Source: Phycisphaeraceae bacterium (GTDB lineage: Bacteria; Planctomycetota; Phycisphaerae; Phycisphaerales; Phycisphaeraceae). Taken from it: 64,000 nt of DNA. Position 1 is the first letter of the stretch. Each line of letters opens with the position of its first letter. Location: assembly GCA_020851735.1 (NCBI GenBank), contig JADZCD010000053.1:28112-92111 (forward strand). The letters run 5' to 3'. The translations under genes and the position numbers were made by a program. Below the pieces are notes generated by a model that was not told the origin of the DNA, made no database searches, and worked only from the letters and a program-made list of their open reading frames with translations. This document shows, in pieces, positions 1 to 64,000 of the stretch.

Positions 1-1
1 C

Positions 2-3000
2 CAGACGCTGCGGATTTTCGTCAACGGGCAATTGGCGGCGGAGAAGGCAATCGGGCCCAAGACGGTGGCGAATTCCAGTTCGACGCTGCGGATCAGCGGG
101 GATGACAACGAGCACGTTTATTTTAACGGTCTGATCGACGAAGCCCGGGTATGGAACGTGGCCAGGGATCAGGCGGCGCTGGCGGCGGACATGACCCGCC
201 GGCTGGCGGGCGATGAAGCGGGATTGGTGGGGTATTGGCGGCTGGAGGAGGGTGTCGGCCACACCGCCGCGGACGCCAGCGGGCACGGCAACGTGGGATC
301 CTGGGACGAATCGGGGGCGGCCAATCATCCGACGTGGGCGGGGGCGACGGCGCCCATGGCGCGAAGCAGTTTCCGGATCGGTTTTGTGGACATCGGGGGT
401 ATGAACCCGTCTTCGGTGACGACACTGGCGAACTATGGATTGTGGGCCAGCGGCGGGGATGGCACGTTCGGGGACGGCAATGAGGTGGATTTAAGCGGGC
501 TGCTGGCGACGGTGAGTTACGACGCCCAGACCGCGACGGCCACGCTGGGACTGTCGGCGGGGTTAAGCGACGATTATTACCAGGTGCTGGTCAGGAAGGC
601 GGTGGCGGATCTGGCGGGCAATGCGCTGTCCGCCAACGTGGATTATCTAAGCTCCGCCCTGGGATCGGAAGATCATCCGGCGACGGTAACGGTCGATTTG
701 CAGGACGGCAGCGACTCGGGATATTCCCAAACGGACAATCTGACGAATGCGGCGCTGCCGACGTTTGACGTGACGGTCAATAAGCGCGGCTGGATTGCGG
801 TGGATTTTGATGGCGACGGGGCGGCGGACTTCACGCAGAACCTGACGGTGGCGGGGACGTATGCCGTGACCTGCCCCACTGCTCTGGCGGACGGGTCGCA
901 TCAGGTCAAAGTCCAGTTTACGCCCTGGGTGGGCGGCTTGGTGGCGGCGGAATTGCCGATCCAGATCGACACACACGGGCCTAAGGGGGTGGTGACGGTC
1001 CAGACGGTCATGACGCCCTACTTCCAGAGGCAGGTGACGTTCTCGGAAACGGTGCTGGCAGAGTCGTTCACGCCGGCACAGGCCATGGTGGTCGGGCCCG
1101 GCGGGACGAGCCTGGGGCAGGTCCTGACGGTGACCGGCAGCGGAACGGACTATGCCGTCAGCTTGAGCGCCTTAAAGAGTAAAGGGAATTATCAACTGGT
1201 GATCGGGCCTGACGTGGTGGACTTGGCGGGCAACCCGATGGACCAGGACGGCAACGGGGTCAATGGGCAGGCGGGCGATGCCTGGGCGGATGCGTTTGTG
1301 ATCGGTGCGGACCTGGCGAGCGGGTTGTGGGTGGCCAGGGTGCAGCCGACCGGCACGAGCGCCAAGCCGTTCGACAAGGTGCAGGTGGTGTTCAGCGGGT
1401 TGGTGGATGACGCGACGCTGGGCGTGGAGGACATCGGGCTGACGGCGGTGGATGGTTTAGGCGGGGTGATCCATCCGGCGACGATCGTGAAACTGGGGGC
1501 CCAGTGGTATGAAATTGATTTTGGCGGTCTGACGACGGCGAAGAACTACGATCTGGTCATCGGGCCGGCGATCGCGGCGGCGAGCGGGGATGGACTGGAT
1601 CAGGACCACGACGGCGTGGGCGGCGAGGCGGGAGAGGACGCGTATCAGGCGCGGATGATCGCGACGACCACGGCGATCGCGGAAGCGGAGGCGGCGTATG
1701 AGGGGATGAACCTGGTGGTGGTCGCAGCGACGCTGACGATCGACGGCAGCCACACGTTGACGAGTCTAGAGATTCTGGGGGGTGCGGTGATGACGCACTC
1801 GGTGAGCACGGGGGCGCAGGCGTATCGGATTGATCTAAGCATTTCCGGGCTTTTGTGGATTGATGCCACCTCGAAGATCGACGTGAGCAACCGGGGGTAC
1901 GTGATCGGACACACGGCTGGCAACGCCACGGACGGGGCGGCGGCGTCACGGGCAGGCGGGGCGTATGGCGGATACGGCAGTTCTCAGGATGGGGCGACGA
2001 ATGCGGTTTATGGCGACTATCGGGATCCGAATGACTTAGGCTCCGGCGGCGGAGCGATCTGGGGCCAGGGCGGGTCGGGCGGCGGGTTGGTACGGCTGGC
2101 GGCGGGGATGGCGGTGGTGGACGGGTCGATTCTGGCTAACGGCGGGGATGGGTCTTACTACGGCCGAACGGCTGGGTCGGGCGGCGGAATACGGCTGGAC
2201 TTAGGGACGCTCGATGGGACGGGCACGATCGCGGCCAATGGCGGGGCGGGGTATGCCGACGGCGGGTCCGGCGGCGGTGGGCGGGTGGCGATCGATTACG
2301 ATCAGAGCAATTTTGATCCCGCGAAGATCTGGGCGATCGGGGGCAACGGCGGGCCAGGCGCGGGTTCCGTGGGCACGGTCTACTTGAAGGACAAGGCAGG
2401 GGCGGGGGAACTAAGAATCGACAGCCACGGGGCGGCGGTCGGGGCGTGGACAGCCCTGGGCTTAGCTGGCGACAACGTGTTTGAAGTCGACCGCCTGGTG
2501 ATCAGTGGCAGCGGCGTGATCGCGGCGCCCGAACACCAGATGGCAATTTCAGCCAATAAGGTGACGCTGGCCAACGGGGCGGTGCTGACGCATCAGCCGA
2601 CGACGGCGCAAGTGGCGTATTCGCTGGTGATGACGGTCACGGGCGAATTGTTAATCGATGCGACGTCGAAAGTAGATGTCAGTAACAGAGGTTACATCAT
2701 TGGCTACACGGCCGGCAACGCCAGCGCGGGGGCGGCGGATCGGCGTGCGGGCGGTAGCTACGGCGGTTACGGCAGCTCGCAGGATGGGGCAACTAATGCG
2801 GCGTATGGCGACTACCGGGACCCGAATGAGGCTGGTTCGGGCGGCGGGACGATCTGGGGCCAGGGTGGATCGGGCGGCGGGTTAATCAGGATCACGGCTG
2901 GGTCGGTGACGGTGAACGGATCGATCCTGGCTAACGGCGGGGACGGGTGGTACTACGGGCGGACGGCTGGTTCGGGCGGCGGGATTCGCCTGGACGTGGG

Positions 3001-6000
3001 GTCGATCAGCGGGACGGGCAAGATCGCGGCCAACGGGGGCGCGGGGTACAGCGATGGCGGGTCCGGCGGCGGCGGACGGGTGGCGATCTATTTCGATCAA
3101 GACAATATTGAAGCGTCCCAGGTCTGGGCGATCGGCGGTAACGGCGGGCCGGGCGCGGGGGCGGTGGGCACGGTTTACCTGAAGGATCGGGCCGGGGCGG
3201 GTGAACTGCGGCTGGACAGCCATAACCAGCCGACGGGTGTCTGGACAGCTATGGGCATAGCGGGCGATACGGTTTTTGAGGCGGATCGACTGGTGATCAG
3301 CGGCGTGGGGGTGTTGGCGGCGCCCGAGCACCAGATGGCGATTGTGGCTAATAAGGTGACTTTGGCCAACGGGGCGGTACTGACACATCAGCCGACGACG
3401 GCGCAGGTGGCTTACTCGCTGGTGATGACGGTCACGGGCGAGTTGTTAGTCGACGCGACGTCCAGGATCGACGTGAGCAACCGGGGGTATCTGATCGGTT
3501 ATACGACGGGCAATGTCACGACCGGGGGGGCGGATCGGCGGGCAGGCGGCAGCTACGGCGGTTACGGCAGCTCGCAGGATGGGGCGACTAACGCGGCGTA
3601 TGGCGACTACCGGGACCCCGATGAGGCTGGTTCCGGCGGCGGGACGATCTGGGGTCAGGGCGGATACGGCGGCGGATTGATCAGGATCACGGCTGGGTCG
3701 ATGACGGTGGAAGGCTCGATTCTGGCCAACGGCGGGGATGGGTGGTACTACGGGCGGACGGCTGGCTCGGGCGGCGGGATTCGCCTGGACGTGGGGACAA
3801 TCAGCGGCAGCGGCAAGATCGCGGCCGACGGGGGCGCGGGGTACAGCGATGGCGGGTCCGGCGGCGGCGGGCGGGTGGCGATCTATTACGATCAAAGCAG
3901 CTTTGGCGCAGCCCAAGTTTGGGCCATCGGCGGCAACGGCGGACCGAGCGCCGGAGCGGTGGGGACGGTTTATCTGAAGGATCGGGCGGGCGAGGGCGTT
4001 CTAAGGCTGGACAGCCAGGGACAGGCGGCCGGGGTCTGGACACCGCTGGGTATTGCTGCGGACACGGTTTTTGAGGCGGACCGGCTGGTGATCAGCGGCG
4101 CGGGAGTGGTGGCGGCGGCGGAACACCAGATGGCGATCGTGGCCAACTACCTGATGTTGGCCAACGGGGCGGTGTTGACGCATCGCGTGACGACGCCGCA
4201 GGCGGAATATTCGCTGGTGGTCCAGGTGGCGGAAGAGATATCCATTGACGCGACTTCCAGGATCAACGTCAACAACAGGGGTTACACCTTCGGCTATACG
4301 GTGGGCAATGTGGCGGGGGCTGTTGGGCACGCTGGGGGCAGCTACGGCGGCTACGGCAGTTCCGACAACGGCGCGACCAACGCGGCGTACGGCGACTATC
4401 GGGATCCAAATAACCTGGGCTCCGGCGGCGGCACGTCCTGGAGCAACGGCGACGGGTCGGGCGGCGGAGGGGTGCGCATCACGGCCGACCGGATGACGCT
4501 GGATGGGGTGATTTCCGCCAACGGCGGCGACGGCAATTACTACGGCAGAACGGCCGGAGCGGGCGGTGGGATTCGCCTGGACTTAGGAACGCTAAGCGGC
4601 ACGGGCAGCATCACGGCCAACGGCGGGTCCGGCTATTCCAACGGCGGCTCGGGCGGCGGTGGACGAATCGCCATCTACTACGATTCGCTCAGCGGGTTTG
4701 ACGCCAGCCTGGTGCGGGCGATTGGCGGGGCGGGCGGCGCGGGCGCGGCGGCGGTAGGCACGGTGTATCTAAAGAACCGCCAGGGCAGCGGCGAACTGCG
4801 GATTGACAGCTATGGCGCGGCGGCGGGCGTGTGGACGCCGCTGGGCGTGGCTGGGGACACAAGCTTTGAGGTCGATCGGCTGGTGATTAAGGGCAGCGGC
4901 GTGGTGGTGGCGCCGGAACACCAGTTGCCGATGCTGGCCAACCAGGTGACGCTGGCTGACGGAGCGGTGCTGACGCATCGGGCGGCGACGACGGAGCAGA
5001 CATATTCGCTGCTGATGACCATCAGCGGGGAACTGGCCATTGACGCGGCGTCGAAGATCGACGTTTCCAATCGCGGGTATTTGATCGGCTGGACGGTTGG
5101 GAACACCACCGTAGGCGCGGCTACGGGCAAGGGCGGGGGCAGCTACGGCGGCAAGGGTTGGGGCAGCAGCAATGAGATTTACGGAACGGCGGAGGACCCC
5201 AATGACCTAGGTTCCGGCGGCGGAACCACCTGGGGCGCGGGCGGTTCCGGCGGCGGGTTGGTGCGGATCACGGCGGGGTCCATCGCGCTGGACGGAGCGA
5301 TTGTGGCTAACGGCGGCGATGGCTGGTACTACGGCCGGACGGCCGGCTCGGGCGGCGGGATTCGCCTGGACGTGGGCACGCTAAGCGGCAGCGGCGCCAT
5401 CGCGGCCAACGGCGGCACGGGGCTCAGCGACGGCGGCTCGGGCGGCGGCGGGCGGGTGGCGATTCTGTATTGGGAAGCCAACGAGCTGGCGGAAAGCCAG
5501 GTCAGCGCCGCGGGCGGCGGGAACAACGCCGGGCAACCCGGGTCGGTTTACTACGAAAAGACGCTGCACGACATCGCCCCGCCGACGGTGGTAAGCCTGC
5601 AGCCGACGGGGGCGATCAATCAGAGCGTGACGAGCCTGACGATTCAGTTCAACGAGGTGATCGATTTAAGCAGCTTCACGGGCGCGGACGTGTGGATCAC
5701 GATGCCCGGCGGGGCTCAGCTTGACCCAAGCCTGATTTCCGTGTCGGCGGGGGCGGACATCGGTCAATACGTGATTCTGATTCCCGTGCAGGCGGCGGAG
5801 GGGGCGTATGCGGTGGTGATCGGCCCGGCGATCACGGACGTGGCCGGCAACGCGATGACCGGGACGTATGAGGGAGGATTCAGCATCGACAAGACCGGCC
5901 CGCGGGTGAGCGGAACGCTGCCGGGCGCGGAAGTGTATCAGTCGTTTGACGCGGTGGAGGTCACATTTGACGCGGCGATCGATCCGGCCAGCTTCACGGC

Positions 6001-9000
6001 TGGTGACGTAGTGCTGACTGGTCCGGGCGGGCAGACGATCACGGTGACGGGCATCACGCGGCTGGCGTCGAATACGTTCCGCATTCATTTTGCCGGCCAG
6101 CACACCCCCGGAAGTTATGTGGTGACGATCGGGCCGGGGATCGCGGACTTGGTCGGCAACGAGATGGACCAGAATCAAGACGGCGTCAACGGCGAGGCGG
6201 AAGATGTTTACGCCGCCACGATCACGCTCAAGTTCCCGGAACTGGCGATCACGGACGTGACGGCTCCCGGCAGCGGCGTGGTGGGCCAGACGTTTAACGT
6301 GACCTGGACGGTGACGAACGTCGGCAATCAGCCGGCCACGGCCAACTGGTACGACGCGGTGTATCTGTCGGCGGACGGGGTGGTGAACAGCGGGGACGTG
6401 CAGCTGACGTTCGTGCTGATCGACAGCCAGACGCCGCTGGCGCCCGGCGATCATTACACGATCACCCAGAGCATCACGCTGCCGATGACCGCGGCCGGGC
6501 CGTGGAAGCTCTTGTTCGTGGCGGACCGGGACAACCAGCAGGACGAAACGGACGACGCGAACAACGTGACGGCGACGGACCTGACGCTGGCGGCGCCGGA
6601 CCTGACGCTGACGCTGGGGACGCTGCCGGGCTGGGCGAGCGTGGGGCAGGAAGTGACGGTGAGCTGGACGGTTAAGAATCAGGGCACGCTGACGGCGTAT
6701 GCGGATTGGCAGGACGGGGTGTATCTGTCGGCGGATCTGGTCTTGGACGGTGGCGACACGGCCTTGGCTCTGGAGACGATCGGGCCGCAGACGCCGCTGG
6801 CGGCCAACGGCACCTACACCATCAGCCGGAAGGTGGTGATACCGAATCTGACGCCGGGAAGCTGGCACCTGCTGGTGAAGGCGGACGTGCATAGCGCCCA
6901 GGTGGAGACGGATGAAACCAATAACCTGCAGGCGGCTGACCTGGAAGTGCGGTCGGCGGACCTGACGGTGGAAATCGTCACGGCCCCGGGCGTGGCGCAC
7001 ACGGGCGAAGCGATCGAGATCGCCTGGCGGGTGCGGAACATCGGCAACGGGGCGACGGCCGCGGCGCAGTGGTCGGACCGGGTGTATCTGTCCAGCGACG
7101 ACGTGCTGGGCAATGACATCGAGCTGGCGACGTTTGCCTTCAGCCCGCTGACGAATCTGGCGGCGGGGCAGAGCTACAGCCAGGTGCAGGTGGTGGTGAT
7201 TCCCGAATCGGTGGCCATGACGGAAGGAACTTATTGGCTGTTTGTGCGGGCGGACGTCGGAAGTCAGGCGCCGGAGTCGGCCGAGGGCAACAACGTCGGG
7301 CGGACCACGGACGGAGTCCAAGTGGTGTTCGCGCCGGTGGCGGATCTGGCGGTGACGGGCGCGACGATCGCCAGCGAGGGCGTGGCGGGCCAGACGGCGA
7401 CGGCAAGCTGGACGGTCCGCAATCTTGGCGGGGCCAGCGCCAACGGCAGTTGGGTGGATCGGCTGTACCTGTCGACGGACGGTTCGCTGAGCGGAGCGAT
7501 CCTGCTGGGCGAGTATGCCCGGCCAAGCACGCTGGCGGCGGGGGCTGAGTACACCGGCAACCAGATGGTCACTCTGCCGGCATGGGCGGATGGAAACTAC
7601 CGGCTGGTGGTGGTGACGGACGCGGGCGGGCAGATTTACGAACGCGGGGTGGAAGCGAACAACACGGGCGCATCGGCCGACACGCTGGCGCTTGTGCACG
7701 CGGATCTGACGGTGGACGTAGTCACAGCTCCCGGCACGGCTCAGTCCGGCCAGGAAATCGTGGTGGGCTGGGTCGGCCACAACGTGGGAACGGGCCGAAC
7801 CTCCGGACAGTGGGTGGACAGGCTGTATCTGGCGCAGAGCCCGGACGGCGGACCCACGGACCAGTTGCTGGGCGAAGTCACCCGCCAAGGGGTCGTGGAG
7901 GCTGGGCAAACCTACAGCGCGGAATTGATCATCAAGCTGCCGCGCGGGGCGGAGGGAACGTATTACCTGCGGGTGGTCAGCGACGCCACGGGACTGGTGA
8001 ACGAGCCGGCGAGCGAAGGCAACAACCAGCGTTCCTCGGCGGAGATGGTCGTGACCTTAGCTCCATACGCGGACTTGACGGTCACAAGCGTGACCACGCC
8101 AACGGCGATCCTGATCGGCGACCCGGTGGATCTGACGGTGAGCTGGACGGTGACGAATGTGGGCACGGGCGGCGGCGACGTGGACCAGTGGGTGGACCGG
8201 GTGGTGTTGTCCCTGGATGCGGTGCTGGGCAACGGCGACGACCGGGAGATCAGCCGGTGGACGCATACGGGGCTGCTGCCGGTAGGGTCCAGTTACGGCA
8301 AGACGGAGATCATCAGTTTGCCGGCGGAGCTGCGGGGGCGGTTCTATCTGTTCGTGCAGACGGACGCCACGGACGCGGTGTACGAGCATGGCAACGCCGG
8401 CGGCAACGTGGGGCAGGCGGCGGGGATAGTGGACATTACGCCGGGGCCGTATGCGGACCTGGTGGTGGACGTGGTGGTCAGCCAGCCGCTGGGGCAGAAC
8501 GGCCAACCGATCAACGTGCAGTGGACGGTGTCCAACCAGGGCATCGGCGTGACGGACACGACCACGTGGTCGGACCGGGTGTGGATCGCCAGCGCGCCGA
8601 CCGGGACGGGGGCAAGGGAACTGCGGAGCTTCAGCCACGCCGGGGCGCTGGCGGTGGGCGACAGCTACACGCGGACGGTGGAAGTGGACTTGCCGGGGGA
8701 TCTGGCGGGCGGCAACTGGTATGTGTTCGTGACCACCGGCGGGCCTTATGAATTCATATACGAAAATAACAACACCACGCGGGCGGACGACCCGGTGACG
8801 GTGCTGTACGTGGCGCCGCCGCAGGGCGATCTGCAGGTGACGGTGGTGACGGGCCCGACCACGGCCAGCGACGCCCAGAACGTGGAGATCTCCTGGACGG
8901 TTAAGAACAACGGGCCGGACTCGATCAGCGGCTCGTGGATCGACCGCATCTGGCTGGCGCCTAACGGGAACATGAGCCAGGCGGTGGTGCTGGGCGACTT

Positions 9001-12000
9001 CCAGAGGGTCGGCGGGCTGGAGGCGGGGCACACGTATGCCCGGACGGAATTGATTCGCCTGCCGCAGACGCCGGGCGTGTTCCAGATCGTGGTGCAGACG
9101 GACGTGCACCAGTGGATCAGCGAGGCGAACGAAAACAACAACCAGACGGCGGCGGCGGACGGCCTGACGATTTCCATCAGTCCCCGGCCCGATCTGCAGG
9201 TGATTTCGGCCTTAGGGCCGCAGACGGTGGTGGCCGGCGGGGTGATCGACGTGGAATGGATCGTCAGCAACCTGGGCATGGCCAGGACGCCCACGGGCGG
9301 GTCGCGGTGGACGGACGGGGTGTTCCTGTCGATGGACCACCACTTCGGCGGCGGGGACGTGGCGCTGGGCGCGCTGGCCAACGGCATCGCCTTGGAGAAG
9401 GGCGAGAGCTACAGCTCGAGGATAAGCGTGCGTCTGCCCGAGGGTGTGGCGGGGAACGTGTACATCATCGTGGCGACGGACGTGACGGTAATCAACAACG
9501 GCGCGGTGCCGGGCGGCAACGGGGTGGTGGATGAATATCCCAACGAGGGGAACAATTACTTTGCCATTCCGCTGGCGGTGGATGCCACGCCGGTGCCTCC
9601 GCCGGATCTGGTGGTGACCAGCGTCAGCGGGCCGGTGGACGCGTTTGACAACACGACGATCACGGTGCGTTACCGGGTGAGCAACCTGGGGGCGGGGGTG
9701 ACGGGCAAGAGTTCGTGGGTGGACACGATCTGGCTGTCGACCACCAAGGGTCGGCCGTACGCGCCGCTGGCGGGCAGCGACATTGTGCTGGGGTCCTTCG
9801 GGCACAGCGGGGCGCTGGCGGTCGGGGAATATTACGACGCGGTGGTGACGGTGAAGCTGCCCGAGCACCTGGCGGGCAAATATTTTCTGACGGTGTGGAC
9901 GGACGCGAGCGACGGCGTGTATGAAGCGTCGTTTGACGTGAATCTGAATCCGGATTCGCCCAACGACCTGGAGGGGAGCAACTTTAAGGCCACGCCGATC
10001 ACGGTGATGTACACCCCGCCGGCGGACCTGGAAGTAATGCAAGTGATCGCCCCGGCGACGGCGGTGGGTGGACAGGAAGTGACGCTCAAGTGGACGGTGG
10101 CCAACCGCGGCTCGGCGGTGACGGACAAGGATCAGTGGGCGGACGCAATTTACCTGTCCACGGACAACAAGCTGCACGACGGCGTGGGCCAGGAATGGCT
10201 GGTGTTCGCCGTGCCGCACTACGGGGCGCTGGAAGTCGGCAAGAGCTACACGCAGGAACTGACCTTCACCCTGCCGCCGTCAGCCGCGGGCAGTTACTTT
10301 ATCGTGGAGACCAACGTCGATCCGACGATCACGATGACCGAGGAGGAATTGTTCCTTAAGCAGATCCAGGGCATCGTCAATCGGGCCCAGGAAATGCTCG
10401 GTCACCCGCTGACGGACGTGAATTACGACGATCTGACGAAGCTGACCAAGTCGCAGATCATGTACATCCTCGTCGGCCCGCCGCAGGCGCAGTCCGTGCT
10501 GGTGTTTGAGGCTTCGCTGACGGAGAACAACCAGCGGGCGGCGGCCAGCGTGGTGACCAACGAGCCGGCGGACCTGGTGGTCAGCGACGTGACGCTGCCG
10601 GCCCTGACGTATTCGGGCACGACGGTGGCGGTGTCATGGAAGGTGACCAACGTAGGCGGAGCGGTCTGGAGCGGGACGACGCACTGGACGGACTACGTGT
10701 ATCTGTCGCCGGACCCGGTGTTCATCGCGAATCGGGCCACGCTGGTGGGACAAGTGGTGCACGCCGGGACGCTGGGAAGCGGGGAAAGTTACGTCGCCAA
10801 CGCCATGCTGACCTTGCCGGCGGGCATCGAAGGCAAGCGATACGTGCATGTCTTCTCGGACATCGAGCTGGACCGCTTCGGCAAGCCGGTGGTTCCCAGC
10901 GAGCTGACCCCGGGCCAGTTCCCCAAGTGGCCGGAGATTTTTGCGGAGCGAGTCTGGGAGCTGGGGCCCAAGACGGCCAATGTGGCGACGGGCGTGACGG
11001 AAGTGGTGTATCGCGAGCCGGATCTACGGATCACTTCGATCACCATCGCCGACGGGGCGGCCACGGTGGACAGCGGCGGGTACATCTCCGTGAAGTGGAC
11101 GGTGACGAACACGGGCAACGCGGCCACGCGGGTGGACACCTGGTACGACCGGGTGTACATCTCGATGGACGGCTCGCTGGACGTGTACGACGAACTGCTG
11201 GGCACGTTCCGCCACGAGGGCGTGCTGGAGCCGGGCCAGACGTATGAGGTTAACGGCACGATCCGCCTGCCGGACGACATCGACGGACCGTATTACCTGC
11301 TGGCGTACGTGGATTCGCCGTTCTGGCGCGATCCCGACGCCCGCGCGATGCCCTATCCGAGTCTGCAGGGCGACGCCCGCCTGACGGGATCCGGCAGCGG
11401 CTATGTGCAGGAATTCCGCGGCGAAGGCAACGATCTCTTAAGCGTGCCGATCGTGGTCAACCTGGTGCAGTCGCCGGACTTGAAGGTGACCAGCATCGAC
11501 CTGCCCGCGCACGTGGAGGTCGGCCAGACGTTCCACGTGACCTACACCGTGCGCAACGACGGGTCGGGCATCACGCCCGATCGGCAGAACAAGTGGCAGG
11601 ACCAGGTGTATCTGTCGCGCGACAAATATCTGGACATTTACAGCGATCACCTGGTGTCGGCCGGCGGGCTGACGCACCTCGGCATCCTGGCGTCGGGGCA
11701 GGGGTATACCGTCAGCGCGGACTTTAAGCTGCCGCACGGCATTCTGGGGCCCTACTACGTGTTTGTGGTCACCGACGTGCCGGACAGCCTGCACCCGCGC
11801 GGCATCGTGTACGAAGGCGCCAACGAGACCAACAACGCCACGGCCAGTCTGGTGCCGATGATCATCGATCTGCCGCCGCCGGCGGACCTGGTGGTGCAGA
11901 GCGTTTCCGGGCCGACGACGGCCGGGGCCGGGCAGACGGTGGTGATCACGTGGACGGTGATCAACAACAGCGGCCAGACGGCCAAGGGCTACTGGGCGGA

Positions 12001-15000
12001 TTCGGTGTACCTGTCGGCCGACGCGGTGTGGGACTGGGGCGATCGGCTGATCGGCACGGTGGACAGTTACGTCGGTCCGGACGGATCGGTGACCATCCCG
12101 GCGGGCAGCATCGTGCCGCCGACGGAACTGGGCGCCGGGCAGACCTACACCGCCCAGCTGACGGCGGCGCTGCCGGTGGTGCTGCCGGACAGCTATCGGC
12201 TGATCGTGCGCACGGACATCTACGACGACATCAACGAGGGCAGCCATAACGCCAACAACAAGACCACCTCGGCCGACGCGCTGGAAGTGACGGTGGACAC
12301 GTTGAGCCTAGGTTCCACGTACACCGACCCGCGCCCGGGACTGCCCGAGCGGTTGTACCGGGTTTCCGTGCCGGCGGGCGAGACGCTGGAAGTCAGCGTG
12401 CTGACGGCGGCGGATCAGCTTTATGTCCGCTACGAAGCCCTGCCCGACGCGATCCGTTACGCCGCGGCCTATGCCGGCTACGCCGGGGGCAAGCCGACGG
12501 TCAACATCGCGCGGACCAACGCGGGGTATTACTACATCGCGGTGCGCGGGGCGGCCGGGCCGGTGCGGATCGCCACGCGGCTGGTGCCCTTGAGCATCAC
12601 CGGCCTGACGCCCGACAGCGGCGGGGACAGCCGCTATGTGACCACGACCATCACCGGGGCGCGATTTGACCCCGCGGCGGTGGTGAAGCTGGTCCGCCCG
12701 CAGATCGGCGAGTTTGAGCCGGTGGCATACCAGGTGGTGGACGCCACCAAGATCATCGCGGTGTTTGACCTGCGCGACGCGCCGCGCGGGTTGTATGACG
12801 TGAAAGTGATCAACCCCGACGGCCAGACGACCACGGCCCCCTACCGCTTCCTGGTGGAAAAGGCCCAGGAATATGACCTGACGGTGGGCTTGGGCGGGCC
12901 GGGCCACCTGGAGCCGGGCAACATCGGCATCTACGGATTGTCGATCTACAACCTGGCCAACGTGGACCTGCCGTACGTGTGGGTGCAGTTCGGCGTGCCG
13001 CGGGTGCTTAACAAGGCCCAGGACCTGATTCCCGGCGAAGCCCTGACCTTCAGCGGAAACCTGATGGGCGAGGCCAGCGTGGGCGGGGTGGACTGGGCGG
13101 ACGCCGACCCGCTCTTGAACTTGAACGGGCAGCTGGTGAATCGCGGGTTTATCTATGACCTGCGGAACCAGGGCTACGCGGGCTTGACCTTCACGGTGGA
13201 CGCGTATCCGGAGCTGCGGCGGATTCTGGCGGAGAATCCGCGCTTCCTGGAGGACTTGTCGGACGATGCCCTGGAGGCGCTGAGCTTTGAGTTCTACATC
13301 CAGGCGTCGGCCACGCCGCTGACGGCCGATGAGTATGTCGAGTATCAGCGCTCGGTGGCGGAAACGATCCGCCCGCTGATCGTGGCGGATGACACGGCGC
13401 CGGCGGCCTTGAAGCTGGCGGCGGCCGACGCCGAAGGTTGGGCGGACTTGTACCTAAGCTACCTGGTCACCGCCGGTCTGCTGCGGGCCCAGGACCTGCC
13501 TCCTTCCATCAGCCTGCAGGGCCGGTCCATCAGCGACGTGGCGATGGTGTCCGCGGGCCTGTTGGGCGGCCACACGGGAGCCCAGATCATCAGCGACAGT
13601 CTGGGCGATCTGACCAGCCTGTTTGCCCAGGTGCGGACGTGGCTGGGCGATCATCCGGACGCCTACGGCGCCGAGACGATTCCGGACCTGGCCCAATATG
13701 ACCTGAACCTGTCGCATGCCACGCATGCCGAGGCGTTTGTCATTCGCGTATACCTGCGCGAGTGGTACGAGGGCGTGAAGCTGGATGATCAGTCGTCGAC
13801 CAACCCGGACTTAGGCGGGTATCTGACCATCGGCGGCGGGTCGCGGAGCGGCAATGTCCGCGTGACCGGGCCCAGCGGCGCGGGGACGGCTAATTACATT
13901 CCCATCGACACCACGCTGCCGTATCTGATTCGCTATAAGAACCCCAGCGACGCCACCAGCGCCGTCAAGCAGATCCGCATCGTGTCGCAGCTGGATACCA
14001 ATCTCGATAAACGGCGATTTGCGCTCGGGGACATCAAGCTCGGCGATCTGGCGGTGGACTTCCCCAATCTGGCGGCCATGACGGCCGAGTACGATTACAC
14101 TGCTGACCGGGGCTACATCCTGTCCGTGACGGCCGGGGTGGACGTGGACACGGGCATCGCCACCTGGCTGTTGCGGGCGATTGATCCGGTGACAGGCCAG
14201 CTGATTGATGATCCGAACGTCGGGCTGCTGCGGCCGGGCGAAGAGGGGATGGTCAGCTACAGCCTGCAGGCCATGTCCGAAGCGCCCAGCGGCACGGAAG
14301 TCAGCGCCTCGGCCCGGGTGTTCCTGGACAACGGCACGCCGATGGATTCGACGGTGATCACCAACACCATCGATTCGGCGGCTCCGGTTTCGCAACTGAC
14401 GGTGACGGCCCTGGGCAACGGCTCGTACGCCCTGGCGTGGCTGGCCGGCGACGACACGGTCGGCTCGGGCGTCAAGGATTACAGCGTGTATGTGGCGATC
14501 GACGGCGGGGCGTACACTCTGCTGCGGGACAAGACCACCGACACGTCGCTGGTCTATACAGGCCAGGCCGACGAGACGGCTGATTTCCTGGTGCTCAGCT
14601 GCGATGCGGCAGGGAATGTGGAAGCGGCGCCCGAGGGCGTGTGGCTGCCGTCGTATCAACCGTCGATCAACTTAGGTTCGCTGCCGACAGAGCCGACGAC
14701 CAAGCCGCGATCCTTGCCGACCACGCAGCCGCCCGCCTCCGAGCCCGCCAATGCCCTGTTCATCTGGGCCCTCCAGCAGGTGCCGGGCCTGCAATCTTCG
14801 ACGCATCCCTCGTCGTTTGCCGGCATTTTTGAGCCGTTCGCCGCCGGGGCGTTCGCCTGGAGCATGCCGACATCCGGCGCGGGCATCGGGCCGCTGGGCA
14901 TCGCCTTTACGCCTGACGGCAAGTCCGTGCTGATCAGCGGCGGCGCGGGGCGCAACAGCATTTATCGCTTCACGCTGGCCGGCGGCGCGGCCGGGGTGCC

Positions 15001-18000
15001 TTTGGCCACGCTCGATGAGCCGATCTACGACATGGCGTTTGATTCCTCCGGCTATCTGTGGGCGACCACCGGCGGCGGACCGCTGGTGCAGCTGGATCCG
15101 CAGACCGGGCAGATCGTCGCCCGCTACGGCGAGGGCGTGAACCTGGGGCTGGCGGCCGATCCGAATTCCAACAAGCTGTATGTGTCGACCAGCGACGGGG
15201 TGGAGATTTTCGACACCGCGACGCGGCAATTCAGGCCCTTTGCCTCGACGCGCGTGGACGGGCTGGCGCTCGGACCGGACGGCAGATTGTGGGCCACGAC
15301 CTGGCCGGACGGCGGCGAGGTGGTGCGGTTTGACGCCTACGGCCGGGTGGAAGTGATGCTCAGCCTTGAGCAACCGGCCGAAGGCCTGGCCTTTGGCCCG
15401 ACGGGCAGCGCGTACGAAGGGTTGCTGTTTGTCAGCCACGAATCGGGCGGCGCGATGACGCTGGTGGACTTAGCCTCGCGGCAGACGATCCAAATCGCCA
15501 CCGGCGGAACGCGCGGCGACTTCCTGCACTTTGGGCGTGACGGCCGACTGTACCTGACGGCCTCCGGACAGGTGGACGTGCTGCAGCCGGTGACGCCGCC
15601 GCACGTGGTGGCCATGACGCCCGTGCCCGATTCAACGCAGGCGCCGGTGGTGCACACCGCCCAGTTGATTTTTGACGCGGACATGCTGACTTCCTCATCC
15701 AGCGCGGCAGGCTCGGTGCTCAATCCGGCCAACTTCGTGCTCACCAACATAAACACGGGGCGGGCGGTGACGATCGGCTCGCTCTACTACGACGCGGCCA
15801 ATCGCGCCCTGCAATTGGGCTTTGAGTCGCTGGGCTCGGATACTTATGAATTGCGGGTTATGGCGGCGGTCACCAGCGAACTGGGGATGGCGCTGGGACA
15901 GGATTATGTGGCCCAATTTACGGTCTTCAGCCAGCCTTGGGCGGAAATTACGCCGCAGATCGTCAACACCCGTTCGGATCGGGCGGCCGGCACGATTTCC
16001 TTCGACGTGACCGTGACCAATCCGATGACTTACACGCTGACCAGCCCCCTGCGGCTGATTTTTGACGGGCTGGTCGGGTCCACGGCGTCGCTGCTCGATG
16101 CCGGCGGGCAGACGGAAAATGGCGCTCCGTACATCGATCTGCCCATCGGCGGCACGGGGCTTCTGCTGCCAGGGGCTACTTCGGGCATTTTGACGGTGAC
16201 GATCAGCAACCCGGATTGGGTGGCTTTGGACCTTCAGCCGCGGGTGCTGGCGGCGATTCCCGCCAATCAGCGGCCCGTGTTCAACTCCACGCCGTCCGTG
16301 CTTGGCGCGGTTCAGGAAAGTTACGTTTACCAGGCTCTGGCGATCGATCCGGACGGCCCGGCCGTCCAGTTCGCGCTGGTGAATGGGCCGCGCGGCACGA
16401 CGCTGGATGGGCGCACGGGGCGATTGGACTGGGTGCCGACGGTTGAGGACGACGCGACGACTTATTTTGAATTGCGGGCGTATGACAACAGCGGCGGATA
16501 CACCACGCAGCTGTGGACGGTGAACGTCACGGGCGTAAATCACGCTCCCGTGCTGCTGCCGATCGCTGATCGCACGCTCAGCGAAGGGCAGTTACTGGAA
16601 ATCCCGATCGGCGGATTTGACGCCGACGGCGATGCGCTGATCTACGGCGTGGATCACCTGCCGGCGGGCGCGACGTTTGACGCGGAAAACAACACGCTGC
16701 GCTGGCAGACCGACGGACAATCCGCCGGCCGGTACAGCAGCCTGACGGTGTGGGCGTTTGACGGCGTAGCCAAGGTTGAGCGGACGTTTGAAATTCTGGT
16801 CTTAAACGTCAATCAGGCTCCGCAGCTTCAGCAGCCCCAGGGCATGACTCTTCGCGAAGGCCAGACGCTGCGGATTCAGCTGGCAGCCACGGACGCGGAC
16901 GGCGACGCGATCACCTACAGCTCGCCGAATCTCCCGGTCGGGGCGACGTTGGTGCCGGAAACCGGGCTGCTTCTCTGGACGCCGCGGTTCGATCAGCACG
17001 GCACTAACCGCATGGACCTGGTGGTCAGCGACGGCAAGCTGAGCAGCACGCGGTCGGTGGTGATCCAGGTGCTCAACGTCAACGGGCAAGTGACCTTCGG
17101 AGACGTGGGGCAGTGGGTGGTGTTTGAAGGCCAGGACGTCATGATCCACCTGGGCGTGGACGATCCGGACCATCCCACCGGCACGTCGATTCTGCTGCCG
17201 GACGGCACGATCGACAGCGGCGGCCTGGAACCGGCCCTGACCTGGAGCCACAGCGTTCTGCCGCAGGGGGCGACTTTTGACACTCAGACGGGCACCTTGA
17301 AGTGGACGCCGACCTATCAGCAGGCGGGCGTTTACACGATCAACTTCACGGTTCTGGATGACGGCGACGGCACGGGCACGAAGACCACCGACAACACCAC
17401 ACTGACGATCGTTGTCCGCGACGCCAACGGCGTGCCGGTGGTGGAAGCCATCGCCAATCAAACGGTGGAGGCCGGCCACAGCCTGACGATGACTGTTCAA
17501 GCCAGTGATCCGGACGGCGGGGCGATAACGATCAGTGCCGACAGTCTGCCGAACTTTGTGACGCTGGTGGATCAGGGCAACGGCAAGGCGCTGTTGACGA
17601 TCCAGCCCAACAGCGTGCAGGGCGGCAACTACACGCTGACCATCCGGGCCACGGACGACGGCAACGGCGATCCGGAGGCGATCCTAAGCGGCAGCGCCAG
17701 CTTCGTGCTCACGGTGCACAGCCCCAACGCCCAGCCGCAGTTCCAGCCGCTGGGGGACAAAGTGGCCCTGATCGGCCAGGAACTGGCGTTTGAAGTATGG
17801 GTCAGCGACCTAAACGAAGATCCGCTGGCGTTCGCGGCCGTGAATCTGCCGGCCGGGGCGTCGCTGATTCCCACCACCGTGTACGGAAAAGCCATGTTCC
17901 GCTGGACGCCCACCACGGCCGGCGTGTGGACCATGACGCTCAGCGTGCACGACAGCGGCAACGGCGACAGCGCTCAGATGCTCACCGACAGCGTCACCCT

Positions 18001-21000
18001 GAGCATCGTGGTGCGGGCGACCAACACCGCCCCCCTGCTCCTGCCGGTGGGCAATCGCCAGACCAACGAAGGCCAGACGCTGACGTTCAACCTAAATGCC
18101 ACGGACGCCGACGGCGATCCGATCTGGTATGAAGCCACCGGGTTGCCGGTGGGTGCTAAGCTCGATCCCCACACGGGCGTCTTCACTTGGACACCCAGCT
18201 TCGACCAGGCCGGCGTGTACAACCTGCGTCTGACCGCCACCGACGGGCAGCAGGCCAGCAGCGACGACATCACCCTCACCGTGGCCCAGACCAACCGTGC
18301 CCCGCAGATGACGGTGCTGCCGGGCATCAGCGGACGCGAGAATCTGGCCCTGCGGTTCACCGTGGTCGGCGGGGACCTGGACAACGATCCGTTCAGCTAC
18401 TTTATCGACAGCCAATTGCCCACCGGCGCGACGTTCGATCCGAGCACCGGCTTGTTCGCCTGGACGCCGGATTATGAGCAGGCCGGCGTGTATATCGTGC
18501 GTTTTGGCATCGTCGACGCGCATGGCGCCAAGGACGTAACCGAGGCCCGGATTGAGATCGTCAATTCCAATCGCCTGCCGGAGTTCGATCCCTACAGCGA
18601 TCACGTGGTGCTGATCGGGCAGTTGTTCAGCATGATGTTCCCCGCCACGGATCTGGATGCCGGCACGACGCTGACCTACGCGGCCGTGGGGCTGCCCGAG
18701 GGGGCCACGCTTGATCCGGCCACGGGCAAGATTTCCTGGCGGCCCACCGGCGCTCAGGAAGGGGCACACAGCATCCGCCTCTTGGCCAACGACGGCCTGG
18801 GCGAAAGCAGCGTCAATCTGATTCTGGTCGCTTCCTATCAGCCGATCACTCCGGACGTGCTGATTGAAATGACGCCCAGCTTCCCGTCGCCGGTCGGCCG
18901 CAGCGTGATCATCCACGCGGCCGCGGGCGGTATCGCGGACATCGCCACGCTGGTGCTGCTGGTTGACGATCAGCCCTTGACGCTCGACCCATACGGACGG
19001 GCCCACTTTACGCCCACAGCCGCGGGCCATTACCGCGTGACCGCCCGCGCCACGGACGTGGATGGCGTGGTGGGCATCGCCACGGCCGACCTGAAAATTC
19101 GCGATCTGACGGATATCGCGGCGCCGGAAGTCGAAATTCTTTCGCCCAGCCAGGACGGAGTCATCACCGCCCCGACGATCGTGACCGGCCGGGTGCTGGA
19201 TGACAATCTGGATCGTTACGTGCTGGAGCTGGCTCCCCTGGGCAGCGAAACGTTTACCCTGCTGGCCGAAGGCACGGCCGAGGTGAACGGCGCGACCCTG
19301 GCGACGATTGATCCGTCGCTTCTGGCCAACGGCGCTTACACCCTGCGCCTGACCGCCACTGACATGGCCGGCCGGACCACCAGCGTGCTGCGGGTGATTG
19401 AGATCAACACCCATGCCAAGCCGGGCAACATCCAGCAGACGGCCACGGACCTGACGGTGACGTTGGCGGGCTTCCCGTTGAACTTTACCCGCGTTTATCG
19501 CGGCTATGACAGTGAATCCGCTGGCTCCCTGGGCTATGGCTGGCATCTGGCGGGGTTTGATCCGCGGATCACCACCAACCTTGCGCCGACCGGTCTGGAA
19601 GCACTCGGCCTGGGTAAGGCGTTTGAACTGGGCGCCCGGCTGTACCTGAATCTGCCTGACGGTTCGCGGGCGGGATTCACCTTCAGCCCCGTGGCGGTCT
19701 CCTTGGGCGGCAAGACGGTGTATCGCCCGGCCTGGCAGGCGGACGCGGGTGTGACGTATCAGCTGCGCAGCGCCGACGCCCTGCTGGAACGAATCGGTGA
19801 CGGCTTCTATCAACTGGGCACGGGACTGCCGTACAACCCGACGGCAGGTCGTTTCGGGCCATTCGATTACACCCTGACAGCGTCCAACGCCACCGTTTTC
19901 GCCTACCGCACGGACGCCGGGCTGGTGCGAATCACCACCGCGGCCGGTGCCAAGCTGCTGGTGACGGATAGCGCGGTGATCGGACCCGACGGCAGCCGCG
20001 TGGAGATCCGCCGCGACAAACTTGGACGCGTGACGGAACTGGTCGACCCGCAAGGCGGAAGAATCGTTTACAGCTACGACGCGGCCGGCAACCTGGAGGC
20101 GGTTAACGATCTGCGCCAAGGCTCGCGAACCTGGTACGACTACAGCGGGTTCGGCCCGCGGCAGATGCTCGCCAGCGTGATCGCCCCGGCCGGGCAGACC
20201 AGCCAGAGCTTCCGTTATGACGCCCAGGGCCGACTGTTGGGTATGGAGGTCATCGACAACGTTCTGGGCTCTGGCATCGAGTATCTGAACCTCTCCCAGG
20301 CCGGCCACCTGGCGGCGGGCCAGACGCAGCGCTGGGCCATCCGCCTGACGGATCTGGAAGCCACCGGCACGGGCACCGCCCGAACGACGCTGGGCGTTGA
20401 AATCCGCGGCTTAAACGGCTTTAACCCCGCCGCGGCCACGATCGTGGGGCAAAACGCCGGCTGGACAGCTGGGCAAGCCGGTCAAAGTCTGGCCCTGTTT
20501 ACCATCGCTCAGGGCGGGGTCTTGATCATCGAAGTTCGCGGGGCCGACATCCAGGCGGCCGGCGATTATCAGCTGGAAATCTACCTGGCGGCCGACGTCA
20601 ATCGTGACGCGCGTGTGGACGGCCTGGACGCCACGCTGCTGGATGCGGCCCTGGGGTCCAGCAGTGGCCAGCCGGCCTATGACCCCTACGCCGACGCCAA
20701 CCGCGACAGCCACGTGGATGCCGCTGACCACCTCTACCTGGACGCCAACTACGGCTTTGCCGCCAACACCGCCCCCAGCGCGCTCAACGGCTCGGCCGAG
20801 GGCTTGCGCGGCTTTGCGGTCAGCGTTGATCTTGCTCCGTTGGCGGCTGATCCGCAGGGCGACAAGGTTTACTTCGCCCTGCGTAATGTCCGCCACGGCA
20901 CCGTCCGGCTCGCCGGCGACGGCCGCACCGTGGTGTTCACGCCGGAGGCCGGCTATGTGGGGCAGGCGGGCTTTGAGTTCGCCGCCGACGACGGCAGCCT

Positions 21001-24000
21001 GACTTCCGCCTGGGCAACGGTGAATATCGACCTGGTCGCCGCCACGCTGCAAAGCATCCAGCTATCGCCCAAAGACCCGGTGCTGACCGCCGGCGCCGTG
21101 CTCAATCTGTCGGTCATCGGCGTTTACGACAACGGCCTGACCGTGACTCTGCCCGCCCAGATGGTGACGTTCACTTCCACCGATCCCTCGGTGGCGGTGG
21201 TCACCAGCATTGGTTCGGTCTGGGGTCTGACCAGCGGCGTGACAATCATCACCGCTTCGGTGGACGGCCTGACCGCCGCCACGCCGATCACCGTGGGCGA
21301 TCCGGGCGTGCTGGCGGCCATCGAGTTCTATCCCACCAGCTACACCCTGGCGACCGGCGATACACGGCAACTGATCGTCCGCCAGCTTCAGCTTGATGGC
21401 TCGGTGGTCAATCTCTCCGCGGCGGCGGCCGGTTCTTCCTACTTTGTGATGAACGGCGCGATCGCCACGGTCAGCGGCGACGGCCTGCTGACGGCAACCG
21501 CCCTGGGCGATACTTTGGTGACGATCATCCACGGCGGCCAGAGCGCGGTGGTGCCGATCAGCGTCAAGGCTGCCAGCGTCGGGCCCACGACGGTCGGCAA
21601 TGAAGGCGGGATCGTGGCCAACGCCAACGGCTTTACCGTGGCGGTGCCCGCGGGGGCCTTGCCCGAAGGCACGCTGGTGACGCTGACCACGCTGTCGGAA
21701 GCTCAAATGCCCATGGCCATGCCCGGCGGATTCACCTTCGGCAGCGCCTTTAACCTGCAGATGAGCGGCCAGCGGGCGGCGATCGGCCTGGCGGTGTCGG
21801 CCCCCGCCCCGGCCGGTTCGCAGCCCGGCGACCTGCTGGTGATGTTCCGCCCCGGCAAGTTCCTTAATGAATTCGGCCAGCTGGTGGACGGCTGGGAAAT
21901 CGTCGATCGCATGGTCGTCGGCAGCGACGGCATCGCCCGCACCACTTCGCCGCCCAATCCCTCGCCGACCTGGGAAGGCATGTTGCTGCTGGCGGCGGCC
22001 CCCTCCGGCGTGGCGGCATTCGCGGTCGCGGCCACGACGGCGATGACCGTTCAGGCGGCTAAAGCCACTTACACCGAAATCTACGTGGATCCGAAGAACG
22101 GCCAACCTTACTTCTCCTGCCCCGGCCTGTTCTGGGACTTCTGGGTGCCGCTGCGGCCGGCGGTGGACATCACAAAGGTAGCCCGCGTGGATCCCAGCGG
22201 GACGATGAGCGTGAAGACCCTGAATCTGGCGTTGGCTGATCCTTCCCATACCGTGGTGGTGGATCTGCCGGCCCCCACGCCCAACGACCGCACCGTCAAG
22301 ATCACCAGGACCGAAGTGGAATACACCCCCACCGGGCCGGTGCTGAAGATTTTTGGCAGCGGCTTTGAGCAAGGCCAGACCAGCCTTTACGAAGTGGTGT
22401 TCTCCAGCCAGCAGGCGGCCCTGCAGCCGACGCCGGTCATTCCCGAAGAACCCTTGACGGCCATCCGCGATCCGGAACAGACCGGCGAGCTGGAAGAAGG
22501 GCTGGTCTACCGCTACTACGAAGGCTCGTGGTCCAAGCTTCCCGACTTTGCCCACCTCACGCCGGTGAACATGGGCACGGTGGACAAGATTGATCTTACG
22601 CCGCGCCTGCGCGACGATAACTTTGCCATTCAGTTCAAGGGTTATTTTGAAGCCACCGTCGACGGAACCTACACCTTCTCCCTGCGGTCCGACGAGGGCA
22701 GCCGGCTGCTGATCGGCTCACGGGTGGTGGTGGACAACGACGGCCTGCACGATGTGACCCTGGCCACGGGAAGCATCAACCTCAAGGCCGGCCGGCACGC
22801 CCTCACCGTGGAGTATTTCGAGAAAACCGGCGCTCAACTCCTGGACGTTCAGGTGGCCGGCCCGGATACCAGCGTTCCGGACGACATTCCCGACCATCAG
22901 CTGTATCAGCCCGGCATGTTGGCTGCTCTGCCCCAGGAGGGGCTGGAGATCTATCGTCCGGAAATCGTGGAAGTCACCGACACGTACATCAAGATCAAGC
23001 CGCCCACCACCGCTTCCATGGGCAACGGCTACGTGAAGGTCAACAAACTGGTCACCGACTATAAGCAGGAGCCCGGCGGCGGCTGGGTGGAGCAGGTCGT
23101 GCTCTCCACCGGCGGGACCATCTGGGATGTGCGGCCCAAAGATCCGCCGTATTACGTCTACGTCGTCAATCAGGGTAATGCCTACGCGAACAACGGCGGC
23201 GAGAGCGTCACCGTCATCGATCCGCGGCTGATCGGCAACGCCGACTACGCCAACGGCGTGATCGCCCGCATTCCCGTGGGCCACAATCCCACCGACGTGG
23301 CGGTTTCGCGCGATGGGCTGCTGGCTTTTGTCACCAACACCGGCGATGGCACCATTTCGGTGATCGACACCGTCGCCCTGCGTGAAATCGACATGGATCC
23401 GCTCACGCCCGGCCTGCAGCGCATCGCCGCGGGCAGCACGCCGGGCGTCCCTGACGCTCCGATCTGGGGACACCCCAATTACATCGCCCTGCACCCGACG
23501 TTGCCCTACGGCATCGCCACCGATCGCACCAGCGGGCGGATCTTCATCTTCAGCTTCACCGGCAAGGAAGCGACCACCGTGGACGTGGCTGGCGACGTGC
23601 CGGTGCTGGGCCTGACGGGCCTGGATTTCTCGCCCGACGGCCAATTCGTCTACGTCGCCAGCCCCGGCCTTTCCAGCTGGGCCGGCACGGACGACGTGGC
23701 CGCCTTCGGCTACCTGTTCGTGTGGGACACCTTGGCGGGCAAGACCATCGCGGTCATCGGCGGCCTAAAGAAGCCCTTTGGCGTCACGCGGGCGCCGCGC
23801 ATCGACCTGCCCTACGTGGGCGTGGCCAGCCGGGGCAGCGAAAGCGCCGGGTATTCGGTGATCAACATCAACAAGCAGACGTACCAGCTGCGCCTGGCCA
23901 GCAACCTGCGCGGCAAGGAAGGCGCCCTGCCGGCCGGCTGGCAGATCGGCTCGAGCAAACTGGCCAGCGTGTGGAACAAGCTGTTTGACATCAACTCCGC

Positions 24001-27000
24001 CGAGGCCATCGCCTACGATCGCACGGGCGACTACGCCTACGTGCTCTTCAACAACACCTTTGAACAGGGCGACCCGGCCCGCAATCCGTTCTACGGCGCG
24101 GGCGGCAACATCGGCATCGTCCGCGATCCTTTCGACAAGACCAACGCCGCCTACATCGCCGCCACGGCCATGGCCCCCTTCTCCTGGCCCGATGAAATCA
24201 CCGTCGATCCCTTTAACCGCTATCTCTTTGCCACCTACAAGGGCCTAAACGCCGTGGCGGTTTACGATCTGACTAAGATCCGCGCCGCCCTGGACCTGAT
24301 GGACGCCTACTTCCCCGACGGCTGGGAAGACTACATTGACCGCCCGCTGGACGACTACATCGCCTTCATCCTCGGCTCCACGCCGCAGTCGTTCTTCGCC
24401 GAGTATGACAAGATCTTCACCGGCTACGTCAACAAGGCGCCGCTGAACTTAAGCCTGATCAACACCAGCACGCTCTATGAGCAGTTCGACCGGGCCCGCA
24501 AGGACTTAGGCGACGGCAAGCTTCTGGTGGCCATGATCGGCTCGGGCAAACTGCCCAGCGGCATCGCCAGCGCCCCCGAAGCCCCGCCGGACCTGGTGGC
24601 TGTCAGCGTCAAACTGATCGACGACTCCCCGTCCACGACGGACCAATTGGAGATCACCTACGACATCTGGGGCAAGGAGCCCACCAAGTCCGTCGTGCTC
24701 GCGGTGCACATGTCGATGATGGGCGTGCTCGATCCGTCCCTGCTGACCACCCCCTTCTACACCGTGGAATTAAGCGGCGATGACCTGACCACCCGCCAGC
24801 ACACCATCAAGGTGCCTTTGGGCAAGGAACTGATTGCCGGCGAGGACATCACCTACGTCGTGCAGTTGGACTACGGCAACAAGATCACCGACGAAGCCTC
24901 GGAAACCAACAACACCATGGTGTTCGAGATTCCGCCCCTGGGCGTGACGGCTGAGTTCGACGGCGACCCGTCGCCGACCGTCTTCGGCCAGTACATCCAG
25001 GGCGTGGAACTGCAGAACATCATCCGCATCAAGGCTTCCGACGATCTGGTGGACCCCAGCACGGCCGTCAAGGAAGTATTTGTCAAGATCGCCGACGAGG
25101 ACGTCACCCTGACGTACCACGGCGGCGGCTACTGGTCGTTTGGGTACGACATGGGGGTGTTCGAGGAAGACACCACGATGACCGTGGAATACGTCTTCCA
25201 GAACGACACGCACGATCAGAAGGAATTCACCTTCGACGTCCTGCTGCCGCCGGACTGGGTCAACCCCGAAAAGCAGACCGGCGATCCCACGAAGGCGGAC
25301 ATTCAGTGGAACTCCTCCGGCCAGGGTTACTACGAGATCGTCACCCAGACCATGGCTCCGGGCCTGGACGCGACGGTGCCGCAGTCCGTGCCGCTGATCG
25401 GCGGGCGTCCGATGCAGGCGGCCCTGGGCTACTTCTACAGCTTCCTCTTCGACCTGACCGGCACCGCCACCCAGCAGCGCATCGGTCCGGCCCTGGTGGG
25501 CAACCTGCTGGGCAACGCCTTCTCCCTGCGGCTGCCGATGCCCAAGAGCGGCACCGTCACCACCGCCCAATTGGCGGACCTGATTTCCACCAACGTGACC
25601 AACGCCTTTAAGGGCATTAAGAATCTTTACGATCCGCGGCCGGAGAACAGCATCCGCCCCGGCTTCCTGGAGAACAAGTTCAACGAAGCGGACAAGACCC
25701 TCCAGGACAACAACGGCGGCAACGAAAGCTGGACCAACCTTCCGCCCGGCACGGTCTGGCAGCGCAATCGGCCCGGCTATGAGCGCAACAACTTCGGCGT
25801 CACGACCCACGACGGCATCATTCCCACCAGCCTCGAGGACATGGAGCGGGCCAACAGCGTCAAGCCCGACGTGGTCAGCGAGCTTAGCTACGAGTGGTCG
25901 GACCTGACGATCAACAAGGACCTGACCATCGCCGACTTAGGCGGCGGATTCACCTTCGCGGCCACCTTCAAGAAGACCGTGCCGCTGATCGCCGTGTCGA
26001 CCATTCTCGCGCAGATCGGCCCGTGGGTAGGCGTCACGGTGGGGGCGGCTCTGGAAGCTGAGCCCTCCATCACCTTCAAGCTCATGGTATCTCCCGTGGG
26101 CGGAATGCTGACGCTCACCAGCGGCAGCGTCACCGGCGCCTTCCAGATCACCGGCAAGGGCAATATTTCCGCCAAGGTGCTGCTGGGCTTGGCCGGGGTC
26201 ACCGGCGAACTGGCTATCTCCGGCGGCGCCCAGCTGGAAATGAAGGTCAAGTACGACTACGGCAGCAACAAGCTGTCCCTAGACCCCTCCAGCGGCTGGA
26301 CGTTCCCGTTTAAGATCGGCGGGAAGGTCGAGGGCCAGGTGGCCTTTGAACTGGCCAAGGCGGATCTGTGGAACTTCCAGCTCTTTAGCACCAGCGACTT
26401 GTGCGGAAGCCCGTTCCAATATGAAGGGCCCAAGAGCGCGGTGAACATCACCGGCATGGGCTCCTCCACCGATTGGCTGCCCTCCGCCGACCTTTACGAG
26501 CTGAACAACGGTTACGACGCCGCCGCCAATTTAGGGCCTGTCAACGGCACTTTGAACGTGGCTGGCCTTACCCTGCACGACAGCGCGGACAGCGATTACT
26601 TCCGCTTCCGCACGCTCGACGCCGGTGGCAGCGGCCATCAGGTGTTGCTGAGCTGGACGGAAGACAACGCGGTGTTCGACGCCCAGTTGCAGAACGCCTG
26701 GGGCACCACCGTCAGCCAACTGCAGGCCATCGACGCCCACAGCGGGCGCTTTGACCTGGCGGACCTGCCGGCCGGCGAGTATTACCTGGTCGTCCGCAAC
26801 GGCCAGGAGCCGGGCTTAAGCTACAGTCTGGCCATCACCGCTCCCAGCACCGATCTGGCGGCCATGATCGGCGAAATTGAGCTCAGCACGCAGGGCATCG
26901 AGGTCGGCCAGCCGATCACCGTGACCGCCACCATCCGCAACGGCGGCGCTAAAGACGCCGGCGAAACCGAAGCACGCCTGGTCTTCAGTCGCGACTCCCT

Positions 27001-30000
27001 GATCGACGACAACGACGGCAATCTCCTGCCGATCCTCAAGATCCCCGCCTTGGCGGCTGGGCAATGGTGGAAGCAGAGCTTCACCGTCACGCTGCCCTCG
27101 GAAGTCACCGGCCGGGTCTACATCGGCGTGCTGGCCGATCGCCGCCAGGACATTGAGGAAATCAACCTGGCCGACAACGAAGCCGTCCTGCCGCTGACCG
27201 TCGCTCTGGCCGCTGATGCCCTGGAACCCAACGACACCGGCTACCGGGCCAAGAGCCTGGGCGGCTTGGTGGCCACCATCGTGCGCGACGGCCTGAACAT
27301 CGCCGCCTACAGCGACAGCGACTGGTTCAAGTTCGACCTGCCGCAGATCGGCACGGCCGAGGATTACATCCTCGTGGAACGCTATGACGGGACCGGCAAC
27401 GTCTGGCTGTCCCTGGATGACGCCATCGGCACGCGCGTGCGTGATAACAACCCCGACCCGCAGACCACCGGCGACGGCACGGGCCGCATTAACCTCGAGG
27501 GCCTCCAGCCCGGACGGTATTTCCTCCGCGTGCACGCCTTGGCGGAGGAATCCTTCACTTACACGCTCTCGATCCACAGCGCCACCCGCGCTGGGGCTGA
27601 TTTAAGCGTGGATTACATCAACGTCGAGCCGGACCTGTTCCCCGGCAGCACGCAGACCGCCCAGGTGATGCTGGCTAATTACGGGTCCACCGCCGCCGCG
27701 AACTTTACCGTTCAGTTGGCCATGTTCATCGACGGCACGATCTACAACCTCGGCCAGCCGGTGATGGTCTACCAGTTGGCCGCCGGTCAAACCGTGGCCG
27801 TGGCCGTGCCGTTCACCGTGCCGAACATGCCGCTGGATCGCTTCTTTAATTTCAGCGCCACCGTCGATTACGCCAACACCGTCACGGAACTTAATGAAGA
27901 CAACAACGTGAACTGGCTGCCCGTGCTCCTAACCGCTGAACCGGACGCCGTGGAAACGCTCGAAGCCGTGCATGGCGAGATCAATCTGGGCCTGGTGCAA
28001 GGCGACTTTACGCAAGCGGACATGAACCTGCACAGCTTCCGCGATCAGGACCTGTTCCGCTTCCGCCTTGGCGCCGCCGGCACCAATTCCGACGAGGTCC
28101 GCGTGCAGACCACCGCCGGAGCGGATATCCGCGTCACGTTGTACGACACGACGATGAATCTGATCGGCAGCGCAGCCACGGACGACAGCGGCCTGGCCCA
28201 GATCAGCCTGAATAACGTGGCGGCCGGCGAATACCTGTTGCTGGTTGAAAATCCCCAGATTCTGACCCATCCGGATTACACGCTTGCTATCCACGCCCCG
28301 CAGCCGGCGGGAACGAATCTGGTGGCCTATGACCTGACTACCGCCGCCGCCCTGCTCTCCGGCGACAGTCTTGACGTGACCGCTCACTTGGCCAATCTCG
28401 GCGATCAGCCGGCCGGGACGTTTACCTTCCGCTACGTGCTCTCCACCGACGCCACGATCAACCTGGCCACCGCGATTTCCTTAGGCGGGCCGATCACGGT
28501 CACGAGCTTGGCTGCCGGGCAAGTGGTCACCGATCAGCGCACGCTGGACTTCTCGGGCATCGCGGCTGGTTCCTACGTCCTGGCGGTGGTAATTGATGCC
28601 GGGCAAGATGTCGCCGAGACTGCCGAATCCGACAACATCGCCACGGTGGGCTTAATCCGCCTGCCCGCAGCCGACGCCAGCGAGCCAAACAACGCCAGCG
28701 CAACCGCCGTGGACCTGCCCTTGACCGCCGGGCAAGCCACGCTGACGGGCCTGACCATTCACGCCCCCACCGATGCCGACTGGTTCCGCATCACTCTGCC
28801 CGGCACCGGCGGCGACCACGACAAGATCACCCTGCAACGGAATACCGACGACGCAGCGCTGATGCTGGGCATTTTTGATGCCTCTAACCACCTGCTGGCC
28901 CAGGCGACTGCCACGCAAGGCGCTGTCAGCCTCTCGCTGAGCACCCTGGCGGCGGGCGACTATTACCTGAGAATCATCGCCGCTTCGACCACCGGTTTTA
29001 ACAGCGATTACAGCCTGACCATCGACGCCAGCGAAGCCGACGCGGCAGTCTCGACCGGCAGCGGCTCCGCGCACGCCTTAAATGACGGCCCCTACGTCAC
29101 CCCGCAGGCCAATCCCTGGCTGACCCAGGACGATTCCCTCAGCAGCCTGTGGGCCCAGCTCTTTGGCCCCCGCACGGAGGGCACCTCGTCAGGTGCTTTA
29201 GGAAATCAGCCGACGAGCGATGCTGGCCAAGCCCTCTTCGCCTCCGCCTCTTCCACCGCCTGGACATCCGCCTGGGTCACCCGCGGCAGCGCGACGGCAA
29301 GCGACGATCATCTGTCCCTCCTCGATGGCGATCAGCACTTGGCCGGCGTCCGCCGCACGTTCGCCATCACCCAGAGCGGGTCGAAGCTGCGGTTTACCAT
29401 CGTCACCGCCGCCTTAAGCGCCAACGGCCTCAACCCGCCCGACGCCCTGGAAGTCGCCCTGCTGGATTCGGCCAGCGGCGCAGCCCTCATAGGCGGCGTG
29501 GGCCTGACCAATACCGACGCTCTCCTGAACATTCAATCCGACGGCCAGGCCTACTTCTCTTCCACGGTCACGCTCAGCGGCGTCACCGCTTCCGGCCAGC
29601 AGGTCAATCTCGCCCAGGCCCTGACGGTCGAGATCGACTTAAGCTCCCTGGCTGTCGGCAGCTCCTTTGACCTTTACGTGGACCTGTTGGGCTTCGCTCC
29701 GCACGACGCCCAGATCGTTGTGGAGAGCCTCCAGATCACCGCCCCCACCAATGATCAGACTCCGCCCACCGTGGTCAGCACGATCGTGCAGGACTTAACG
29801 CTCATCGAGCGTTCGTATGTCGACCGCCTGTCCATCCGCTTCAGCGAGGACATCAACCTCCTGCAGCTGATCGCCGACGGCCGCATCACCTCCGCCTTCA
29901 CCCTGACCAATCTGGGCATGAACGCCGACGTCGACGCCGACCAGCCGATCGTGCTCAGCGTCAGCCAGTTCCAATATAGCGCCCTGACCCACACGCTGAC

Positions 30001-31585
30001 CTGGTCGCTGGACAGCTTTGCCGGCAGCAAGAGCTCCCTGGCCGACGGCGCCTATGAGCTGACTCTTCAGGCTGCCTACTTAAGCGACTGGTCCGCCAAC
30101 GCTCTCGATGGAGACAACGACGGCACGGCCGGCGGCGATTACCACCTGCTCTTCCATCGCTTAAAGGGCGACGTCAACGGCGATCGCGTCGTGGATGACG
30201 CCGATCAGCAGATGGTGCGGACTGCCTTGGGCGAGGCCTCCGGCAGCAGTCAGTTCAACCCCAACGCCGACACCGACCGCAGCGGCGTGATCACCAGCGT
30301 CGATCTGCGTGCCGTGCAAAGCGCCCTGGGGCGGCGCGTGCTCTTGCCCGGCGAACGATTGGCTCCGCCCGTGGTCAGCCAGGCGGTGGTGCAAGGCAAG
30401 ACGCTGATCCAGCGTTCGTACGTGGACCTGATCAGCATACGCTTCAGCCAGGAAGTCAATCTGCCCGCCCTGATCGCCGACGGGCGGATCACCGCCGCCA
30501 TCACGCTGGTCAACCTCGGCGTGCATGCCGATGCCGACGCCGATCAAGTCATCCGCCTGACCGTCAGTCAGTTCCGTTTTGACGCCGCCACGCACACGCT
30601 GACCTGGTCCTTGGACAGCTTTACCAACACCAAACGCTCCCTGGCCGACGGCTACTACGAACTGCGGATCAGCGCCGCCCTGGTGGAGGACACGTTCGGC
30701 CAAGCCCTCGATGGCAACGCTGACGGCCTGGGCGGGGATGATTACCGGCTGAACTTCCACCGTTTGCATGGCGACGCCAACGGCGACCGCCGCGTGGACA
30801 TCAACGATCTGAACATCGTCCGCTATGCGCTCGGTGAGAACTCGGGCAATGGTCTATTCAATCCCAACGCGGACCTCAATCGCAGCGGGGTGGTCAGCAG
30901 CGCGGACCGCCGCATCGTGGCTCTGGCCCTGGGCCGGGAGATCCTACCCCCCGGAGCGGACGTCACTCCGCCTAAAGTCGCCGCGATCACCGTGCAGGAC
31001 CCGACGCTCACGCAGCGGTCCTACGTGGATCGCCTGTCGATCCAATTCAGCGAAGTGGTCAATCTGGCGGTGCTGATCGCCAACGGCACCATTGGCTCAG
31101 CCGTGACCATCACCTGCCAGGGGATGAATCCTGGCGTCGACACGCCCGCGCCGCTTAACTTAACCAGCAGCCAGTTCCGCTTTGACGCCGCCACCCGCAC
31201 GCTCACCTGGTCTTTGGACAGCTTTGCCGGCGGCAAGGAATCGCTGGCCGACGGACGCTACGAATTGGCGCTCAAAGCCAGTCTGATCAAGGACGAAGCC
31301 GGCAACGCCCTGGACGGGGACGGCAATGGCGTCAGCGGCGGGGACTACCGCGCCTACTTCCACCGTCTTTCCGGCGACGTCAATGGCGACGGCGTGGTGG
31401 ATGCCAAAGACCAGGCCTTGGTCAGGAATGCCTTAGGCGAGTCCAGCGGAAGCAAACAATTTAACTCGAACGCGGACCTGGACCGCAGCGGCGTGATCAG
31501 CAGCATGGATCTGCGCATCGTCAACTTGGCGATGAACAAACGAATCAACTTTTTGCGGAATGTTCCCCTGGTGATCACCGCCTAG
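2..31585 (+). CDS. Giant modular secreted/surface protein (3' part; 5' end outside window)
   Basis: An open frame of about 10,527 codons runs from base 2 to the TAG at 31583-31585 without interruption. No start is visible and the first residues already lie inside a LamG/concanavalin-like domain, so the gene begins upstream. Module order by nucleotide position: LamG (2-385), Ig-like folds (370-1650), five 265-residue Gly-rich repeats (1740-5560), two Ig-like folds (5570-6230), 15 CARDB repeats (6236-12290), a pre-peptidase-like and an IPT/TIG-like part (12300-12860), a beta-propeller (14880-15590), nine putative-Ig/cadherin-like repeats (16264-18840), an RHS-like entry with a YD motif (19420-20230), a dockerin-like EF-hand pair (20590-20760), Big_2-like and ZU5-like parts (21060-22060), PA14 (22490-22880), a YVTN-type propeller (23140-24260), alternating pre-peptidase and CARDB domains (24590-29050), and three 201-residue Ig-dockerin units (29759-31585). 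No catalytic domain was recognised, which suggests adhesion or a cell-surface or matrix role. Function is unproven. Confidence 0.9.
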   Translation, partial: QTLRIFVNGQLAAEKAIGPKTVANSSSTLRISGDDNEHVYFNGLIDEARVWNVARDQAALAADMTRRLAGDEAGLVGYWRLEEGVGHTAADASGHGNVGSWDESGAANHPTWAGATAPMARSSFRIGFVDIGGMNPSSVTTLANYGLWASGGDGTFGDGNEVDLSGLLATVSYDAQTATATLGLSAGLSDDYYQVLVRKAVADLAGNALSANVDYLSSALGSEDHPATVTVDLQDGSDSGYSQTDNLTNAALPTFDVTVNKRGWIAVDFDGDGAADFTQNLTVAGTYAVTCPTALADGSHQVKVQFTPWVGGLVAAELPIQIDTHGPKGVVTVQTVMTPYFQRQVTFSETVLAESFTPAQAMVVGPGGTSLGQVLTVTGSGTDYAVSLSALKSKGNYQLVIGPDVVDLAGNPMDQDGNGVNGQAGDAWADAFVIGADLASGLWVARVQPTGTSAKPFDKVQVVFSGLVDDATLGVEDIGLTAVDGLGGVIHPATIVKLGAQWYEIDFGGLTTAKNYDLVIGPAIAAASGDGLDQDHDGVGGEAGEDAYQARMIATTTAIAEAEAAYEGMNLVVVAATLTIDGSHTLTSLEILGGAVMTHSVSTGAQAYRIDLSISGLLWIDATSKIDVSNRGYVIGHTAGNATDGAAASRAGGAYGGYGSSQDGATNAVYGDYRDPNDLGSGGGAIWGQGGSGGGLVRLAAGMAVVDGSILANGGDGSYYGRTAGSGGGIRLDLGTLDGTGTIAANGGAGYADGGSGGGGRVAIDYDQSNFDPAKIWAIGGNGGPGAGSVGTVYLKDKAGAGELRIDSHGAAVGAWTALGLAGDNVFEVDRLVISGSGVIAAPEHQMAISANKVTLANGAVLTHQPTTAQVAYSLVMTVTGELLIDATSKVDVSNRGYIIGYTAGNASAGAADRRAGGSYGGYGSSQDGATNAAYGDYRDPNEAGSGGGTIWGQGGSGGGLIRITAGSVTVNGSILANGGDGWYYGRTAGSGGGIRLDVGSISGTGKIAANGGAGYSDGGSGGGGRVAIYFDQDNIEASQVWAIGGNGGPGAGAVGTVYLKDRAGAGELRLDSHNQPTGVWTAMGIAGDTVFEADRLVISGVGVLAAPEHQMAIVANKVTLANGAVLTHQPTTAQVAYSLVMTVTGELLVDATSRIDVSNRGYLIGYTTGNVTTGGADRRAGGSYGGYGSSQDGATNAAYGDYRDPDEAGSGGGTIWGQGGYGGGLIRITAGSMTVEGSILANGGDGWYYGRTAGSGGGIRLDVGTISGSGKIAADGGAGYSDGGSGGGGRVAIYYDQSSFGAAQVWAIGGNGGPSAGAVGTVYLKDRAGEGVLRLDSQGQAAGVWTPLGIAADTVFEADRLVISGAGVVAAAEHQMAIVANYLMLANGAVLTHRVTTPQAEYSLVVQVAEEISIDATSRINVNNRGYTFGYTVGNVAGAVGHAGGSYGGYGSSDNGATNAAYGDYRDPNNLGSGGGTSWSNGDGSGGGGVRITADRMTLDGVISANGGDGNYYGRTAGAGGGIRLDLGTLSGTGSITANGGSGYSNGGSGGGGRIAIYYDSLSGFDASLVRAIGGAGGAGAAAVGTVYLKNRQGSGELRIDSYGAAAGVWTPLGVAGDTSFEVDRLVIKGSGVVVAPEHQLPMLANQVTLADGAVLTHRAATTEQTYSLLMTISGELAIDAASKIDVSNRGYLIGWTVGNTTVGAATGKGGGSYGGKGWGSSNEIYGTAEDPNDLGSGGGTTWGAGGSGGGLVRITAGSIALDGAIVANGGDGWYYGRTAGSGGGIRLDVGTLSGSGAIAANGGTGLSDGGSGGGGRVAILYWEANELAESQVSAAGGGNNAGQPGSVYYEKTLHDIAPPTVVSLQPTGAINQSVTSLTIQFNEVIDLSSFTGADVWITMPGGAQLDPSLISVSAGADIGQYVILIPVQAAEGAYAVVIGPAITDVAGNAMTGTYEGGFSIDKTGPRVSGTLPGAEVYQSFDAVEVTFDAAIDPASFTAGDVVLTGPGGQTITVTGITRLASNTFRIHFAGQHTPGSYVVTIGPGIADLVGNEMDQNQDGVNGEAEDVYAATITLKFPELAITDVTAPGSGVVGQTFNVTWTVTNVGNQPATANWYDAVYLSADGVVNSGDVQLTFVLIDSQTPLAPGDHYTITQSITLPMTAAGPWKLLFVADRDNQQDETDDANNVTATDLTLAAPDLTLTLGTLPGWASVGQEVTVSWTVKNQGTLTAYADWQDGVYLSADLVLDGGDTALALETIGPQTPLAANGTYTISRKVVIPNLTPGSWHLLVKADVHSAQVETDETNNLQAADLEVRSADLTVEIVTAPGVAHTGEAIEIAWRVRNIGNGATAAAQWSDRVYLSSDDVLGNDIELATFAFSPLTNLAAGQSYSQVQVVVIPESVAMTEGTYWLFVRADVGSQAPESAEGNNVGRTTDGVQVVFAPVADLAVTGATIASEGVAGQTATASWTVRNLGGASANGSWVDRLYLSTDGSLSGAILLGEYARPSTLAAGAEYTGNQMVTLPAWADGNYRLVVVTDAGGQIYERGVEANNTGASADTLALVHADLTVDVVTAPGTAQSGQEIVVGWVGHNVGTGRTSGQWVDRLYLAQSPDGGPTDQLLGEVTRQGVVEAGQTYSAELIIKLPRGAEGTYYLRVVSDATGLVNEPASEGNNQRSSAEMVVTLAPYADLTVTSVTTPTAILIGDPVDLTVSWTVTNVGTGGGDVDQWVDRVVLSLDAVLGNGDDREISRWTHTGLLPVGSSYGKTEIISLPAELRGRFYLFVQTDATDAVYEHGNAGGNVGQAAGIVDITPGPYADLVVDVVVSQPLGQNGQPINVQWTVSNQGIGVTDTTTWSDRVWIASAPTGTGARELRSFSHAGALAVGDSYTRTVEVDLPGDLAGGNWYVFVTTGGPYEFIYENNNTTRADDPVTVLYVAPPQGDLQVTVVTGPTTASDAQNVEISWTVKNNGPDSISGSWIDRIWLAPNGNMSQAVVLGDFQRVGGLEAGHTYARTELIRLPQTPGVFQIVVQTDVHQWISEANENNNQTAAADGLTISISPRPDLQVISALGPQTVVAGGVIDVEWIVSNLGMARTPTGGSRWTDGVFLSMDHHFGGGDVALGALANGIALEKGESYSSRISVRLPEGVAGNVYIIVATDVTVINNGAVPGGNGVVDEYPNEGNNYFAIPLAVDATPVPPPDLVVTSVSGPVDAFDNTTITVRYRVSNLGAGVTGKSSWVDTIWLSTTKGRPYAPLAGSDIVLGSFGHSGALAVGEYYDAVVTVKLPEHLAGKYFLTVWTDASDGVYEASFDVNLNPDSPNDLEGSNFKATPITVMYTPPADLEVMQVIAPATAVGGQEVTLKWTVANRGSAVTDKDQWADAIYLSTDNKLHDGVGQEWLVFAVPHYGALEVGKSYTQELTFTLPPSAAGSYFIVETNVDPTITMTEEELFLKQIQGIVNRAQEMLGHPLTDVNYDDLTKLTKSQIMYILVGPPQAQSVLVFEASLTENNQRAAASVVTNEPADLVVSDVTLPALTYSGTTVAVSWKVTNVGGAVWSGTTHWTDYVYLSPDPVFIANRATLVGQVVHAGTLGSGESYVANAMLTLPAGIEGKRYVHVFSDIELDRFGKPVVPSELTPGQFPKWPEIFAERVWELGPKTANVATGVTEVVYREPDLRITSITIADGAATVDSGGYISVKWTVTNTGNAATRVDTWYDRVYISMDGSLDVYDELLGTFRHEGVLEPGQTYEVNGTIRLPDDIDGPYYLLAYVDSPFWRDPDARAMPYPSLQGDARLTGSGSGYVQEFRGEGNDLLSVPIVVNLVQSPDLKVTSIDLPAHVEVGQTFHVTYTVRNDGSGITPDRQNKWQDQVYLSRDKYLDIYSDHLVSAGGLTHLGILASGQGYTVSADFKLPHGILGPYYVFVVTDVPDSLHPRGIVYEGANETNNATASLVPMIIDLPPPADLVVQSVSGPTTAGAGQTVVITWTVINNSGQTAKGYWADSVYLSADAVWDWGDRLIGTVDSYVGPDGSVTIPAGSIVPPTELGAGQTYTAQLTAALPVVLPDSYRLIVRTDIYDDINEGSHNANNKTTSADALEVTVDTLSLGSTYTDPRPGLPERLYRVSVPAGETLEVSVLTAADQLYVRYEALPDAIRYAAAYAGYAGGKPTVNIARTNAGYYYIAVRGAAGPVRIATRLVPLSITGLTPDSGGDSRYVTTTITGARFDPAAVVKLVRPQIGEFEPVAYQVVDATKIIAVFDLRDAPRGLYDVKVINPDGQTTTAPYRFLVEKAQEYDLTVGLGGPGHLEPGNIGIYGLSIYNLANVDLPYVWVQFGVPRVLNKAQDLIPGEALTFSGNLMGEASVGGVDWADADPLLNLNGQLVNRGFIYDLRNQGYAGLTFTVDAYPELRRILAENPRFLEDLSDDALEALSFEFYIQASATPLTADEYVEYQRSVAETIRPLIVADDTAPAALKLAAADAEGWADLYLSYLVTAGLLRAQDLPPSISLQGRSISDVAMVSAGLLGGHTGAQIISDSLGDLTSLFAQVRTWLGDHPDAYGAETIPDLAQYDLNLSHATHAEAFVIRVYLREWYEGVKLDDQSSTNPDLGGYLTIGGGSRSGNVRVTGPSGAGTANYIPIDTTLPYLIRYKNPSDATSAVKQIRIVSQLDTNLDKRRFALGDIKLGDLAVDFPNLAAMTAEYDYTADRGYILSVTAGVDVDTGIATWLLRAIDPVTGQLIDDPNVGLLRPGEEGMVSYSLQAMSEAPSGTEVSASARVFLDNGTPMDSTVITNTIDSAAPVSQLTVTALGNGSYALAWLAGDDTVGSGVKDYSVYVAIDGGAYTLLRDKTTDTSLVYTGQADETADFLVLSCDAAGNVEAAPEGVWLPSYQPSINLGSLPTEPTTKPRSLPTTQPPASEPANALFIWALQQVPGLQSSTHPSSFAGIFEPFAAGAFAWSMPTSGAGIGPLGIAFTPDGKSVLISGGAGRNSIYRFTLAGGAAGVPLATLDEPIYDMAFDSSGYLWATTGGGPLVQLDPQTGQIVARYGEGVNLGLAADPNSNKLYVSTSDGVEIFDTATRQFRPFASTRVDGLALGPDGRLWATTWPDGGEVVRFDAYGRVEVMLSLEQPAEGLAFGPTGSAYEGLLFVSHESGGAMTLVDLASRQTIQIATGGTRGDFLHFGRDGRLYLTASGQVDVLQPVTPPHVVAMTPVPDSTQAPVVHTAQLIFDADMLTSSSSAAGSVLNPANFVLTNINTGRAVTIGSLYYDAANRALQLGFESLGSDTYELRVMAAVTSELGMALGQDYVAQFTVFSQPWAEITPQIVNTRSDRAAGTISFDVTVTNPMTYTLTSPLRLIFDGLVGSTASLLDAGGQTENGAPYIDLPIGGTGLLLPGATSGILTVTISNPDWVALDLQPRVLAAIPANQRPVFNSTPSVLGAVQESYVYQALAIDPDGPAVQFALVNGPRGTTLDGRTGRLDWVPTVEDDATTYFELRAYDNSGGYTTQLWTVNVTGVNHAPVLLPIADRTLSEGQLLEIPIGGFDADGDALIYGVDHLPAGATFDAENNTLRWQTDGQSAGRYSSLTVWAFDGVAKVERTFEILVLNVNQAPQLQQPQGMTLREGQTLRIQLAATDADGDAITYSSPNLPVGATLVPETGLLLWTPRFDQHGTNRMDLVVSDGKLSSTRSVVIQVLNVNGQVTFGDVGQWVVFEGQDVMIHLGVDDPDHPTGTSILLPDGTIDSGGLEPALTWSHSVLPQGATFDTQTGTLKWTPTYQQAGVYTINFTVLDDGDGTGTKTTDNTTLTIVVRDANGVPVVEAIANQTVEAGHSLTMTVQASDPDGGAITISADSLPNFVTLVDQGNGKALLTIQPNSVQGGNYTLTIRATDDGNGDPEAILSGSASFVLTVHSPNAQPQFQPLGDKVALIGQELAFEVWVSDLNEDPLAFAAVNLPAGASLIPTTVYGKAMFRWTPTTAGVWTMTLSVHDSGNGDSAQMLTDSVTLSIVVRATNTAPLLLPVGNRQTNEGQTLTFNLNATDADGDPIWYEATGLPVGAKLDPHTGVFTWTPSFDQAGVYNLRLTATDGQQASSDDITLTVAQTNRAPQMTVLPGISGRENLALRFTVVGGDLDNDPFSYFIDSQLPTGATFDPSTGLFAWTPDYEQAGVYIVRFGIVDAHGAKDVTEARIEIVNSNRLPEFDPYSDHVVLIGQLFSMMFPATDLDAGTTLTYAAVGLPEGATLDPATGKISWRPTGAQEGAHSIRLLANDGLGESSVNLILVASYQPITPDVLIEMTPSFPSPVGRSVIIHAAAGGIADIATLVLLVDDQPLTLDPYGRAHFTPTAAGHYRVTARATDVDGVVGIATADLKIRDLTDIAAPEVEILSPSQDGVITAPTIVTGRVLDDNLDRYVLELAPLGSETFTLLAEGTAEVNGATLATIDPSLLANGAYTLRLTATDMAGRTTSVLRVIEINTHAKPGNIQQTATDLTVTLAGFPLNFTRVYRGYDSESAGSLGYGWHLAGFDPRITTNLAPTGLEALGLGKAFELGARLYLNLPDGSRAGFTFSPVAVSLGGKTVYRPAWQADAGVTYQLRSADALLERIGDGFYQLGTGLPYNPTAGRFGPFDYTLTASNATVFAYRTDAGLVRITTAAGAKLLVTDSAVIGPDGSRVEIRRDKLGRVTELVDPQGGRIVYSYDAAGNLEAVNDLRQGSRTWYDYSGFGPRQMLASVIAPAGQTSQSFRYDAQGRLLGMEVIDNVLGSGIEYLNLSQAGHLAAGQTQRWAIRLTDLEATGTGTARTTLGVEIRGLNGFNPAAATIVGQNAGWTAGQAGQSLALFTIAQGGVLIIEVRGADIQAAGDYQLEIYLAADVNRDARVDGLDATLLDAALGSSSGQPAYDPYADANRDSHVDAADHLYLDANYGFAANTAPSALNGSAEGLRGFAVSVDLAPLAADPQGDKVYFALRNVRHGTVRLAGDGRTVVFTPEAGYVGQAGFEFAADDGSLTSAWATVNIDLVAATLQSIQLSPKDPVLTAGAVLNLSVIGVYDNGLTVTLPAQMVTFTSTDPSVAVVTSIGSVWGLTSGVTIITASVDGLTAATPITVGDPGVLAAIEFYPTSYTLATGDTRQLIVRQLQLDGSVVNLSAAAAGSSYFVMNGAIATVSGDGLLTATALGDTLVTIIHGGQSAVVPISVKAASVGPTTVGNEGGIVANANGFTVAVPAGALPEGTLVTLTTLSEAQMPMAMPGGFTFGSAFNLQMSGQRAAIGLAVSAPAPAGSQPGDLLVMFRPGKFLNEFGQLVDGWEIVDRMVVGSDGIARTTSPPNPSPTWEGMLLLAAAPSGVAAFAVAATTAMTVQAAKATYTEIYVDPKNGQPYFSCPGLFWDFWVPLRPAVDITKVARVDPSGTMSVKTLNLALADPSHTVVVDLPAPTPNDRTVKITRTEVEYTPTGPVLKIFGSGFEQGQTSLYEVVFSSQQAALQPTPVIPEEPLTAIRDPEQTGELEEGLVYRYYEGSWSKLPDFAHLTPVNMGTVDKIDLTPRLRDDNFAIQFKGYFEATVDGTYTFSLRSDEGSRLLIGSRVVVDNDGLHDVTLATGSINLKAGRHALTVEYFEKTGAQLLDVQVAGPDTSVPDDIPDHQLYQPGMLAALPQEGLEIYRPEIVEVTDTYIKIKPPTTASMGNGYVKVNKLVTDYKQEPGGGWVEQVVLSTGGTIWDVRPKDPPYYVYVVNQGNAYANNGGESVTVIDPRLIGNADYANGVIARIPVGHNPTDVAVSRDGLLAFVTNTGDGTISVIDTVALREIDMDPLTPGLQRIAAGSTPGVPDAPIWGHPNYIALHPTLPYGIATDRTSGRIFIFSFTGKEATTVDVAGDVPVLGLTGLDFSPDGQFVYVASPGLSSWAGTDDVAAFGYLFVWDTLAGKTIAVIGGLKKPFGVTRAPRIDLPYVGVASRGSESAGYSVININKQTYQLRLASNLRGKEGALPAGWQIGSSKLASVWNKLFDINSAEAIAYDRTGDYAYVLFNNTFEQGDPARNPFYGAGGNIGIVRDPFDKTNAAYIAATAMAPFSWPDEITVDPFNRYLFATYKGLNAVAVYDLTKIRAALDLMDAYFPDGWEDYIDRPLDDYIAFILGSTPQSFFAEYDKIFTGYVNKAPLNLSLINTSTLYEQFDRARKDLGDGKLLVAMIGSGKLPSGIASAPEAPPDLVAVSVKLIDDSPSTTDQLEITYDIWGKEPTKSVVLAVHMSMMGVLDPSLLTTPFYTVELSGDDLTTRQHTIKVPLGKELIAGEDITYVVQLDYGNKITDEASETNNTMVFEIPPLGVTAEFDGDPSPTVFGQYIQGVELQNIIRIKASDDLVDPSTAVKEVFVKIADEDVTLTYHGGGYWSFGYDMGVFEEDTTMTVEYVFQNDTHDQKEFTFDVLLPPDWVNPEKQTGDPTKADIQWNSSGQGYYEIVTQTMAPGLDATVPQSVPLIGGRPMQAALGYFYSFLFDLTGTATQQRIGPALVGNLLGNAFSLRLPMPKSGTVTTAQLADLISTNVTNAFKGIKNLYDPRPENSIRPGFLENKFNEADKTLQDNNGGNESWTNLPPGTVWQRNRPGYERNNFGVTTHDGIIPTSLEDMERANSVKPDVVSELSYEWSDLTINKDLTIADLGGGFTFAATFKKTVPLIAVSTILAQIGPWVGVTVGAALEAEPSITFKLMVSPVGGMLTLTSGSVTGAFQITGKGNISAKVLLGLAGVTGELAISGGAQLEMKVKYDYGSNKLSLDPSSGWTFPFKIGGKVEGQVAFELAKADLWNFQLFSTSDLCGSPFQYEGPKSAVNITGMGSSTDWLPSADLYELNNGYDAAANLGPVNGTLNVAGLTLHDSADSDYFRFRTLDAGGSGHQVLLSWTEDNAVFDAQLQNAWGTTVSQLQAIDAHSGRFDLADLPAGEYYLVVRNGQEPGLSYSLAITAPSTDLAAMIGEIELSTQGIEVGQPITVTATIRNGGAKDAGETEARLVFSRDSLIDDNDGNLLPILKIPALAAGQWWKQSFTVTLPSEVTGRVYIGVLADRRQDIEEINLADNEAVLPLTVALAADALEPNDTGYRAKSLGGLVATIVRDGLNIAAYSDSDWFKFDLPQIGTAEDYILVERYDGTGNVWLSLDDAIGTRVRDNNPDPQTTGDGTGRINLEGLQPGRYFLRVHALAEESFTYTLSIHSATRAGADLSVDYINVEPDLFPGSTQTAQVMLANYGSTAAANFTVQLAMFIDGTIYNLGQPVMVYQLAAGQTVAVAVPFTVPNMPLDRFFNFSATVDYANTVTELNEDNNVNWLPVLLTAEPDAVETLEAVHGEINLGLVQGDFTQADMNLHSFRDQDLFRFRLGAAGTNSDEVRVQTTAGADIRVTLYDTTMNLIGSAATDDSGLAQISLNNVAAGEYLLLVENPQILTHPDYTLAIHAPQPAGTNLVAYDLTTAAALLSGDSLDVTAHLANLGDQPAGTFTFRYVLSTDATINLATAISLGGPITVTSLAAGQVVTDQRTLDFSGIAAGSYVLAVVIDAGQDVAETAESDNIATVGLIRLPAADASEPNNASATAVDLPLTAGQATLTGLTIHAPTDADWFRITLPGTGGDHDKITLQRNTDDAALMLGIFDASNHLLAQATATQGAVSLSLSTLAAGDYYLRIIAASTTGFNSDYSLTIDASEADAAVSTGSGSAHALNDGPYVTPQANPWLTQDDSLSSLWAQLFGPRTEGTSSGALGNQPTSDAGQALFASASSTAWTSAWVTRGSATASDDHLSLLDGDQHLAGVRRTFAITQSGSKLRFTIVTAALSANGLNPPDALEVALLDSASGAALIGGVGLTNTDALLNIQSDGQAYFSSTVTLSGVTASGQQVNLAQALTVEIDLSSLAVGSSFDLYVDLLGFAPHDAQIVVESLQITAPTNDQTPPTVVSTIVQDLTLIERSYVDRLSIRFSEDINLLQLIADGRITSAFTLTNLGMNADVDADQPIVLSVSQFQYSALTHTLTWSLDSFAGSKSSLADGAYELTLQAAYLSDWSANALDGDNDGTAGGDYHLLFHRLKGDVNGDRVVDDADQQMVRTALGEASGSSQFNPNADTDRSGVITSVDLRAVQSALGRRVLLPGERLAPPVVSQAVVQGKTLIQRSYVDLISIRFSQEVNLPALIADGRITAAITLVNLGVHADADADQVIRLTVSQFRFDAATHTLTWSLDSFTNTKRSLADGYYELRISAALVEDTFGQALDGNADGLGGDDYRLNFHRLHGDANGDRRVDINDLNIVRYALGENSGNGLFNPNADLNRSGVVSSADRRIVALALGREILPPGADVTPPKVAAITVQDPTLTQRSYVDRLSIQFSEVVNLAVLIANGTIGSAVTITCQGMNPGVDTPAPLNLTSSQFRFDAATRTLTWSLDSFAGGKESLADGRYELALKASLIKDEAGNALDGDGNGVSGGDYRAYFHRLSGDVNGDGVVDAKDQALVRNALGESSGSKQFNSNADLDRSGVISSMDLRIVNLAMNKRINFLRNVPLVITA
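1740..5560 (+). repeat. Five tandem 795-bp (265-aa) Gly-rich repeats
   Basis: The anchor motif (I/V)DA(T/A)S(K/R)I(D/N)V recurs at 1859, 2654, 3449, 4244 and 5039, a spacing of exactly 795 bp each time. Each unit continues with a GGSYGGYGSS-like stretch, then LANGGDG-YYGRTAGSGGGIRLD, GGSGGGGRVAI and an EHQ-x-ANxxxLANGAVLTH segment. Copies 2 and 3 are visibly near-identical at DNA level, pointing to recent duplication or gene conversion. The fifth copy ends early and passes into an Ig-like domain. The Gly/Ser-rich, short-period pattern suggests a beta-solenoid-like fibre segment; the fold is inferred. Confidence 0.93.
6236..12290 (+). repeat. Array of about 15 CARDB domains
   Basis: Fifteen consecutive units begin with the pattern (P/A)DL-x-V and continue with a G(Q/E)xxxVxWTVxN strand, a W-x-D-x-(V/I)YLS strand and a terminal E-x-N-N motif. 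They start near 6236, 6597, 6957, 7340, 7700, 8070, 8454, 8823, 9187, 9602, 10022, 10568, 11018, 11474 and 11882. This is the CARDB (cell adhesion related domain in bacteria) signature. Units are diverged and of unequal length, roughly 360-550 bp, so this array is older than the exact-period arrays at both ends of the visible gene. Confidence 0.85.
16264..18840 (+). repeat. Nine putative-Ig (He_PIG/cadherin-like) repeats
   Basis: Nine units open with N-x-(A/R/L)-P and carry D-x-D-G-D-x(I/L)-x-Y, LPxGA(T/K)(F/L)-D-x-x-T-G and a closing W-x-P. Openings lie near 16264, 16540, 16810, 17082, 17427, 17727, 18024, 18294 and 18568. The Asp-rich linkers are typical of calcium-stiffened Ig-like chains in bacterial surface proteins. 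Confidence 0.8.
29759..31585 (+). repeat. Three tandem 603-bp (201-aa) Ig plus dockerin-like units
   Basis: The motif RSYVD recurs at 29810, 30413 and 31016, exactly 603 bp apart. Each unit has an Ig-like part (RSYVD..IxFS, TLTWSLDSF, LADGxYEL) followed by a paired EF-hand, dockerin type I-like segment with GD(V/A)NGDxxVD and N(A)DxxRSGVxSxxD. The last unit ends the protein in a short tail after the second EF-hand helix. Dockerin-like C-termini are frequent in planctomycete giant proteins. No cohesin is encoded in the window, so a binding partner is not apparent. Confidence 0.9.
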
Positions 31586-31829
31586 CCGGCCAACAGTCAT
31601 TGATTCCCGACTTTTGCCGTCCGGCCTGACAACGCCACGCCCGCGCCACCGGCAAAGTCTTTGCCCAGTTACACAGCGTCAGGCTGGATCCCCCCGCCTC
31701 TGGCAAGCCCCTGGAGCCTATGGTATACAAGGTTGGGATGAACCGATGGCCCCAGGGCCTGCGCCCGTCCCGCAACGCATAGAACCTCCCTAGAAAACAA
31801 CCTATTGACCCATGCAAGGAGTTGACGCC

Positions 31830-33149
31830 ATGGCTGGAATGACCAACAAGTGTTTTCTGCTGCTGGCATTATTCTTGGCTACCACTATTCACGCCCAGAC
31901 GCCCAGCACACAACCCGCTTCGTCCCCCGCCCCCACGACCGGCGAAATTGTGATCCAAGCCCGCCACGGGCAAAGCATCCGCGGCACCATGGACGGCTTT
32001 CCCTTCCTGTTACTGCGCGGCACGCACGCCCAGCGTGGCGAAGACCACGGCGCGTTGGCCGCCAGGGAAATCATCGCCATCTGCGACGGCACCGCCACGT
32101 TCCTGAAGCTGGGGTCCTATGCCTCCGGTCGGCCCGACGTCGGTTGGGAGAAGGGCCTGGAAGAAATGCGGAAATTCACTATCCCCGCCCGCTATCAAAC
32201 CGAACTGGCCGGCATGTTCAAAGGCATCCAGGAGGCCCTGCCCAATCCCGCCGACCGCATGCTCAAGTCTCTGGGCCGGGAAATCACCCTCGATGACTTA
32301 AAGCTCCTGCAGACCGGCGACGTGTTTGAACTCATGCGCTGCAGCCAGTTCTCCGCCTGGGGCCGGATGACCGCCGACGGCAAGCCCGTCGTCGGACGTA
32401 ACTGGGACTATCCGCCGCTGTTTCCCGTGGAATATGCGTGCATCATCGCGGTCGAGCCGGCCGAAGAAGGGCTTTCCCCCACCTTTGACGCCATGTGGTT
32501 CGGCATGATCGGGTCCGGCCTGGCCACCATTAACCGCGATGGCGTTTACGCGGCCGGCAATGACGGCGGCATCGACGAAAGCCAAGCCCACGTCAAGGAC
32601 CCCCAACCCGGCGCGCTGCTCCTGCGCACGGTGCTGGAAACCGCCCCGCCCGACAAGGTGGTCGAGGAATTCACCAAGGCGATTCAAGACCACGTGGCCC
32701 TGGGCCTCTTGTACCATTTTGTCTACCCCACCCCCGATGGGAAAAACCCCGCGGTCATCGTCGAATACGACCCGCGCACCGCCGGGCCGGACGGAATGAA
32801 TTCCCGCCTGCGCCACCCGGCCGCCAGGTTCCCCGATGTGCTGATGGTCACCAATCACTGCATGGCCATTGACACGCCGCCGCATGAAGAAAGCGTCGCA
32901 CGCTATAAGCGCTTCTCTGAGGCCATCAGCGCGTTCGGCCGCCAGGGCGCCAAGATCGGCTTTGACCAGGCCCGCGACATCATGCGCAGCGTGGCCAAAG
33001 CGGCCCTGACCAACACCACCCTGTACACCGCCGTGGCCTGGCCCGCCGAACGCAAGGTCATGGTCGCCGTGGCCCCTCGCGCCGGCGCTTCGGCCACCGA
33101 AAGCCGCTACGTGCTGATCGAGTGGGACCGCCTCTTCGCCATCAAATAA
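31830..33149 (+). CDS. Exported C45-type Ntn hydrolase / acyltransferase
   Basis: The protein is 439 aa. The start at 31830 is chosen because AAGGAG (31816-31821) lies 8 nt upstream; an in-frame ATG at 31812 has no such site. The N-terminus is a signal peptide (KCFLLLALFLATT then IHA-QT) followed by a Thr/Gln/Pro-rich linker. At about residues 168-194 the sequence EL-MRCSQFSAWG and GRNWDYPP matches the C45 family (penicillin-N acyltransferase-like Ntn hydrolases), where the Cys (about residue 171) becomes the N-terminal nucleophile after self-cleavage. Substrate is unknown: C45 members act on amide bonds of acyl-amino compounds. The next gene follows a terminator, so this one looks monocistronic. 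The 244-bp gap after the giant gene contains no other gene I can see. Confidence 0.8.
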   Translation: MAGMTNKCFLLLALFLATTIHAQTPSTQPASSPAPTTGEIVIQARHGQSIRGTMDGFPFLLLRGTHAQRGEDHGALAAREIIAICDGTATFLKLGSYASGRPDVGWEKGLEEMRKFTIPARYQTELAGMFKGIQEALPNPADRMLKSLGREITLDDLKLLQTGDVFELMRCSQFSAWGRMTADGKPVVGRNWDYPPLFPVEYACIIAVEPAEEGLSPTFDAMWFGMIGSGLATINRDGVYAAGNDGGIDESQAHVKDPQPGALLLRTVLETAPPDKVVEEFTKAIQDHVALGLLYHFVYPTPDGKNPAVIVEYDPRTAGPDGMNSRLRHPAARFPDVLMVTNHCMAIDTPPHEESVARYKRFSEAISAFGRQGAKIGFDQARDIMRSVAKAALTNTTLYTAVAWPAERKVMVAVAPRAGASATESRYVLIEWDRLFAIK

Positions 33150-33210
33150 GATCACCCGGCGGCCAATTAACGACCAGGCCGCCCGCACCACTTCGTTTGG
33201 ACCATCACTG

Positions 33211-33252
33211 ACCACCACGACGCCTGACCGCGCCCGTGGTGGTTTTGCTTTT
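33211..33252 (+). terminator. Rho-independent terminator after the C45 hydrolase gene
   Basis: Perfect 9-bp arms ACCACCACG (33211-33219) and CGTGGTGGT (33235-33243) are followed directly by TTTGCTTTT on the plus strand, 62 bp after the hydrolase stop codon. Confidence 0.85.
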
Positions 33253-33383
33253 GGCTGCTGCTCGCCAGTTCGGCTGGAAACTGCCCGGCAGGGGTCACGG
33301 CGTCCATTTAGGTCACGTACCTAAGGTGCGCCAGCGCCGCAGGCTCAAGTCTGCGCAAGGCGATCTGCTTAGGGAGGCTCGAC

Positions 33384-34751
33384 GTGGACCATCAAACATC
33401 ATCTGGAACCCAGACTCCTCACCCCGTGACCGCCCGCACACGACGCCGAACGCTATTCTGCGACGATGTCCGCCCGCATCGGCCCGGAGCCCTGCTTAAG
33501 TGGCTGGCGCTCGCCTGCACGGTCTTAGCGCTGGCCGGGAGCTGTTACCTTTGGCTATGGCATGCCCGCGGCCCCGCCGGCATCGGCTGCGGCCTGAGCA
33601 ATTGTGGATCGGTCCTGGCATCACGCTGGGCGCTATGGTTCAGCCTGCCTGTATCGGCCTTAGGAGCAGCCATTTACTTGGGCATGGCGGTAGCGCTAAG
33701 CCTCAACCTTGATGCCCCCCTGCCCACACGCTGGGCCCACAGACTCCTGGGAACCCTGGCCGTCACCGTCGCGGCAACCGCCCTGTGGTTTGTCCTGCTC
33801 CAGGCATTCGTCCTGCATGCCTTCTGTCTGTATTGCACCTTCGTACACGCCAATGGTCTTATCGCCGCCATGCTTACCCTGCTTCAACTTCATGGCCCAT
33901 CCGAGCGCCTGCGCGGTCCGCGCTGGCCGCTTTCCGCCGCCGGAGGGCTCGGCCTGTTCCTGGTGCTCGTCATCGGTCAACTCCTAAGTCCGCCCCCCCA
34001 GGCCACGGTCCACGTGATTGACACCGCCCTGCCGGCCAATCCGTCCGGACCCGAGGGCGCCATCACCCTGCCCGGCGGCACGATGATTCAAACTCGCCAG
34101 TGGCCAAGGATGGGCCCGACCGACGCGCCGCACGTCCTGGTTGTCTTCATGGATTACATGTGCGGATTGTGTCGCAGCGAACATGAGCGTCTAAGCACCG
34201 TGGTCCGCGACTTTGACGGCCAGGTGGCCGTGGTCCTGATGCCGTTTCCCCTGGAAATGACCTGCAATTCCCTGATGACCGACAAAACCAACAACAAACC
34301 CGACGCCTGCGCCATGGCACGCCTGGCCCTGGCGGTCTGGAAACTGGCGCCCGACTCCTTCCGCAGTTTCGATGATTTTCTCATGGCGCCGCCCGCCTCG
34401 CTGCTGCTGGGCAGCCCCACGTACCACGCCCAGATTGTCTCCGTGCCCGCCGCCCGCCAATACGCCGAGCGTTTGACGAACGCGGCAGACCTGCGCCAAC
34501 TCCTGGACAATTCGCAGGAGTTGAATCAGATGATCGCCGCCAGCATTCGCGCCCTGGGCGCCATTCCTCTGCCCGACAAGCTCCTGCCCACCATCGTCAT
34601 AGGCCAAACGGTGATCCAAGGGCCCATCAAATACGAACAGCTCTGCGCCGCCATCGAATCCACCTTCGGCATTCGCCGGACCCATGTCACCACCACCGCC
34701 GCCCCATCCGCCGAGGACACGGAAGACGCAGCCGATCCCAACGACAATTAA
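33384..34751 (+). CDS. VKOR-DsbA/thioredoxin fusion, disulfide-forming membrane protein
   Basis: The protein is 455 aa, starting at GTG 33384 with AGGGAGG (33371-33377) 6 nt upstream. Residues about 38-200 form several membrane segments with the vitamin K epoxide reductase layout: loop cysteines C69 and C74 and the quinone-side pair C148-x-x-C151 (AFCLYC). After a last membrane segment (about 185-202) comes a periplasmic thioredoxin/DsbA-like domain with C260-x-x-C263 (MCGLC). Such natural fusions couple quinone reduction to oxidation of exported cysteines. It converges on the Cys-rich RiPP locus, so it could oxidise that product, but a general role in disulfide formation is equally possible. 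The acidic Thr-rich C-terminal tail has no recognised function. Confidence 0.88.
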   Translation: MDHQTSSGTQTPHPVTARTRRRTLFCDDVRPHRPGALLKWLALACTVLALAGSCYLWLWHARGPAGIGCGLSNCGSVLASRWALWFSLPVSALGAAIYLGMAVALSLNLDAPLPTRWAHRLLGTLAVTVAATALWFVLLQAFVLHAFCLYCTFVHANGLIAAMLTLLQLHGPSERLRGPRWPLSAAGGLGLFLVLVIGQLLSPPPQATVHVIDTALPANPSGPEGAITLPGGTMIQTRQWPRMGPTDAPHVLVVFMDYMCGLCRSEHERLSTVVRDFDGQVAVVLMPFPLEMTCNSLMTDKTNNKPDACAMARLALAVWKLAPDSFRSFDDFLMAPPASLLLGSPTYHAQIVSVPAARQYAERLTNAADLRQLLDNSQELNQMIAASIRALGAIPLPDKLLPTIVIGQTVIQGPIKYEQLCAAIESTFGIRRTHVTTTAAPSAEDTEDAADPNDN

Positions 34752-34871
34752 CAAGTCCGCCGCCCCATCGGGTCGACCCCGGCGACCACCTCGCCCCGCG
34801 CTGGCACAGACAGTCCGGGGCTCTCTGCCGCATCGTGCCGGGGCGGTCGCTTCAGCTCCTGACGCCCCAGC

Positions 34872-36593
34872 TCAGCTCGTTAAGCCCATACGCCCTTGCG
34901 CCCGATCCGTGATCAACCGTCTTACCTCGGGCGTCATGATCCTCTTAAACTCCCCGGTCTTATCCAGCTTGGCGATGTCCGCAAAGTCACGAATCGTAAA
35001 ATTCAGATACGCCCTGCGCTTGACCTGTCCCCCGGAATCCATCAGCTCCAGGCGATACACGTTGTCGCCGGCCATCAGCTTCAGGCGCCACCCCTCGCCG
35101 ATCCCGTGCACCTCAAATCGTCGATACCTGACCTGCAGCCGCTTGCCTTCAGGCTCCACCTTTTGATCCTCCACAAGAATCCGACACGCCCCCCCCGCCG
35201 CACGATCGCCCAGGTCCACCGTCGTGCCGAACACGCCAATCTCGTTTGGCGCAAGGCTCCCTAGAAGTTGTCCCGTCCGGGCCTGGGAATCGGGCCCTGA
35301 GCGCATGACCGTAAACGGATCCACGTGAATGCCTGTCATCGACTGCGGGCCCGGCCGGGCGGAACCTTCCTCAACATAGATAGAAATCGCCCGTGTCTGA
35401 TTGGCCAGCCGGTACGCCGCTTCGCGCTGTTCCAGCTGGCGATAGAAACTCTGGTTGTTCGATAAATTAGGCCAGGGCAGCCACGAGTTCATCATCTGCA
35501 TGCTATGGCGATACAACCCCATGATGGCAGCCCCGCGATCCGCCGTCGCCATTAAGTTCCGGCTGTTAAACCAAAACTTGGCTTCCACGTGGTCCTGGCC
35601 GGCCAAGAACGACAGCAGCCGCATGTCCGCATCCGCATCCAGCAGATCCATCGTGATCGGTTGTTGGCCGACATAACACTCCGCCGGCAACACGTAGAAC
35701 ATCACCACCAGTTTTCGAAAATGCGCCCCTAGAGCCAGCACGTCCTCAGCGGCCATCCTCTCCTGCGCGTCATTGATCGATAACTCAAAGTCAAACCTCT
35801 TGCCCTCCAGCAGTTCCAACAACCGCGGCAGGTTAAGAGCCGAGAAGTTCGCGAACACATTGACACACGCGAATCGCCCCTGACACTTCTCAAGCGTGCG
35901 GACAAAATCCCGCTCGGACAACAGCGCAAAATGATCCTCCGCACACCATCCCGTGGCCGACCTGTTGCTCAGCAGGCAGTAGCGACACATCCGGTTAAAA
36001 CAGGATTTTAGAATGATCGAAGGAAAATAATGATTCTCCGCAAACCGCCAGCTGCCTAGGGAAGCCAGCGCATCCTGGAACTGCAGGTATTCGCTTAGCC
36101 CCGCAAACCAGTCCAACGTCAGGCCGTCGAGTTCCGCCAGCGTCGGCGCTGTGACCTTATACCGACCTTGCGATATCCCAGCTCTGCTCCGAATGTTCGG
36201 AACATGCTCGCCAATCCACGCCTCATCCCGCCCCGCGCAAACCGCCTCGATAAGCTGCATAAACGGCATTTCGTAGTCGCCAAGCAGCGCGTAGTCTACA
36301 CCGACCTCGTTGACCAGATACTCCCCGAACGTCTGGCTCAGATATCCGCCGACAATAACGGGGATCCGCCTTCCCGTCTGACGAACCATCTGCACCATCT
36401 GCCTAAGGTAAAAGTAATTCCAGTCCCAATGAACGTGAAACACCACCGCCTGGGCATCCTTGAGCACTTCGGGCGTTAACTCAAAATAGTAGATGCCTTT
36501 CTTAGGCTGCTTAAGCAGATTAGCCGCTTCGATCATGCCGATGGGCATGATCCCGTCCGACTCCAGACCCCGCGTGTTCACAAGCAATATCAT
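34872..36593 (-). CDS. B12-binding-like radical SAM protein with atypical CX4CX2C motif
   Basis: The protein is 573 aa. The start at 36593 is preferred because the N-terminus MILLVNTRG begins a Rossmann (cobalamin-binding-like) domain and AGGA lies upstream; the longer frame adds 57 residues that overlap nothing conserved. Residues 1-130 resemble the B12-binding fold (VIVGGYLSQTFG, YALLGDYE). The cluster cysteines are C198, C203 and C206 (SCFNRMCRYC), codons at 36000-36002, 35985-35987 and 35976-35978. That is CX4CX2C rather than the usual CX3CX2C. No DxHxxG cobalamin motif is obvious, so cofactor use is unsure. It is the last gene of the minus-strand RiPP locus, 49 bp after the kinase gene. 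The substrate may be the precursors, but this is inferred from position. Confidence 0.75.
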   Translation of the reverse strand: MILLVNTRGLESDGIMPIGMIEAANLLKQPKKGIYYFELTPEVLKDAQAVVFHVHWDWNYFYLRQMVQMVRQTGRRIPVIVGGYLSQTFGEYLVNEVGVDYALLGDYEMPFMQLIEAVCAGRDEAWIGEHVPNIRSRAGISQGRYKVTAPTLAELDGLTLDWFAGLSEYLQFQDALASLGSWRFAENHYFPSIILKSCFNRMCRYCLLSNRSATGWCAEDHFALLSERDFVRTLEKCQGRFACVNVFANFSALNLPRLLELLEGKRFDFELSINDAQERMAAEDVLALGAHFRKLVVMFYVLPAECYVGQQPITMDLLDADADMRLLSFLAGQDHVEAKFWFNSRNLMATADRGAAIMGLYRHSMQMMNSWLPWPNLSNNQSFYRQLEQREAAYRLANQTRAISIYVEEGSARPGPQSMTGIHVDPFTVMRSGPDSQARTGQLLGSLAPNEIGVFGTTVDLGDRAAGGACRILVEDQKVEPEGKRLQVRYRRFEVHGIGEGWRLKLMAGDNVYRLELMDSGGQVKRRAYLNFTIRDFADIAKLDKTGEFKRIMTPEVRRLITDRAQGRMGLTS

Positions 36594-36642
36594 GGCTATT
36601 CCTGTATGCCTTAGGCTGAGAGCTTCCGTCCCTGGGCCGTGC

Positions 36643-37686
36643 CTATGCCACAAACAGCCCGTGTTCGTTGATCCATTCCTCCACCTGCTTGACCATGCCG
36701 GCCAATTGCGTCCGGTTGATGTTCTGCACGCCCAGGCGCCCGAAATGCTTAGCCTCACCCCCAAGGTTCCAGATCAGTCTGGCCACCACCCAGGGATTGA
36801 TGTTGGCCGGCAGAACGGTCTCCGCCCGCCCTCCGCCCTCCAGATAACCTTTGACAAAAGCCCGCCAGCCCGCCTGGCTGATGCGCCTGGCGCTCAGCAC
36901 CAGACAAACCGCCGCCAAGTCGTACCCGCGCCAGCCATACCCACAGGTCTCAAAGTCAAAAAACACCGGCCAATCGCCGGCATCCAGCGCCATGTTGGAG
37001 ATGTGCAGATCACCATGACACAAGCCATACTCTCCCTGCCTCCCCTCGACCGAGAACCACCGGCTCATCGCCGCCCCCACACGGGACAGCACCTCCACCG
37101 CCGGCTTCACGTCGGCCAGCGCAGCCATGGCCACACGCAGGGGTTCCTCAATCACATAACCTAAATCCAGGATGGGCCGATCCAGGGCTCCCGGCGCCTT
37201 GTCGAAAGCCCGGTGCATCTTTGCCACCGCTTGCCCCCACCGGCCGCAGATGGGCTCGGTCAATTGCCAGAACCTCGGCGCCGCCGCTTGCGCAAACAAC
37301 ACGCCGATGCGTTGGCCCTCCGGTGCCAGCATCCGTATCTGCCGGATTCCCTCCGCCGCTGGCACACAGGCCGCCGCCTTAATGCCCGCCGCCCGCGCCA
37401 GGTCGATCACGTCCAACTCCGCTTCCACTTCCTCCGCTCGGCGCCGCCCGCAGCCGTACAAACGGAAGTACCAGCGACGCGCGTCCAGACGCAGTTCATA
37501 CGTGTCGTTGACACTGTGATTGTAAAGACAACCCGCCACCGCGCCGTCCAGGCCATAAGCTTGCCTGACCAGCTGCGTCACCGCGCGGGCCTCGAGCACC
37601 GAAAACGCCACCGTCGCCGCCATCGGTTGGCCATCGTCAGAAGGTTGGGCCAATTTGGGTTGAACCGTCAATTGAAAGGGCGACAT
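36643..37686 (-). CDS. APH-fold phosphotransferase (kinase) in the RiPP locus
   Basis: The protein is 347 aa with the aminoglycoside phosphotransferase/choline kinase fold. The catalytic loop is H224-G-D-L-H-x-x-N231 and the metal-binding Asp is D244 in FFDFETCGYG. The N-lobe includes a variable nucleotide-binding region around NHSVNDTYEL (residues 56-65). It sits between the two Rossmann-type radical SAM genes in the same direction, with gaps of 49 and 69 bp, so it is probably co-transcribed. It could phosphorylate the peptide, a small-molecule partner, or serve as self-resistance. Family members range from antibiotic to homoserine and sugar kinases, and the sequence does not settle the substrate. 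Confidence 0.78.
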   Translation of the reverse strand: MSPFQLTVQPKLAQPSDDGQPMAATVAFSVLEARAVTQLVRQAYGLDGAVAGCLYNHSVNDTYELRLDARRWYFRLYGCGRRRAEEVEAELDVIDLARAAGIKAAACVPAAEGIRQIRMLAPEGQRIGVLFAQAAAPRFWQLTEPICGRWGQAVAKMHRAFDKAPGALDRPILDLGYVIEEPLRVAMAALADVKPAVEVLSRVGAAMSRWFSVEGRQGEYGLCHGDLHISNMALDAGDWPVFFDFETCGYGWRGYDLAAVCLVLSARRISQAGWRAFVKGYLEGGGRAETVLPANINPWVVARLIWNLGGEAKHFGRLGVQNINRTQLAGMVKQVEEWINEHGLFVA

Positions 37687-37755
37687 GTGGTGTTCCGCTC
37701 ACATTAGGGCTGCATGCGCAGGCAATCCGCTTCGTGACGACGTATCGCTCCCCAC

Positions 37756-39678
37756 TTATTCCACCGCGCTTACTTCCTGATCCGTGGCCGCAGCCAGCCG
37801 GCCGCGCCCCGGCGACAGGTGCCTGGGCTGGAGCACCAGACTCAGATATCGGTGACCTTCCACAAACAACAGGCCAAACCGATCCAAATCCTCCAGGCAA
37901 TCGCGCACCTGCTGTTCCGATGTCTCCGGCAAGCTGTACGCCAGCCGCGGAATGGATCGCGGCGACTCCAGCTCACGCAACAAGCGCGCCGCCAGCGGGC
38001 TCAAGGGAACCTCGCGCACCTCTCCCGACCGTGAATCATGCACCACCAGACCCGTCGGCCGCTCTCGAATCTCCAATTTCGGCGCCAGCTTGCCATCTCG
38101 GCGCTGCCAGCGCTTCTTCCATTGCTCCACCGCGCCCGCCACCTTGATCCCCCATGGAACTAACTCCGCATACCCTTTCTGATATTCTCCGTCATCCTCA
38201 AAATAGTAAGCCAACTGCTTTAGATCCTCCTCCGGGAATGGATACAGCAACGCATATCGCGCCCGCGGACGAAGCTTAAGCCCATATTGTTTGGCGCGTC
38301 GAAAATACTGGCTGTAGCGGTAAAACAGAATCATGTCGACCGACGACGGCGGCGCCAGGTGCGTCAACCGCGGAAAGTCCTGCAGATACTTGGCGTACGT
38401 CTCCGCCGCTTCCCCAATGGATCCCAACAGCAACTGCCATTGACACAACAGCCCTTCGAACTGGGCGCAATCCTTAAGGAACCTGATATTCGCAAAGGCG
38501 TCATGTCCCTTGGACATCAATCTCAGGGTTGAACTCGCCAGCGCCTCAATCCCCGGCGCCAGGGTGCGCACACCCGCCTGGGCCATCACCGCCAACTGCT
38601 CCTGATTGAGCACGGGCTTAACTTCATAGGAAAGATGAATTCCCTCCGGGATCTGCAGCACCGGCCAGAGCGTCTGGATATAGTCCGTGGGCATGATGGC
38701 ATCCACCGCCAAGATGCCGCTGATCCGCTCGCTGTAACCCAACAGGTGTTCGATATGCGCCCGCGCCCGTGACGCGCTCATGGCCTGGTACTTCATAGCC
38801 GTGCCGTTGTACCCGCAGAACGTGCAGGCGGCCTTCTGGCCCCACCAGCAACCCCGCGATGTCTCCAGCAGCAGCACCGGCCGGCCCAGCTCCCCGACGT
38901 GCTTTTCATAAGATTGCAGAAAATCGTCGTAGTGCAGCAAAGGCGCCTGGTCGATCTCCGCCGGGCTGCCCCATTGGTCCGGACATCTGCCCACATACCT
39001 GCCCATTTTCTCCCGCGCGTACACTCCCTCGATGGCGTGGCAGGCATCCAAATCATTCTTAAGCAGCCCGCGCACCAGCCGCGGCAGAGTCTGCAGCGAC
39101 GGGCCGGAGAACACGAAATTGATCGCCTCCACGTGTTTGGCGATCACCTGGCCCATGGGAGCCTCGCAGTTCGGCCCGCCCGCCACCGTTACGATCTGCC
39201 GCGCACGCAGCTTAAGCTTCCTGGCCATCGCAAAAGACGCGTTCTGTTGCATGGACACGATCGAAAACCCCACCAGGTCATACCGGTCCAACGCGTACTG
39301 GTCGATCATCCGATCCAGAAACGCGTCAAACTCGTCCCGGCGGTTGGCCAGGTGTTCGAACATGCGCTGGCCCTGCCCGGATCCAAAGAAACGCTCGAAT
39401 TGCGCCAGATACGCCTGGCGGTTGTCCGACGCCTTGGGAAACGCCGCCTGCCGGAACAGCCAGTTGCCCAGCCCCGCGGTCACCGCCGTCGTCTGCGAGG
39501 CCAGCTGTTCCGCCCGCTGCGGCCCCAGCACACTGGCGAAATCGTGATTGAGGTAGATGATGTCCACATCCACCTGCCCGGGCAGCTCGCGATTTAGCGC
39601 CGCCTTTAATTGCGTCAAGCCCAGCGACGGAAACCGCGACATGGCCACCGGCATGTTCAAGAGGGCGATCCGATACAT
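37756..39678 (-). CDS. B12-type RiPP-maturation radical SAM enzyme (rSAM-ocin 1-like C-methyltransferase)
   Basis: The protein is 640 aa, with GGGAGA 7 nt before ATG 39678. The N-terminal half has a cobalamin-binding-like Rossmann fold (YDLVGFSIVSMQQNASFA, residues 133-150; VAGGPN, 165-170). The radical SAM motif is SRGCWWGQKAACTFCGYNG with C277, C285 and C288 (CX7CX2C). This is the signature of ribosomal-peptide maturation radical SAM protein 1, whose members are annotated as RiPP radical SAM C-methyltransferases. The C-terminal 90 residues (LSPLAARLLREL to GLLFVEGHRYLSL) look like a winged-helix, PqqD-like part that could bind a leader peptide. Its presence independently marks the neighbourhood as a RiPP locus. 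Confidence 0.85.
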   Translation of the reverse strand: MYRIALLNMPVAMSRFPSLGLTQLKAALNRELPGQVDVDIIYLNHDFASVLGPQRAEQLASQTTAVTAGLGNWLFRQAAFPKASDNRQAYLAQFERFFGSGQGQRMFEHLANRRDEFDAFLDRMIDQYALDRYDLVGFSIVSMQQNASFAMARKLKLRARQIVTVAGGPNCEAPMGQVIAKHVEAINFVFSGPSLQTLPRLVRGLLKNDLDACHAIEGVYAREKMGRYVGRCPDQWGSPAEIDQAPLLHYDDFLQSYEKHVGELGRPVLLLETSRGCWWGQKAACTFCGYNGTAMKYQAMSASRARAHIEHLLGYSERISGILAVDAIMPTDYIQTLWPVLQIPEGIHLSYEVKPVLNQEQLAVMAQAGVRTLAPGIEALASSTLRLMSKGHDAFANIRFLKDCAQFEGLLCQWQLLLGSIGEAAETYAKYLQDFPRLTHLAPPSSVDMILFYRYSQYFRRAKQYGLKLRPRARYALLYPFPEEDLKQLAYYFEDDGEYQKGYAELVPWGIKVAGAVEQWKKRWQRRDGKLAPKLEIRERPTGLVVHDSRSGEVREVPLSPLAARLLRELESPRSIPRLAYSLPETSEQQVRDCLEDLDRFGLLFVEGHRYLSLVLQPRHLSPGRGRLAAATDQEVSAVE

Positions 39679-39731
39679 GGCGCATCTCCCACGGGCGAGG
39701 TCCGACAGCCGGGTGGATAAACAGGGCAGCC

Positions 39732-40553
39732 TTACTTGGACGCCCCAACGATGGCAATCAGCTCAACGTCAATCCACAACGCCGCATACGCCGGCACCTT
39801 CTTGTTCAAGCCCTGCTCTCCGTACGCCAGGTCAGGCCGCAGCGCGATCTCCCAGCGTGCCCCTTCCCCCATCATCAATAGCGCCTGCGCCATGCCCTTG
39901 GGTAACGAAGACACCAACACCTCCGCCGGCTGCGCCGCCTGGCGCGTATCGTCCACCACCGTGCCATCGCCCAACGACATGGTGTAATGAATCCGCACGC
40001 TGTCCGTCTCGCTGGGATGAAGCGGCTTGCCCTCGGCGATCACCCGATAGAGCAGCCCGTTATCCGCCACGCGCACGCCCTCCCGCTGCGCAAACTTCTC
40101 CATGTCCTCCTGGTTCAGTTGCAGCTGCTTCTTGCGCTGGCGCTCGCTGCGATCCAAAGCCACCTGCTTTTGCACGTCATACTTGATCTGCTCCAGTTGC
40201 TCTTCATTGAACGGCACGCGGTTGTCCAACAGATCGTCGATGCCTCGGACAATCAGCTCCTTGTTCTGCTTGAGTGTGGGGAACATGCGTAAGAGTGCCC
40301 GCGACGTTTCGAATCCAGCCATATAAGCCACCTTCTCCGCCGGCGTGGTCAGGGTAAATCCACCTTCGCCCACGATAGGCGTAAACGGAGACTGCTCCTT
40401 GGGCTTGGGCCGCTCCCGTGCCGCTTTCGGCGCCGTGGCCGTCGGCTGCGTGTCCGCGGGCTTCGCGTCACTCGCCGACTTGGCCATCACCGTCATCATC
40501 AGCACCAGACCGCCTACGCCTAATCCAACGAACCACACCGAGCGCTTAGCCAT
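39732..40553 (-). CDS. FKBP-type peptidyl-prolyl cis-trans isomerase, membrane-anchored or exported
   Basis: The protein is 273 aa, with AAGGAG 7 nt before ATG 40553. One N-terminal hydrophobic helix (FVGLGVGGLVLMMTVMA) serves as signal or anchor, followed by a Lys/Pro/Thr-rich linker. Residues about 70-150 form an FKBP-N-like helical dimerisation domain and about 165-270 the FKBP domain (VRIHYTMSLGDGTVVDDTR, MGEGARWEIALRPDLAYGE, LWIDVELI). It lies in the middle of the radical SAM locus with 50-odd-bp gaps on both sides. A folding helper for the Pro-containing, Cys-rich exported peptide is plausible; it may also be an ordinary envelope foldase. Confidence 0.88.
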   Translation of the reverse strand: MAKRSVWFVGLGVGGLVLMMTVMAKSASDAKPADTQPTATAPKAARERPKPKEQSPFTPIVGEGGFTLTTPAEKVAYMAGFETSRALLRMFPTLKQNKELIVRGIDDLLDNRVPFNEEQLEQIKYDVQKQVALDRSERQRKKQLQLNQEDMEKFAQREGVRVADNGLLYRVIAEGKPLHPSETDSVRIHYTMSLGDGTVVDDTRQAAQPAEVLVSSLPKGMAQALLMMGEGARWEIALRPDLAYGEQGLNKKVPAYAALWIDVELIAIVGASK

Positions 40554-40605
40554 TGCCTTGCTCCTTTTATGCGCAACCAGAATCCATCCCGATCACATCC
40601 ACTGC

Positions 40606-41502
40606 TCACATCCCTCCCGTCGCCCTGGGCGCCCCTGCGTGCGCTACATGTTCTTCCGCCTTGTCATCCTTCAGCTTGAACTTCCTGACCAGACAGATCC
40701 CACAGCGGCACTGCGCGCATGTCTGGTAGTTCTCCGCCGCCGCGCCGCATCCCAGGAGAGGTTGGAGGTCGCGTTGCTTAGCCAGCCGCCTGCCCGCCAG
40801 CATCGCCATCCACTCCTCGCATAAATCCTCAATGTCCCGACCGTAGATTTGTGCAACCACCTGCCCCCATGCCCCTGGCTGTCGCCACATGGCTCTGAAC
40901 TTCTCCAACTCATGCATCTCCAGCAGATACCCCGCAAATGACGCGTCAATCAGCCGATCCTGCTTGTCCAGCGTCTGGCCCCGGCATATTCGATCCCGCA
41001 GCCTGGCCCGGCCGCCGTCCGAACCCGCCAAGTCCATCGCCAACCCGTGCAGTCTCACATCCGGCCGGGAGAAATACGTCGCCACCGCCTCCTCAAGCAT
41101 TCCCCCCCCCGGCCGCCCTCCCAGCGCGTGATACGAAACAAAGTGGGCAATCTCATGCCCCAGCGTATTCCACGGATGAAGGTGAATCGTCATGGACGGA
41201 AAATGCAGGTACGCCAGTTTCGTCGCCGTGCGCTCCCTGGCTGTCTCCACCGACAAGTACATCTCCAGCCGCAGTTCGTGCCCGCTGTGCCCGCCCAGCA
41301 CGTGTTCAATGATCAGCCTGGCCAGCGCATAGCCGTGCACCGCGCGGCGCCACAGCTCGGCACACTCCACGTGGCCATGCACCCGCATCCGCACCGCCGG
41401 GGCGTCAAGCACAAACAACGATTCCGGATAGCCATGCCCCTCATCCCTGTTCAAGAACATGGTCTTAACCTGCTCTGGATGCCGGCAAAGTACCTGTTTC
41501 AT
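40606..41502 (-). CDS. HEXXH zinc-metalloprotein with Cys-rich tail, candidate RiPP peptidase
   Basis: The protein is 298 aa. The start at 41502 is supported by GAGGAAG just upstream; this site overlaps the TGA of the preceding radical SAM gene, suggesting translational coupling. LGHEIAHFVSYHALGG gives H116-E117-x-x-H120, with acidic residues near 137-138 (MLEEAVATYF) as the likely third zinc ligand, a gluzincin-like layout. No signal peptide is seen. The C-terminus carries a cysteine cluster (CGAAAENYQTCAQCRCGICL), unusual for such peptidases and suggestive of a second metal site or of redox or peptide binding. Because it is wedged between radical SAM genes it is a candidate leader peptidase. 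I do not recognise a named family. Confidence 0.65.
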   Translation of the reverse strand: MKQVLCRHPEQVKTMFLNRDEGHGYPESLFVLDAPAVRMRVHGHVECAELWRRAVHGYALARLIIEHVLGGHSGHELRLEMYLSVETARERTATKLAYLHFPSMTIHLHPWNTLGHEIAHFVSYHALGGRPGGGMLEEAVATYFSRPDVRLHGLAMDLAGSDGGRARLRDRICRGQTLDKQDRLIDASFAGYLLEMHELEKFRAMWRQPGAWGQVVAQIYGRDIEDLCEEWMAMLAGRRLAKQRDLQPLLGCGAAAENYQTCAQCRCGICLVRKFKLKDDKAEEHVAHAGAPRATGGM

Positions 41503-41509
41503 CGCTTCC

Positions 41510-42859
41510 TCACTGGCCTGCCTGGCCCATCGCCTCACGCTTGGCCTGCATCAACGCCGCGATTCCCAACGCCGTCTCATACATGGCACGCAGGTAATCA
41601 CACAGGGCCTGATGCGCCCCCGTCATGTCGCAGCCGAAATCCATCTGCTCGCACAGATTCCGTCCCCGGCACAGCGGCCACGCCCAGCAGAAGCCGCACT
41701 TCATCAGCACTCCCTTGCGCGTCGCCGCCCACCGCTGCAAGGCCGCCGGATCATCCCCCTTCCACACGTCGCCCAGCACGTACTGCGGCATGCTCATGAA
41801 GGCGTAGCACGGATACAGCTTGCCGTCGATGTCCACCGTGCGCCCCCCCACCCCCAGCGAATTGCAGTCCCGATCATGGTCCGGCCCGCCGAATAATCGA
41901 TTGATCGCGCCACGGAACGGATCGTGCAACACCAGCCTGCCGCTTGCCACCCGCTCCCGCAGCAGCGGCAAATATTCCTGATACTGCCCGATCAACTGCT
42001 GATAGTCCGCCGCCTGCAGCGCCCCGCACGCGTCACCGCTTAAGCCCGTGTGCTGATAGGACAACTTCAGCGACGTCACCCCCAGCTCTTCGAAATACCG
42101 GACCCGTTCGGCAATGGTCGGCCCGTGCGGCGTCCACACCGCGCTGATGTGCAGCTCGCCGGTGCGCTGCAATACCCGCTTGGCCGCTGCCTCGACCTTG
42201 TCGTGCGACCCGCGCCGGGCCCCGCGCAACGGACGGTGCCGATCATGCGCCTCGGCCGGCCCATCCATGCTGATCTGTATGCTGAACGGATACTTAACCA
42301 GCTTATCCAGCAAGGCGTCGGTCAACGCCACCCCGTTGGTCAGCAACGAGAAAATCCGATATTGCCCCCCGCCCTTTTGATACGCCCGATACACATAATC
42401 GCACATTTCCTCCATCACCGGCCGATTCATCAGCGGTTCCGCCCCCGTAAAGCGAATCCGTGAGTTCTTGCCCTCGGCAATGCGTGGCATTAACCGGTCA
42501 ATGGCCTGCTTGGCGGTCGCCGCGGACATCCGTCGGGTCGCATGGTCGGAGAGCTTGCGGCCCTGAAACATCATGCAATAGTCGCAGTCCAAGTTGCATT
42601 CGTGCGTCAGAATCAGGTCAATGGCCATGAGCGGACGGGCCGCTATTTCCTCCCCCGGGGGCACCACGATGTCGCCAGGCCATTCCGTGGCTCCCTTCTT
42701 GCCCGTGTCCTGCTGGGCAAACCAGGCTTTGATTTCCTCCGCGGAACTGTCCGAGCCGGCTGCCGCCAGCAACCGGTTGGTCTGCGGGCAGTAGTGAAGC
42801 TGACGCCCGAACCTGCTGAAGGAGTGAACGCTCAAGGGTCTATCGGTAGGCGGAGCCAT
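41510..42859 (-). CDS. Radical SAM/SPASM peptide maturase 2
   Basis: The protein is 449 aa. ATG 42859 is chosen over an upstream ATG (42871) because GGGAGGA sits 4-5 nt before it. The radical SAM core has C88-x3-C92-x2-C95 (THECNLDCDYC), RFTGAEPL and an SMDGP strand. The C-terminal SPASM region has CNSLGVGG, then GKLYPC, then CGFCWAWPLC with a further C-x5-C spacing (CRGRNLC) where SPASM proteins usually show C-x3-C, and later cysteines in FGCDM and ALC. SPASM enzymes bind auxiliary 4Fe-4S clusters and commonly crosslink or cleave peptides (sactipeptides, ranthipeptides, PqqE). It lies just after the precursor genes and a terminator. Confidence 0.9.
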   Translation of the reverse strand: MAPPTDRPLSVHSFSRFGRQLHYCPQTNRLLAAAGSDSSAEEIKAWFAQQDTGKKGATEWPGDIVVPPGEEIAARPLMAIDLILTHECNLDCDYCMMFQGRKLSDHATRRMSAATAKQAIDRLMPRIAEGKNSRIRFTGAEPLMNRPVMEEMCDYVYRAYQKGGGQYRIFSLLTNGVALTDALLDKLVKYPFSIQISMDGPAEAHDRHRPLRGARRGSHDKVEAAAKRVLQRTGELHISAVWTPHGPTIAERVRYFEELGVTSLKLSYQHTGLSGDACGALQAADYQQLIGQYQEYLPLLRERVASGRLVLHDPFRGAINRLFGGPDHDRDCNSLGVGGRTVDIDGKLYPCYAFMSMPQYVLGDVWKGDDPAALQRWAATRKGVLMKCGFCWAWPLCRGRNLCEQMDFGCDMTGAHQALCDYLRAMYETALGIAALMQAKREAMGQAGQ

Positions 42860-42916
42860 GCTTCCTCCCATGCCAAGCCATGTCGCGGTTATTGCCCGCG
42901 GTGGTGATTGTCTGGA

Positions 42917-42960
42917 TAAAAAGCGGTCCGACCGAGCGCGGGTGCACCCGGTCGGACCGC
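42917..42960 (-). terminator. Rho-independent terminator downstream of the precursor genes
   Basis: A perfect 12-bp inverted repeat, GCGGTCCGACCG (42923-42934) and CGGTCGGACCGC (42949-42960), encloses a 14-nt loop. On the minus strand it is followed by TTTTT (42922-42918). It separates the precursor genes from the downstream maturase gene, so partial read-through would give precursor mRNA in excess over enzyme mRNA. Confidence 0.88.
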
Positions 42961-42965
42961 GTGCT

Positions 42966-43064
42966 TTACGATCGCCGACCGTCAGGCCCTGAGGACTGAT
43001 CCGTACGCCTTGGTTTCGGCCGCGTCCGGGGTGAGGGTCCCAGACGCGTCTTTTCGATCACCAT
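42966..43064 (-). CDS. Possible 32-aa small peptide gene
   Basis: ATG 43064 follows a strong TAGGAGG with 4 nt between (7 nt to the adjacent GTG at 43061). The frame runs 32 codons to TAA 42968-42966, ending 6 bp before the terminator hairpin. The peptide begins MVIEKTRLGP, is rich in Arg/Pro/Ser and ends in TDQSSGPDGRRS. It has no Cys or Trp, so it is not a paralogue of the two precursors. It could be a third substrate, a regulatory leader peptide, or chance. It resembles nothing I know. Confidence 0.4.
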   Translation of the reverse strand: MVIEKTRLGPSPRTRPKPRRTDQSSGPDGRRS

Positions 43065-43092
43065 CGGGCCTCCTAAGGCGATCTATTTCCGA

Positions 43093-43287
43093 TTACCAGC
43101 TGCAGCGATAACAGTTGCAGTCGCCGGCGGCGTCAAGCCACCAGTTCGGGCAGCAGCCGTCATGGCAGGAACCTTCGCTGCCGCACCAGCTGGCGCAGAC
43201 CCAGTCCGCGCTGTTGGCGCTGCAACGCGCGATCGGGCCCTGTTCGTTTTCCACGGCGTTCACGAGCTTGAAAGTCTTGGTCGTCAT
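43093..43287 (-). CDS. Cys-rich RiPP precursor peptide A (64 aa)
   Basis: ATG 43287 has AGGAG 10 nt upstream. The peptide has nine cysteines at 22, 31, 35, 41, 45, 46, 57, 59 and 62. The first 21 residues (MTTKTFKLVN, then AVENEQGPIAR) are charged, Cys-free and leader-like. The core contains CGSEGSCHDGCCPNWW and ends NCYRCSW. It is a paralogue of the peptide at 43446-43640 with every cysteine conserved. A longer frame starting at 43398 has no ribosome site and is not conserved in the paralogue. Flanking SPASM radical SAM genes on both sides support a maturation substrate. Small size, paired copies and a following terminator are all typical of RiPP precursors. Class and modification are unknown. 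Confidence 0.85.
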   Translation of the reverse strand: MTTKTFKLVNAVENEQGPIARCSANSADWVCASWCGSEGSCHDGCCPNWWLDAAGDCNCYRCSW

Positions 43288-43331
43288 GATCCAATGACTC
43301 CTGATTCTTAAGGGATGAGTGTTCATCCGTT

Positions 43332-43444
43332 GTTCCCGACGTCGGGAACCCTGACGAACACGGAAACAAAGGGTGAATCCTGCGTGCCGCGGTTTCATCC
43401 TACGGGACGATCCCGCGGCTGATCGGTTACGACACGTTCAGCCG
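43332..43444. other. Two stem-loops between the precursor genes
   Basis: An 18-nt perfect palindrome GTTCCCGACGTCGGGAAC lies at 43332-43349, 45 bp before precursor A. A 7-bp stem (43416-43422 with 43438-43444) starts immediately after the precursor B stop codon. Neither has a U-tract on the minus strand, so they are more likely mRNA-stabilising or processing elements than full terminators. Confidence 0.5.
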
Positions 43445-43445
43445 A

Positions 43446-43640
43446 TTACCAGGTGCAGCGATAGCAGTTGCAGTCGCCGTTGGCGTCCACCCACCAGTTC
43501 GGGCAGCAGCCGTCATGGCAGGAACCTTCGCTGCCGCACCAGCTGAAGCAGAAGTTGTCCCAGCTGTTGGCGCTGCAACGCGCGATCGGAGCCTGTTCGT
43601 TTTCAACGGTGTTCACGAGCTTGAAAGTCTTGGTCGTCAT
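43446..43640 (-). CDS. Cys-rich RiPP precursor peptide B (64 aa)
   Basis: ATG 43640 has TAGGAG 9 nt upstream. The peptide is 64 aa with nine cysteines at exactly the positions of peptide A (22, 31, 35, 41, 45, 46, 57, 59, 62). The leader-like first 21 residues differ from A at only two positions. Most differences fall in the 27-32 block (WDNFCF here, ADWVCA in A), with smaller changes near 51, 54 and 63. Conservation of CGSEGSCHDGCCPNWW and the ending NCYRC-x-W suggests a fixed crosslink pattern with a variable first loop. The gene is 92 bp after the SPASM maturase 1 gene and 158 bp before precursor A. It arose by tandem duplication, the two copies being 353 bp apart. Confidence 0.87.
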   Translation of the reverse strand: MTTKTFKLVNTVENEQAPIARCSANSWDNFCFSWCGSEGSCHDGCCPNWWVDANGDCNCYRCTW

Positions 43641-43732
43641 GATTCAATTCTCCTAAGGGAATCTAAGGGTTGTTGGAACGATACGAACATCACACACCAA
43701 TCGATCTCCTGGGGATGGGCTACATCCCCGCG

Positions 43733-45286
43733 CTAGCGCAATCCCTGTGGCCGGTCGTTAACCGGCGCAACAGATGCGGCCGCGGACCCCGGATTCATGC
43801 AAGGCTCGACGTTGGGATCCTCCTGTCCGCAGATTCGTTTAAGAATGTCAGGGTTCTCCTTGGACATCTTCAGGAATGAACTGACGGTTCGTTCCCAGGA
43901 ATGGCGTATCGAATCGCATTCAGCCTTCGCCGGCGGGCGGAATTGGCCGTCCTCCGTCGCCCGGAAGCGATAACACCCGCCCAGACACAGAAAACGCGCC
44001 CAGCAATCCTGACAATGACTGGTCACCGCCTGGTGATAACGGCTGAAGTAGGTGCTGTAAGCCTGAATATCAAAACCCGTGCGCACGTTCCCCAATGCGT
44101 ACCCGGTCATCGGCCAGAAGCGATGACAGGGGTACAGCGTGCCGTCCGCGCCCACCGCCGTCCCGCTCGTGCAGGCCGAGCAGTGCTGCTGGTGCCGCAT
44201 CGGCGTCCTGCAGTTCAAGCGCTTAAAGCCAAAGGAATAAATGTCATACAGCGGCGTGCGGCCCGCGATCAGGTCCTGCAGGCACAAGGGCCGAATTTCA
44301 TCCGCCTCCATCACGTTGCGGCGCAGACTGTCGCTAAAGTCAAACGGCACGCTTCCGTCGCCGTTGGCCTTGGTGTCCATCACCGGGCCGATCAGATACG
44401 GCGGCGTGGCCCCCAGTTCATAGAAATACCGGCACAGCTCCCGTAAGGTCGGGCCCCCCGGCGTCTGCGTGGCCCGGATGTTCAGCGCCCCCGTCACGCG
44501 GCGGATCAGATTGGCAGCCTCCACCACCTGGGCATGACAGCCCTTGCCGTTTGGGTAAATGCGATGTTCATCATGAATCCACGCCGGCCCGTCAATGCTC
44601 AGCAGGATCGAACACTTGTTCTCGTGCAGATAACGGGCGATCGGCTCGGTCAGAAGCACGCCGTTGGTCGTCAACGTAAAGGAGTAGACGCGTCCCGTTT
44701 CCTTCGCCCGCCGCTTGACGTACTCGATGGTCGAACGCACCACGTCAAAATTCAGCAGCGGCTCGCCGCCGAAGAACGTCGCCCGGATCGCCGGCGCCTC
44801 CGGTGACATGTAACTGATCTCCATTTCAATGGCCTGATGCGCGATCTCCTCGGACATTAAGCGCGTGCTGTGGGCGTCCACCTGCAATCCCGTGTAGCAG
44901 TATCGACAGCGCAGATTGCACGCTTCCGAAACCATCAGCGTGATCGACGAAATGCGAATCGTGTTCTTGTTGAACTCCGCCACGTCCGGCATATACGGCA
45001 GCATGCCCGCGGTCCGCACCGTGTAGGGAGCCAGGTCATGCAACGACTGCTTGATCTCCTCCTTGACCTCCTCCGGCCAATTGGTCTGGTCCACCATCTG
45101 CCAGGGATTCAGCCCCGTGTCCTGCGGCTGCTGCTCCCATTGGCCGAGAATGTGCAGCAAACGGTCATCGGTGATTTCAATCACCCGCGCGTGGTCCAGG
45201 GACAACATCACTCTTTCGCCTTGAGCGCGAAACACGTGGAATTCCCGGCCAAAAATGGGCGCACTTTCTACGGCTGTGTGGGTCAC
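43733..45286 (-). CDS. Radical SAM/SPASM peptide maturase 1
   Basis: The protein is 517 aa. The start is GTG 45286, with CGGAGGA (45291-45297) 5 nt upstream; the ATG at 45355 lacks such a site. The N-terminal 100 residues resemble the pre-domain of SCIFF/QhpD-type maturases (FHVFRAQGERVMLSLD). The radical SAM motif is SEACNLRCRYC (C123, C127, C130), followed by FFGGEPLLNF and SIDGPAWIHDEHR. The C-terminal SPASM domain is canonical: GTLYPC, then CQDCWARFLCLGGC (CX2CX5CX3C), then a late AEC. This architecture is known in enzymes that form thioether or other crosslinks from Cys-containing ribosomal peptides. As the gene directly before the precursors, it is the best candidate for the first modifying enzyme. 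Confidence 0.92.
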   Translation of the reverse strand: MTHTAVESAPIFGREFHVFRAQGERVMLSLDHARVIEITDDRLLHILGQWEQQPQDTGLNPWQMVDQTNWPEEVKEEIKQSLHDLAPYTVRTAGMLPYMPDVAEFNKNTIRISSITLMVSEACNLRCRYCYTGLQVDAHSTRLMSEEIAHQAIEMEISYMSPEAPAIRATFFGGEPLLNFDVVRSTIEYVKRRAKETGRVYSFTLTTNGVLLTEPIARYLHENKCSILLSIDGPAWIHDEHRIYPNGKGCHAQVVEAANLIRRVTGALNIRATQTPGGPTLRELCRYFYELGATPPYLIGPVMDTKANGDGSVPFDFSDSLRRNVMEADEIRPLCLQDLIAGRTPLYDIYSFGFKRLNCRTPMRHQQHCSACTSGTAVGADGTLYPCHRFWPMTGYALGNVRTGFDIQAYSTYFSRYHQAVTSHCQDCWARFLCLGGCYRFRATEDGQFRPPAKAECDSIRHSWERTVSSFLKMSKENPDILKRICGQEDPNVEPCMNPGSAAASVAPVNDRPQGLR

Positions 45287-45556
45287 AGGGTCCTCCGTTG
45301 TTGCTTGGGACAGGTGTAACGCGGTGTGATTTGAGCTGGGCTTTTCCCGACTCATCCGCTCGACACCCGATTTGTGACCATGCCCGCCGCCGGGACCCTG
45401 CCCTTGCCAAGATCAGCAGGTCTCCGCCATCCGCTCAGCCGTTCTTGCGTTGCTCTAGAAATGCTCCCCCACCCCGCCGATACCCTCCGCCACGCGCATC
45501 CTGCCGCCTTGCGCGTGGTTTAGGCGCATCCTCTGGCTGCTGACGATCCCGCGCTG
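45287..45556 (-). promoter_or_regulatory. Upstream region of the RiPP locus
   Basis: This 270-bp gap separates the efflux operon from SPASM maturase 1 and must hold the RiPP promoter unless transcription reads through from tolC. The only site I can support is the CGGAGGA ribosome site at 45291-45297. I see no convincing -35/-10 pair, no strong tolC terminator and no convincing gene. Confidence 0.35.
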
Positions 45557-46996
45557 CTAAGGTAAATCGCCGGCCGCGCTGTCGGAAATGGCCGGCTGCG
45601 TAGCCGGTGAAAGCTCGGTAAAAACCCGCGGCATCGAACCAATGCTGCGCATCAGCTCCAGGTAATAGATCGTCGCGTCGTAACGTTCCGAGGTTAATCG
45701 CAACTCCGCCGCCAGCAGCCGATCCTGCGTGTCCATGCGATCAAGATTCGTCGCCAACCCCTGATCGTAGGACTGATTGACGATCTCCATGGCCCCGCTG
45801 GCCGCGGCGATCTGCGATTCAATGTCGCCGATGCGCTGCAGACTCGCCGTCCAGTCCGCATGGGCCACGCGCACCTGCTGGGCCACCTGCCCAGCCAGCG
45901 CCGCCCTGGCCAACACCGCCTGGCGAAAACGCGACCAGGCCGTGCGCACGTCCGCGTGGATCCGCCCGCCGGAAAAGATCGGCACCTTCGCCGTGATCAA
46001 AGCCGTCGCCAAGCTGTCCTGCGGGAATGACTCGCGGTACGTGTAGGTATCCAGGTTAACCGACACGGAAGGGTAATACTGGGCGAACGCGGCATCGACG
46101 CCTTTGCGGGCCACCAGCACCGCCTGCTCCGCCGCCAACAAATCCTCCCGTTCCCGGCCCGCCTGCTTTAAGAGCTCCTCGAGGTCCAGCCCCTGGGGGC
46201 CCGCCGAGAAACCATCGCCCAGCTTGCCCGCCACATAGGGCACGCCCAGCAGCGTCGCCAGCGTGGCCCGACCCTTGGTCACCGCCACCCGCGCGTCAGC
46301 CAGCCGCACGCGCGTGTCCGCGGCCTGGGCTTTGGTCTGCTCTAAGTCCAGCTTGCGGGCCACGCCCTGCGCCAATCTGTCCGCCACATCCCGGACTCTT
46401 GCCTCCTGCACGGAAAGCGAATTCTCCAGCACCCCCACCGCGTGCTCAGCCTTAAGCACCGTGTAATACGTCTGGGCCACTTCCAGCAGCAGCGTGGCCT
46501 GCATGTCCAGCAACATCAGCCGCGCCTCTTCCGTCGACAGTTTGGCCGCCTTTAAGCGGGCCACGTCGCGAAACCCGTTGAACACATTCGCCTGCGCATT
46601 GACCGGCACATCCAGCGTATGCTGCGGGAACATGTCTCTGGATCCCCCCGGCGGCAGCTTGAAGTATTCCATGTTCGTATACCGCGGCGCCAGGGAAATC
46701 GTCGGCAGAAATTCCGCAAACGCCCGGTCCTTGTCAATCAAAGCCTGCACGTAATCCTCCCCGCGGATGGCCAGCTGCTGATTATCCCGGTTGGCCATCG
46801 CCATCGCTTCCCGAAGCGTCAACGTCTGCTCCGCCTCGATCGGTGCCGCCGCCGCCAGCGTGGCCCCCGGGCGATGCTCGTCAAGCTGCGCCCGGTACAG
46901 AGCGACTTCCTTGTCCTGGTCAACCTTGCAGCCCGTCGCCGGCAGGATCGCCGGAACCAGCAGACTCAACGTGATGATTAGACGTTTTCCCTGCAT
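45557..46996 (-). CDS. TolC-family outer-membrane efflux lipoprotein
   Basis: The protein is 479 aa. The signal sequence ends in PATGC (Cys 23), a plausible lipobox, so this is probably an outer-membrane lipoprotein of the OprM/TolC type. Two homologous long helical regions follow (about 60-265 and 270-460) with the family pattern LTLREAMAMANRDNQQL and QYYPSVSVNLDTY. It ends the efflux operon, 13 bp after emrB. In such tripartite pumps it forms the outer-membrane channel docked on the HlyD-family adaptor. A Thr/Gln-containing tail is typical of this genome. Confidence 0.9.
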   Translation of the reverse strand: MQGKRLIITLSLLVPAILPATGCKVDQDKEVALYRAQLDEHRPGATLAAAAPIEAEQTLTLREAMAMANRDNQQLAIRGEDYVQALIDKDRAFAEFLPTISLAPRYTNMEYFKLPPGGSRDMFPQHTLDVPVNAQANVFNGFRDVARLKAAKLSTEEARLMLLDMQATLLLEVAQTYYTVLKAEHAVGVLENSLSVQEARVRDVADRLAQGVARKLDLEQTKAQAADTRVRLADARVAVTKGRATLATLLGVPYVAGKLGDGFSAGPQGLDLEELLKQAGREREDLLAAEQAVLVARKGVDAAFAQYYPSVSVNLDTYTYRESFPQDSLATALITAKVPIFSGGRIHADVRTAWSRFRQAVLARAALAGQVAQQVRVAHADWTASLQRIGDIESQIAAASGAMEIVNQSYDQGLATNLDRMDTQDRLLAAELRLTSERYDATIYYLELMRSIGSMPRVFTELSPATQPAISDSAAGDLP

Positions 46997-47009
46997 GGGC
47001 GCTGCTTTC

Positions 47010-48653
47010 TTAATGGACCGGCGTCTTGCCGTCGGATTTCACCGCAGCCATCAATGGAATCAGCAAAAGGGGAATCACAATAATCAGCGCCAACCAGCGC
47101 GCCACGTCGTTAAAGCTGATCATCGCCGCCTGGCGGGTGATCATCTGGTTGACCGCCACCAGCGTCTGCGGACTCACCGCCGCCGTCGCCGCCCCCGCCG
47201 GGTCCAGCATCCCTTCCATCCCGCCCAGCGCATTCCGCAGCACCGGGTTGTACGGATTGATCTGCTCCGCCAGCACGCTGTGGTGATACTGCGTGCGCTG
47301 CACCAGCCAGGTATTGGTTAGCGCGATCCCCACGCTCCCGCCGATGTTGCGCATCACGCTGAGCATGGAGGACCCCACGTTGTTCTTGTTCAGCGGCAGC
47401 CCGTGATAACTTAAGGTGGTGATGGGAATAAACAGAAACCCCAGGCCCGCGCCTTGAAATATCCGGGCCCACATGGCGTGATTAAAGCTTAAATCCGCGG
47501 CAAACCCGCTCATGTGATACAGGGCGATAATCTGAATCATCAGTCCCACCGCCGCCAGGTAACGCAGCTGCACCTTGTGCGTCAACAACCCGACCAGCGG
47601 CATAAACAGCAGCGTGGCCATGCCGCCGGGCGTCAGCACCATCCCCGAAAGCATCGCCGTATACCCGTGGCTGCTCTGCAGCAGGATCGGCAAGAGCGTG
47701 GTGCTGCTGTAGAGCGTAAAGCCCAGCACAAACATCATCGTCAGGGCGATGCCGAACGTCCGATTGCTCACCAGCCGCACGTCCACCACCGGGTCCTTGG
47801 CATGCCACTCCCAGACCACCGCGCTGATCAAACACACCGCCGCCGACAACCCGAAGCCGCGAATGAACATGGACTCAAACCAGTCGTATCGTTGCCCGTT
47901 GCTGAGCATCACTTCCAGGCTCGCCAGCCCCAGCGCCACCAGGGCGAACCCGACGTAGTCGATCCTCAGCCCCTTCTTGAACATCTGCTGACGCTCCTCC
48001 ACCAGAGCCTTCGGCTCATGGACGAACTGCCAGGCCAGAAACAGCGACAAAAGCCCCACCGGCACGTTAATCAGAAATATCCAGTGCCAGCTGAACGAAT
48101 CGGTGATCCACCCGCCCAAGGTGGGGCCTAACGTGGGCGCCACCACCACCGCGATCCCATAAAATGCGAACGCCATCCCGCGCTTCTCCGGCGGGAACGT
48201 ATCCGCCAGCATGGACTGCTCGCAGGGAACCAGCCCCCCACCTCCCAACCCCTGCACCACGCGGAAGAAAATCAGCCATCCCAGGCTCGGCGCCAGGCCG
48301 CACAACAGACTGCTGACCGTGAAGATCGCCACGCAGCTCATGTAAAATCGCTTGCGCCCGATGATGGTGGCCAGCCAGCCGCTCACCGGCAGAATAATGG
48401 CGTTGGCCACCAGATAGCTGGTCAGCACCCACGTGCTCTCATCCGTCGTCGCCGACAGGCTGCCGCCGATGTTGTGCAGCGACACGTTGGCGATGCTCGT
48501 GTCCAGCACCTCCATGAAGGTGGCAATGGACAAAATCAGCGTGATCAGCCACGGACTGTGATGCCCCGCCGCCGAACGCGCCGGCGTCCAGCGCGGAGCG
48601 ATCGCCGCGGGTTTGGTTTGCTTAGCCGAGAGATTGGCGGCAGTGGTGCTCAT
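47010..48653 (-). CDS. emrB: MFS drug efflux permease, DHA2/EmrB-QacA family
   Basis: The protein is 547 aa with 14 predicted membrane segments. Family motifs include the D-x-x-x-V/A-N-V motif in FMEVLDTSIANVSL, motif A-like GWLATIIGRKRFY, RVVQGLGGGGLVPC and motif C-like GPTLGGWITDSFSWHWIFLINVPVG. DHA2 transporters are proton antiporters for hydrophobic drugs, dyes or peptides and pair with an EmrA adaptor. It lies between emrA (36 bp upstream) and tolC (13 bp downstream), a complete tripartite pump. The RiPP product is a possible substrate by position only. Confidence 0.92.
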   Translation of the reverse strand: MSTTAANLSAKQTKPAAIAPRWTPARSAAGHHSPWLITLILSIATFMEVLDTSIANVSLHNIGGSLSATTDESTWVLTSYLVANAIILPVSGWLATIIGRKRFYMSCVAIFTVSSLLCGLAPSLGWLIFFRVVQGLGGGGLVPCEQSMLADTFPPEKRGMAFAFYGIAVVVAPTLGPTLGGWITDSFSWHWIFLINVPVGLLSLFLAWQFVHEPKALVEERQQMFKKGLRIDYVGFALVALGLASLEVMLSNGQRYDWFESMFIRGFGLSAAVCLISAVVWEWHAKDPVVDVRLVSNRTFGIALTMMFVLGFTLYSSTTLLPILLQSSHGYTAMLSGMVLTPGGMATLLFMPLVGLLTHKVQLRYLAAVGLMIQIIALYHMSGFAADLSFNHAMWARIFQGAGLGFLFIPITTLSYHGLPLNKNNVGSSMLSVMRNIGGSVGIALTNTWLVQRTQYHHSVLAEQINPYNPVLRNALGGMEGMLDPAGAATAAVSPQTLVAVNQMITRQAAMISFNDVARWLALIIVIPLLLIPLMAAVKSDGKTPVH

Positions 48654-48689
48654 GGCGAAAAGCAGCCGAACAGTCCTTAGCCCTCCGGC

Positions 48690-50054
48690 TTACTTCACTT
48701 TCACGTCCGGAACCACGGACATGCCCAGCGACAACGGTTGCTCGGTCGGCAAGGCCTGATCAAACACAATCTTCACCGGCACCCGCTGGACAATCTTCAC
48801 ATAGTTGCCCGTGGCGTTCTCCGCCGGCAGCAGGCTGAAGCGCGCCCCCGTGCCCTCCTGAATGCTGTCGACCTTCCCGCTTAACACCAGCCCCGGATAC
48901 GCGTCGATCCGAATCTTCACCGGCTGTCCCGGCTTCATGTCCGCCAGCTGATTTTCCTTGAAATTCGCCACCACCCACTTGTCGTCCCCCACCAGCGCCA
49001 ACAGCGCCTGCCCGGGGCGGACAAAATTCCCCACCTCCACCGACTTCTTGGTGATCGTGCCCGCCTGCGCCGCCTGAATCCGCGTATAGGAAAGATCCAG
49101 TTCCGCCTGTTGCGCCAGCGCGAAAAGCTGCGCCACGTCCGCCCCCGCCAGATCAGCCTGCGCCTTGGCCTTGGCGATGCGTTCCGCCACCACCCCCGCC
49201 GCCGCCAGCGTGCCCTGGGCCTCGGCCAGCCTTCCTTCCGCCTCTCGGACTTGCGCTTGGGCCAAAAAACGATTCTGCTGCGCCGCCTCCACGCCCGCCT
49301 GCGCTTCAACCTGTTGCGCCTGTGCCACCTGCAGGCCCGCCGCGCTGGACGTGGCTGTCGCGGCATACTGATCCCGCTGCGACGCGGTGATTCCGTCGCT
49401 GGCAAACAGATTCTCGTAACGCTCCAGGTCCGCGGCCGTCCGCGTGGCGTCCGCCTGGGCGCGGGCCACGTTGGCTTCCGCCGCCGCCTGATGGGCATAC
49501 GCCTGCACCAACAGACTTTCCGCCGCCACCACCCGCGCCTGGGCGCTTTCCACCGCCGCCTGCGCCGCCTCCACCGTGCCCTGGCGCTCAGCCAGATCGC
49601 CGGGAGCGGATTTACTGATGCTCGCCAGATCCGCCTCCGCCGCCTGCCGCCGCGCCCGCGCCGACTCCAACGCCGCCCGGGCCTGATCCAGCCGGTTCTG
49701 ATAGTCGTGCGGATCGATCTCCACCAGCAGCTCGCCGGGCAACACATGCTGATTGTCCCGGACCAGCACCCGCAGCACCTGCCCCGCCAGGCGCGGGCTG
49801 ACCTGCACCACCGTGCCTTCGATAAAGGCATTGTCCGTGCTTTCGTGCCACAAATTGTGCCAGAACGTCTTGCCCCCCCAGATGGCCATCACGCCCAGGA
49901 CAACCGCCGCCAGGATGATCGCCAGGCGCCGCCGTCGGCCGTTTTCCTCCGGCTCCACGTCGTCCGGCAAGGCTGCGGCCGGCCCTGGGGTTCCGCGCGC
50001 GTCCAAGGGAGGCTGCGCCATGCCCGTCGGCTCCTTAGGCGAAGTGTCGCTCAT
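48690..50054 (-). CDS. emrA: HlyD/EmrA-family membrane fusion protein
   Basis: The protein is 454 aa. ATG 50054 is preferred to ATG 50060 because TAGGA is 7 nt before the former but directly abuts the latter. One membrane anchor near residues 40-65 (LAIILAAVVLGVMAIWGGK) is followed by a barrel-sandwich half (VSPRLAGQVLRVLVRDNQHVLPGELLVEIDPHDY), an Ala/Gln/Glu-rich coiled-coil hairpin (about 100-270) and the second half-motif TRIQAAQAGTITKKSVEVGNFVRPGQ. It links EmrB to the TolC-like channel. It is the first gene of the operon, behind the promoter at 50109-50137. Confidence 0.92.
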   Translation of the reverse strand: MSDTSPKEPTGMAQPPLDARGTPGPAAALPDDVEPEENGRRRRLAIILAAVVLGVMAIWGGKTFWHNLWHESTDNAFIEGTVVQVSPRLAGQVLRVLVRDNQHVLPGELLVEIDPHDYQNRLDQARAALESARARRQAAEADLASISKSAPGDLAERQGTVEAAQAAVESAQARVVAAESLLVQAYAHQAAAEANVARAQADATRTAADLERYENLFASDGITASQRDQYAATATSSAAGLQVAQAQQVEAQAGVEAAQQNRFLAQAQVREAEGRLAEAQGTLAAAGVVAERIAKAKAQADLAGADVAQLFALAQQAELDLSYTRIQAAQAGTITKKSVEVGNFVRPGQALLALVGDDKWVVANFKENQLADMKPGQPVKIRIDAYPGLVLSGKVDSIQEGTGARFSLLPAENATGNYVKIVQRVPVKIVFDQALPTEQPLSLGMSVVPDVKVK

Positions 50055-50108
50055 AGTCATTCCTAACTGAAAAAATGCCGCAAAACAAGAGTGCTTGGTT
50101 CGGTCATT

Positions 50109-50137
50109 ATTTTAAAAAGCACGCCAGCATAAGTCAA
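50109..50137 (-). promoter_or_regulatory. Sigma-70-type promoter of the emrA-emrB-tolC operon
   Basis: On the minus strand TTGACT (50137-50132) and TAAAAT (50114-50109) are separated by exactly 17 nt, about 55 bp before the emrA start. The match to the housekeeping consensus is close. Confidence 0.75.
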
Positions 50138-50143
50138 TCTTGA

Positions 50144-50153
50144 ATTTCGAAAT
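50144..50153. promoter_or_regulatory. Candidate TetR operator
   Basis: The palindrome ATTTCGAAAT sits 6 bp upstream of the emrA -35 box and 61 bp before the tetR start, inside an AT-rich patch with flanking GAATTT copies. A TetR dimer bound here could control both divergent units. This is inferred from symmetry and position. Confidence 0.45.
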
Positions 50154-50214
50154 AGAATTTGAATAATGAATGGAGACCAAACGCCTGTTCCCCGCTCCGC
50201 GGGAGGCCGTCCTG

Positions 50215-50964
50215 ATGTCCAATGTAAAAAACAACGCCTCCTCCCAGTTGACCCGCGGCAAGCTCATCGAGGCCGCCGGCCGCGTCTTCGCCAGGCGCGG
50301 CCTGCACGGAGCGACCCTCAAGGAAATCACCCGCTTAGCCAAGGCCAACGCCGCCGCCGTCAACTATCACTTCAGCGACAAGGAAGAGCTCTACTACCAG
50401 GTGCTCAAGCACGCCCACTCCCGGGTACAGATGGAAATCGGCCTGATGGACACCCGGGGCTCCGCGCCCACGCGTCTGCAACGGTTCATTTACACCGTGC
50501 TCAGGCAGCTTTTGGACCCCTCCCGCCCCTCCTGGCACACGCAGATCTTCTGGCAGGAACTCTCCCAGCCCAGCGCCGCCCTCGATCGCATGGTCAGGAC
50601 CATCGTCAGCCCCCTGGCCCTGCGCCTGCGGCAGATCGTCAGCCAGATCCTCGACCTGCCGGTGAATCATCGCGACGTGATTCTCTATTCCTCCAGCGTC
50701 ATCGGGCAATGCCTGTTTTACTTCTACCATCGCCCGGTCATCGATCGGCTTTACCCCACCGTTAAAGCCATGCGCAACCCCCGAATCCTGACCACGCACA
50801 TCACCGCAGTGTCCTTAATCGCCCTCAATGCCCACCGCCGCAAAACAGCTCAAAGCAAGCGTTCCCGCGCCGCGATCTCCAAGCGCAGCCGCCGCCGGAT
50901 CAACGCCGCAAGCCCATCCGCCTTCTCCCGCAAACGCAGCCAGCGATTGCGGGCCAACACGTAA
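50215..50964 (+). CDS. TetR/AcrR-family regulator (CecR-like)
   Basis: The protein is 249 aa. ATG 50215 has GGGAGG 8 nt upstream; an earlier ATG at 50170 lacks a site. The N-terminal helix-turn-helix spans about residues 14-62 (LIEAAGRVFARRG, GATLKEITRLAKANAAAVNYHF, KEELYYQVL). The ligand domain resembles the CecR/DUF1956 group (WHTQIFWQELSQPSAALDRMV). It is divergent from the efflux operon and probably represses it until a ligand binds. Its last 115 bp, coding a very basic Arg/Lys/Ser-rich tail, overlap the end of the convergent gene, so the tail may be a recent extension. Confidence 0.9.
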   Translation: MSNVKNNASSQLTRGKLIEAAGRVFARRGLHGATLKEITRLAKANAAAVNYHFSDKEELYYQVLKHAHSRVQMEIGLMDTRGSAPTRLQRFIYTVLRQLLDPSRPSWHTQIFWQELSQPSAALDRMVRTIVSPLALRLRQIVSQILDLPVNHRDVILYSSSVIGQCLFYFYHRPVIDRLYPTVKAMRNPRILTTHITAVSLIALNAHRRKTAQSKRSRAAISKRSRRRINAASPSAFSRKRSQRLRANT

Positions 50965-51968
50965 TCCCCCCACGCGGCGGGAATCGCCTCCCCGCCGCGC
51001 AGCGCCCCGATCAATCCGCCCGCGCAGCGGGCCACCGTGTCCGCGTCCCGGCCCAGCCGCGCGCCGCTTAGAATCATCTCCTTGGCGTCCTGCCCTTGGG
51101 TGATCTTCAAAAACGCCAGCGCCGGCCCCAACACTTCCGCCGAATCCCAGCTGATGCAGGCCGACGTTCCCTCGTGCTCTAAATCCTGCATCGGAATCAA
51201 ATGCCCCAGAATCCGCTCGTAATACTTCTCAATGTATTGCCCGCACGAAGAACACTCCCCCGCCAGCTCGACCATGGCCCGGATCACCCGGGTGTTCCGA
51301 TAGTCGCGCACATGGGCAATGGTCAGCTCGATAAGCTCATCAATCGACATCGCCCCGCCCAGGCACGCCGCCAGCCCCGCCGCGTAGCCCCCCGCCACGT
51401 CACGCGACGCGCCATGCTGATTAACCGACGTCACGTCCACCGCCATCAGTTCCGCCTTCAGCGGATCGCCCGCGCACAGCAGCCCCACCGGCGCGATGCA
51501 CATGATGGCGTTGTCCGACGGCGCCTCGCCGCGCCCTAATTCACGCTTATTAATCTGCCGCGACCGATTGCGATAAAACGGAATCTGTTCCAGCCAGTGC
51601 ACGTGATCGAACCGCACATACTGCCCCCCGTCGGGGTCCGTCACCGGCTCCGCGAATTTCTCCCACTGCTTGGCAAACGCATAAGCCGTCACCTGGCCTT
51701 CATGCTCAAGTATGCAGTCCAAAAGCAGATCCGCCTCCACCGTGTCATCCGTCACCTGGCCGATCGGCTCAATCCGCCAACCGCGCGTCTTGCTCGCCTC
51801 CGCGATCTGTTCCGGCAGAAACTGCTCAAATCGCTCGACGCCAGGATAAATCCTGCGGATGACCTGATAGTGCAACCCCTCCATCGGCGAACCTAACGCA
51901 TCCCCCACCGCCCCGCCCAGCAGACATCCCCAAACACGATCCTCCAGCCTAGGGCCCAATGGGGTCAT
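50850..51968 (-). CDS. ADP-ribosylglycohydrolase family protein
   Basis: The protein is 372 aa. Family motifs are GCLLGGAVGDALGSPMEG near the N-terminus, VTDDTVEADLLL (the DDT metal-binding motif) and GRDADTVARCAGGLIGALRGG near the C-terminus (metal-binding Asp pair). Members remove ADP-ribose from proteins, nucleic acids or small molecules in a Mg-dependent reaction. No partner ADP-ribosyltransferase is nearby, so the target is unknown. The 3' end overlaps tetR by 115 bp tail to tail. No strong ribosome site precedes ATG 51968. Confidence 0.88.
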   Translation of the reverse strand: MTPLGPRLEDRVWGCLLGGAVGDALGSPMEGLHYQVIRRIYPGVERFEQFLPEQIAEASKTRGWRIEPIGQVTDDTVEADLLLDCILEHEGQVTAYAFAKQWEKFAEPVTDPDGGQYVRFDHVHWLEQIPFYRNRSRQINKRELGRGEAPSDNAIMCIAPVGLLCAGDPLKAELMAVDVTSVNQHGASRDVAGGYAAGLAACLGGAMSIDELIELTIAHVRDYRNTRVIRAMVELAGECSSCGQYIEKYYERILGHLIPMQDLEHEGTSACISWDSAEVLGPALAFLKITQGQDAKEMILSGARLGRDADTVARCAGGLIGALRGGEAIPAAWGDYVLARNRWLRLREKADGLAALIRRRLRLEIAARERLL

Positions 51969-52317
51969 GGCTCACTCTTTCTCTTAAGCAACCTCTGTCT
52001 TCCCCCCGCCGCCACGGCACAGTGCCGCAGCGCCGAACCCATTCTACCCCTCCAGTTCAACCCCGCTATCCTGATCTTCCCGACATTATTCGCCCGGATA
52101 ATCAACCCCTGGCCGGCATGCTTCCCTCTCAACGTACCCGCCCAGCCGCCGCCCGATGACGATCCCTCCGCCACTTCGTCCTCATCCCCATGCCGCGCCG
52201 CACCGCAATTTTAGTTAGCATGTTGTTGAAAATTCCTTCGCCTACATCCGCCACCCTCCCGCCGCCGACCCGTCCCCCTGCTGGTTCCTGTCGTGCTTGG
52301 TCTTATAGGAGCGTTCC
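51969..52317. other. Intergenic region between divergent genes
   Basis: This 349-bp C-rich stretch separates the ADP-ribosylglycohydrolase and aminopeptidase genes and must hold both promoters. I see TAGGAG before the aminopeptidase start, but no convincing promoter pair, repeat or small gene. Confidence 0.5.
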
Positions 52318-53685
52318 ATGGAAAATCATCCAACCCATCCTCATGCCCAGGCTGCCGGCTCCCTGACTACCGATGATCTGCATCGCCTGCGCACGGATTT
52401 CGACGCCAAGCCCGCCTACCGCCTGGCCCAGAACGCCGTCACCCAGGTCGGCATCAAGCAGGCCTCCCTCAACCGCGCCGTGGTCACCACCACCGACCAC
52501 ACCTTCTCCCACCTGCTCGACGACTGGAAAGCCACCGACCAGAAAAACTCCGGACGCTGCTGGCTCTTCGCCGGGCTCAATCTCCTGCGCGTCGGGGCCA
52601 TGAAAAAAATGAACCTCAAGGAATTCGAGTTCAGCCAGAACTACATTTTCTTCTGGGACAAACTCGAACGGGCCAACTATTTTCTCGAATCGATCATCGC
52701 CACCGCCTCGCGTCCGCTGGACGATCGCGCCGTCGCCTTTCTGCTCAGCCGCCCCTTGGATGACGGCGGGCAGTGGAACATGTTCGTCAACCTCGTGCAC
52801 AAATATGGCCTGGTCCCCAAATCAGTGATGCCCGAAACGGACAGCTCCTCCAACACCGGGCCCATGAACGAAATGCTCCTCGGCCAGCTTCGCCAGGCCG
52901 CCTGCCAGCTCCGTCAATCCGCCCAAGCCGGAGCCGATCTCCCCGCTCTTCGCCAGGCCAAAGATTCCGTCCTGGCCGTCATCCATCGCATCCTCTGCAT
53001 CCACCTGGGGACGCCGCCTGTGAATTTTGACTGGCAGTGGATGGACAAAGACCGCGCCTTCCACCGCGACGGCTTGCTTACGCCCCGCCAGTTTGCCGAA
53101 AAATACGTCACGCTGGCCTTGGATGACTACGTCTGCGTCGTCCACGATCCTCGTCCCACCAGTCCCATGGATCGCACCTACACCGTCGAATTCCTCGGCA
53201 ACGTGATCGACGGCGGGCGTGTGTTGTACTTAAACGTCGCCATGCCGCTGATCAAACAAATCGCCATGCAGACGATCATGGACGGCCAGCCGGTCTGGTT
53301 CGGCTGCGACGTGGACAAAATGATGCGCCAGGACCTGGGCCTCTGGGACACCCGCGCTTTTGACTATGCCGGCGTCTACGACACCTCTTTCACCCTCGAC
53401 AAAGCCCAGCGTCTGCTCTATCACCACAGCCTGATGACGCACGCCATGCTCTTCACCGGCGTGGACGTCGTGGACCATCGCCCCCGCCGCTGGCGCGTTG
53501 AAAACAGCTGGGGCAAAGACGACGGCCGCAAGGGCTTTTTCGTCATGAACGATTCCTGGTTCGACGAATATGTCTTTGAAGCCGCCGTCCGCCAAAGCGC
53601 CTTGCCCTCCGCCCTGCAGGCCGCCCTCGCGCAAGCCCCCATCGTCCTGCCGCCCTGGGATCCGATGGGCGCGCTGGCTGGTTAA
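52318..53685 (+). CDS. pepC: Aminopeptidase C / bleomycin hydrolase (peptidase C1B)
   Basis: The protein is 455 aa, the usual size for the family, with TAGGAG just upstream. The papain-type catalytic residues are Q75 and C81 (DQKNSGRCWLFAG), H375 (MTHAMLFTGV) and N396 (VENSWGK). No signal peptide is present, so it acts in the cytoplasm as a self-compartmentalised hexameric aminopeptidase. It could degrade peptides generally. A link to the RiPP locus 7 kb away is not supported. Confidence 0.93.
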   Translation: MENHPTHPHAQAAGSLTTDDLHRLRTDFDAKPAYRLAQNAVTQVGIKQASLNRAVVTTTDHTFSHLLDDWKATDQKNSGRCWLFAGLNLLRVGAMKKMNLKEFEFSQNYIFFWDKLERANYFLESIIATASRPLDDRAVAFLLSRPLDDGGQWNMFVNLVHKYGLVPKSVMPETDSSSNTGPMNEMLLGQLRQAACQLRQSAQAGADLPALRQAKDSVLAVIHRILCIHLGTPPVNFDWQWMDKDRAFHRDGLLTPRQFAEKYVTLALDDYVCVVHDPRPTSPMDRTYTVEFLGNVIDGGRVLYLNVAMPLIKQIAMQTIMDGQPVWFGCDVDKMMRQDLGLWDTRAFDYAGVYDTSFTLDKAQRLLYHHSLMTHAMLFTGVDVVDHRPRRWRVENSWGKDDGRKGFFVMNDSWFDEYVFEAAVRQSALPSALQAALAQAPIVLPPWDPMGALAG

Positions 53686-53689
53686 CCCC

Positions 53690-53891
53690 GCACGCCCTTT
53701 TCATTGCCCACCACCCCCTTGCAGGGGTAAGGGATCAAAGCTGCTCGGAACCAGCAGAAATGACGATGATCAGCCAGCACTAAATTGGCGGCACCAGATT
53801 CTGCGAGGGTAAGACCAATGTCCTTAATCGCGGCAGCCAACACGTAGCCGATTTCATTTAGCCGCTGATCATCTAGCGCATCTTGGGCCAC
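53690..53891 (-). pseudogene. Possible gene remnant at the edge of the defence island
   Basis: A short GTG-initiated frame with protein-like composition (LNEIGYVLAAAIKDIGLTLAES, then ADHRHFCWF) reads on the minus strand. It has a stop codon directly upstream and no ribosome site, and it runs into the pepC stop. It could be the tail of a gene cut when the island arrived. I do not recognise the family, and it may be chance. The rest of 53686-53976 holds no other gene. Confidence 0.2.
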
Positions 53892-53976
53892 CTAAGTGCC
53901 CTTCTAGTCAAATCTCCGCCGCTACCCCAACTTGTGCCCATAGTAAGAGTAACGTAAATTGCATCCGAGGATACGC

Positions 53977-55203
53977 ATGCACCACAATGCGCCCCCACAA
54001 CTTAGTCAGATGCCACGGCTCCGTGCCCTCGAACTCTGCGTTGGCGCTGGGGGACTGGCGATAGCAGCGGCCCGAGCAGGTTTCACCGACCTAACCGCAA
54101 TTGACATACATGGCTCAGCATGTGACACGTTACGGAAGAATAAGGGATTGGGCGTTGAATTCGTCAAAGATTGGACGATCGTGGAGGCCGACATTCGTGA
54201 CGTCGATTATGCCTACTACAGGAACATTGACCTGCTCAGCGGTGGCCCGCCTTGCCAGCCATTTTCGCTAGGTGGCAAGCGGCAAGGACGAAATGACGAG
54301 CGGGAAATGTTTCCTGAGTTCATAAGGGCTGTACGTGAGGCTAAACCAAAGTCGTTCGTCATCGAAAACGTAAAGGGCTTACTCTGCAGAACTACGTCCC
54401 CCTACTTGGATTACATCATCCATCAACTTCGGTTACCCGAATACCGCAGGGAAAAGCGAGAAAAGTGGAAAGAGCACCGCGCGCGGCTTGAACGGGTCTA
54501 CACAGGTGGAAAGGGCGAGGGAACGCAATATAGGGTCATTAAGCAGGTACTTAACGGCGCTGACTATGGGGTTCCCCAGCGACGTGAGCGGGTGTTTATT
54601 GTCGGTGTTCGTACCGACCTAAGCCTGGAGTACAACTTCCCTCTCGCCACCCATTCTGCAGAATCTCTATGGCGTGACAAATGGGTTACAGGAGAATATT
54701 GGGAGCGGCACGGCATACCCAAGCATAAGCGAAACGAAGCTCCCCCAGCAGTCATCGCCAAACTCGAAAGTATGGTCCCAACAAATATCACTCAATCCTG
54801 GCGCACTGTACGAGATGCCATTAGGGGTTTACCATTTGTCGGTATGGGGCGAACGTGCCATACGTTTCCTAATCATTTTTTTAATCCTGGTGCTCGGGCG
54901 TATAAGGGACACAGTGGAAGTCTGTTGGACACGCCTGCCAAGACTATTAAGGCGGGCCACAACGGTGTGCCGGGTGGCGAAAACATGATCCGGCTAGATG
55001 ATGGCTCGGTTCGTTATTTCACTGTGCGGGAATGCGCCCGTTTACAGACCTTCCCGGATGATTGGGTTTTTGACGGATCGTGGTGCGGGTGTATGCGACA
55101 GATCGGAAATGCCGTGCCTGTCAAGCTCGGAGAGGTAGTTGCCGCTCCGCTTGCTCAATCACTGCAACAATTGGTCGCTCAAGAAGCTGCTCTCCGAGAT
55201 TGA
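53977..55203 (+). CDS. DNA (cytosine-5-)-methyltransferase
   Basis: The protein is 408 aa. ATG 53977 has GAGG 6 nt upstream and is preferred over an in-frame TTG at 53959. C5-MTase motifs are in order: motif I ALELCVGAGGLAIAA, motif IV GGPPCQPFSLGG with the catalytic C93, motif VI ENVKGL, motif VIII QRRERVFIVG, and motifs IX-X (TVRECARLQTFPDDW, QIGNAVPVKLG). Base composition is clearly lower in GC than its neighbours. It overlaps the convergent vsr gene by 25 bp. It probably protects host DNA in the same system as the following nuclease and ATPase genes. The recognised site cannot be read from sequence. Confidence 0.93.
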   Translation: MHHNAPPQLSQMPRLRALELCVGAGGLAIAAARAGFTDLTAIDIHGSACDTLRKNKGLGVEFVKDWTIVEADIRDVDYAYYRNIDLLSGGPPCQPFSLGGKRQGRNDEREMFPEFIRAVREAKPKSFVIENVKGLLCRTTSPYLDYIIHQLRLPEYRREKREKWKEHRARLERVYTGGKGEGTQYRVIKQVLNGADYGVPQRRERVFIVGVRTDLSLEYNFPLATHSAESLWRDKWVTGEYWERHGIPKHKRNEAPPAVIAKLESMVPTNITQSWRTVRDAIRGLPFVGMGRTCHTFPNHFFNPGARAYKGHSGSLLDTPAKTIKAGHNGVPGGENMIRLDDGSVRYFTVRECARLQTFPDDWVFDGSWCGCMRQIGNAVPVKLGEVVAAPLAQSLQQLVAQEAALRD

Positions 55204-55649
55204 ATCGCGCGCAATAGGCGTCCTATCCACGCGGTGGAGTTAACTTCATGTTCCCACACGCGAAGCACGCTATAACCTTGCCGCCGCAGTTGTCGAGCGA
55301 TTCGTAGGTCACGACGTCTGTTCTCACTTATCTTCTTGACCCAAAATGCCCTCCTTGTTCTCGGCATTCTTCGCCGACAATAGGGGCATCCGTGCCAAAA
55401 ACAGCCATCAACGAAGATCACGATTTTCGCTCTGGGAAAATGAAAGTCTGGGCTTCCCACAACGTCGCGGTCATTCTGCACCCATCCAGACAACCCGATG
55501 GCGGCTAATTTTGCGGAAACTCTCGCCTCGGTTGAACGGTTCCGTTTGCACCCAATCCGCGACATGCGCTCAGATCGCTCGGCCTTGGTAAGCGGATCTG
55601 GGTGTTGAGGCTTTCCATTGTCGTGGTGTTTGACACCTAGTGGCGGCAT
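55179..55649 (-). CDS. vsr: Very short patch repair (Vsr-type) endonuclease
   Basis: The protein is 156 aa, normal Vsr length. The family opening DPLTKAERSERMSRI is followed by a conserved STEARV and the core VGSPDFHFPRAKIVIFVDGC, with the catalytic Asp in PDF and the zinc-binding FWHGCPYC. Classical Vsr nicks T:G mismatches from deaminated 5-methylcytosine. In MORC-containing systems Vsr-like proteins have been proposed as the restriction nuclease. It is convergent with the methyltransferase gene, has an AT-rich upstream region (TAGAAT close to the start) and is divergent from the ATPase gene. Confidence 0.92.
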   Translation of the reverse strand: MPPLGVKHHDNGKPQHPDPLTKAERSERMSRIGCKRNRSTEARVSAKLAAIGLSGWVQNDRDVVGSPDFHFPRAKIVIFVDGCFWHGCPYCRRRMPRTRRAFWVKKISENRRRDLRIARQLRRQGYSVLRVWEHEVNSTAWIGRLLRAIQSRRAAS

Positions 55650-55786
55650 GATATATCATTCTAATAAGTTTCATTGGGTAATCGTTCACGATCGCTGGCT
55701 ATGTGGCCTCCCTTCGTCGAGCGAATCCAATGAGGCAACCTTGTCCCAAGGCCGCTCAACCTGCCTCGGGACCATGGAGATAATTC

Positions 55787-57613
55787 ATGTCTAGTTCTGC
55801 GCCGTCAACCGCTGTTAAGCCCTCGGATTCGACGCTCGAAATGAAGGTTGCAAACATGACCTTCATGCTTGAGCGACTTGCTCAAGACTGCGCCCCATTG
55901 CAGTTTGTCCGAGAGCTGACACAGAATGCAATCGACAGCATCGAACAACACGACCAAGCTGGGGAGGTCCGGTGGGATGTCGATTGGACCAGATTGGAAT
56001 TGGAGCCAAAGGATGGCCACAAGATGGCCATCATTGATACCGGCATCGGGATGACCGGAAAAGAAATGGTTGACTACATCAACCAACTATCCTCCTCGAT
56101 GCACCAACAATCCAAGCATGGCAACTTCGGTATGGGCGCAAAGATTGCAGCCGCGCCACGAAATACACAGGGACTAGTGTATCTCTCCTGGAAAGACGGT
56201 AAAGGCGCGATGATTCGGCTATGGAAAGATCCCGATACGCAAACATATGGTCTTCAGCGTCAGCAGAACGGCGAGTTTTGGCTATCAATTACCGACGACA
56301 TTAAGCCCAAACCGATCAAAGAGCACGGCACGATGGTTGTTTTGCTCGGCAATAGACTTGGAGAGAACACGATGGACGCACCACCGGAAGCGATGATTCC
56401 TTCCCGGTGGATCACTCGCTATTTGAATACAAGGTATTTCCGCTTTCCGGCAAAAGTCAATGTGAAGGCAAGGGAAAACTGGACTTTGCCGCGTGAAGAT
56501 AAGCACAATATGCTCCGTACTGTCTCAGGGCAAGAAGCATGGCTCAAATCCAATTCGGCCGAATCAGGCATGGTCGCCCTGTCTAACGCTACCGCGCGTT
56601 GGTGGATACTAAAAGACAAAGTGGACGATTCCGGAACGAACGTCTCGGGTGGCCATGTCGGCGCGCTATATAATGATGAACTATACGAAATGGCAATTGG
56701 ACGGCCTGGCGTCGCGCGACTACAGTCATTTGGCGTTATTTTCGGCTACAATCGTGTAGTGCTGTATATTGAGCCCGCGCAGACACCCAAGGGTGACCTG
56801 ACCGCGAATACCGCGCGCACGCATTTGCTCATAGACGGGCAGCCCCTACCATGGTCCGATTGGGCCGCAGAATTCCGTGATCGGATCCCGGAGCCAATCG
56901 TCAAGCTGATGGACACGGTCGCTGCTGGCGCGGCCACAGCCGAAAATGCCAACTCCATCCGCGAGCGACTGAGGCAAATCCGCGACCTGTTCAGGTTTAG
57001 CCGCTACCGCCCGACTCCCGATGGTAAACACGACATCGATAACACATTCACAAATACAGGTGGATTCAATGACGACGGTGGTGCGTCCAGTGAAAGCGGT
57101 ACGGCTGCACGAGGCAGGAGACAAGGTGGTCGTGCGGGCGACATCTATGCTTTATTTGCTGATTCGGGGAATACGCCTGCGGAAGAAGTTGGTGGATTTG
57201 CAGATCCGGTGGTCAAGTGGGTATCTGTCCGCGATGGGAGTCGTACTGGCGATTTCTTAGAGGATCGAGCAGCAAAGTTCCTGCCGCAGGCCAATACCAT
57301 CCAGGCCAATGCCGACTTTCGCGTCTTCACCGACATGATCGCCCGCTGGCAGAAGTTTTATGCGCAATATCCCGCAGCGGAAGCGGTAGTCGAGTCAGTC
57401 GTGAAGGAGTGGTTCCAGCAACAGTTGGTGGAGACGGTGCTCGGCGCTCTGGCATTACGGAAATCAGGCAATTGGAGCGAACAGGAGGTGGAACTACTCT
57501 GGTCTGAGGAGGCGCTTACCTCTGCGGTTTTGCCCCGCTATCACATCGACGAAAGGATCAAGCGATCACTTGGCAATAAAATCGGCACTTTAAAAGAGAA
57601 AGATGGCGGGTGA
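55787..57613 (+). CDS. GHKL (MORC/MutL/Hsp90-like) ATPase of a restriction-type system
   Basis: The protein is 608 aa, with GGAG upstream of ATG 55787. The N-terminal GHKL fold shows N-box E43 and N47 (FVRELTQNAIDSI), G1 box D84-x-G-x-G88 (DTGIGM) and a G2-like lid GNFGMGAK (112-119). The C-terminal half has a Gly/Arg-rich linker (GTAARGRRQGGRAGD) and an all-helical end with no recognised nuclease. Comparative genomics has linked such ATPases with Dcm and Vsr genes in predicted restriction-modification systems ancestral to MORC proteins. Here the helicase and PD-(D/E)XK partners seen in larger versions are absent. Composition is island-like. Confidence 0.8.
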   Translation: MSSSAPSTAVKPSDSTLEMKVANMTFMLERLAQDCAPLQFVRELTQNAIDSIEQHDQAGEVRWDVDWTRLELEPKDGHKMAIIDTGIGMTGKEMVDYINQLSSSMHQQSKHGNFGMGAKIAAAPRNTQGLVYLSWKDGKGAMIRLWKDPDTQTYGLQRQQNGEFWLSITDDIKPKPIKEHGTMVVLLGNRLGENTMDAPPEAMIPSRWITRYLNTRYFRFPAKVNVKARENWTLPREDKHNMLRTVSGQEAWLKSNSAESGMVALSNATARWWILKDKVDDSGTNVSGGHVGALYNDELYEMAIGRPGVARLQSFGVIFGYNRVVLYIEPAQTPKGDLTANTARTHLLIDGQPLPWSDWAAEFRDRIPEPIVKLMDTVAAGAATAENANSIRERLRQIRDLFRFSRYRPTPDGKHDIDNTFTNTGGFNDDGGASSESGTAARGRRQGGRAGDIYALFADSGNTPAEEVGGFADPVVKWVSVRDGSRTGDFLEDRAAKFLPQANTIQANADFRVFTDMIARWQKFYAQYPAAEAVVESVVKEWFQQQLVETVLGALALRKSGNWSEQEVELLWSEEALTSAVLPRYHIDERIKRSLGNKIGTLKEKDGG

Positions 57614-57648
57614 CGACTTTTGAAGCGACGATCACGCGAGAAGCGCAA

Positions 57649-57733
57649 TAGCCAAATTTTGGCTAACTGCCGATTCAGATTGCAGAAATGAGGCGCACTG
57701 CGCCGGGGGCCGAGGGCCAATCTTCAATCTGAA
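57649..57733. other. Inverted repeats at the island/tRNA border
   Basis: A 17-nt palindrome TAGCCAAATTTTGGCTA (57649-57665) lies 36 bp after the ATPase gene. A second pair, TTCAGATTG (57674-57682) and CAATCTGAA (57725-57733), encloses a GC-rich hairpin region. The first may terminate the ATPase transcript. The second resembles a recombination or structured-RNA element, but no tRNA-derived direct repeat was found at the far island border. Confidence 0.4.
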
Positions 57734-57784
57734 CTTCCCAGTAGTCTTACGCAACTACCTGGATTGACGATGATCTGCAACCAA

Positions 57785-57857
57785 TGGGAGCGGCAGGATT
57801 CGAACCCGCGACCAAGCGATTATGAGTCGCCCGCTCTAACCCCTGAGCTACGCTCCC
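57785..57857 (-). tRNA. tRNA-Ile (anticodon CAU, lysidine type)
   Basis: The 73-nt cloverleaf has acceptor arms GGGAGCG and CGCTCCC, D-arm TAGCTCAGGGGTTAGAGC and T-arm GGTTCGAATCC. The anticodon arm GCGACTCATAATCGC is the same as in bacterial tRNA-Ile2, so the CAU anticodon is more likely Ile2 (modified by TilS) than Met. The CCA end is not encoded. Confidence 0.9.
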
Positions 57858-58027
57858 GATATTTCCAGCCCGCTTGCCGACCCGGGCCGGGCTGTTTCGC
57901 TCTTGCCCGTCAAGTCTAACGCAATTTTCTCCTCCGCGCCCGGGGGGCAGCCCTGCCCTTGAGCCTTGATTCCACCCTGCTTTCCAGGCGTCCACTCCCT
58001 GATCATCGGCGCGTTATCATCTGTCTT

Positions 58028-58603
58028 ATGAAGCTTTACACCCGCCGCGGCGATGACGGCTCCACCGATCTCTTCGGTGGTCAGCGTGTGCCCAAAGACG
58101 CCCTGCGCGTCGAAACCTACGGCACGGTCGATGAGCTTAATGGCGCCCTGGGCCTGGCCCTGGCCGCTGGCGGCAGCAAGGAAATCCTCGACATCCTCAG
58201 GGAGCAGCAGGCCCTGCTCTTCGTCCTCGGCTCTCAATTGGCCTGCCCCTCGTCGGCCGACACGGATTCCGCCGCTCCCCCAGCCCCTGCCGTGCCCGCC
58301 ATCACGGCCGCTCACGTCCAGCGTCTGGAAGACTTAATCGATCTGGTCTGTCAGCCCTTGCCGCCGATGCGAACCTTCATCCTTCCCGGCGGTTGTGAGC
58401 TGGCTGCCCGTCTCCACTTGGCCCGTGCAATCTGTCGGCGGGCCGAACGCGTGGGCGTTTCCCTCTCACGCCACGAATCCGTTCCCCCGACAGCTCTAAT
58501 TTTCCTAAATCGCCTAAGCGACCTGCTCTTCGCCCTCGCCCGCCGGGCCAACCAGCTTCAAGGCATTCCCGACGTCCCCTGGGTGGCCAATCCATCGACC
58601 TGA
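58028..58603 (+). CDS. Cob(I)alamin adenosyltransferase, PduO type
   Basis: The protein is 191 aa. ATG 58028 starts the conserved N-terminus MKLYTRRGDDGSTDLFGG, which binds ATP; a longer frame from 57959 adds non-conserved residues. Later motifs are VETYGTVDELNGALGLAL and the C-terminal ARAICRRAERV and LNRLSDLLFALAR. It adenosylates cob(I)alamin to coenzyme B12. A Pro/Ala-rich insertion (about 82-95) replaces a usual loop. The last 46 bp overlap the convergent pseudouridine synthase gene. Confidence 0.93.
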   Translation: MKLYTRRGDDGSTDLFGGQRVPKDALRVETYGTVDELNGALGLALAAGGSKEILDILREQQALLFVLGSQLACPSSADTDSAAPPAPAVPAITAAHVQRLEDLIDLVCQPLPPMRTFILPGGCELAARLHLARAICRRAERVGVSLSRHESVPPTALIFLNRLSDLLFALARRANQLQGIPDVPWVANPST

Positions 58604-60096
58604 TCCGGTATGGCCTGGCTCAGATCCACATAAAAGCCCTCTTCCGCCACCGGCCCGCGTGCCGGGCGCTGCCGCATGGCTGCGATCAACTTCCGCATCG
58701 GCTCATGCACTTTGGCGGTGAAGGTCATCGCCTTGCCCGTGGCCGGGTGGACGAGCCTCAGCAGCGCCGCGTGCAACGCCGGGTGCGCCAATAAAATATC
58801 AGCCCGCGCCAGCGCCTGGGCGTAGATCTGCTGGCCCTCCTCCTTTTCGCGTGCGAAATTCAGATACGCCCTTCCCCCGGCCGGTCGCGGCGGGTGTTCC
58901 AGCTCCGCCTGCCCCACCGGCTCGCCGCCATAAATAATGTCCCCCACCAGCGGGTGTCCCAGATACGACAAGTGCACGCGAATCTGGTGCGTGCGCCCGG
59001 TCTTTAATTCCAGTTCCACCAGCGTATATCCCTGGTACCGCTCGCGCACCCGATACAGCGTCACCGAAGGTCGGCCCGTGCTGTCGTGCCGCACCGCGTA
59101 GGCCTCGCGGATCGTCGGGTGTTTGCCCAGCGGCTGATCGATCACCCCGCCGGGGCCCGCGATCTGGCCATGCACCACCGCCAGGTAAGCTTTAAGCGTG
59201 TCGCGCTTTTCAAATTGGCGTGCCAACTTCCAATGGGTCTGGTCGCTCTTGGCCACCACCATCACCCCGGTGGTGTTCTTATCCAGCCGATGCACGATGC
59301 CCGGCCGCAGTGCCTCGGCCCCCACCGAGCTTAACCCCAGCACATTTCCTTCCTCCGCCGTCGTGTCCCTATGACGGTCCTTTCTCCGTTGGTCTTTCTC
59401 CTTCTTCTCGCTGCCAGCCCGGAACCCCCGCGTGTTCCACTTCTCCCACTTCTGGCCCTTTTCTTCCAGTTGTTTCTTAAAGTGATACGCCAGGGCGTTA
59501 ATCAGCGTCCCGCGCAGATTGCTGCGGGCCGGATGAACGATCAGCCCCGCCTGCTTGTTGACGACAATCAGGTGCTCGTCCTCAAACACCACCTGCAGCG
59601 GAATGTCCTCAGGCTCAATCGACCGCAGCGCCGGGGCCGGCAGAATCACCTCAATCACATTGCCCTTTTGCACCAGCGTGCTGCGCTTGGGCAATTTGCC
59701 GTCGATCGTCACCCCGCCCAGATCAATTAACTGCTGCACCTTCGTGCGGCTGATGCCACGCAGCCTCTGCTGCAGGTAAACGTCCAGCCGCTTATCCACC
59801 ACCTTGCGAACGCTAAAAACCCGCCGATCCGCCCCTTCTTCCGAGGCCTCCTGCTGCTCCTTGGCTTCGTCCTCGTCTTCGGGAACCAGGACGATTTCGT
59901 CAACGCCCTCTAGTTCTTCCGGGGTATCGGCCGTCTCCGCAAGTTCCGCGTCCAGGTCCGTGGTCGCTTCTTGGGCTTGCGAAGATGTTGACTTTCCTTC
60001 CGGGGGCGGGGGCGGGGGAGAGGTGGTCTTATCGCGCCGAGGCTTGGCAGCCTTGTGCTTCGATCGACCCCGATGATCTTTGGACTCCCCTGTCAT
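58558..60096 (-). CDS. RluA/RluD-family 23S rRNA pseudouridine synthase
   Basis: The protein is 512 aa, longer than the usual 320 because of a low-complexity acidic N-terminus (about 1-90) and a Lys/Arg-rich insertion (about 215-245). An S4 RNA-binding domain (RLDVYLQQRLRGISRTKVQQLI) precedes the catalytic domain with PGIVHRLDKNTTGVMVVAK (catalytic Asp), LKTGRTHQIRVH and GHPLVGDIIYGG. It isomerises specific uridines in large-subunit rRNA. The C-terminal end overlaps the adenosyltransferase gene tail to tail by 46 bp. Confidence 0.93.
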   Translation of the reverse strand: MTGESKDHRGRSKHKAAKPRRDKTTSPPPPPPEGKSTSSQAQEATTDLDAELAETADTPEELEGVDEIVLVPEDEDEAKEQQEASEEGADRRVFSVRKVVDKRLDVYLQQRLRGISRTKVQQLIDLGGVTIDGKLPKRSTLVQKGNVIEVILPAPALRSIEPEDIPLQVVFEDEHLIVVNKQAGLIVHPARSNLRGTLINALAYHFKKQLEEKGQKWEKWNTRGFRAGSEKKEKDQRRKDRHRDTTAEEGNVLGLSSVGAEALRPGIVHRLDKNTTGVMVVAKSDQTHWKLARQFEKRDTLKAYLAVVHGQIAGPGGVIDQPLGKHPTIREAYAVRHDSTGRPSVTLYRVRERYQGYTLVELELKTGRTHQIRVHLSYLGHPLVGDIIYGGEPVGQAELEHPPRPAGGRAYLNFAREKEEGQQIYAQALARADILLAHPALHAALLRLVHPATGKAMTFTAKVHEPMRKLIAAMRQRPARGPVAEEGFYVDLSQAIPDQVDGLATQGTSGMP

Positions 60097-60136
60097 GTCG
60101 CCCGCCGTCGCCAGCTATCGGATTAAACCTGGCGGG

Positions 60137-60799
60137 TCATGGTGAGGGTTGCGTCGCCGCGGTGTCCGCCGCCACCGGTTCCGGCGCGAACGGCATCGGT
60201 TCGCTCAGCCGGTCCAGCATCGCCAGTCGGCCGCGGGCCTGGATCGCCAGCCCCTCCTGCTTGGCAGCCTCGGCATCCGCGATCACCTGCTGATACAGCT
60301 TGCGGGCCTGGTCCCAGCTCTTCTTGGCTTCCGCCACCGACGCCAGGCCAAGCCGGGCGTTGAGGCGAATGACCTCCCCCACTTCCGCCTGATCCAGCAC
60401 CGCCTGGTACAGCTGCTCGGCGTCGGCCAGGTCCTGCTGCTTTTGTTCCTCGGTCTTCACCGCCGGCGCCGTGGTCGGGCCGGCCTGATCCGCCCCGTTG
60501 CCGGACATCAGTAAGTCAGCCGCCTGCAGCGACGCCAGGGCCTTGACGGTTTTATTGCCCGTGTTCTCCGCCAGGTCCTTAAGCCCAGCCGGACTGGTTT
60601 CCTCGTGCAACTGCCCCCACGCCTCCTCGCGCAGGCGCACCGTGCGGTCGCGCCAATACTGGTTGGCCACCACCACCAGCAGGACCACCAGCACGCCCAT
60701 CAGCAGCGTGTTGCCCCACTTTTCCCAGAACTGGCCGAAGTGCCTTACAAATTCAGCCAGATCATTTTCTTTCAGATCGTGTCGATGTTCGCTGTCCAT
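60137..60799 (-). CDS. Membrane-anchored TPR protein (YfgM-like)
   Basis: The protein is 220 aa. A cytoplasmic N-terminus (DLAEFVRHFGQFWEKWGN) leads to one membrane helix (TLLMGVLVVLLVVVANQYW), then helical repeats (AEQLYQAVLDQ, ARLGLASVAEAKKSWDQARKLYQQV) ending in a Thr/Gln/Pro tail. The topology matches YfgM/TPR_21 proteins that assist the Sec translocon. It is 40 bp before the rluA-family gene in the same direction, so the two may be co-transcribed. Confidence 0.75.
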   Translation of the reverse strand: MDSEHRHDLKENDLAEFVRHFGQFWEKWGNTLLMGVLVVLLVVVANQYWRDRTVRLREEAWGQLHEETSPAGLKDLAENTGNKTVKALASLQAADLLMSGNGADQAGPTTAPAVKTEEQKQQDLADAEQLYQAVLDQAEVGEVIRLNARLGLASVAEAKKSWDQARKLYQQVIADAEAAKQEGLAIQARGRLAMLDRLSEPMPFAPEPVAADTAATQPSP

Positions 60800-60873
60800 C
60801 TGGTACTGCTCGCCTTCTCTATGCGCTCCGCCGTCGCGAAACCCAGCCCGCGGGGCGGGCCAATCGCCTCGGC

Positions 60874-61335
60874 TCAGGGCACCCCTTGCGGAGGAGTGCG
60901 GCTCTGTTCATTGACCCAGATCGTGACCGTCACGATCCCCACGTTGGCGACCATTTCGATGGTCAACCGTTCCTGACCCTTGCCGAACCACAAAGCGGCC
61001 TTGCGGCCTTCAATTTTTTCCACCCGTCCCGACCAGCCGAAGCGGACCACGTTCTCCCGGAAAAACGCCATCGTTTCTCCCAGCTCCGCCTGGCCCTGAA
61101 ACACATACCGGATGTTGCGGGCCTGCCCGACCGCCACCGCGTGGCTCTTGGCCGCCACCATGCTGAAGCCGATGGGCGTCGGGACGTCGGGAATGGCCGG
61201 CTTCTCATCCGCCACCAGGCCCGGACCGGACCGCGGCGGCAACCATTGACCGTCGTCCGACACGTGAAACACCTTGGTCTCTTTGTTGCATCCGCATGCC
61301 AACAACACCGCTAGGACTATCACCACCTTACCCAT
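60874..61335 (-). CDS. Putative lipoprotein of unknown function
   Basis: The protein is 153 aa from ATG 61335, chosen because AGAGG lies 9 nt upstream and the signal peptide MGKVVIVLAVLLACGC then begins correctly. LACGC is a good lipobox, and mature Cys would be residue 16. The rest has a mixed alpha/beta pattern (PTPIGFSMVAAKSHAVAVG, MAFFRENVVRFGW, RLTIEMVANVGIVTVTIWV). I do not recognise the family. It precedes the TPR protein gene by 74 bp on the same strand. Confidence 0.65.
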   Translation of the reverse strand: MGKVVIVLAVLLACGCNKETKVFHVSDDGQWLPPRSGPGLVADEKPAIPDVPTPIGFSMVAAKSHAVAVGQARNIRYVFQGQAELGETMAFFRENVVRFGWSGRVEKIEGRKAALWFGKGQERLTIEMVANVGIVTVTIWVNEQSRTPPQGVP

Positions 61336-61382
61336 GGCTGCCATCCTCTTGCACCGAATCACCCAAGTGTATGAACAACCCA

Positions 61383-61403
61383 GGGATGCGGCAACCGCAT
61401 CCC
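61383..61403 (-). terminator. Hairpin between cheV and the lipoprotein gene
   Basis: Perfect 9-bp arms GGGATGCGG and CCGCATCCC enclose a 3-nt loop. The site is downstream of cheV on the minus strand, but the following bases are not T-rich, so termination would be weak or Rho-assisted. Confidence 0.4.
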
Positions 61404-61545
61404 CTGTACTCTTGCATCGTCCAACCTCAGCGTTTTCCTGTAAATCCCATGGAAATAGATGCCTGCCCTGGGCACGGTGACCCTAAGGAGGCACTTGCCG
61501 CCCGGAAACACTCTAAATGATTAGTGGCCTTTAACCTAAAAGCAC

Positions 61546-62475
61546 TCAGGCTGGCTTGCCCGTTTCCATCTTGTGGACCCAGCGGTCCACGATGTGCACC
61601 AGGTTGGGCAGTTCGGGCTTGGCGATCTGTTCGTCGGCCCCCACCTGCTCACCCTTGTGGCGGGTGTCGTCGGTAATCAGCGAGCTAAAGAGAATCACCG
61701 GCATCTTCCCCAGCCGCTTGTCCTGCTTTAGCCGCCGGGTCAGGTGCAGCCCGTCCATGCGGGGCATCTCCACGTCGGTGATGACCACGACCTCGTCTTC
61801 CTTGGCCCCCTGCAGGGCGGTCCAGGCATCCAGCCCGTTGGAGAAGCTCTGCACTTTGGAATACCCGCTCTGCTTAAGCACCCGTTCCATGATGCCCCGG
61901 ATGAACTTGCTGTCCTCCGCCAGGACGATGCGCGGGCGCGAGCGATCCACGCCCAGCTCGTTTTCAACCTTCTCCACGTGCAGCTTGTCTTCCATGCTGA
62001 TGTGGTCCACGATCGACTCAAAGTCCAGCATCAGGATCAGCCGGCCGTCGATTTCCGTGATGCCCGTGACCGCGAAATGGCTGTTGCCGTCGGTCTCCGG
62101 CACAGCCTTCATGTGGTTCCAGTTCATGCGATAGATCTGCTCGACCTTCTCGACCTGGAACGAGGACCGCACGCCGTTGAATTCCGTGACGATAATCCGC
62201 CGCTCTTCGCTGAGGGGAGCCATCTGCAGGTACTTGTGCAGGTCGATCAAGGGCAGCAGCCCGCCGCGCAGGTTGAACATGCCCAGCACGCACGCGTGCT
62301 GATGCGGCGCAGCCGCCACCGGGACGGGCAGGATCACCTCGCGCACCTTGGCGACGTTGACCCCGAAGACGCCTTCGCCCACGCTGAACACCAGCACCTC
62401 CAATTCATTGGTGCCGGATTCCAGCAGAATTTCAGCTTCACCTTGACGAGTGGGGCCTTGCACGGTCTGGCTCAT
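61546..62475 (-). CDS. cheV: Chemotaxis coupling/response protein CheV
   Basis: The protein is 309 aa. Residues about 25-165 form a CheW domain (VFSVGEGVFGVNVAKVREVI, VLGMFNLRGGLLPLIDL) and about 180-305 a receiver domain with the phosphorylatable Asp in VVVITDVEMPRMDGL, the acidic pocket in IVLAEDSK and the conserved Lys in IAKPEL. CheV couples receptors to CheA and tunes adaptation by phosphorylation. No other chemotaxis gene is next to it. Confidence 0.93.
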   Translation of the reverse strand: MSQTVQGPTRQGEAEILLESGTNELEVLVFSVGEGVFGVNVAKVREVILPVPVAAAPHQHACVLGMFNLRGGLLPLIDLHKYLQMAPLSEERRIIVTEFNGVRSSFQVEKVEQIYRMNWNHMKAVPETDGNSHFAVTGITEIDGRLILMLDFESIVDHISMEDKLHVEKVENELGVDRSRPRIVLAEDSKFIRGIMERVLKQSGYSKVQSFSNGLDAWTALQGAKEDEVVVITDVEMPRMDGLHLTRRLKQDKRLGKMPVILFSSLITDDTRHKGEQVGADEQIAKPELPNLVHIVDRWVHKMETGKPA

Positions 62476-62575
62476 GGCGGTTGCTCCATCGCAAACCCGT
62501 TTTCTGGACAGACTTATCTCCAGTGCTGCTATCGGCGTTCCTTACAGGCCGCTTAAACGTCGCAACCGACATGGT

Positions 62576-62604
62576 TTGACAGTTGCTCACTTACCTTTTA
62601 ATTT
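62576..62604 (+). promoter_or_regulatory. Promoter of tRNA-His
   Basis: A perfect -35 TTGACA (62576-62581) and -10 TAATTT (62599-62604) are 17 nt apart, ending 20 bp before the tRNA. Confidence 0.8.
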
Positions 62605-62624
62605 GCACGGTTCATCCCCGCGTT

Positions 62625-62699
62625 GGTGAGCGTAGCTCAGTTGGTTAGAGCACGAGGTTGTGGTCCTCGGGGTCGGGGGTTCGAATCCCCTCGCTCACC
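62625..62699 (+). tRNA. tRNA-His (GUG)
   Basis: The cloverleaf has acceptor arms GTGAGCG and CGCTCAC, with the extra G-1 at 62625 opposite C73 that is diagnostic of tRNA-His. D-arm is TAGCTCAGTTGGTTAGAGC, anticodon loop TTGTGGT and T-arm GGGGGTTCGAATCCCC. The CCA end is not encoded. Confidence 0.95.
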
Positions 62700-62834
62700 C
62701 TTTGTTTTGCCCCATCTGGCCCGCGGAATCCGTCGGGCTGCGGCTTGCGTTCGGACGGCAGCTGGTTATCGGCCGCCGCGCGCGGCCGGCCCCCCGAATG
62801 TGACGTTCCTGCCGCCCGGCCTTAAACTACCGCC

Positions 62835-63668
62835 ATGCTCATTCCCCGCATCGCTCGTTTGGGCCAATGGACGCTTGCCCGCCTGGAAGGTCTGGGCCGC
62901 TTTACCCGGTTCGCCTCGGCCACCGCCAAGTGGATGTTCCGCGGCGTCGGGTCGTGGAGCCGGTGGCATTTGTTGCTGCCTCAGCTTTTTAACATCGGCA
63001 CGCGAAGCATTCCGGTCATTCTGCTGCTGGGGGCTTTTGTGGGCATGGTGCTGGCGGTGGAAGCGTTCGACCAGTTCAACGCCATCGGGCAGGCCCAGCG
63101 TCTAGGCGGGGTGATTAACGTTTCGGTGGTTAAACAGATCGGGCCGGTGCTGGCGGCGGTCATGATTGCCGGGCGGGTGGGCGGGTCGGTGTCGGCGGAG
63201 CTGGGCACCATGCGGGTGACCGAACAGCTCGACGCCATGCGGGTCATCGGGACGGACCCGATCGCCTACCTGGTTGTGCCCCGCGTCATCGCCTGCCTGA
63301 TCATGATCCCCATGCTCACGGTTATCTCCGACCTGATGGGCATCGGCGGAGCGTATGCGGTCACGGTCAAGGGCTTTGGCGTCAACGCCCGCGACTACTG
63401 GCAATTCAGCCGCGATTTCGTCGGGTCGTGGGAAGTGCTCAGCGGGATACTAAAGAGCGTGCTTTTCGGGCTGACCATCGGGTTGATCAGTTGTTACAAG
63501 GGCTTTCACTGCCGCGAGGGCGCTGCCGGCGTCGGCCGGGCGGCGACGGAATCGTTCGTCACGAGTTTTGTGATGATCATCATTATCAATTTCTTCCTGG
63601 CTAAGTTCCTCAAAGATCTCTACGTGGTCATCTATGGGCCGGATACGTTTAACGCGTTTACGAGCTAA
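62835..63668 (+). CDS. mlaE: MlaE/YrbE-family ABC transporter permease
   Basis: The protein is 277 aa with about five membrane segments. The family core IAGRVGGSVSAELGTMRVTEQLDAMRVIGTDP is clear, preceded by ILLLGAFVGMVLAVEAF. It is the permease of a phospholipid or lipid transport system between outer and inner membranes. The usual ATPase (mlaF) and MCE partner genes do not follow: a terminator and repeats come next. The ATPase and MCE proteins must therefore be elsewhere or beyond the window. Confidence 0.92.
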   Translation: MLIPRIARLGQWTLARLEGLGRFTRFASATAKWMFRGVGSWSRWHLLLPQLFNIGTRSIPVILLLGAFVGMVLAVEAFDQFNAIGQAQRLGGVINVSVVKQIGPVLAAVMIAGRVGGSVSAELGTMRVTEQLDAMRVIGTDPIAYLVVPRVIACLIMIPMLTVISDLMGIGGAYAVTVKGFGVNARDYWQFSRDFVGSWEVLSGILKSVLFGLTIGLISCYKGFHCREGAAGVGRAATESFVTSFVMIIIINFFLAKFLKDLYVVIYGPDTFNAFTS

Positions 63669-63736
63669 CAACCGCGGAAGAGAGCCAATGGGTGTCAGGG
63701 GTGGGAAGCGTTGGGCGTTGGGAAGAGAAGAGACAG

Positions 63737-63769
63737 AGCCCAGGGAAGGAATCCGTGGGCTTTATTTTT
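63737..63769 (+). terminator. Terminator after mlaE
   Basis: Arms AGCCCA (63737-63742) and TGGGCT (63756-63761) are followed by TATTTTT-rich sequence on the plus strand. The loop side resembles a decayed copy of the REP-like hairpin at 63877. Confidence 0.6.
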
Positions 63770-63795
63770 GAGGCACTAAGGCAAGCAAGGCACAC

Positions 63796-64000
63796 CGGAA
63801 GGCATGAAGCCGGCCCCGCATTTCCATGCGGGGCTATGAGAACCGAGGCAAGCAAGGCAGCAAGACACTAGGGCAACCCACGGATTCAATCCGTGGGCTT
63901 CTAAGACACGTACCCCCCGGCGCCCCCGGAAGAGCCGGGGGCTGACCCACGATCCTGGAAGGCATCGAAGCGGCCCCGGATTTCCATCCGGGGCTGTGAG
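63796..64000. repeat. Cluster of REP-like palindromic hairpins
   Basis: Four hairpins occur in 205 bp: GCCCCGCA/TGCGGGGC (63813-63834), CCCACGGATT/AATCCGTGGG (63877-63897), GCCCCCGG/CCGGGGGC (63922-63942) and GCCCCGGA/TCCGGGGC (63973-63994). The first and last share the loop TTTCCA and lie in 44-nt near-identical direct repeats (63797-63840 and 63957-64000). A GGCAAGCAAGGCA motif occurs twice (about 63780 and 63847). No gene is seen in 63669-64000. Confidence 0.8.

Follow-up and report, generated by a model that had tools for sequence, protein, structure and literature searches.

Nine closely spaced genes on the minus strand of a Phycisphaeraceae contig probably constitute an orphan cluster of the RiPP type, in which the RRE of the SPASM radical SAM enzyme B1 would bind two Cys-rich peptides (A1 and A2), B1 and its paralogue B2 would make Cys thioethers, and a TIGR03975 enzyme, perhaps with a TsrM-like protein, would carry out C-methylation. 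The product is predicted to be cross-linked and methylated and is likely to be a new type of ribosomal natural product. The cassette runs from 45355 to 34872 of the window (the whole 64,000-nucleotide stretch analysed) with intergenic gaps of no more than 221 bases, and its order on the minus strand is B1, A1, A2, B2, HEXXH protein, FKBP, TIGR03975 enzyme, APH-fold kinase and Rossmann/CX4CX2C protein (referred to as the fourth protein). The genes and their neighbours are:

45557..50060, minus strand: TolC, EmrB and EmrA genes, before B1
43733..45355, minus strand: B1, SPASM radical SAM maturase 1 (Pfam, NCBIfam, structural model), with an alternative GTG start at 45286 and a predicted N-terminal RRE
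43446..43640, minus strand: A1, precursor peptide, 64 aa, 9 Cys
43093..43287, minus strand: A2, precursor peptide, 64 aa, 9 Cys, sharing 86% identity with A1
42923..42960, minus strand: terminator-like hairpin, 17 pairs then T5, 3' of A2 (consensus scan only)
41510..42871, minus strand: B2, SPASM-type radical SAM maturase 2, paralogue of B1
40606..41538, minus strand: HEXXH protein, likely a metallopeptidase (motif)
39732..40553, minus strand: FKBP-type prolyl isomerase with a hydrophobic N-terminus
37756..39678, minus strand: TIGR03975 family member, B12-type radical SAM C-methyltransferase, CX7CX2C
36643..37686, minus strand: APH-fold kinase (PF01636, E 3e-24)
34872..36593, minus strand: Rossmann/B12-like protein with CX4CX2C, likely a fourth radical SAM enzyme of TsrM fold
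33384..34751, plus strand: VKOR-DsbA fusion (Pfam), beside the gene of the fourth protein

All the genes named in the sequence-only reading were found at the locus by open reading frame, Pfam, NCBIfam and motif checks, and the twin 64-residue, nine-Cys paralogues that it placed between two SPASM-type radical SAM genes were borne out by the reading frames, the Cys positions and PF04055. The end it gave for the locus, 45286, is an in-frame GTG at codon 24 of the B1 frame, which agrees with the N-termini of B1's relatives. The HEXXH gene and B2 overlap by 29 bases. There are 24 Radical_SAM matches in the genome, three of them within the window, and a single TIGR03975 member above the cut-off. The gene families and their order exceed chance expectation; Cys-rich frames alone do not, since short ones are common in such DNA. 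The hairpin after A2, judged by its sequence, would set the two peptide genes apart from the enzyme genes that follow, so that the peptides could be produced in excess over the enzymes encoded there.

Both peptide genes have AGGAG or AGGAGT shortly 5' of the ATG. The Cys residues occupy the same positions in A1 and A2 (22, 31, 35, 41, 45, 46, 57, 59 and 62) and none is affected by the nine differences among the 64 residues, four of which fall at residues 27-32. By arithmetic, nine random changes would spare all nine Cys about 23% of the time, and the codon changes comprise 2 silent and 9 non-silent (dS 0.12, dN 0.10). Since the Cys could be spared by chance and there is no surplus of silent changes, selection on the peptides was not inferred. 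In A1 and A2 alike, four of the five acidic residues beyond residue 21 are followed by a Cys at the third position, as identical pairs (D28-C31, E38-C41, D43-C46 and D56-C59); the p value for this arrangement is 0.0035 at the one offset and rises to 0.056 when 16 offsets are considered. A1 matched no Pfam or NCBIfam family at E 0.1, A2 matched no NCBIfam family, and there was no match to a Nif11/NHLP proteusin leader.

PF04055 (cut-off 29.5 bits) was matched by B1 with 56.5 bits (E 5e-15) and by B2 with 58.7 bits (E 1e-15), and CX3CX2C is present at 146 in B1 and at 92 in B2. The SPASM family PF13186 gave 18.5 bits for B1 (E 0.0024), below its cut-off of 21.5, and no match for B2. Cysteines fitting a SPASM domain are found in B1 (C448, C451, C457, C461 and C480) and in B2 (C392, C395, C401, C407, C414 and C424), and it is this pattern, together with near full-length matches to SPASM families, on which B2 is called SPASM-type. 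The highest-scoring NCBIfam profiles of B1 were those of PapB, QhpD and the nif11 and SCIFF maturases, none of which reached its cut-off, and the same profiles were on top for B2 with weaker scores; PapB NF047865 (cut-off 340) gave 232.9 for B1 and 154.8 for B2, and the SCIFF maturase TIGR03974 (cut-off 425) gave 183.6 and 131. A model of B1 built on its own clade (pLDDT 77) had CteB (5why) as its best match among solved structures. Its N-terminus contains strands at 39-44, 47-52 and 57-61 and helices at 64-75, 77-80, 84-89 and 95-111, and B1 aligns with 5wgg from residue 8; the three strands followed by helices are as in an RRE, a domain of three strands and three helices, and an N-terminal RRE is predicted on this model. 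B1 groups with seven other proteins (359-621 bits), after which the scores drop to 202 bits. The sources of these seven are lgn, ena and jgi, and their contigs, of 1.9-17.4 kb, were taken to be metagenome assemblies. B2 is 35% identical to B1 over B1 residues 136-492 and, by BLAST scores, about equally far from the B1 group and from other maturases.

The TIGR03975 enzyme scored 461 bits over its full length against a curated cut-off of 281.85, and by sequence it is a true member of that family. Its cluster motif, CX7CX2C (C277, C285 and C288), is common to PoyB/PoyC of polytheonamide and to the bottromycin methyltransferases (PMC5682303). The fourth protein lies in a long frame (34872-36764) that overlaps the kinase gene; its start was taken at 36593, giving 573 aa. 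The sequence-only reading had counted four radical SAM enzymes, which stands for B1, B2 and the TIGR03975 enzyme. For the fourth protein the non-standard motif was confirmed (CFNRMCRYC, CX4CX2C rather than CX3CX2C), but Pfam gave no Radical_SAM match and a B12-binding match below its cut-off. TsrM ranked first among folds for a poor single-sequence model (pLDDT 44); the protein is probably a radical SAM enzyme, with a putative TsrM fold.

B1, B2 and the B12-type enzymes would, we infer, act on A1 and A2. The leader of the peptides is likely to be bound by the predicted RRE of B1, and B1 and B2 would then make radical Cys thioether links, for which the putative acceptors are the Asp and Glu of the four D/E-to-Cys pairs given above. 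C-methylation is likely to be performed by the TIGR03975 enzyme and perhaps also by the TsrM-like fourth protein. The HEXXH protein (HEIAH, then LEEA) may remove the leader, about residues 1-21; it matched no Pfam or NCBIfam family. The FKBP, likely to be periplasmic from a hydrophobic N-terminus judged by eye, may help the folding of peptides that contain a CCPNWW stretch, while the kinase could phosphorylate Ser/Thr of the peptide or give the host self-protection. From position only, the VKOR-DsbA fusion is a possible disulfide-forming partner and TolC/EmrB/EmrA a possible exporter of the product; after export by EmrAB-TolC any Cys not used in thioethers may pair as disulfides outside the cytoplasm, aided by the FKBP and VKOR-DsbA. 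In its boldest form the proposal is of a new RiPP class in which one short peptide would be given four radical thioether staples of [D/E]xxC type by the two SPASM enzymes, together with PoyC-like radical C-methylation, methylation of Trp or other sp2 positions by an orphan CX4CX2C enzyme of TsrM fold and, finally, periplasmic disulfides, and this we put forward tentatively, as possible but doubtful.

The products of the SPASM-type enzymes might instead be carbon-carbon cyclophanes, epimers or sactionine (alpha) thioethers in an aromatic, Cys-rich core, with the Cys paired as disulfides, and not non-alpha thioethers to acidic residues. Beyond residue 21 A1 contains five Trp, two Phe and one Tyr, cyclophane and RumMC-type profiles are among the weaker matches of B1 and B2, and a VKOR-DsbA gene adjoins the cassette, all of which would suit such chemistry; we regard it as rather unlikely, the top profiles and the best structure match being mostly non-alpha thioether maturases. 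Alternatively, the kinase could be part of the chemistry, with phosphorylation of Ser/Thr and elimination giving dehydro residues that are attacked by Cys in a lanthionine-like manner, and with the radical SAM steps secondary. An APH-like kinase, TsaC, is proposed for a phosphorylation-elimination route in thioamitides (PMC8153245), and the present kinase matches PF01636 at E 3e-24. Against this route, which appears improbable, no HopA1-type partner, which would pair with the kinase as in thioamitides and lanthidins, was found among the 13 proteins Pfam-scanned across 31.8-50.1 kb, and A1 has six Ser/Thr beyond residue 21.

It is improbable, in our judgement, that A1 and A2 are an unmodified metal- or disulfide-binding pair, resembling metallothioneins or knottins, and that the adjoining radical SAM genes serve another substrate. 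Such a pair would be consistent with nine Cys within 43 residues, including CxC, CC and CxxC, with peptides that have no Pfam or NCBIfam match and no excess of silent changes between them, and with the hairpin between the peptides and the downstream enzymes. The Trp-rich core, the two flanking SPASM-type paralogues with a predicted RRE in B1, and the membership of the B12 enzyme in a RiPP family all argue against it; no alternative substrate was noticed in the cluster, although no dedicated search for one was made.

The preferred reading, thioether formation with C-methylation, has its closest relatives among the ranthipeptides (freyrasin PapA/PapB, SCIFF CteA/CteB and NxxcA), in which a small Cys-rich precursor likewise adjoins an RRE-SPASM radical SAM maturase; CteB is the best structural match of B1 and PapB the top profile of both B1 and B2. 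The present cluster differs in its scores, which are under the cut-offs, in its nine Cys (SCIFF has six Cys in forty-five residues), and in having two maturases together with B12 enzymes. Freyrasin uses CX3D (PMC9413430), whereas no acidic residue is found at Cys+4 beyond residue 21, so that CX3D/E repeats of the freyrasin type are absent. In NxxcA the thioether joins Asn20 to Cys23, a spacing equal to that of D/E to Cys here, and QhpD makes Cys-Asp and Cys-Glu thioethers (both PMC8326336); Asn precedes the Cys in NxxcA, an acidic residue in A1 and A2. QhpD, the quinohemoprotein amine dehydrogenase maturase, is the second profile of B1 (203 bits, with 453 needed), but the peptides here are small and free and the scanned cluster proteins include no match to an amine dehydrogenase subunit.

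The polytheonamide enzymes PoyB/PoyC and the bottromycin methyltransferases share the CX7CX2C type of B12 radical SAM enzyme with the present cluster, which differs from those systems in a precursor without an NCBIfam match, a Cys-rich core and the presence of SPASM maturases of thioether type. TsrM, the tryptophan methyltransferase of thiostrepton, acts on free tryptophan; its fold comes closest to that of the fourth protein, though the model of the latter is poor, and the peptides are Trp-rich, but it has CX3CX2C where the fourth protein has CX4CX2C, and by sequence the fourth protein matched no PDB chain. By analogy, then, the pathway would proceed as for a ranthipeptide, with methylation of the polytheonamide type added. 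By sequence criteria the cluster could be assigned to neither type, as the PapB and SCIFF cut-offs were missed, CX3D is absent and no known leader was recognised. The family matches support RiPP biosynthesis, as the sequence-only reading proposed. Its further claim that the combination fits no known class holds insofar as none of the other genomes searched had the whole combination, but the parts are nearer to known classes (PapB, QhpD, nif11 and SCIFF; the PoyB/PoyC motif) than it allowed.

The whole cassette was seen once in the genomes searched (samples of up to 400 genomes each), and the precursor turned up at no other locus in them. In the protein database, where shared exact words were required, the sole candidate homologue of the precursor was the window's own paralogue, and there were none in viral contigs or plasmids. 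Among 298 class genomes the precursor search returned its own genome and, in the 297 others, two weak matches (E 0.001), which were rejected as chance since both lie inside unrelated long frames, which by eye we take to be formate-tetrahydrofolate ligase and RecG. At E 1e-40, B1 was matched in one of 397 class genomes, its own; its clade profile at E 1e-50 matched 32 of 392 phylum genomes, the own genome included. Twenty of the 37 non-own B1 matches were inspected with their flanks; they are 26-32% identical to B1, and tblastn at E 1e-3, which is insensitive for short peptides, detected no other cassette member in these stretches. In genome contigs the B1 matches listed were mostly SCIFF-type maturases. 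Viral contigs contained none, and the 227 plasmid records were all below 60% identity, the best at 29%.

The TIGR03975 enzyme was matched at E 1e-40 in 17 of 392 phylum genomes, its own included, with 42% identity for the best other. Seventeen stretches, covering 19 of the 23 non-own matches, contained no peptide, HEXXH protein, FKBP, kinase or fourth protein at E 1e-4. In two other phylum genomes TIGR03975-like genes directly adjoin B1/B2-like radical SAM genes (L148, 7527-9868; L157, 7472-10613), and these are further uncharacterised pairs. The fourth protein was matched in five of 392 phylum genomes including its own, the other four over part of its length (E 3e-9 to 8e-6), and by no other protein among the best 7997 protein database candidates by shared words. 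The HEXXH protein was found in its own genome only, among 79 genomes. TolC had four non-own matches in 21 family genomes, one of the four stretches also carrying EmrA and EmrB, and VKOR-DsbA had 12, of which the six stretches inspected (28-34% identity) shared no further gene; cassette genes were absent from all 10 of these stretches. A scan with defence models gave no match for the precursor, HEXXH protein, kinase or fourth protein. No paper was recognised, by title or abstract opening in the open-licence PMC literature, as describing such a cluster.

If the predicted chemistry is true, thioether bridging and B12 C-methylation would be joined on one small, genetically encoded scaffold, and an orphan B12-type enzyme with an altered cluster motif would be available for study. 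With nine Cys kept and four of nine differences at residues 27-32, A1 and A2 would be a natural start for stapled peptide libraries in laboratory E. coli.

Several other features of the window were noted. Adjoining the VKOR-DsbA gene, at 31812-33149 on the plus strand, is an autoproteolytic acyltransferase/hydrolase of the C45 family, which scored 92.7 bits with NF040521 (cut-off 85). An open frame of 10,517 codons at 32-31585 (plus strand), perhaps cut at the window start, contains what by eye we take to be LamG-like, CARDB-like and dockerin-like repeats. A cytosine DNA methyltransferase adjoins a Vsr nicking endonuclease at 53959-55649, followed at 55787-57613 by a presumably HATPase-like gene, recognised by eye. 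The GC content is 53-54% at 54-58 kb, compared to 60-67% elsewhere in the window, and the low-GC stretch with the methyltransferase and Vsr genes looks like an acquisition.
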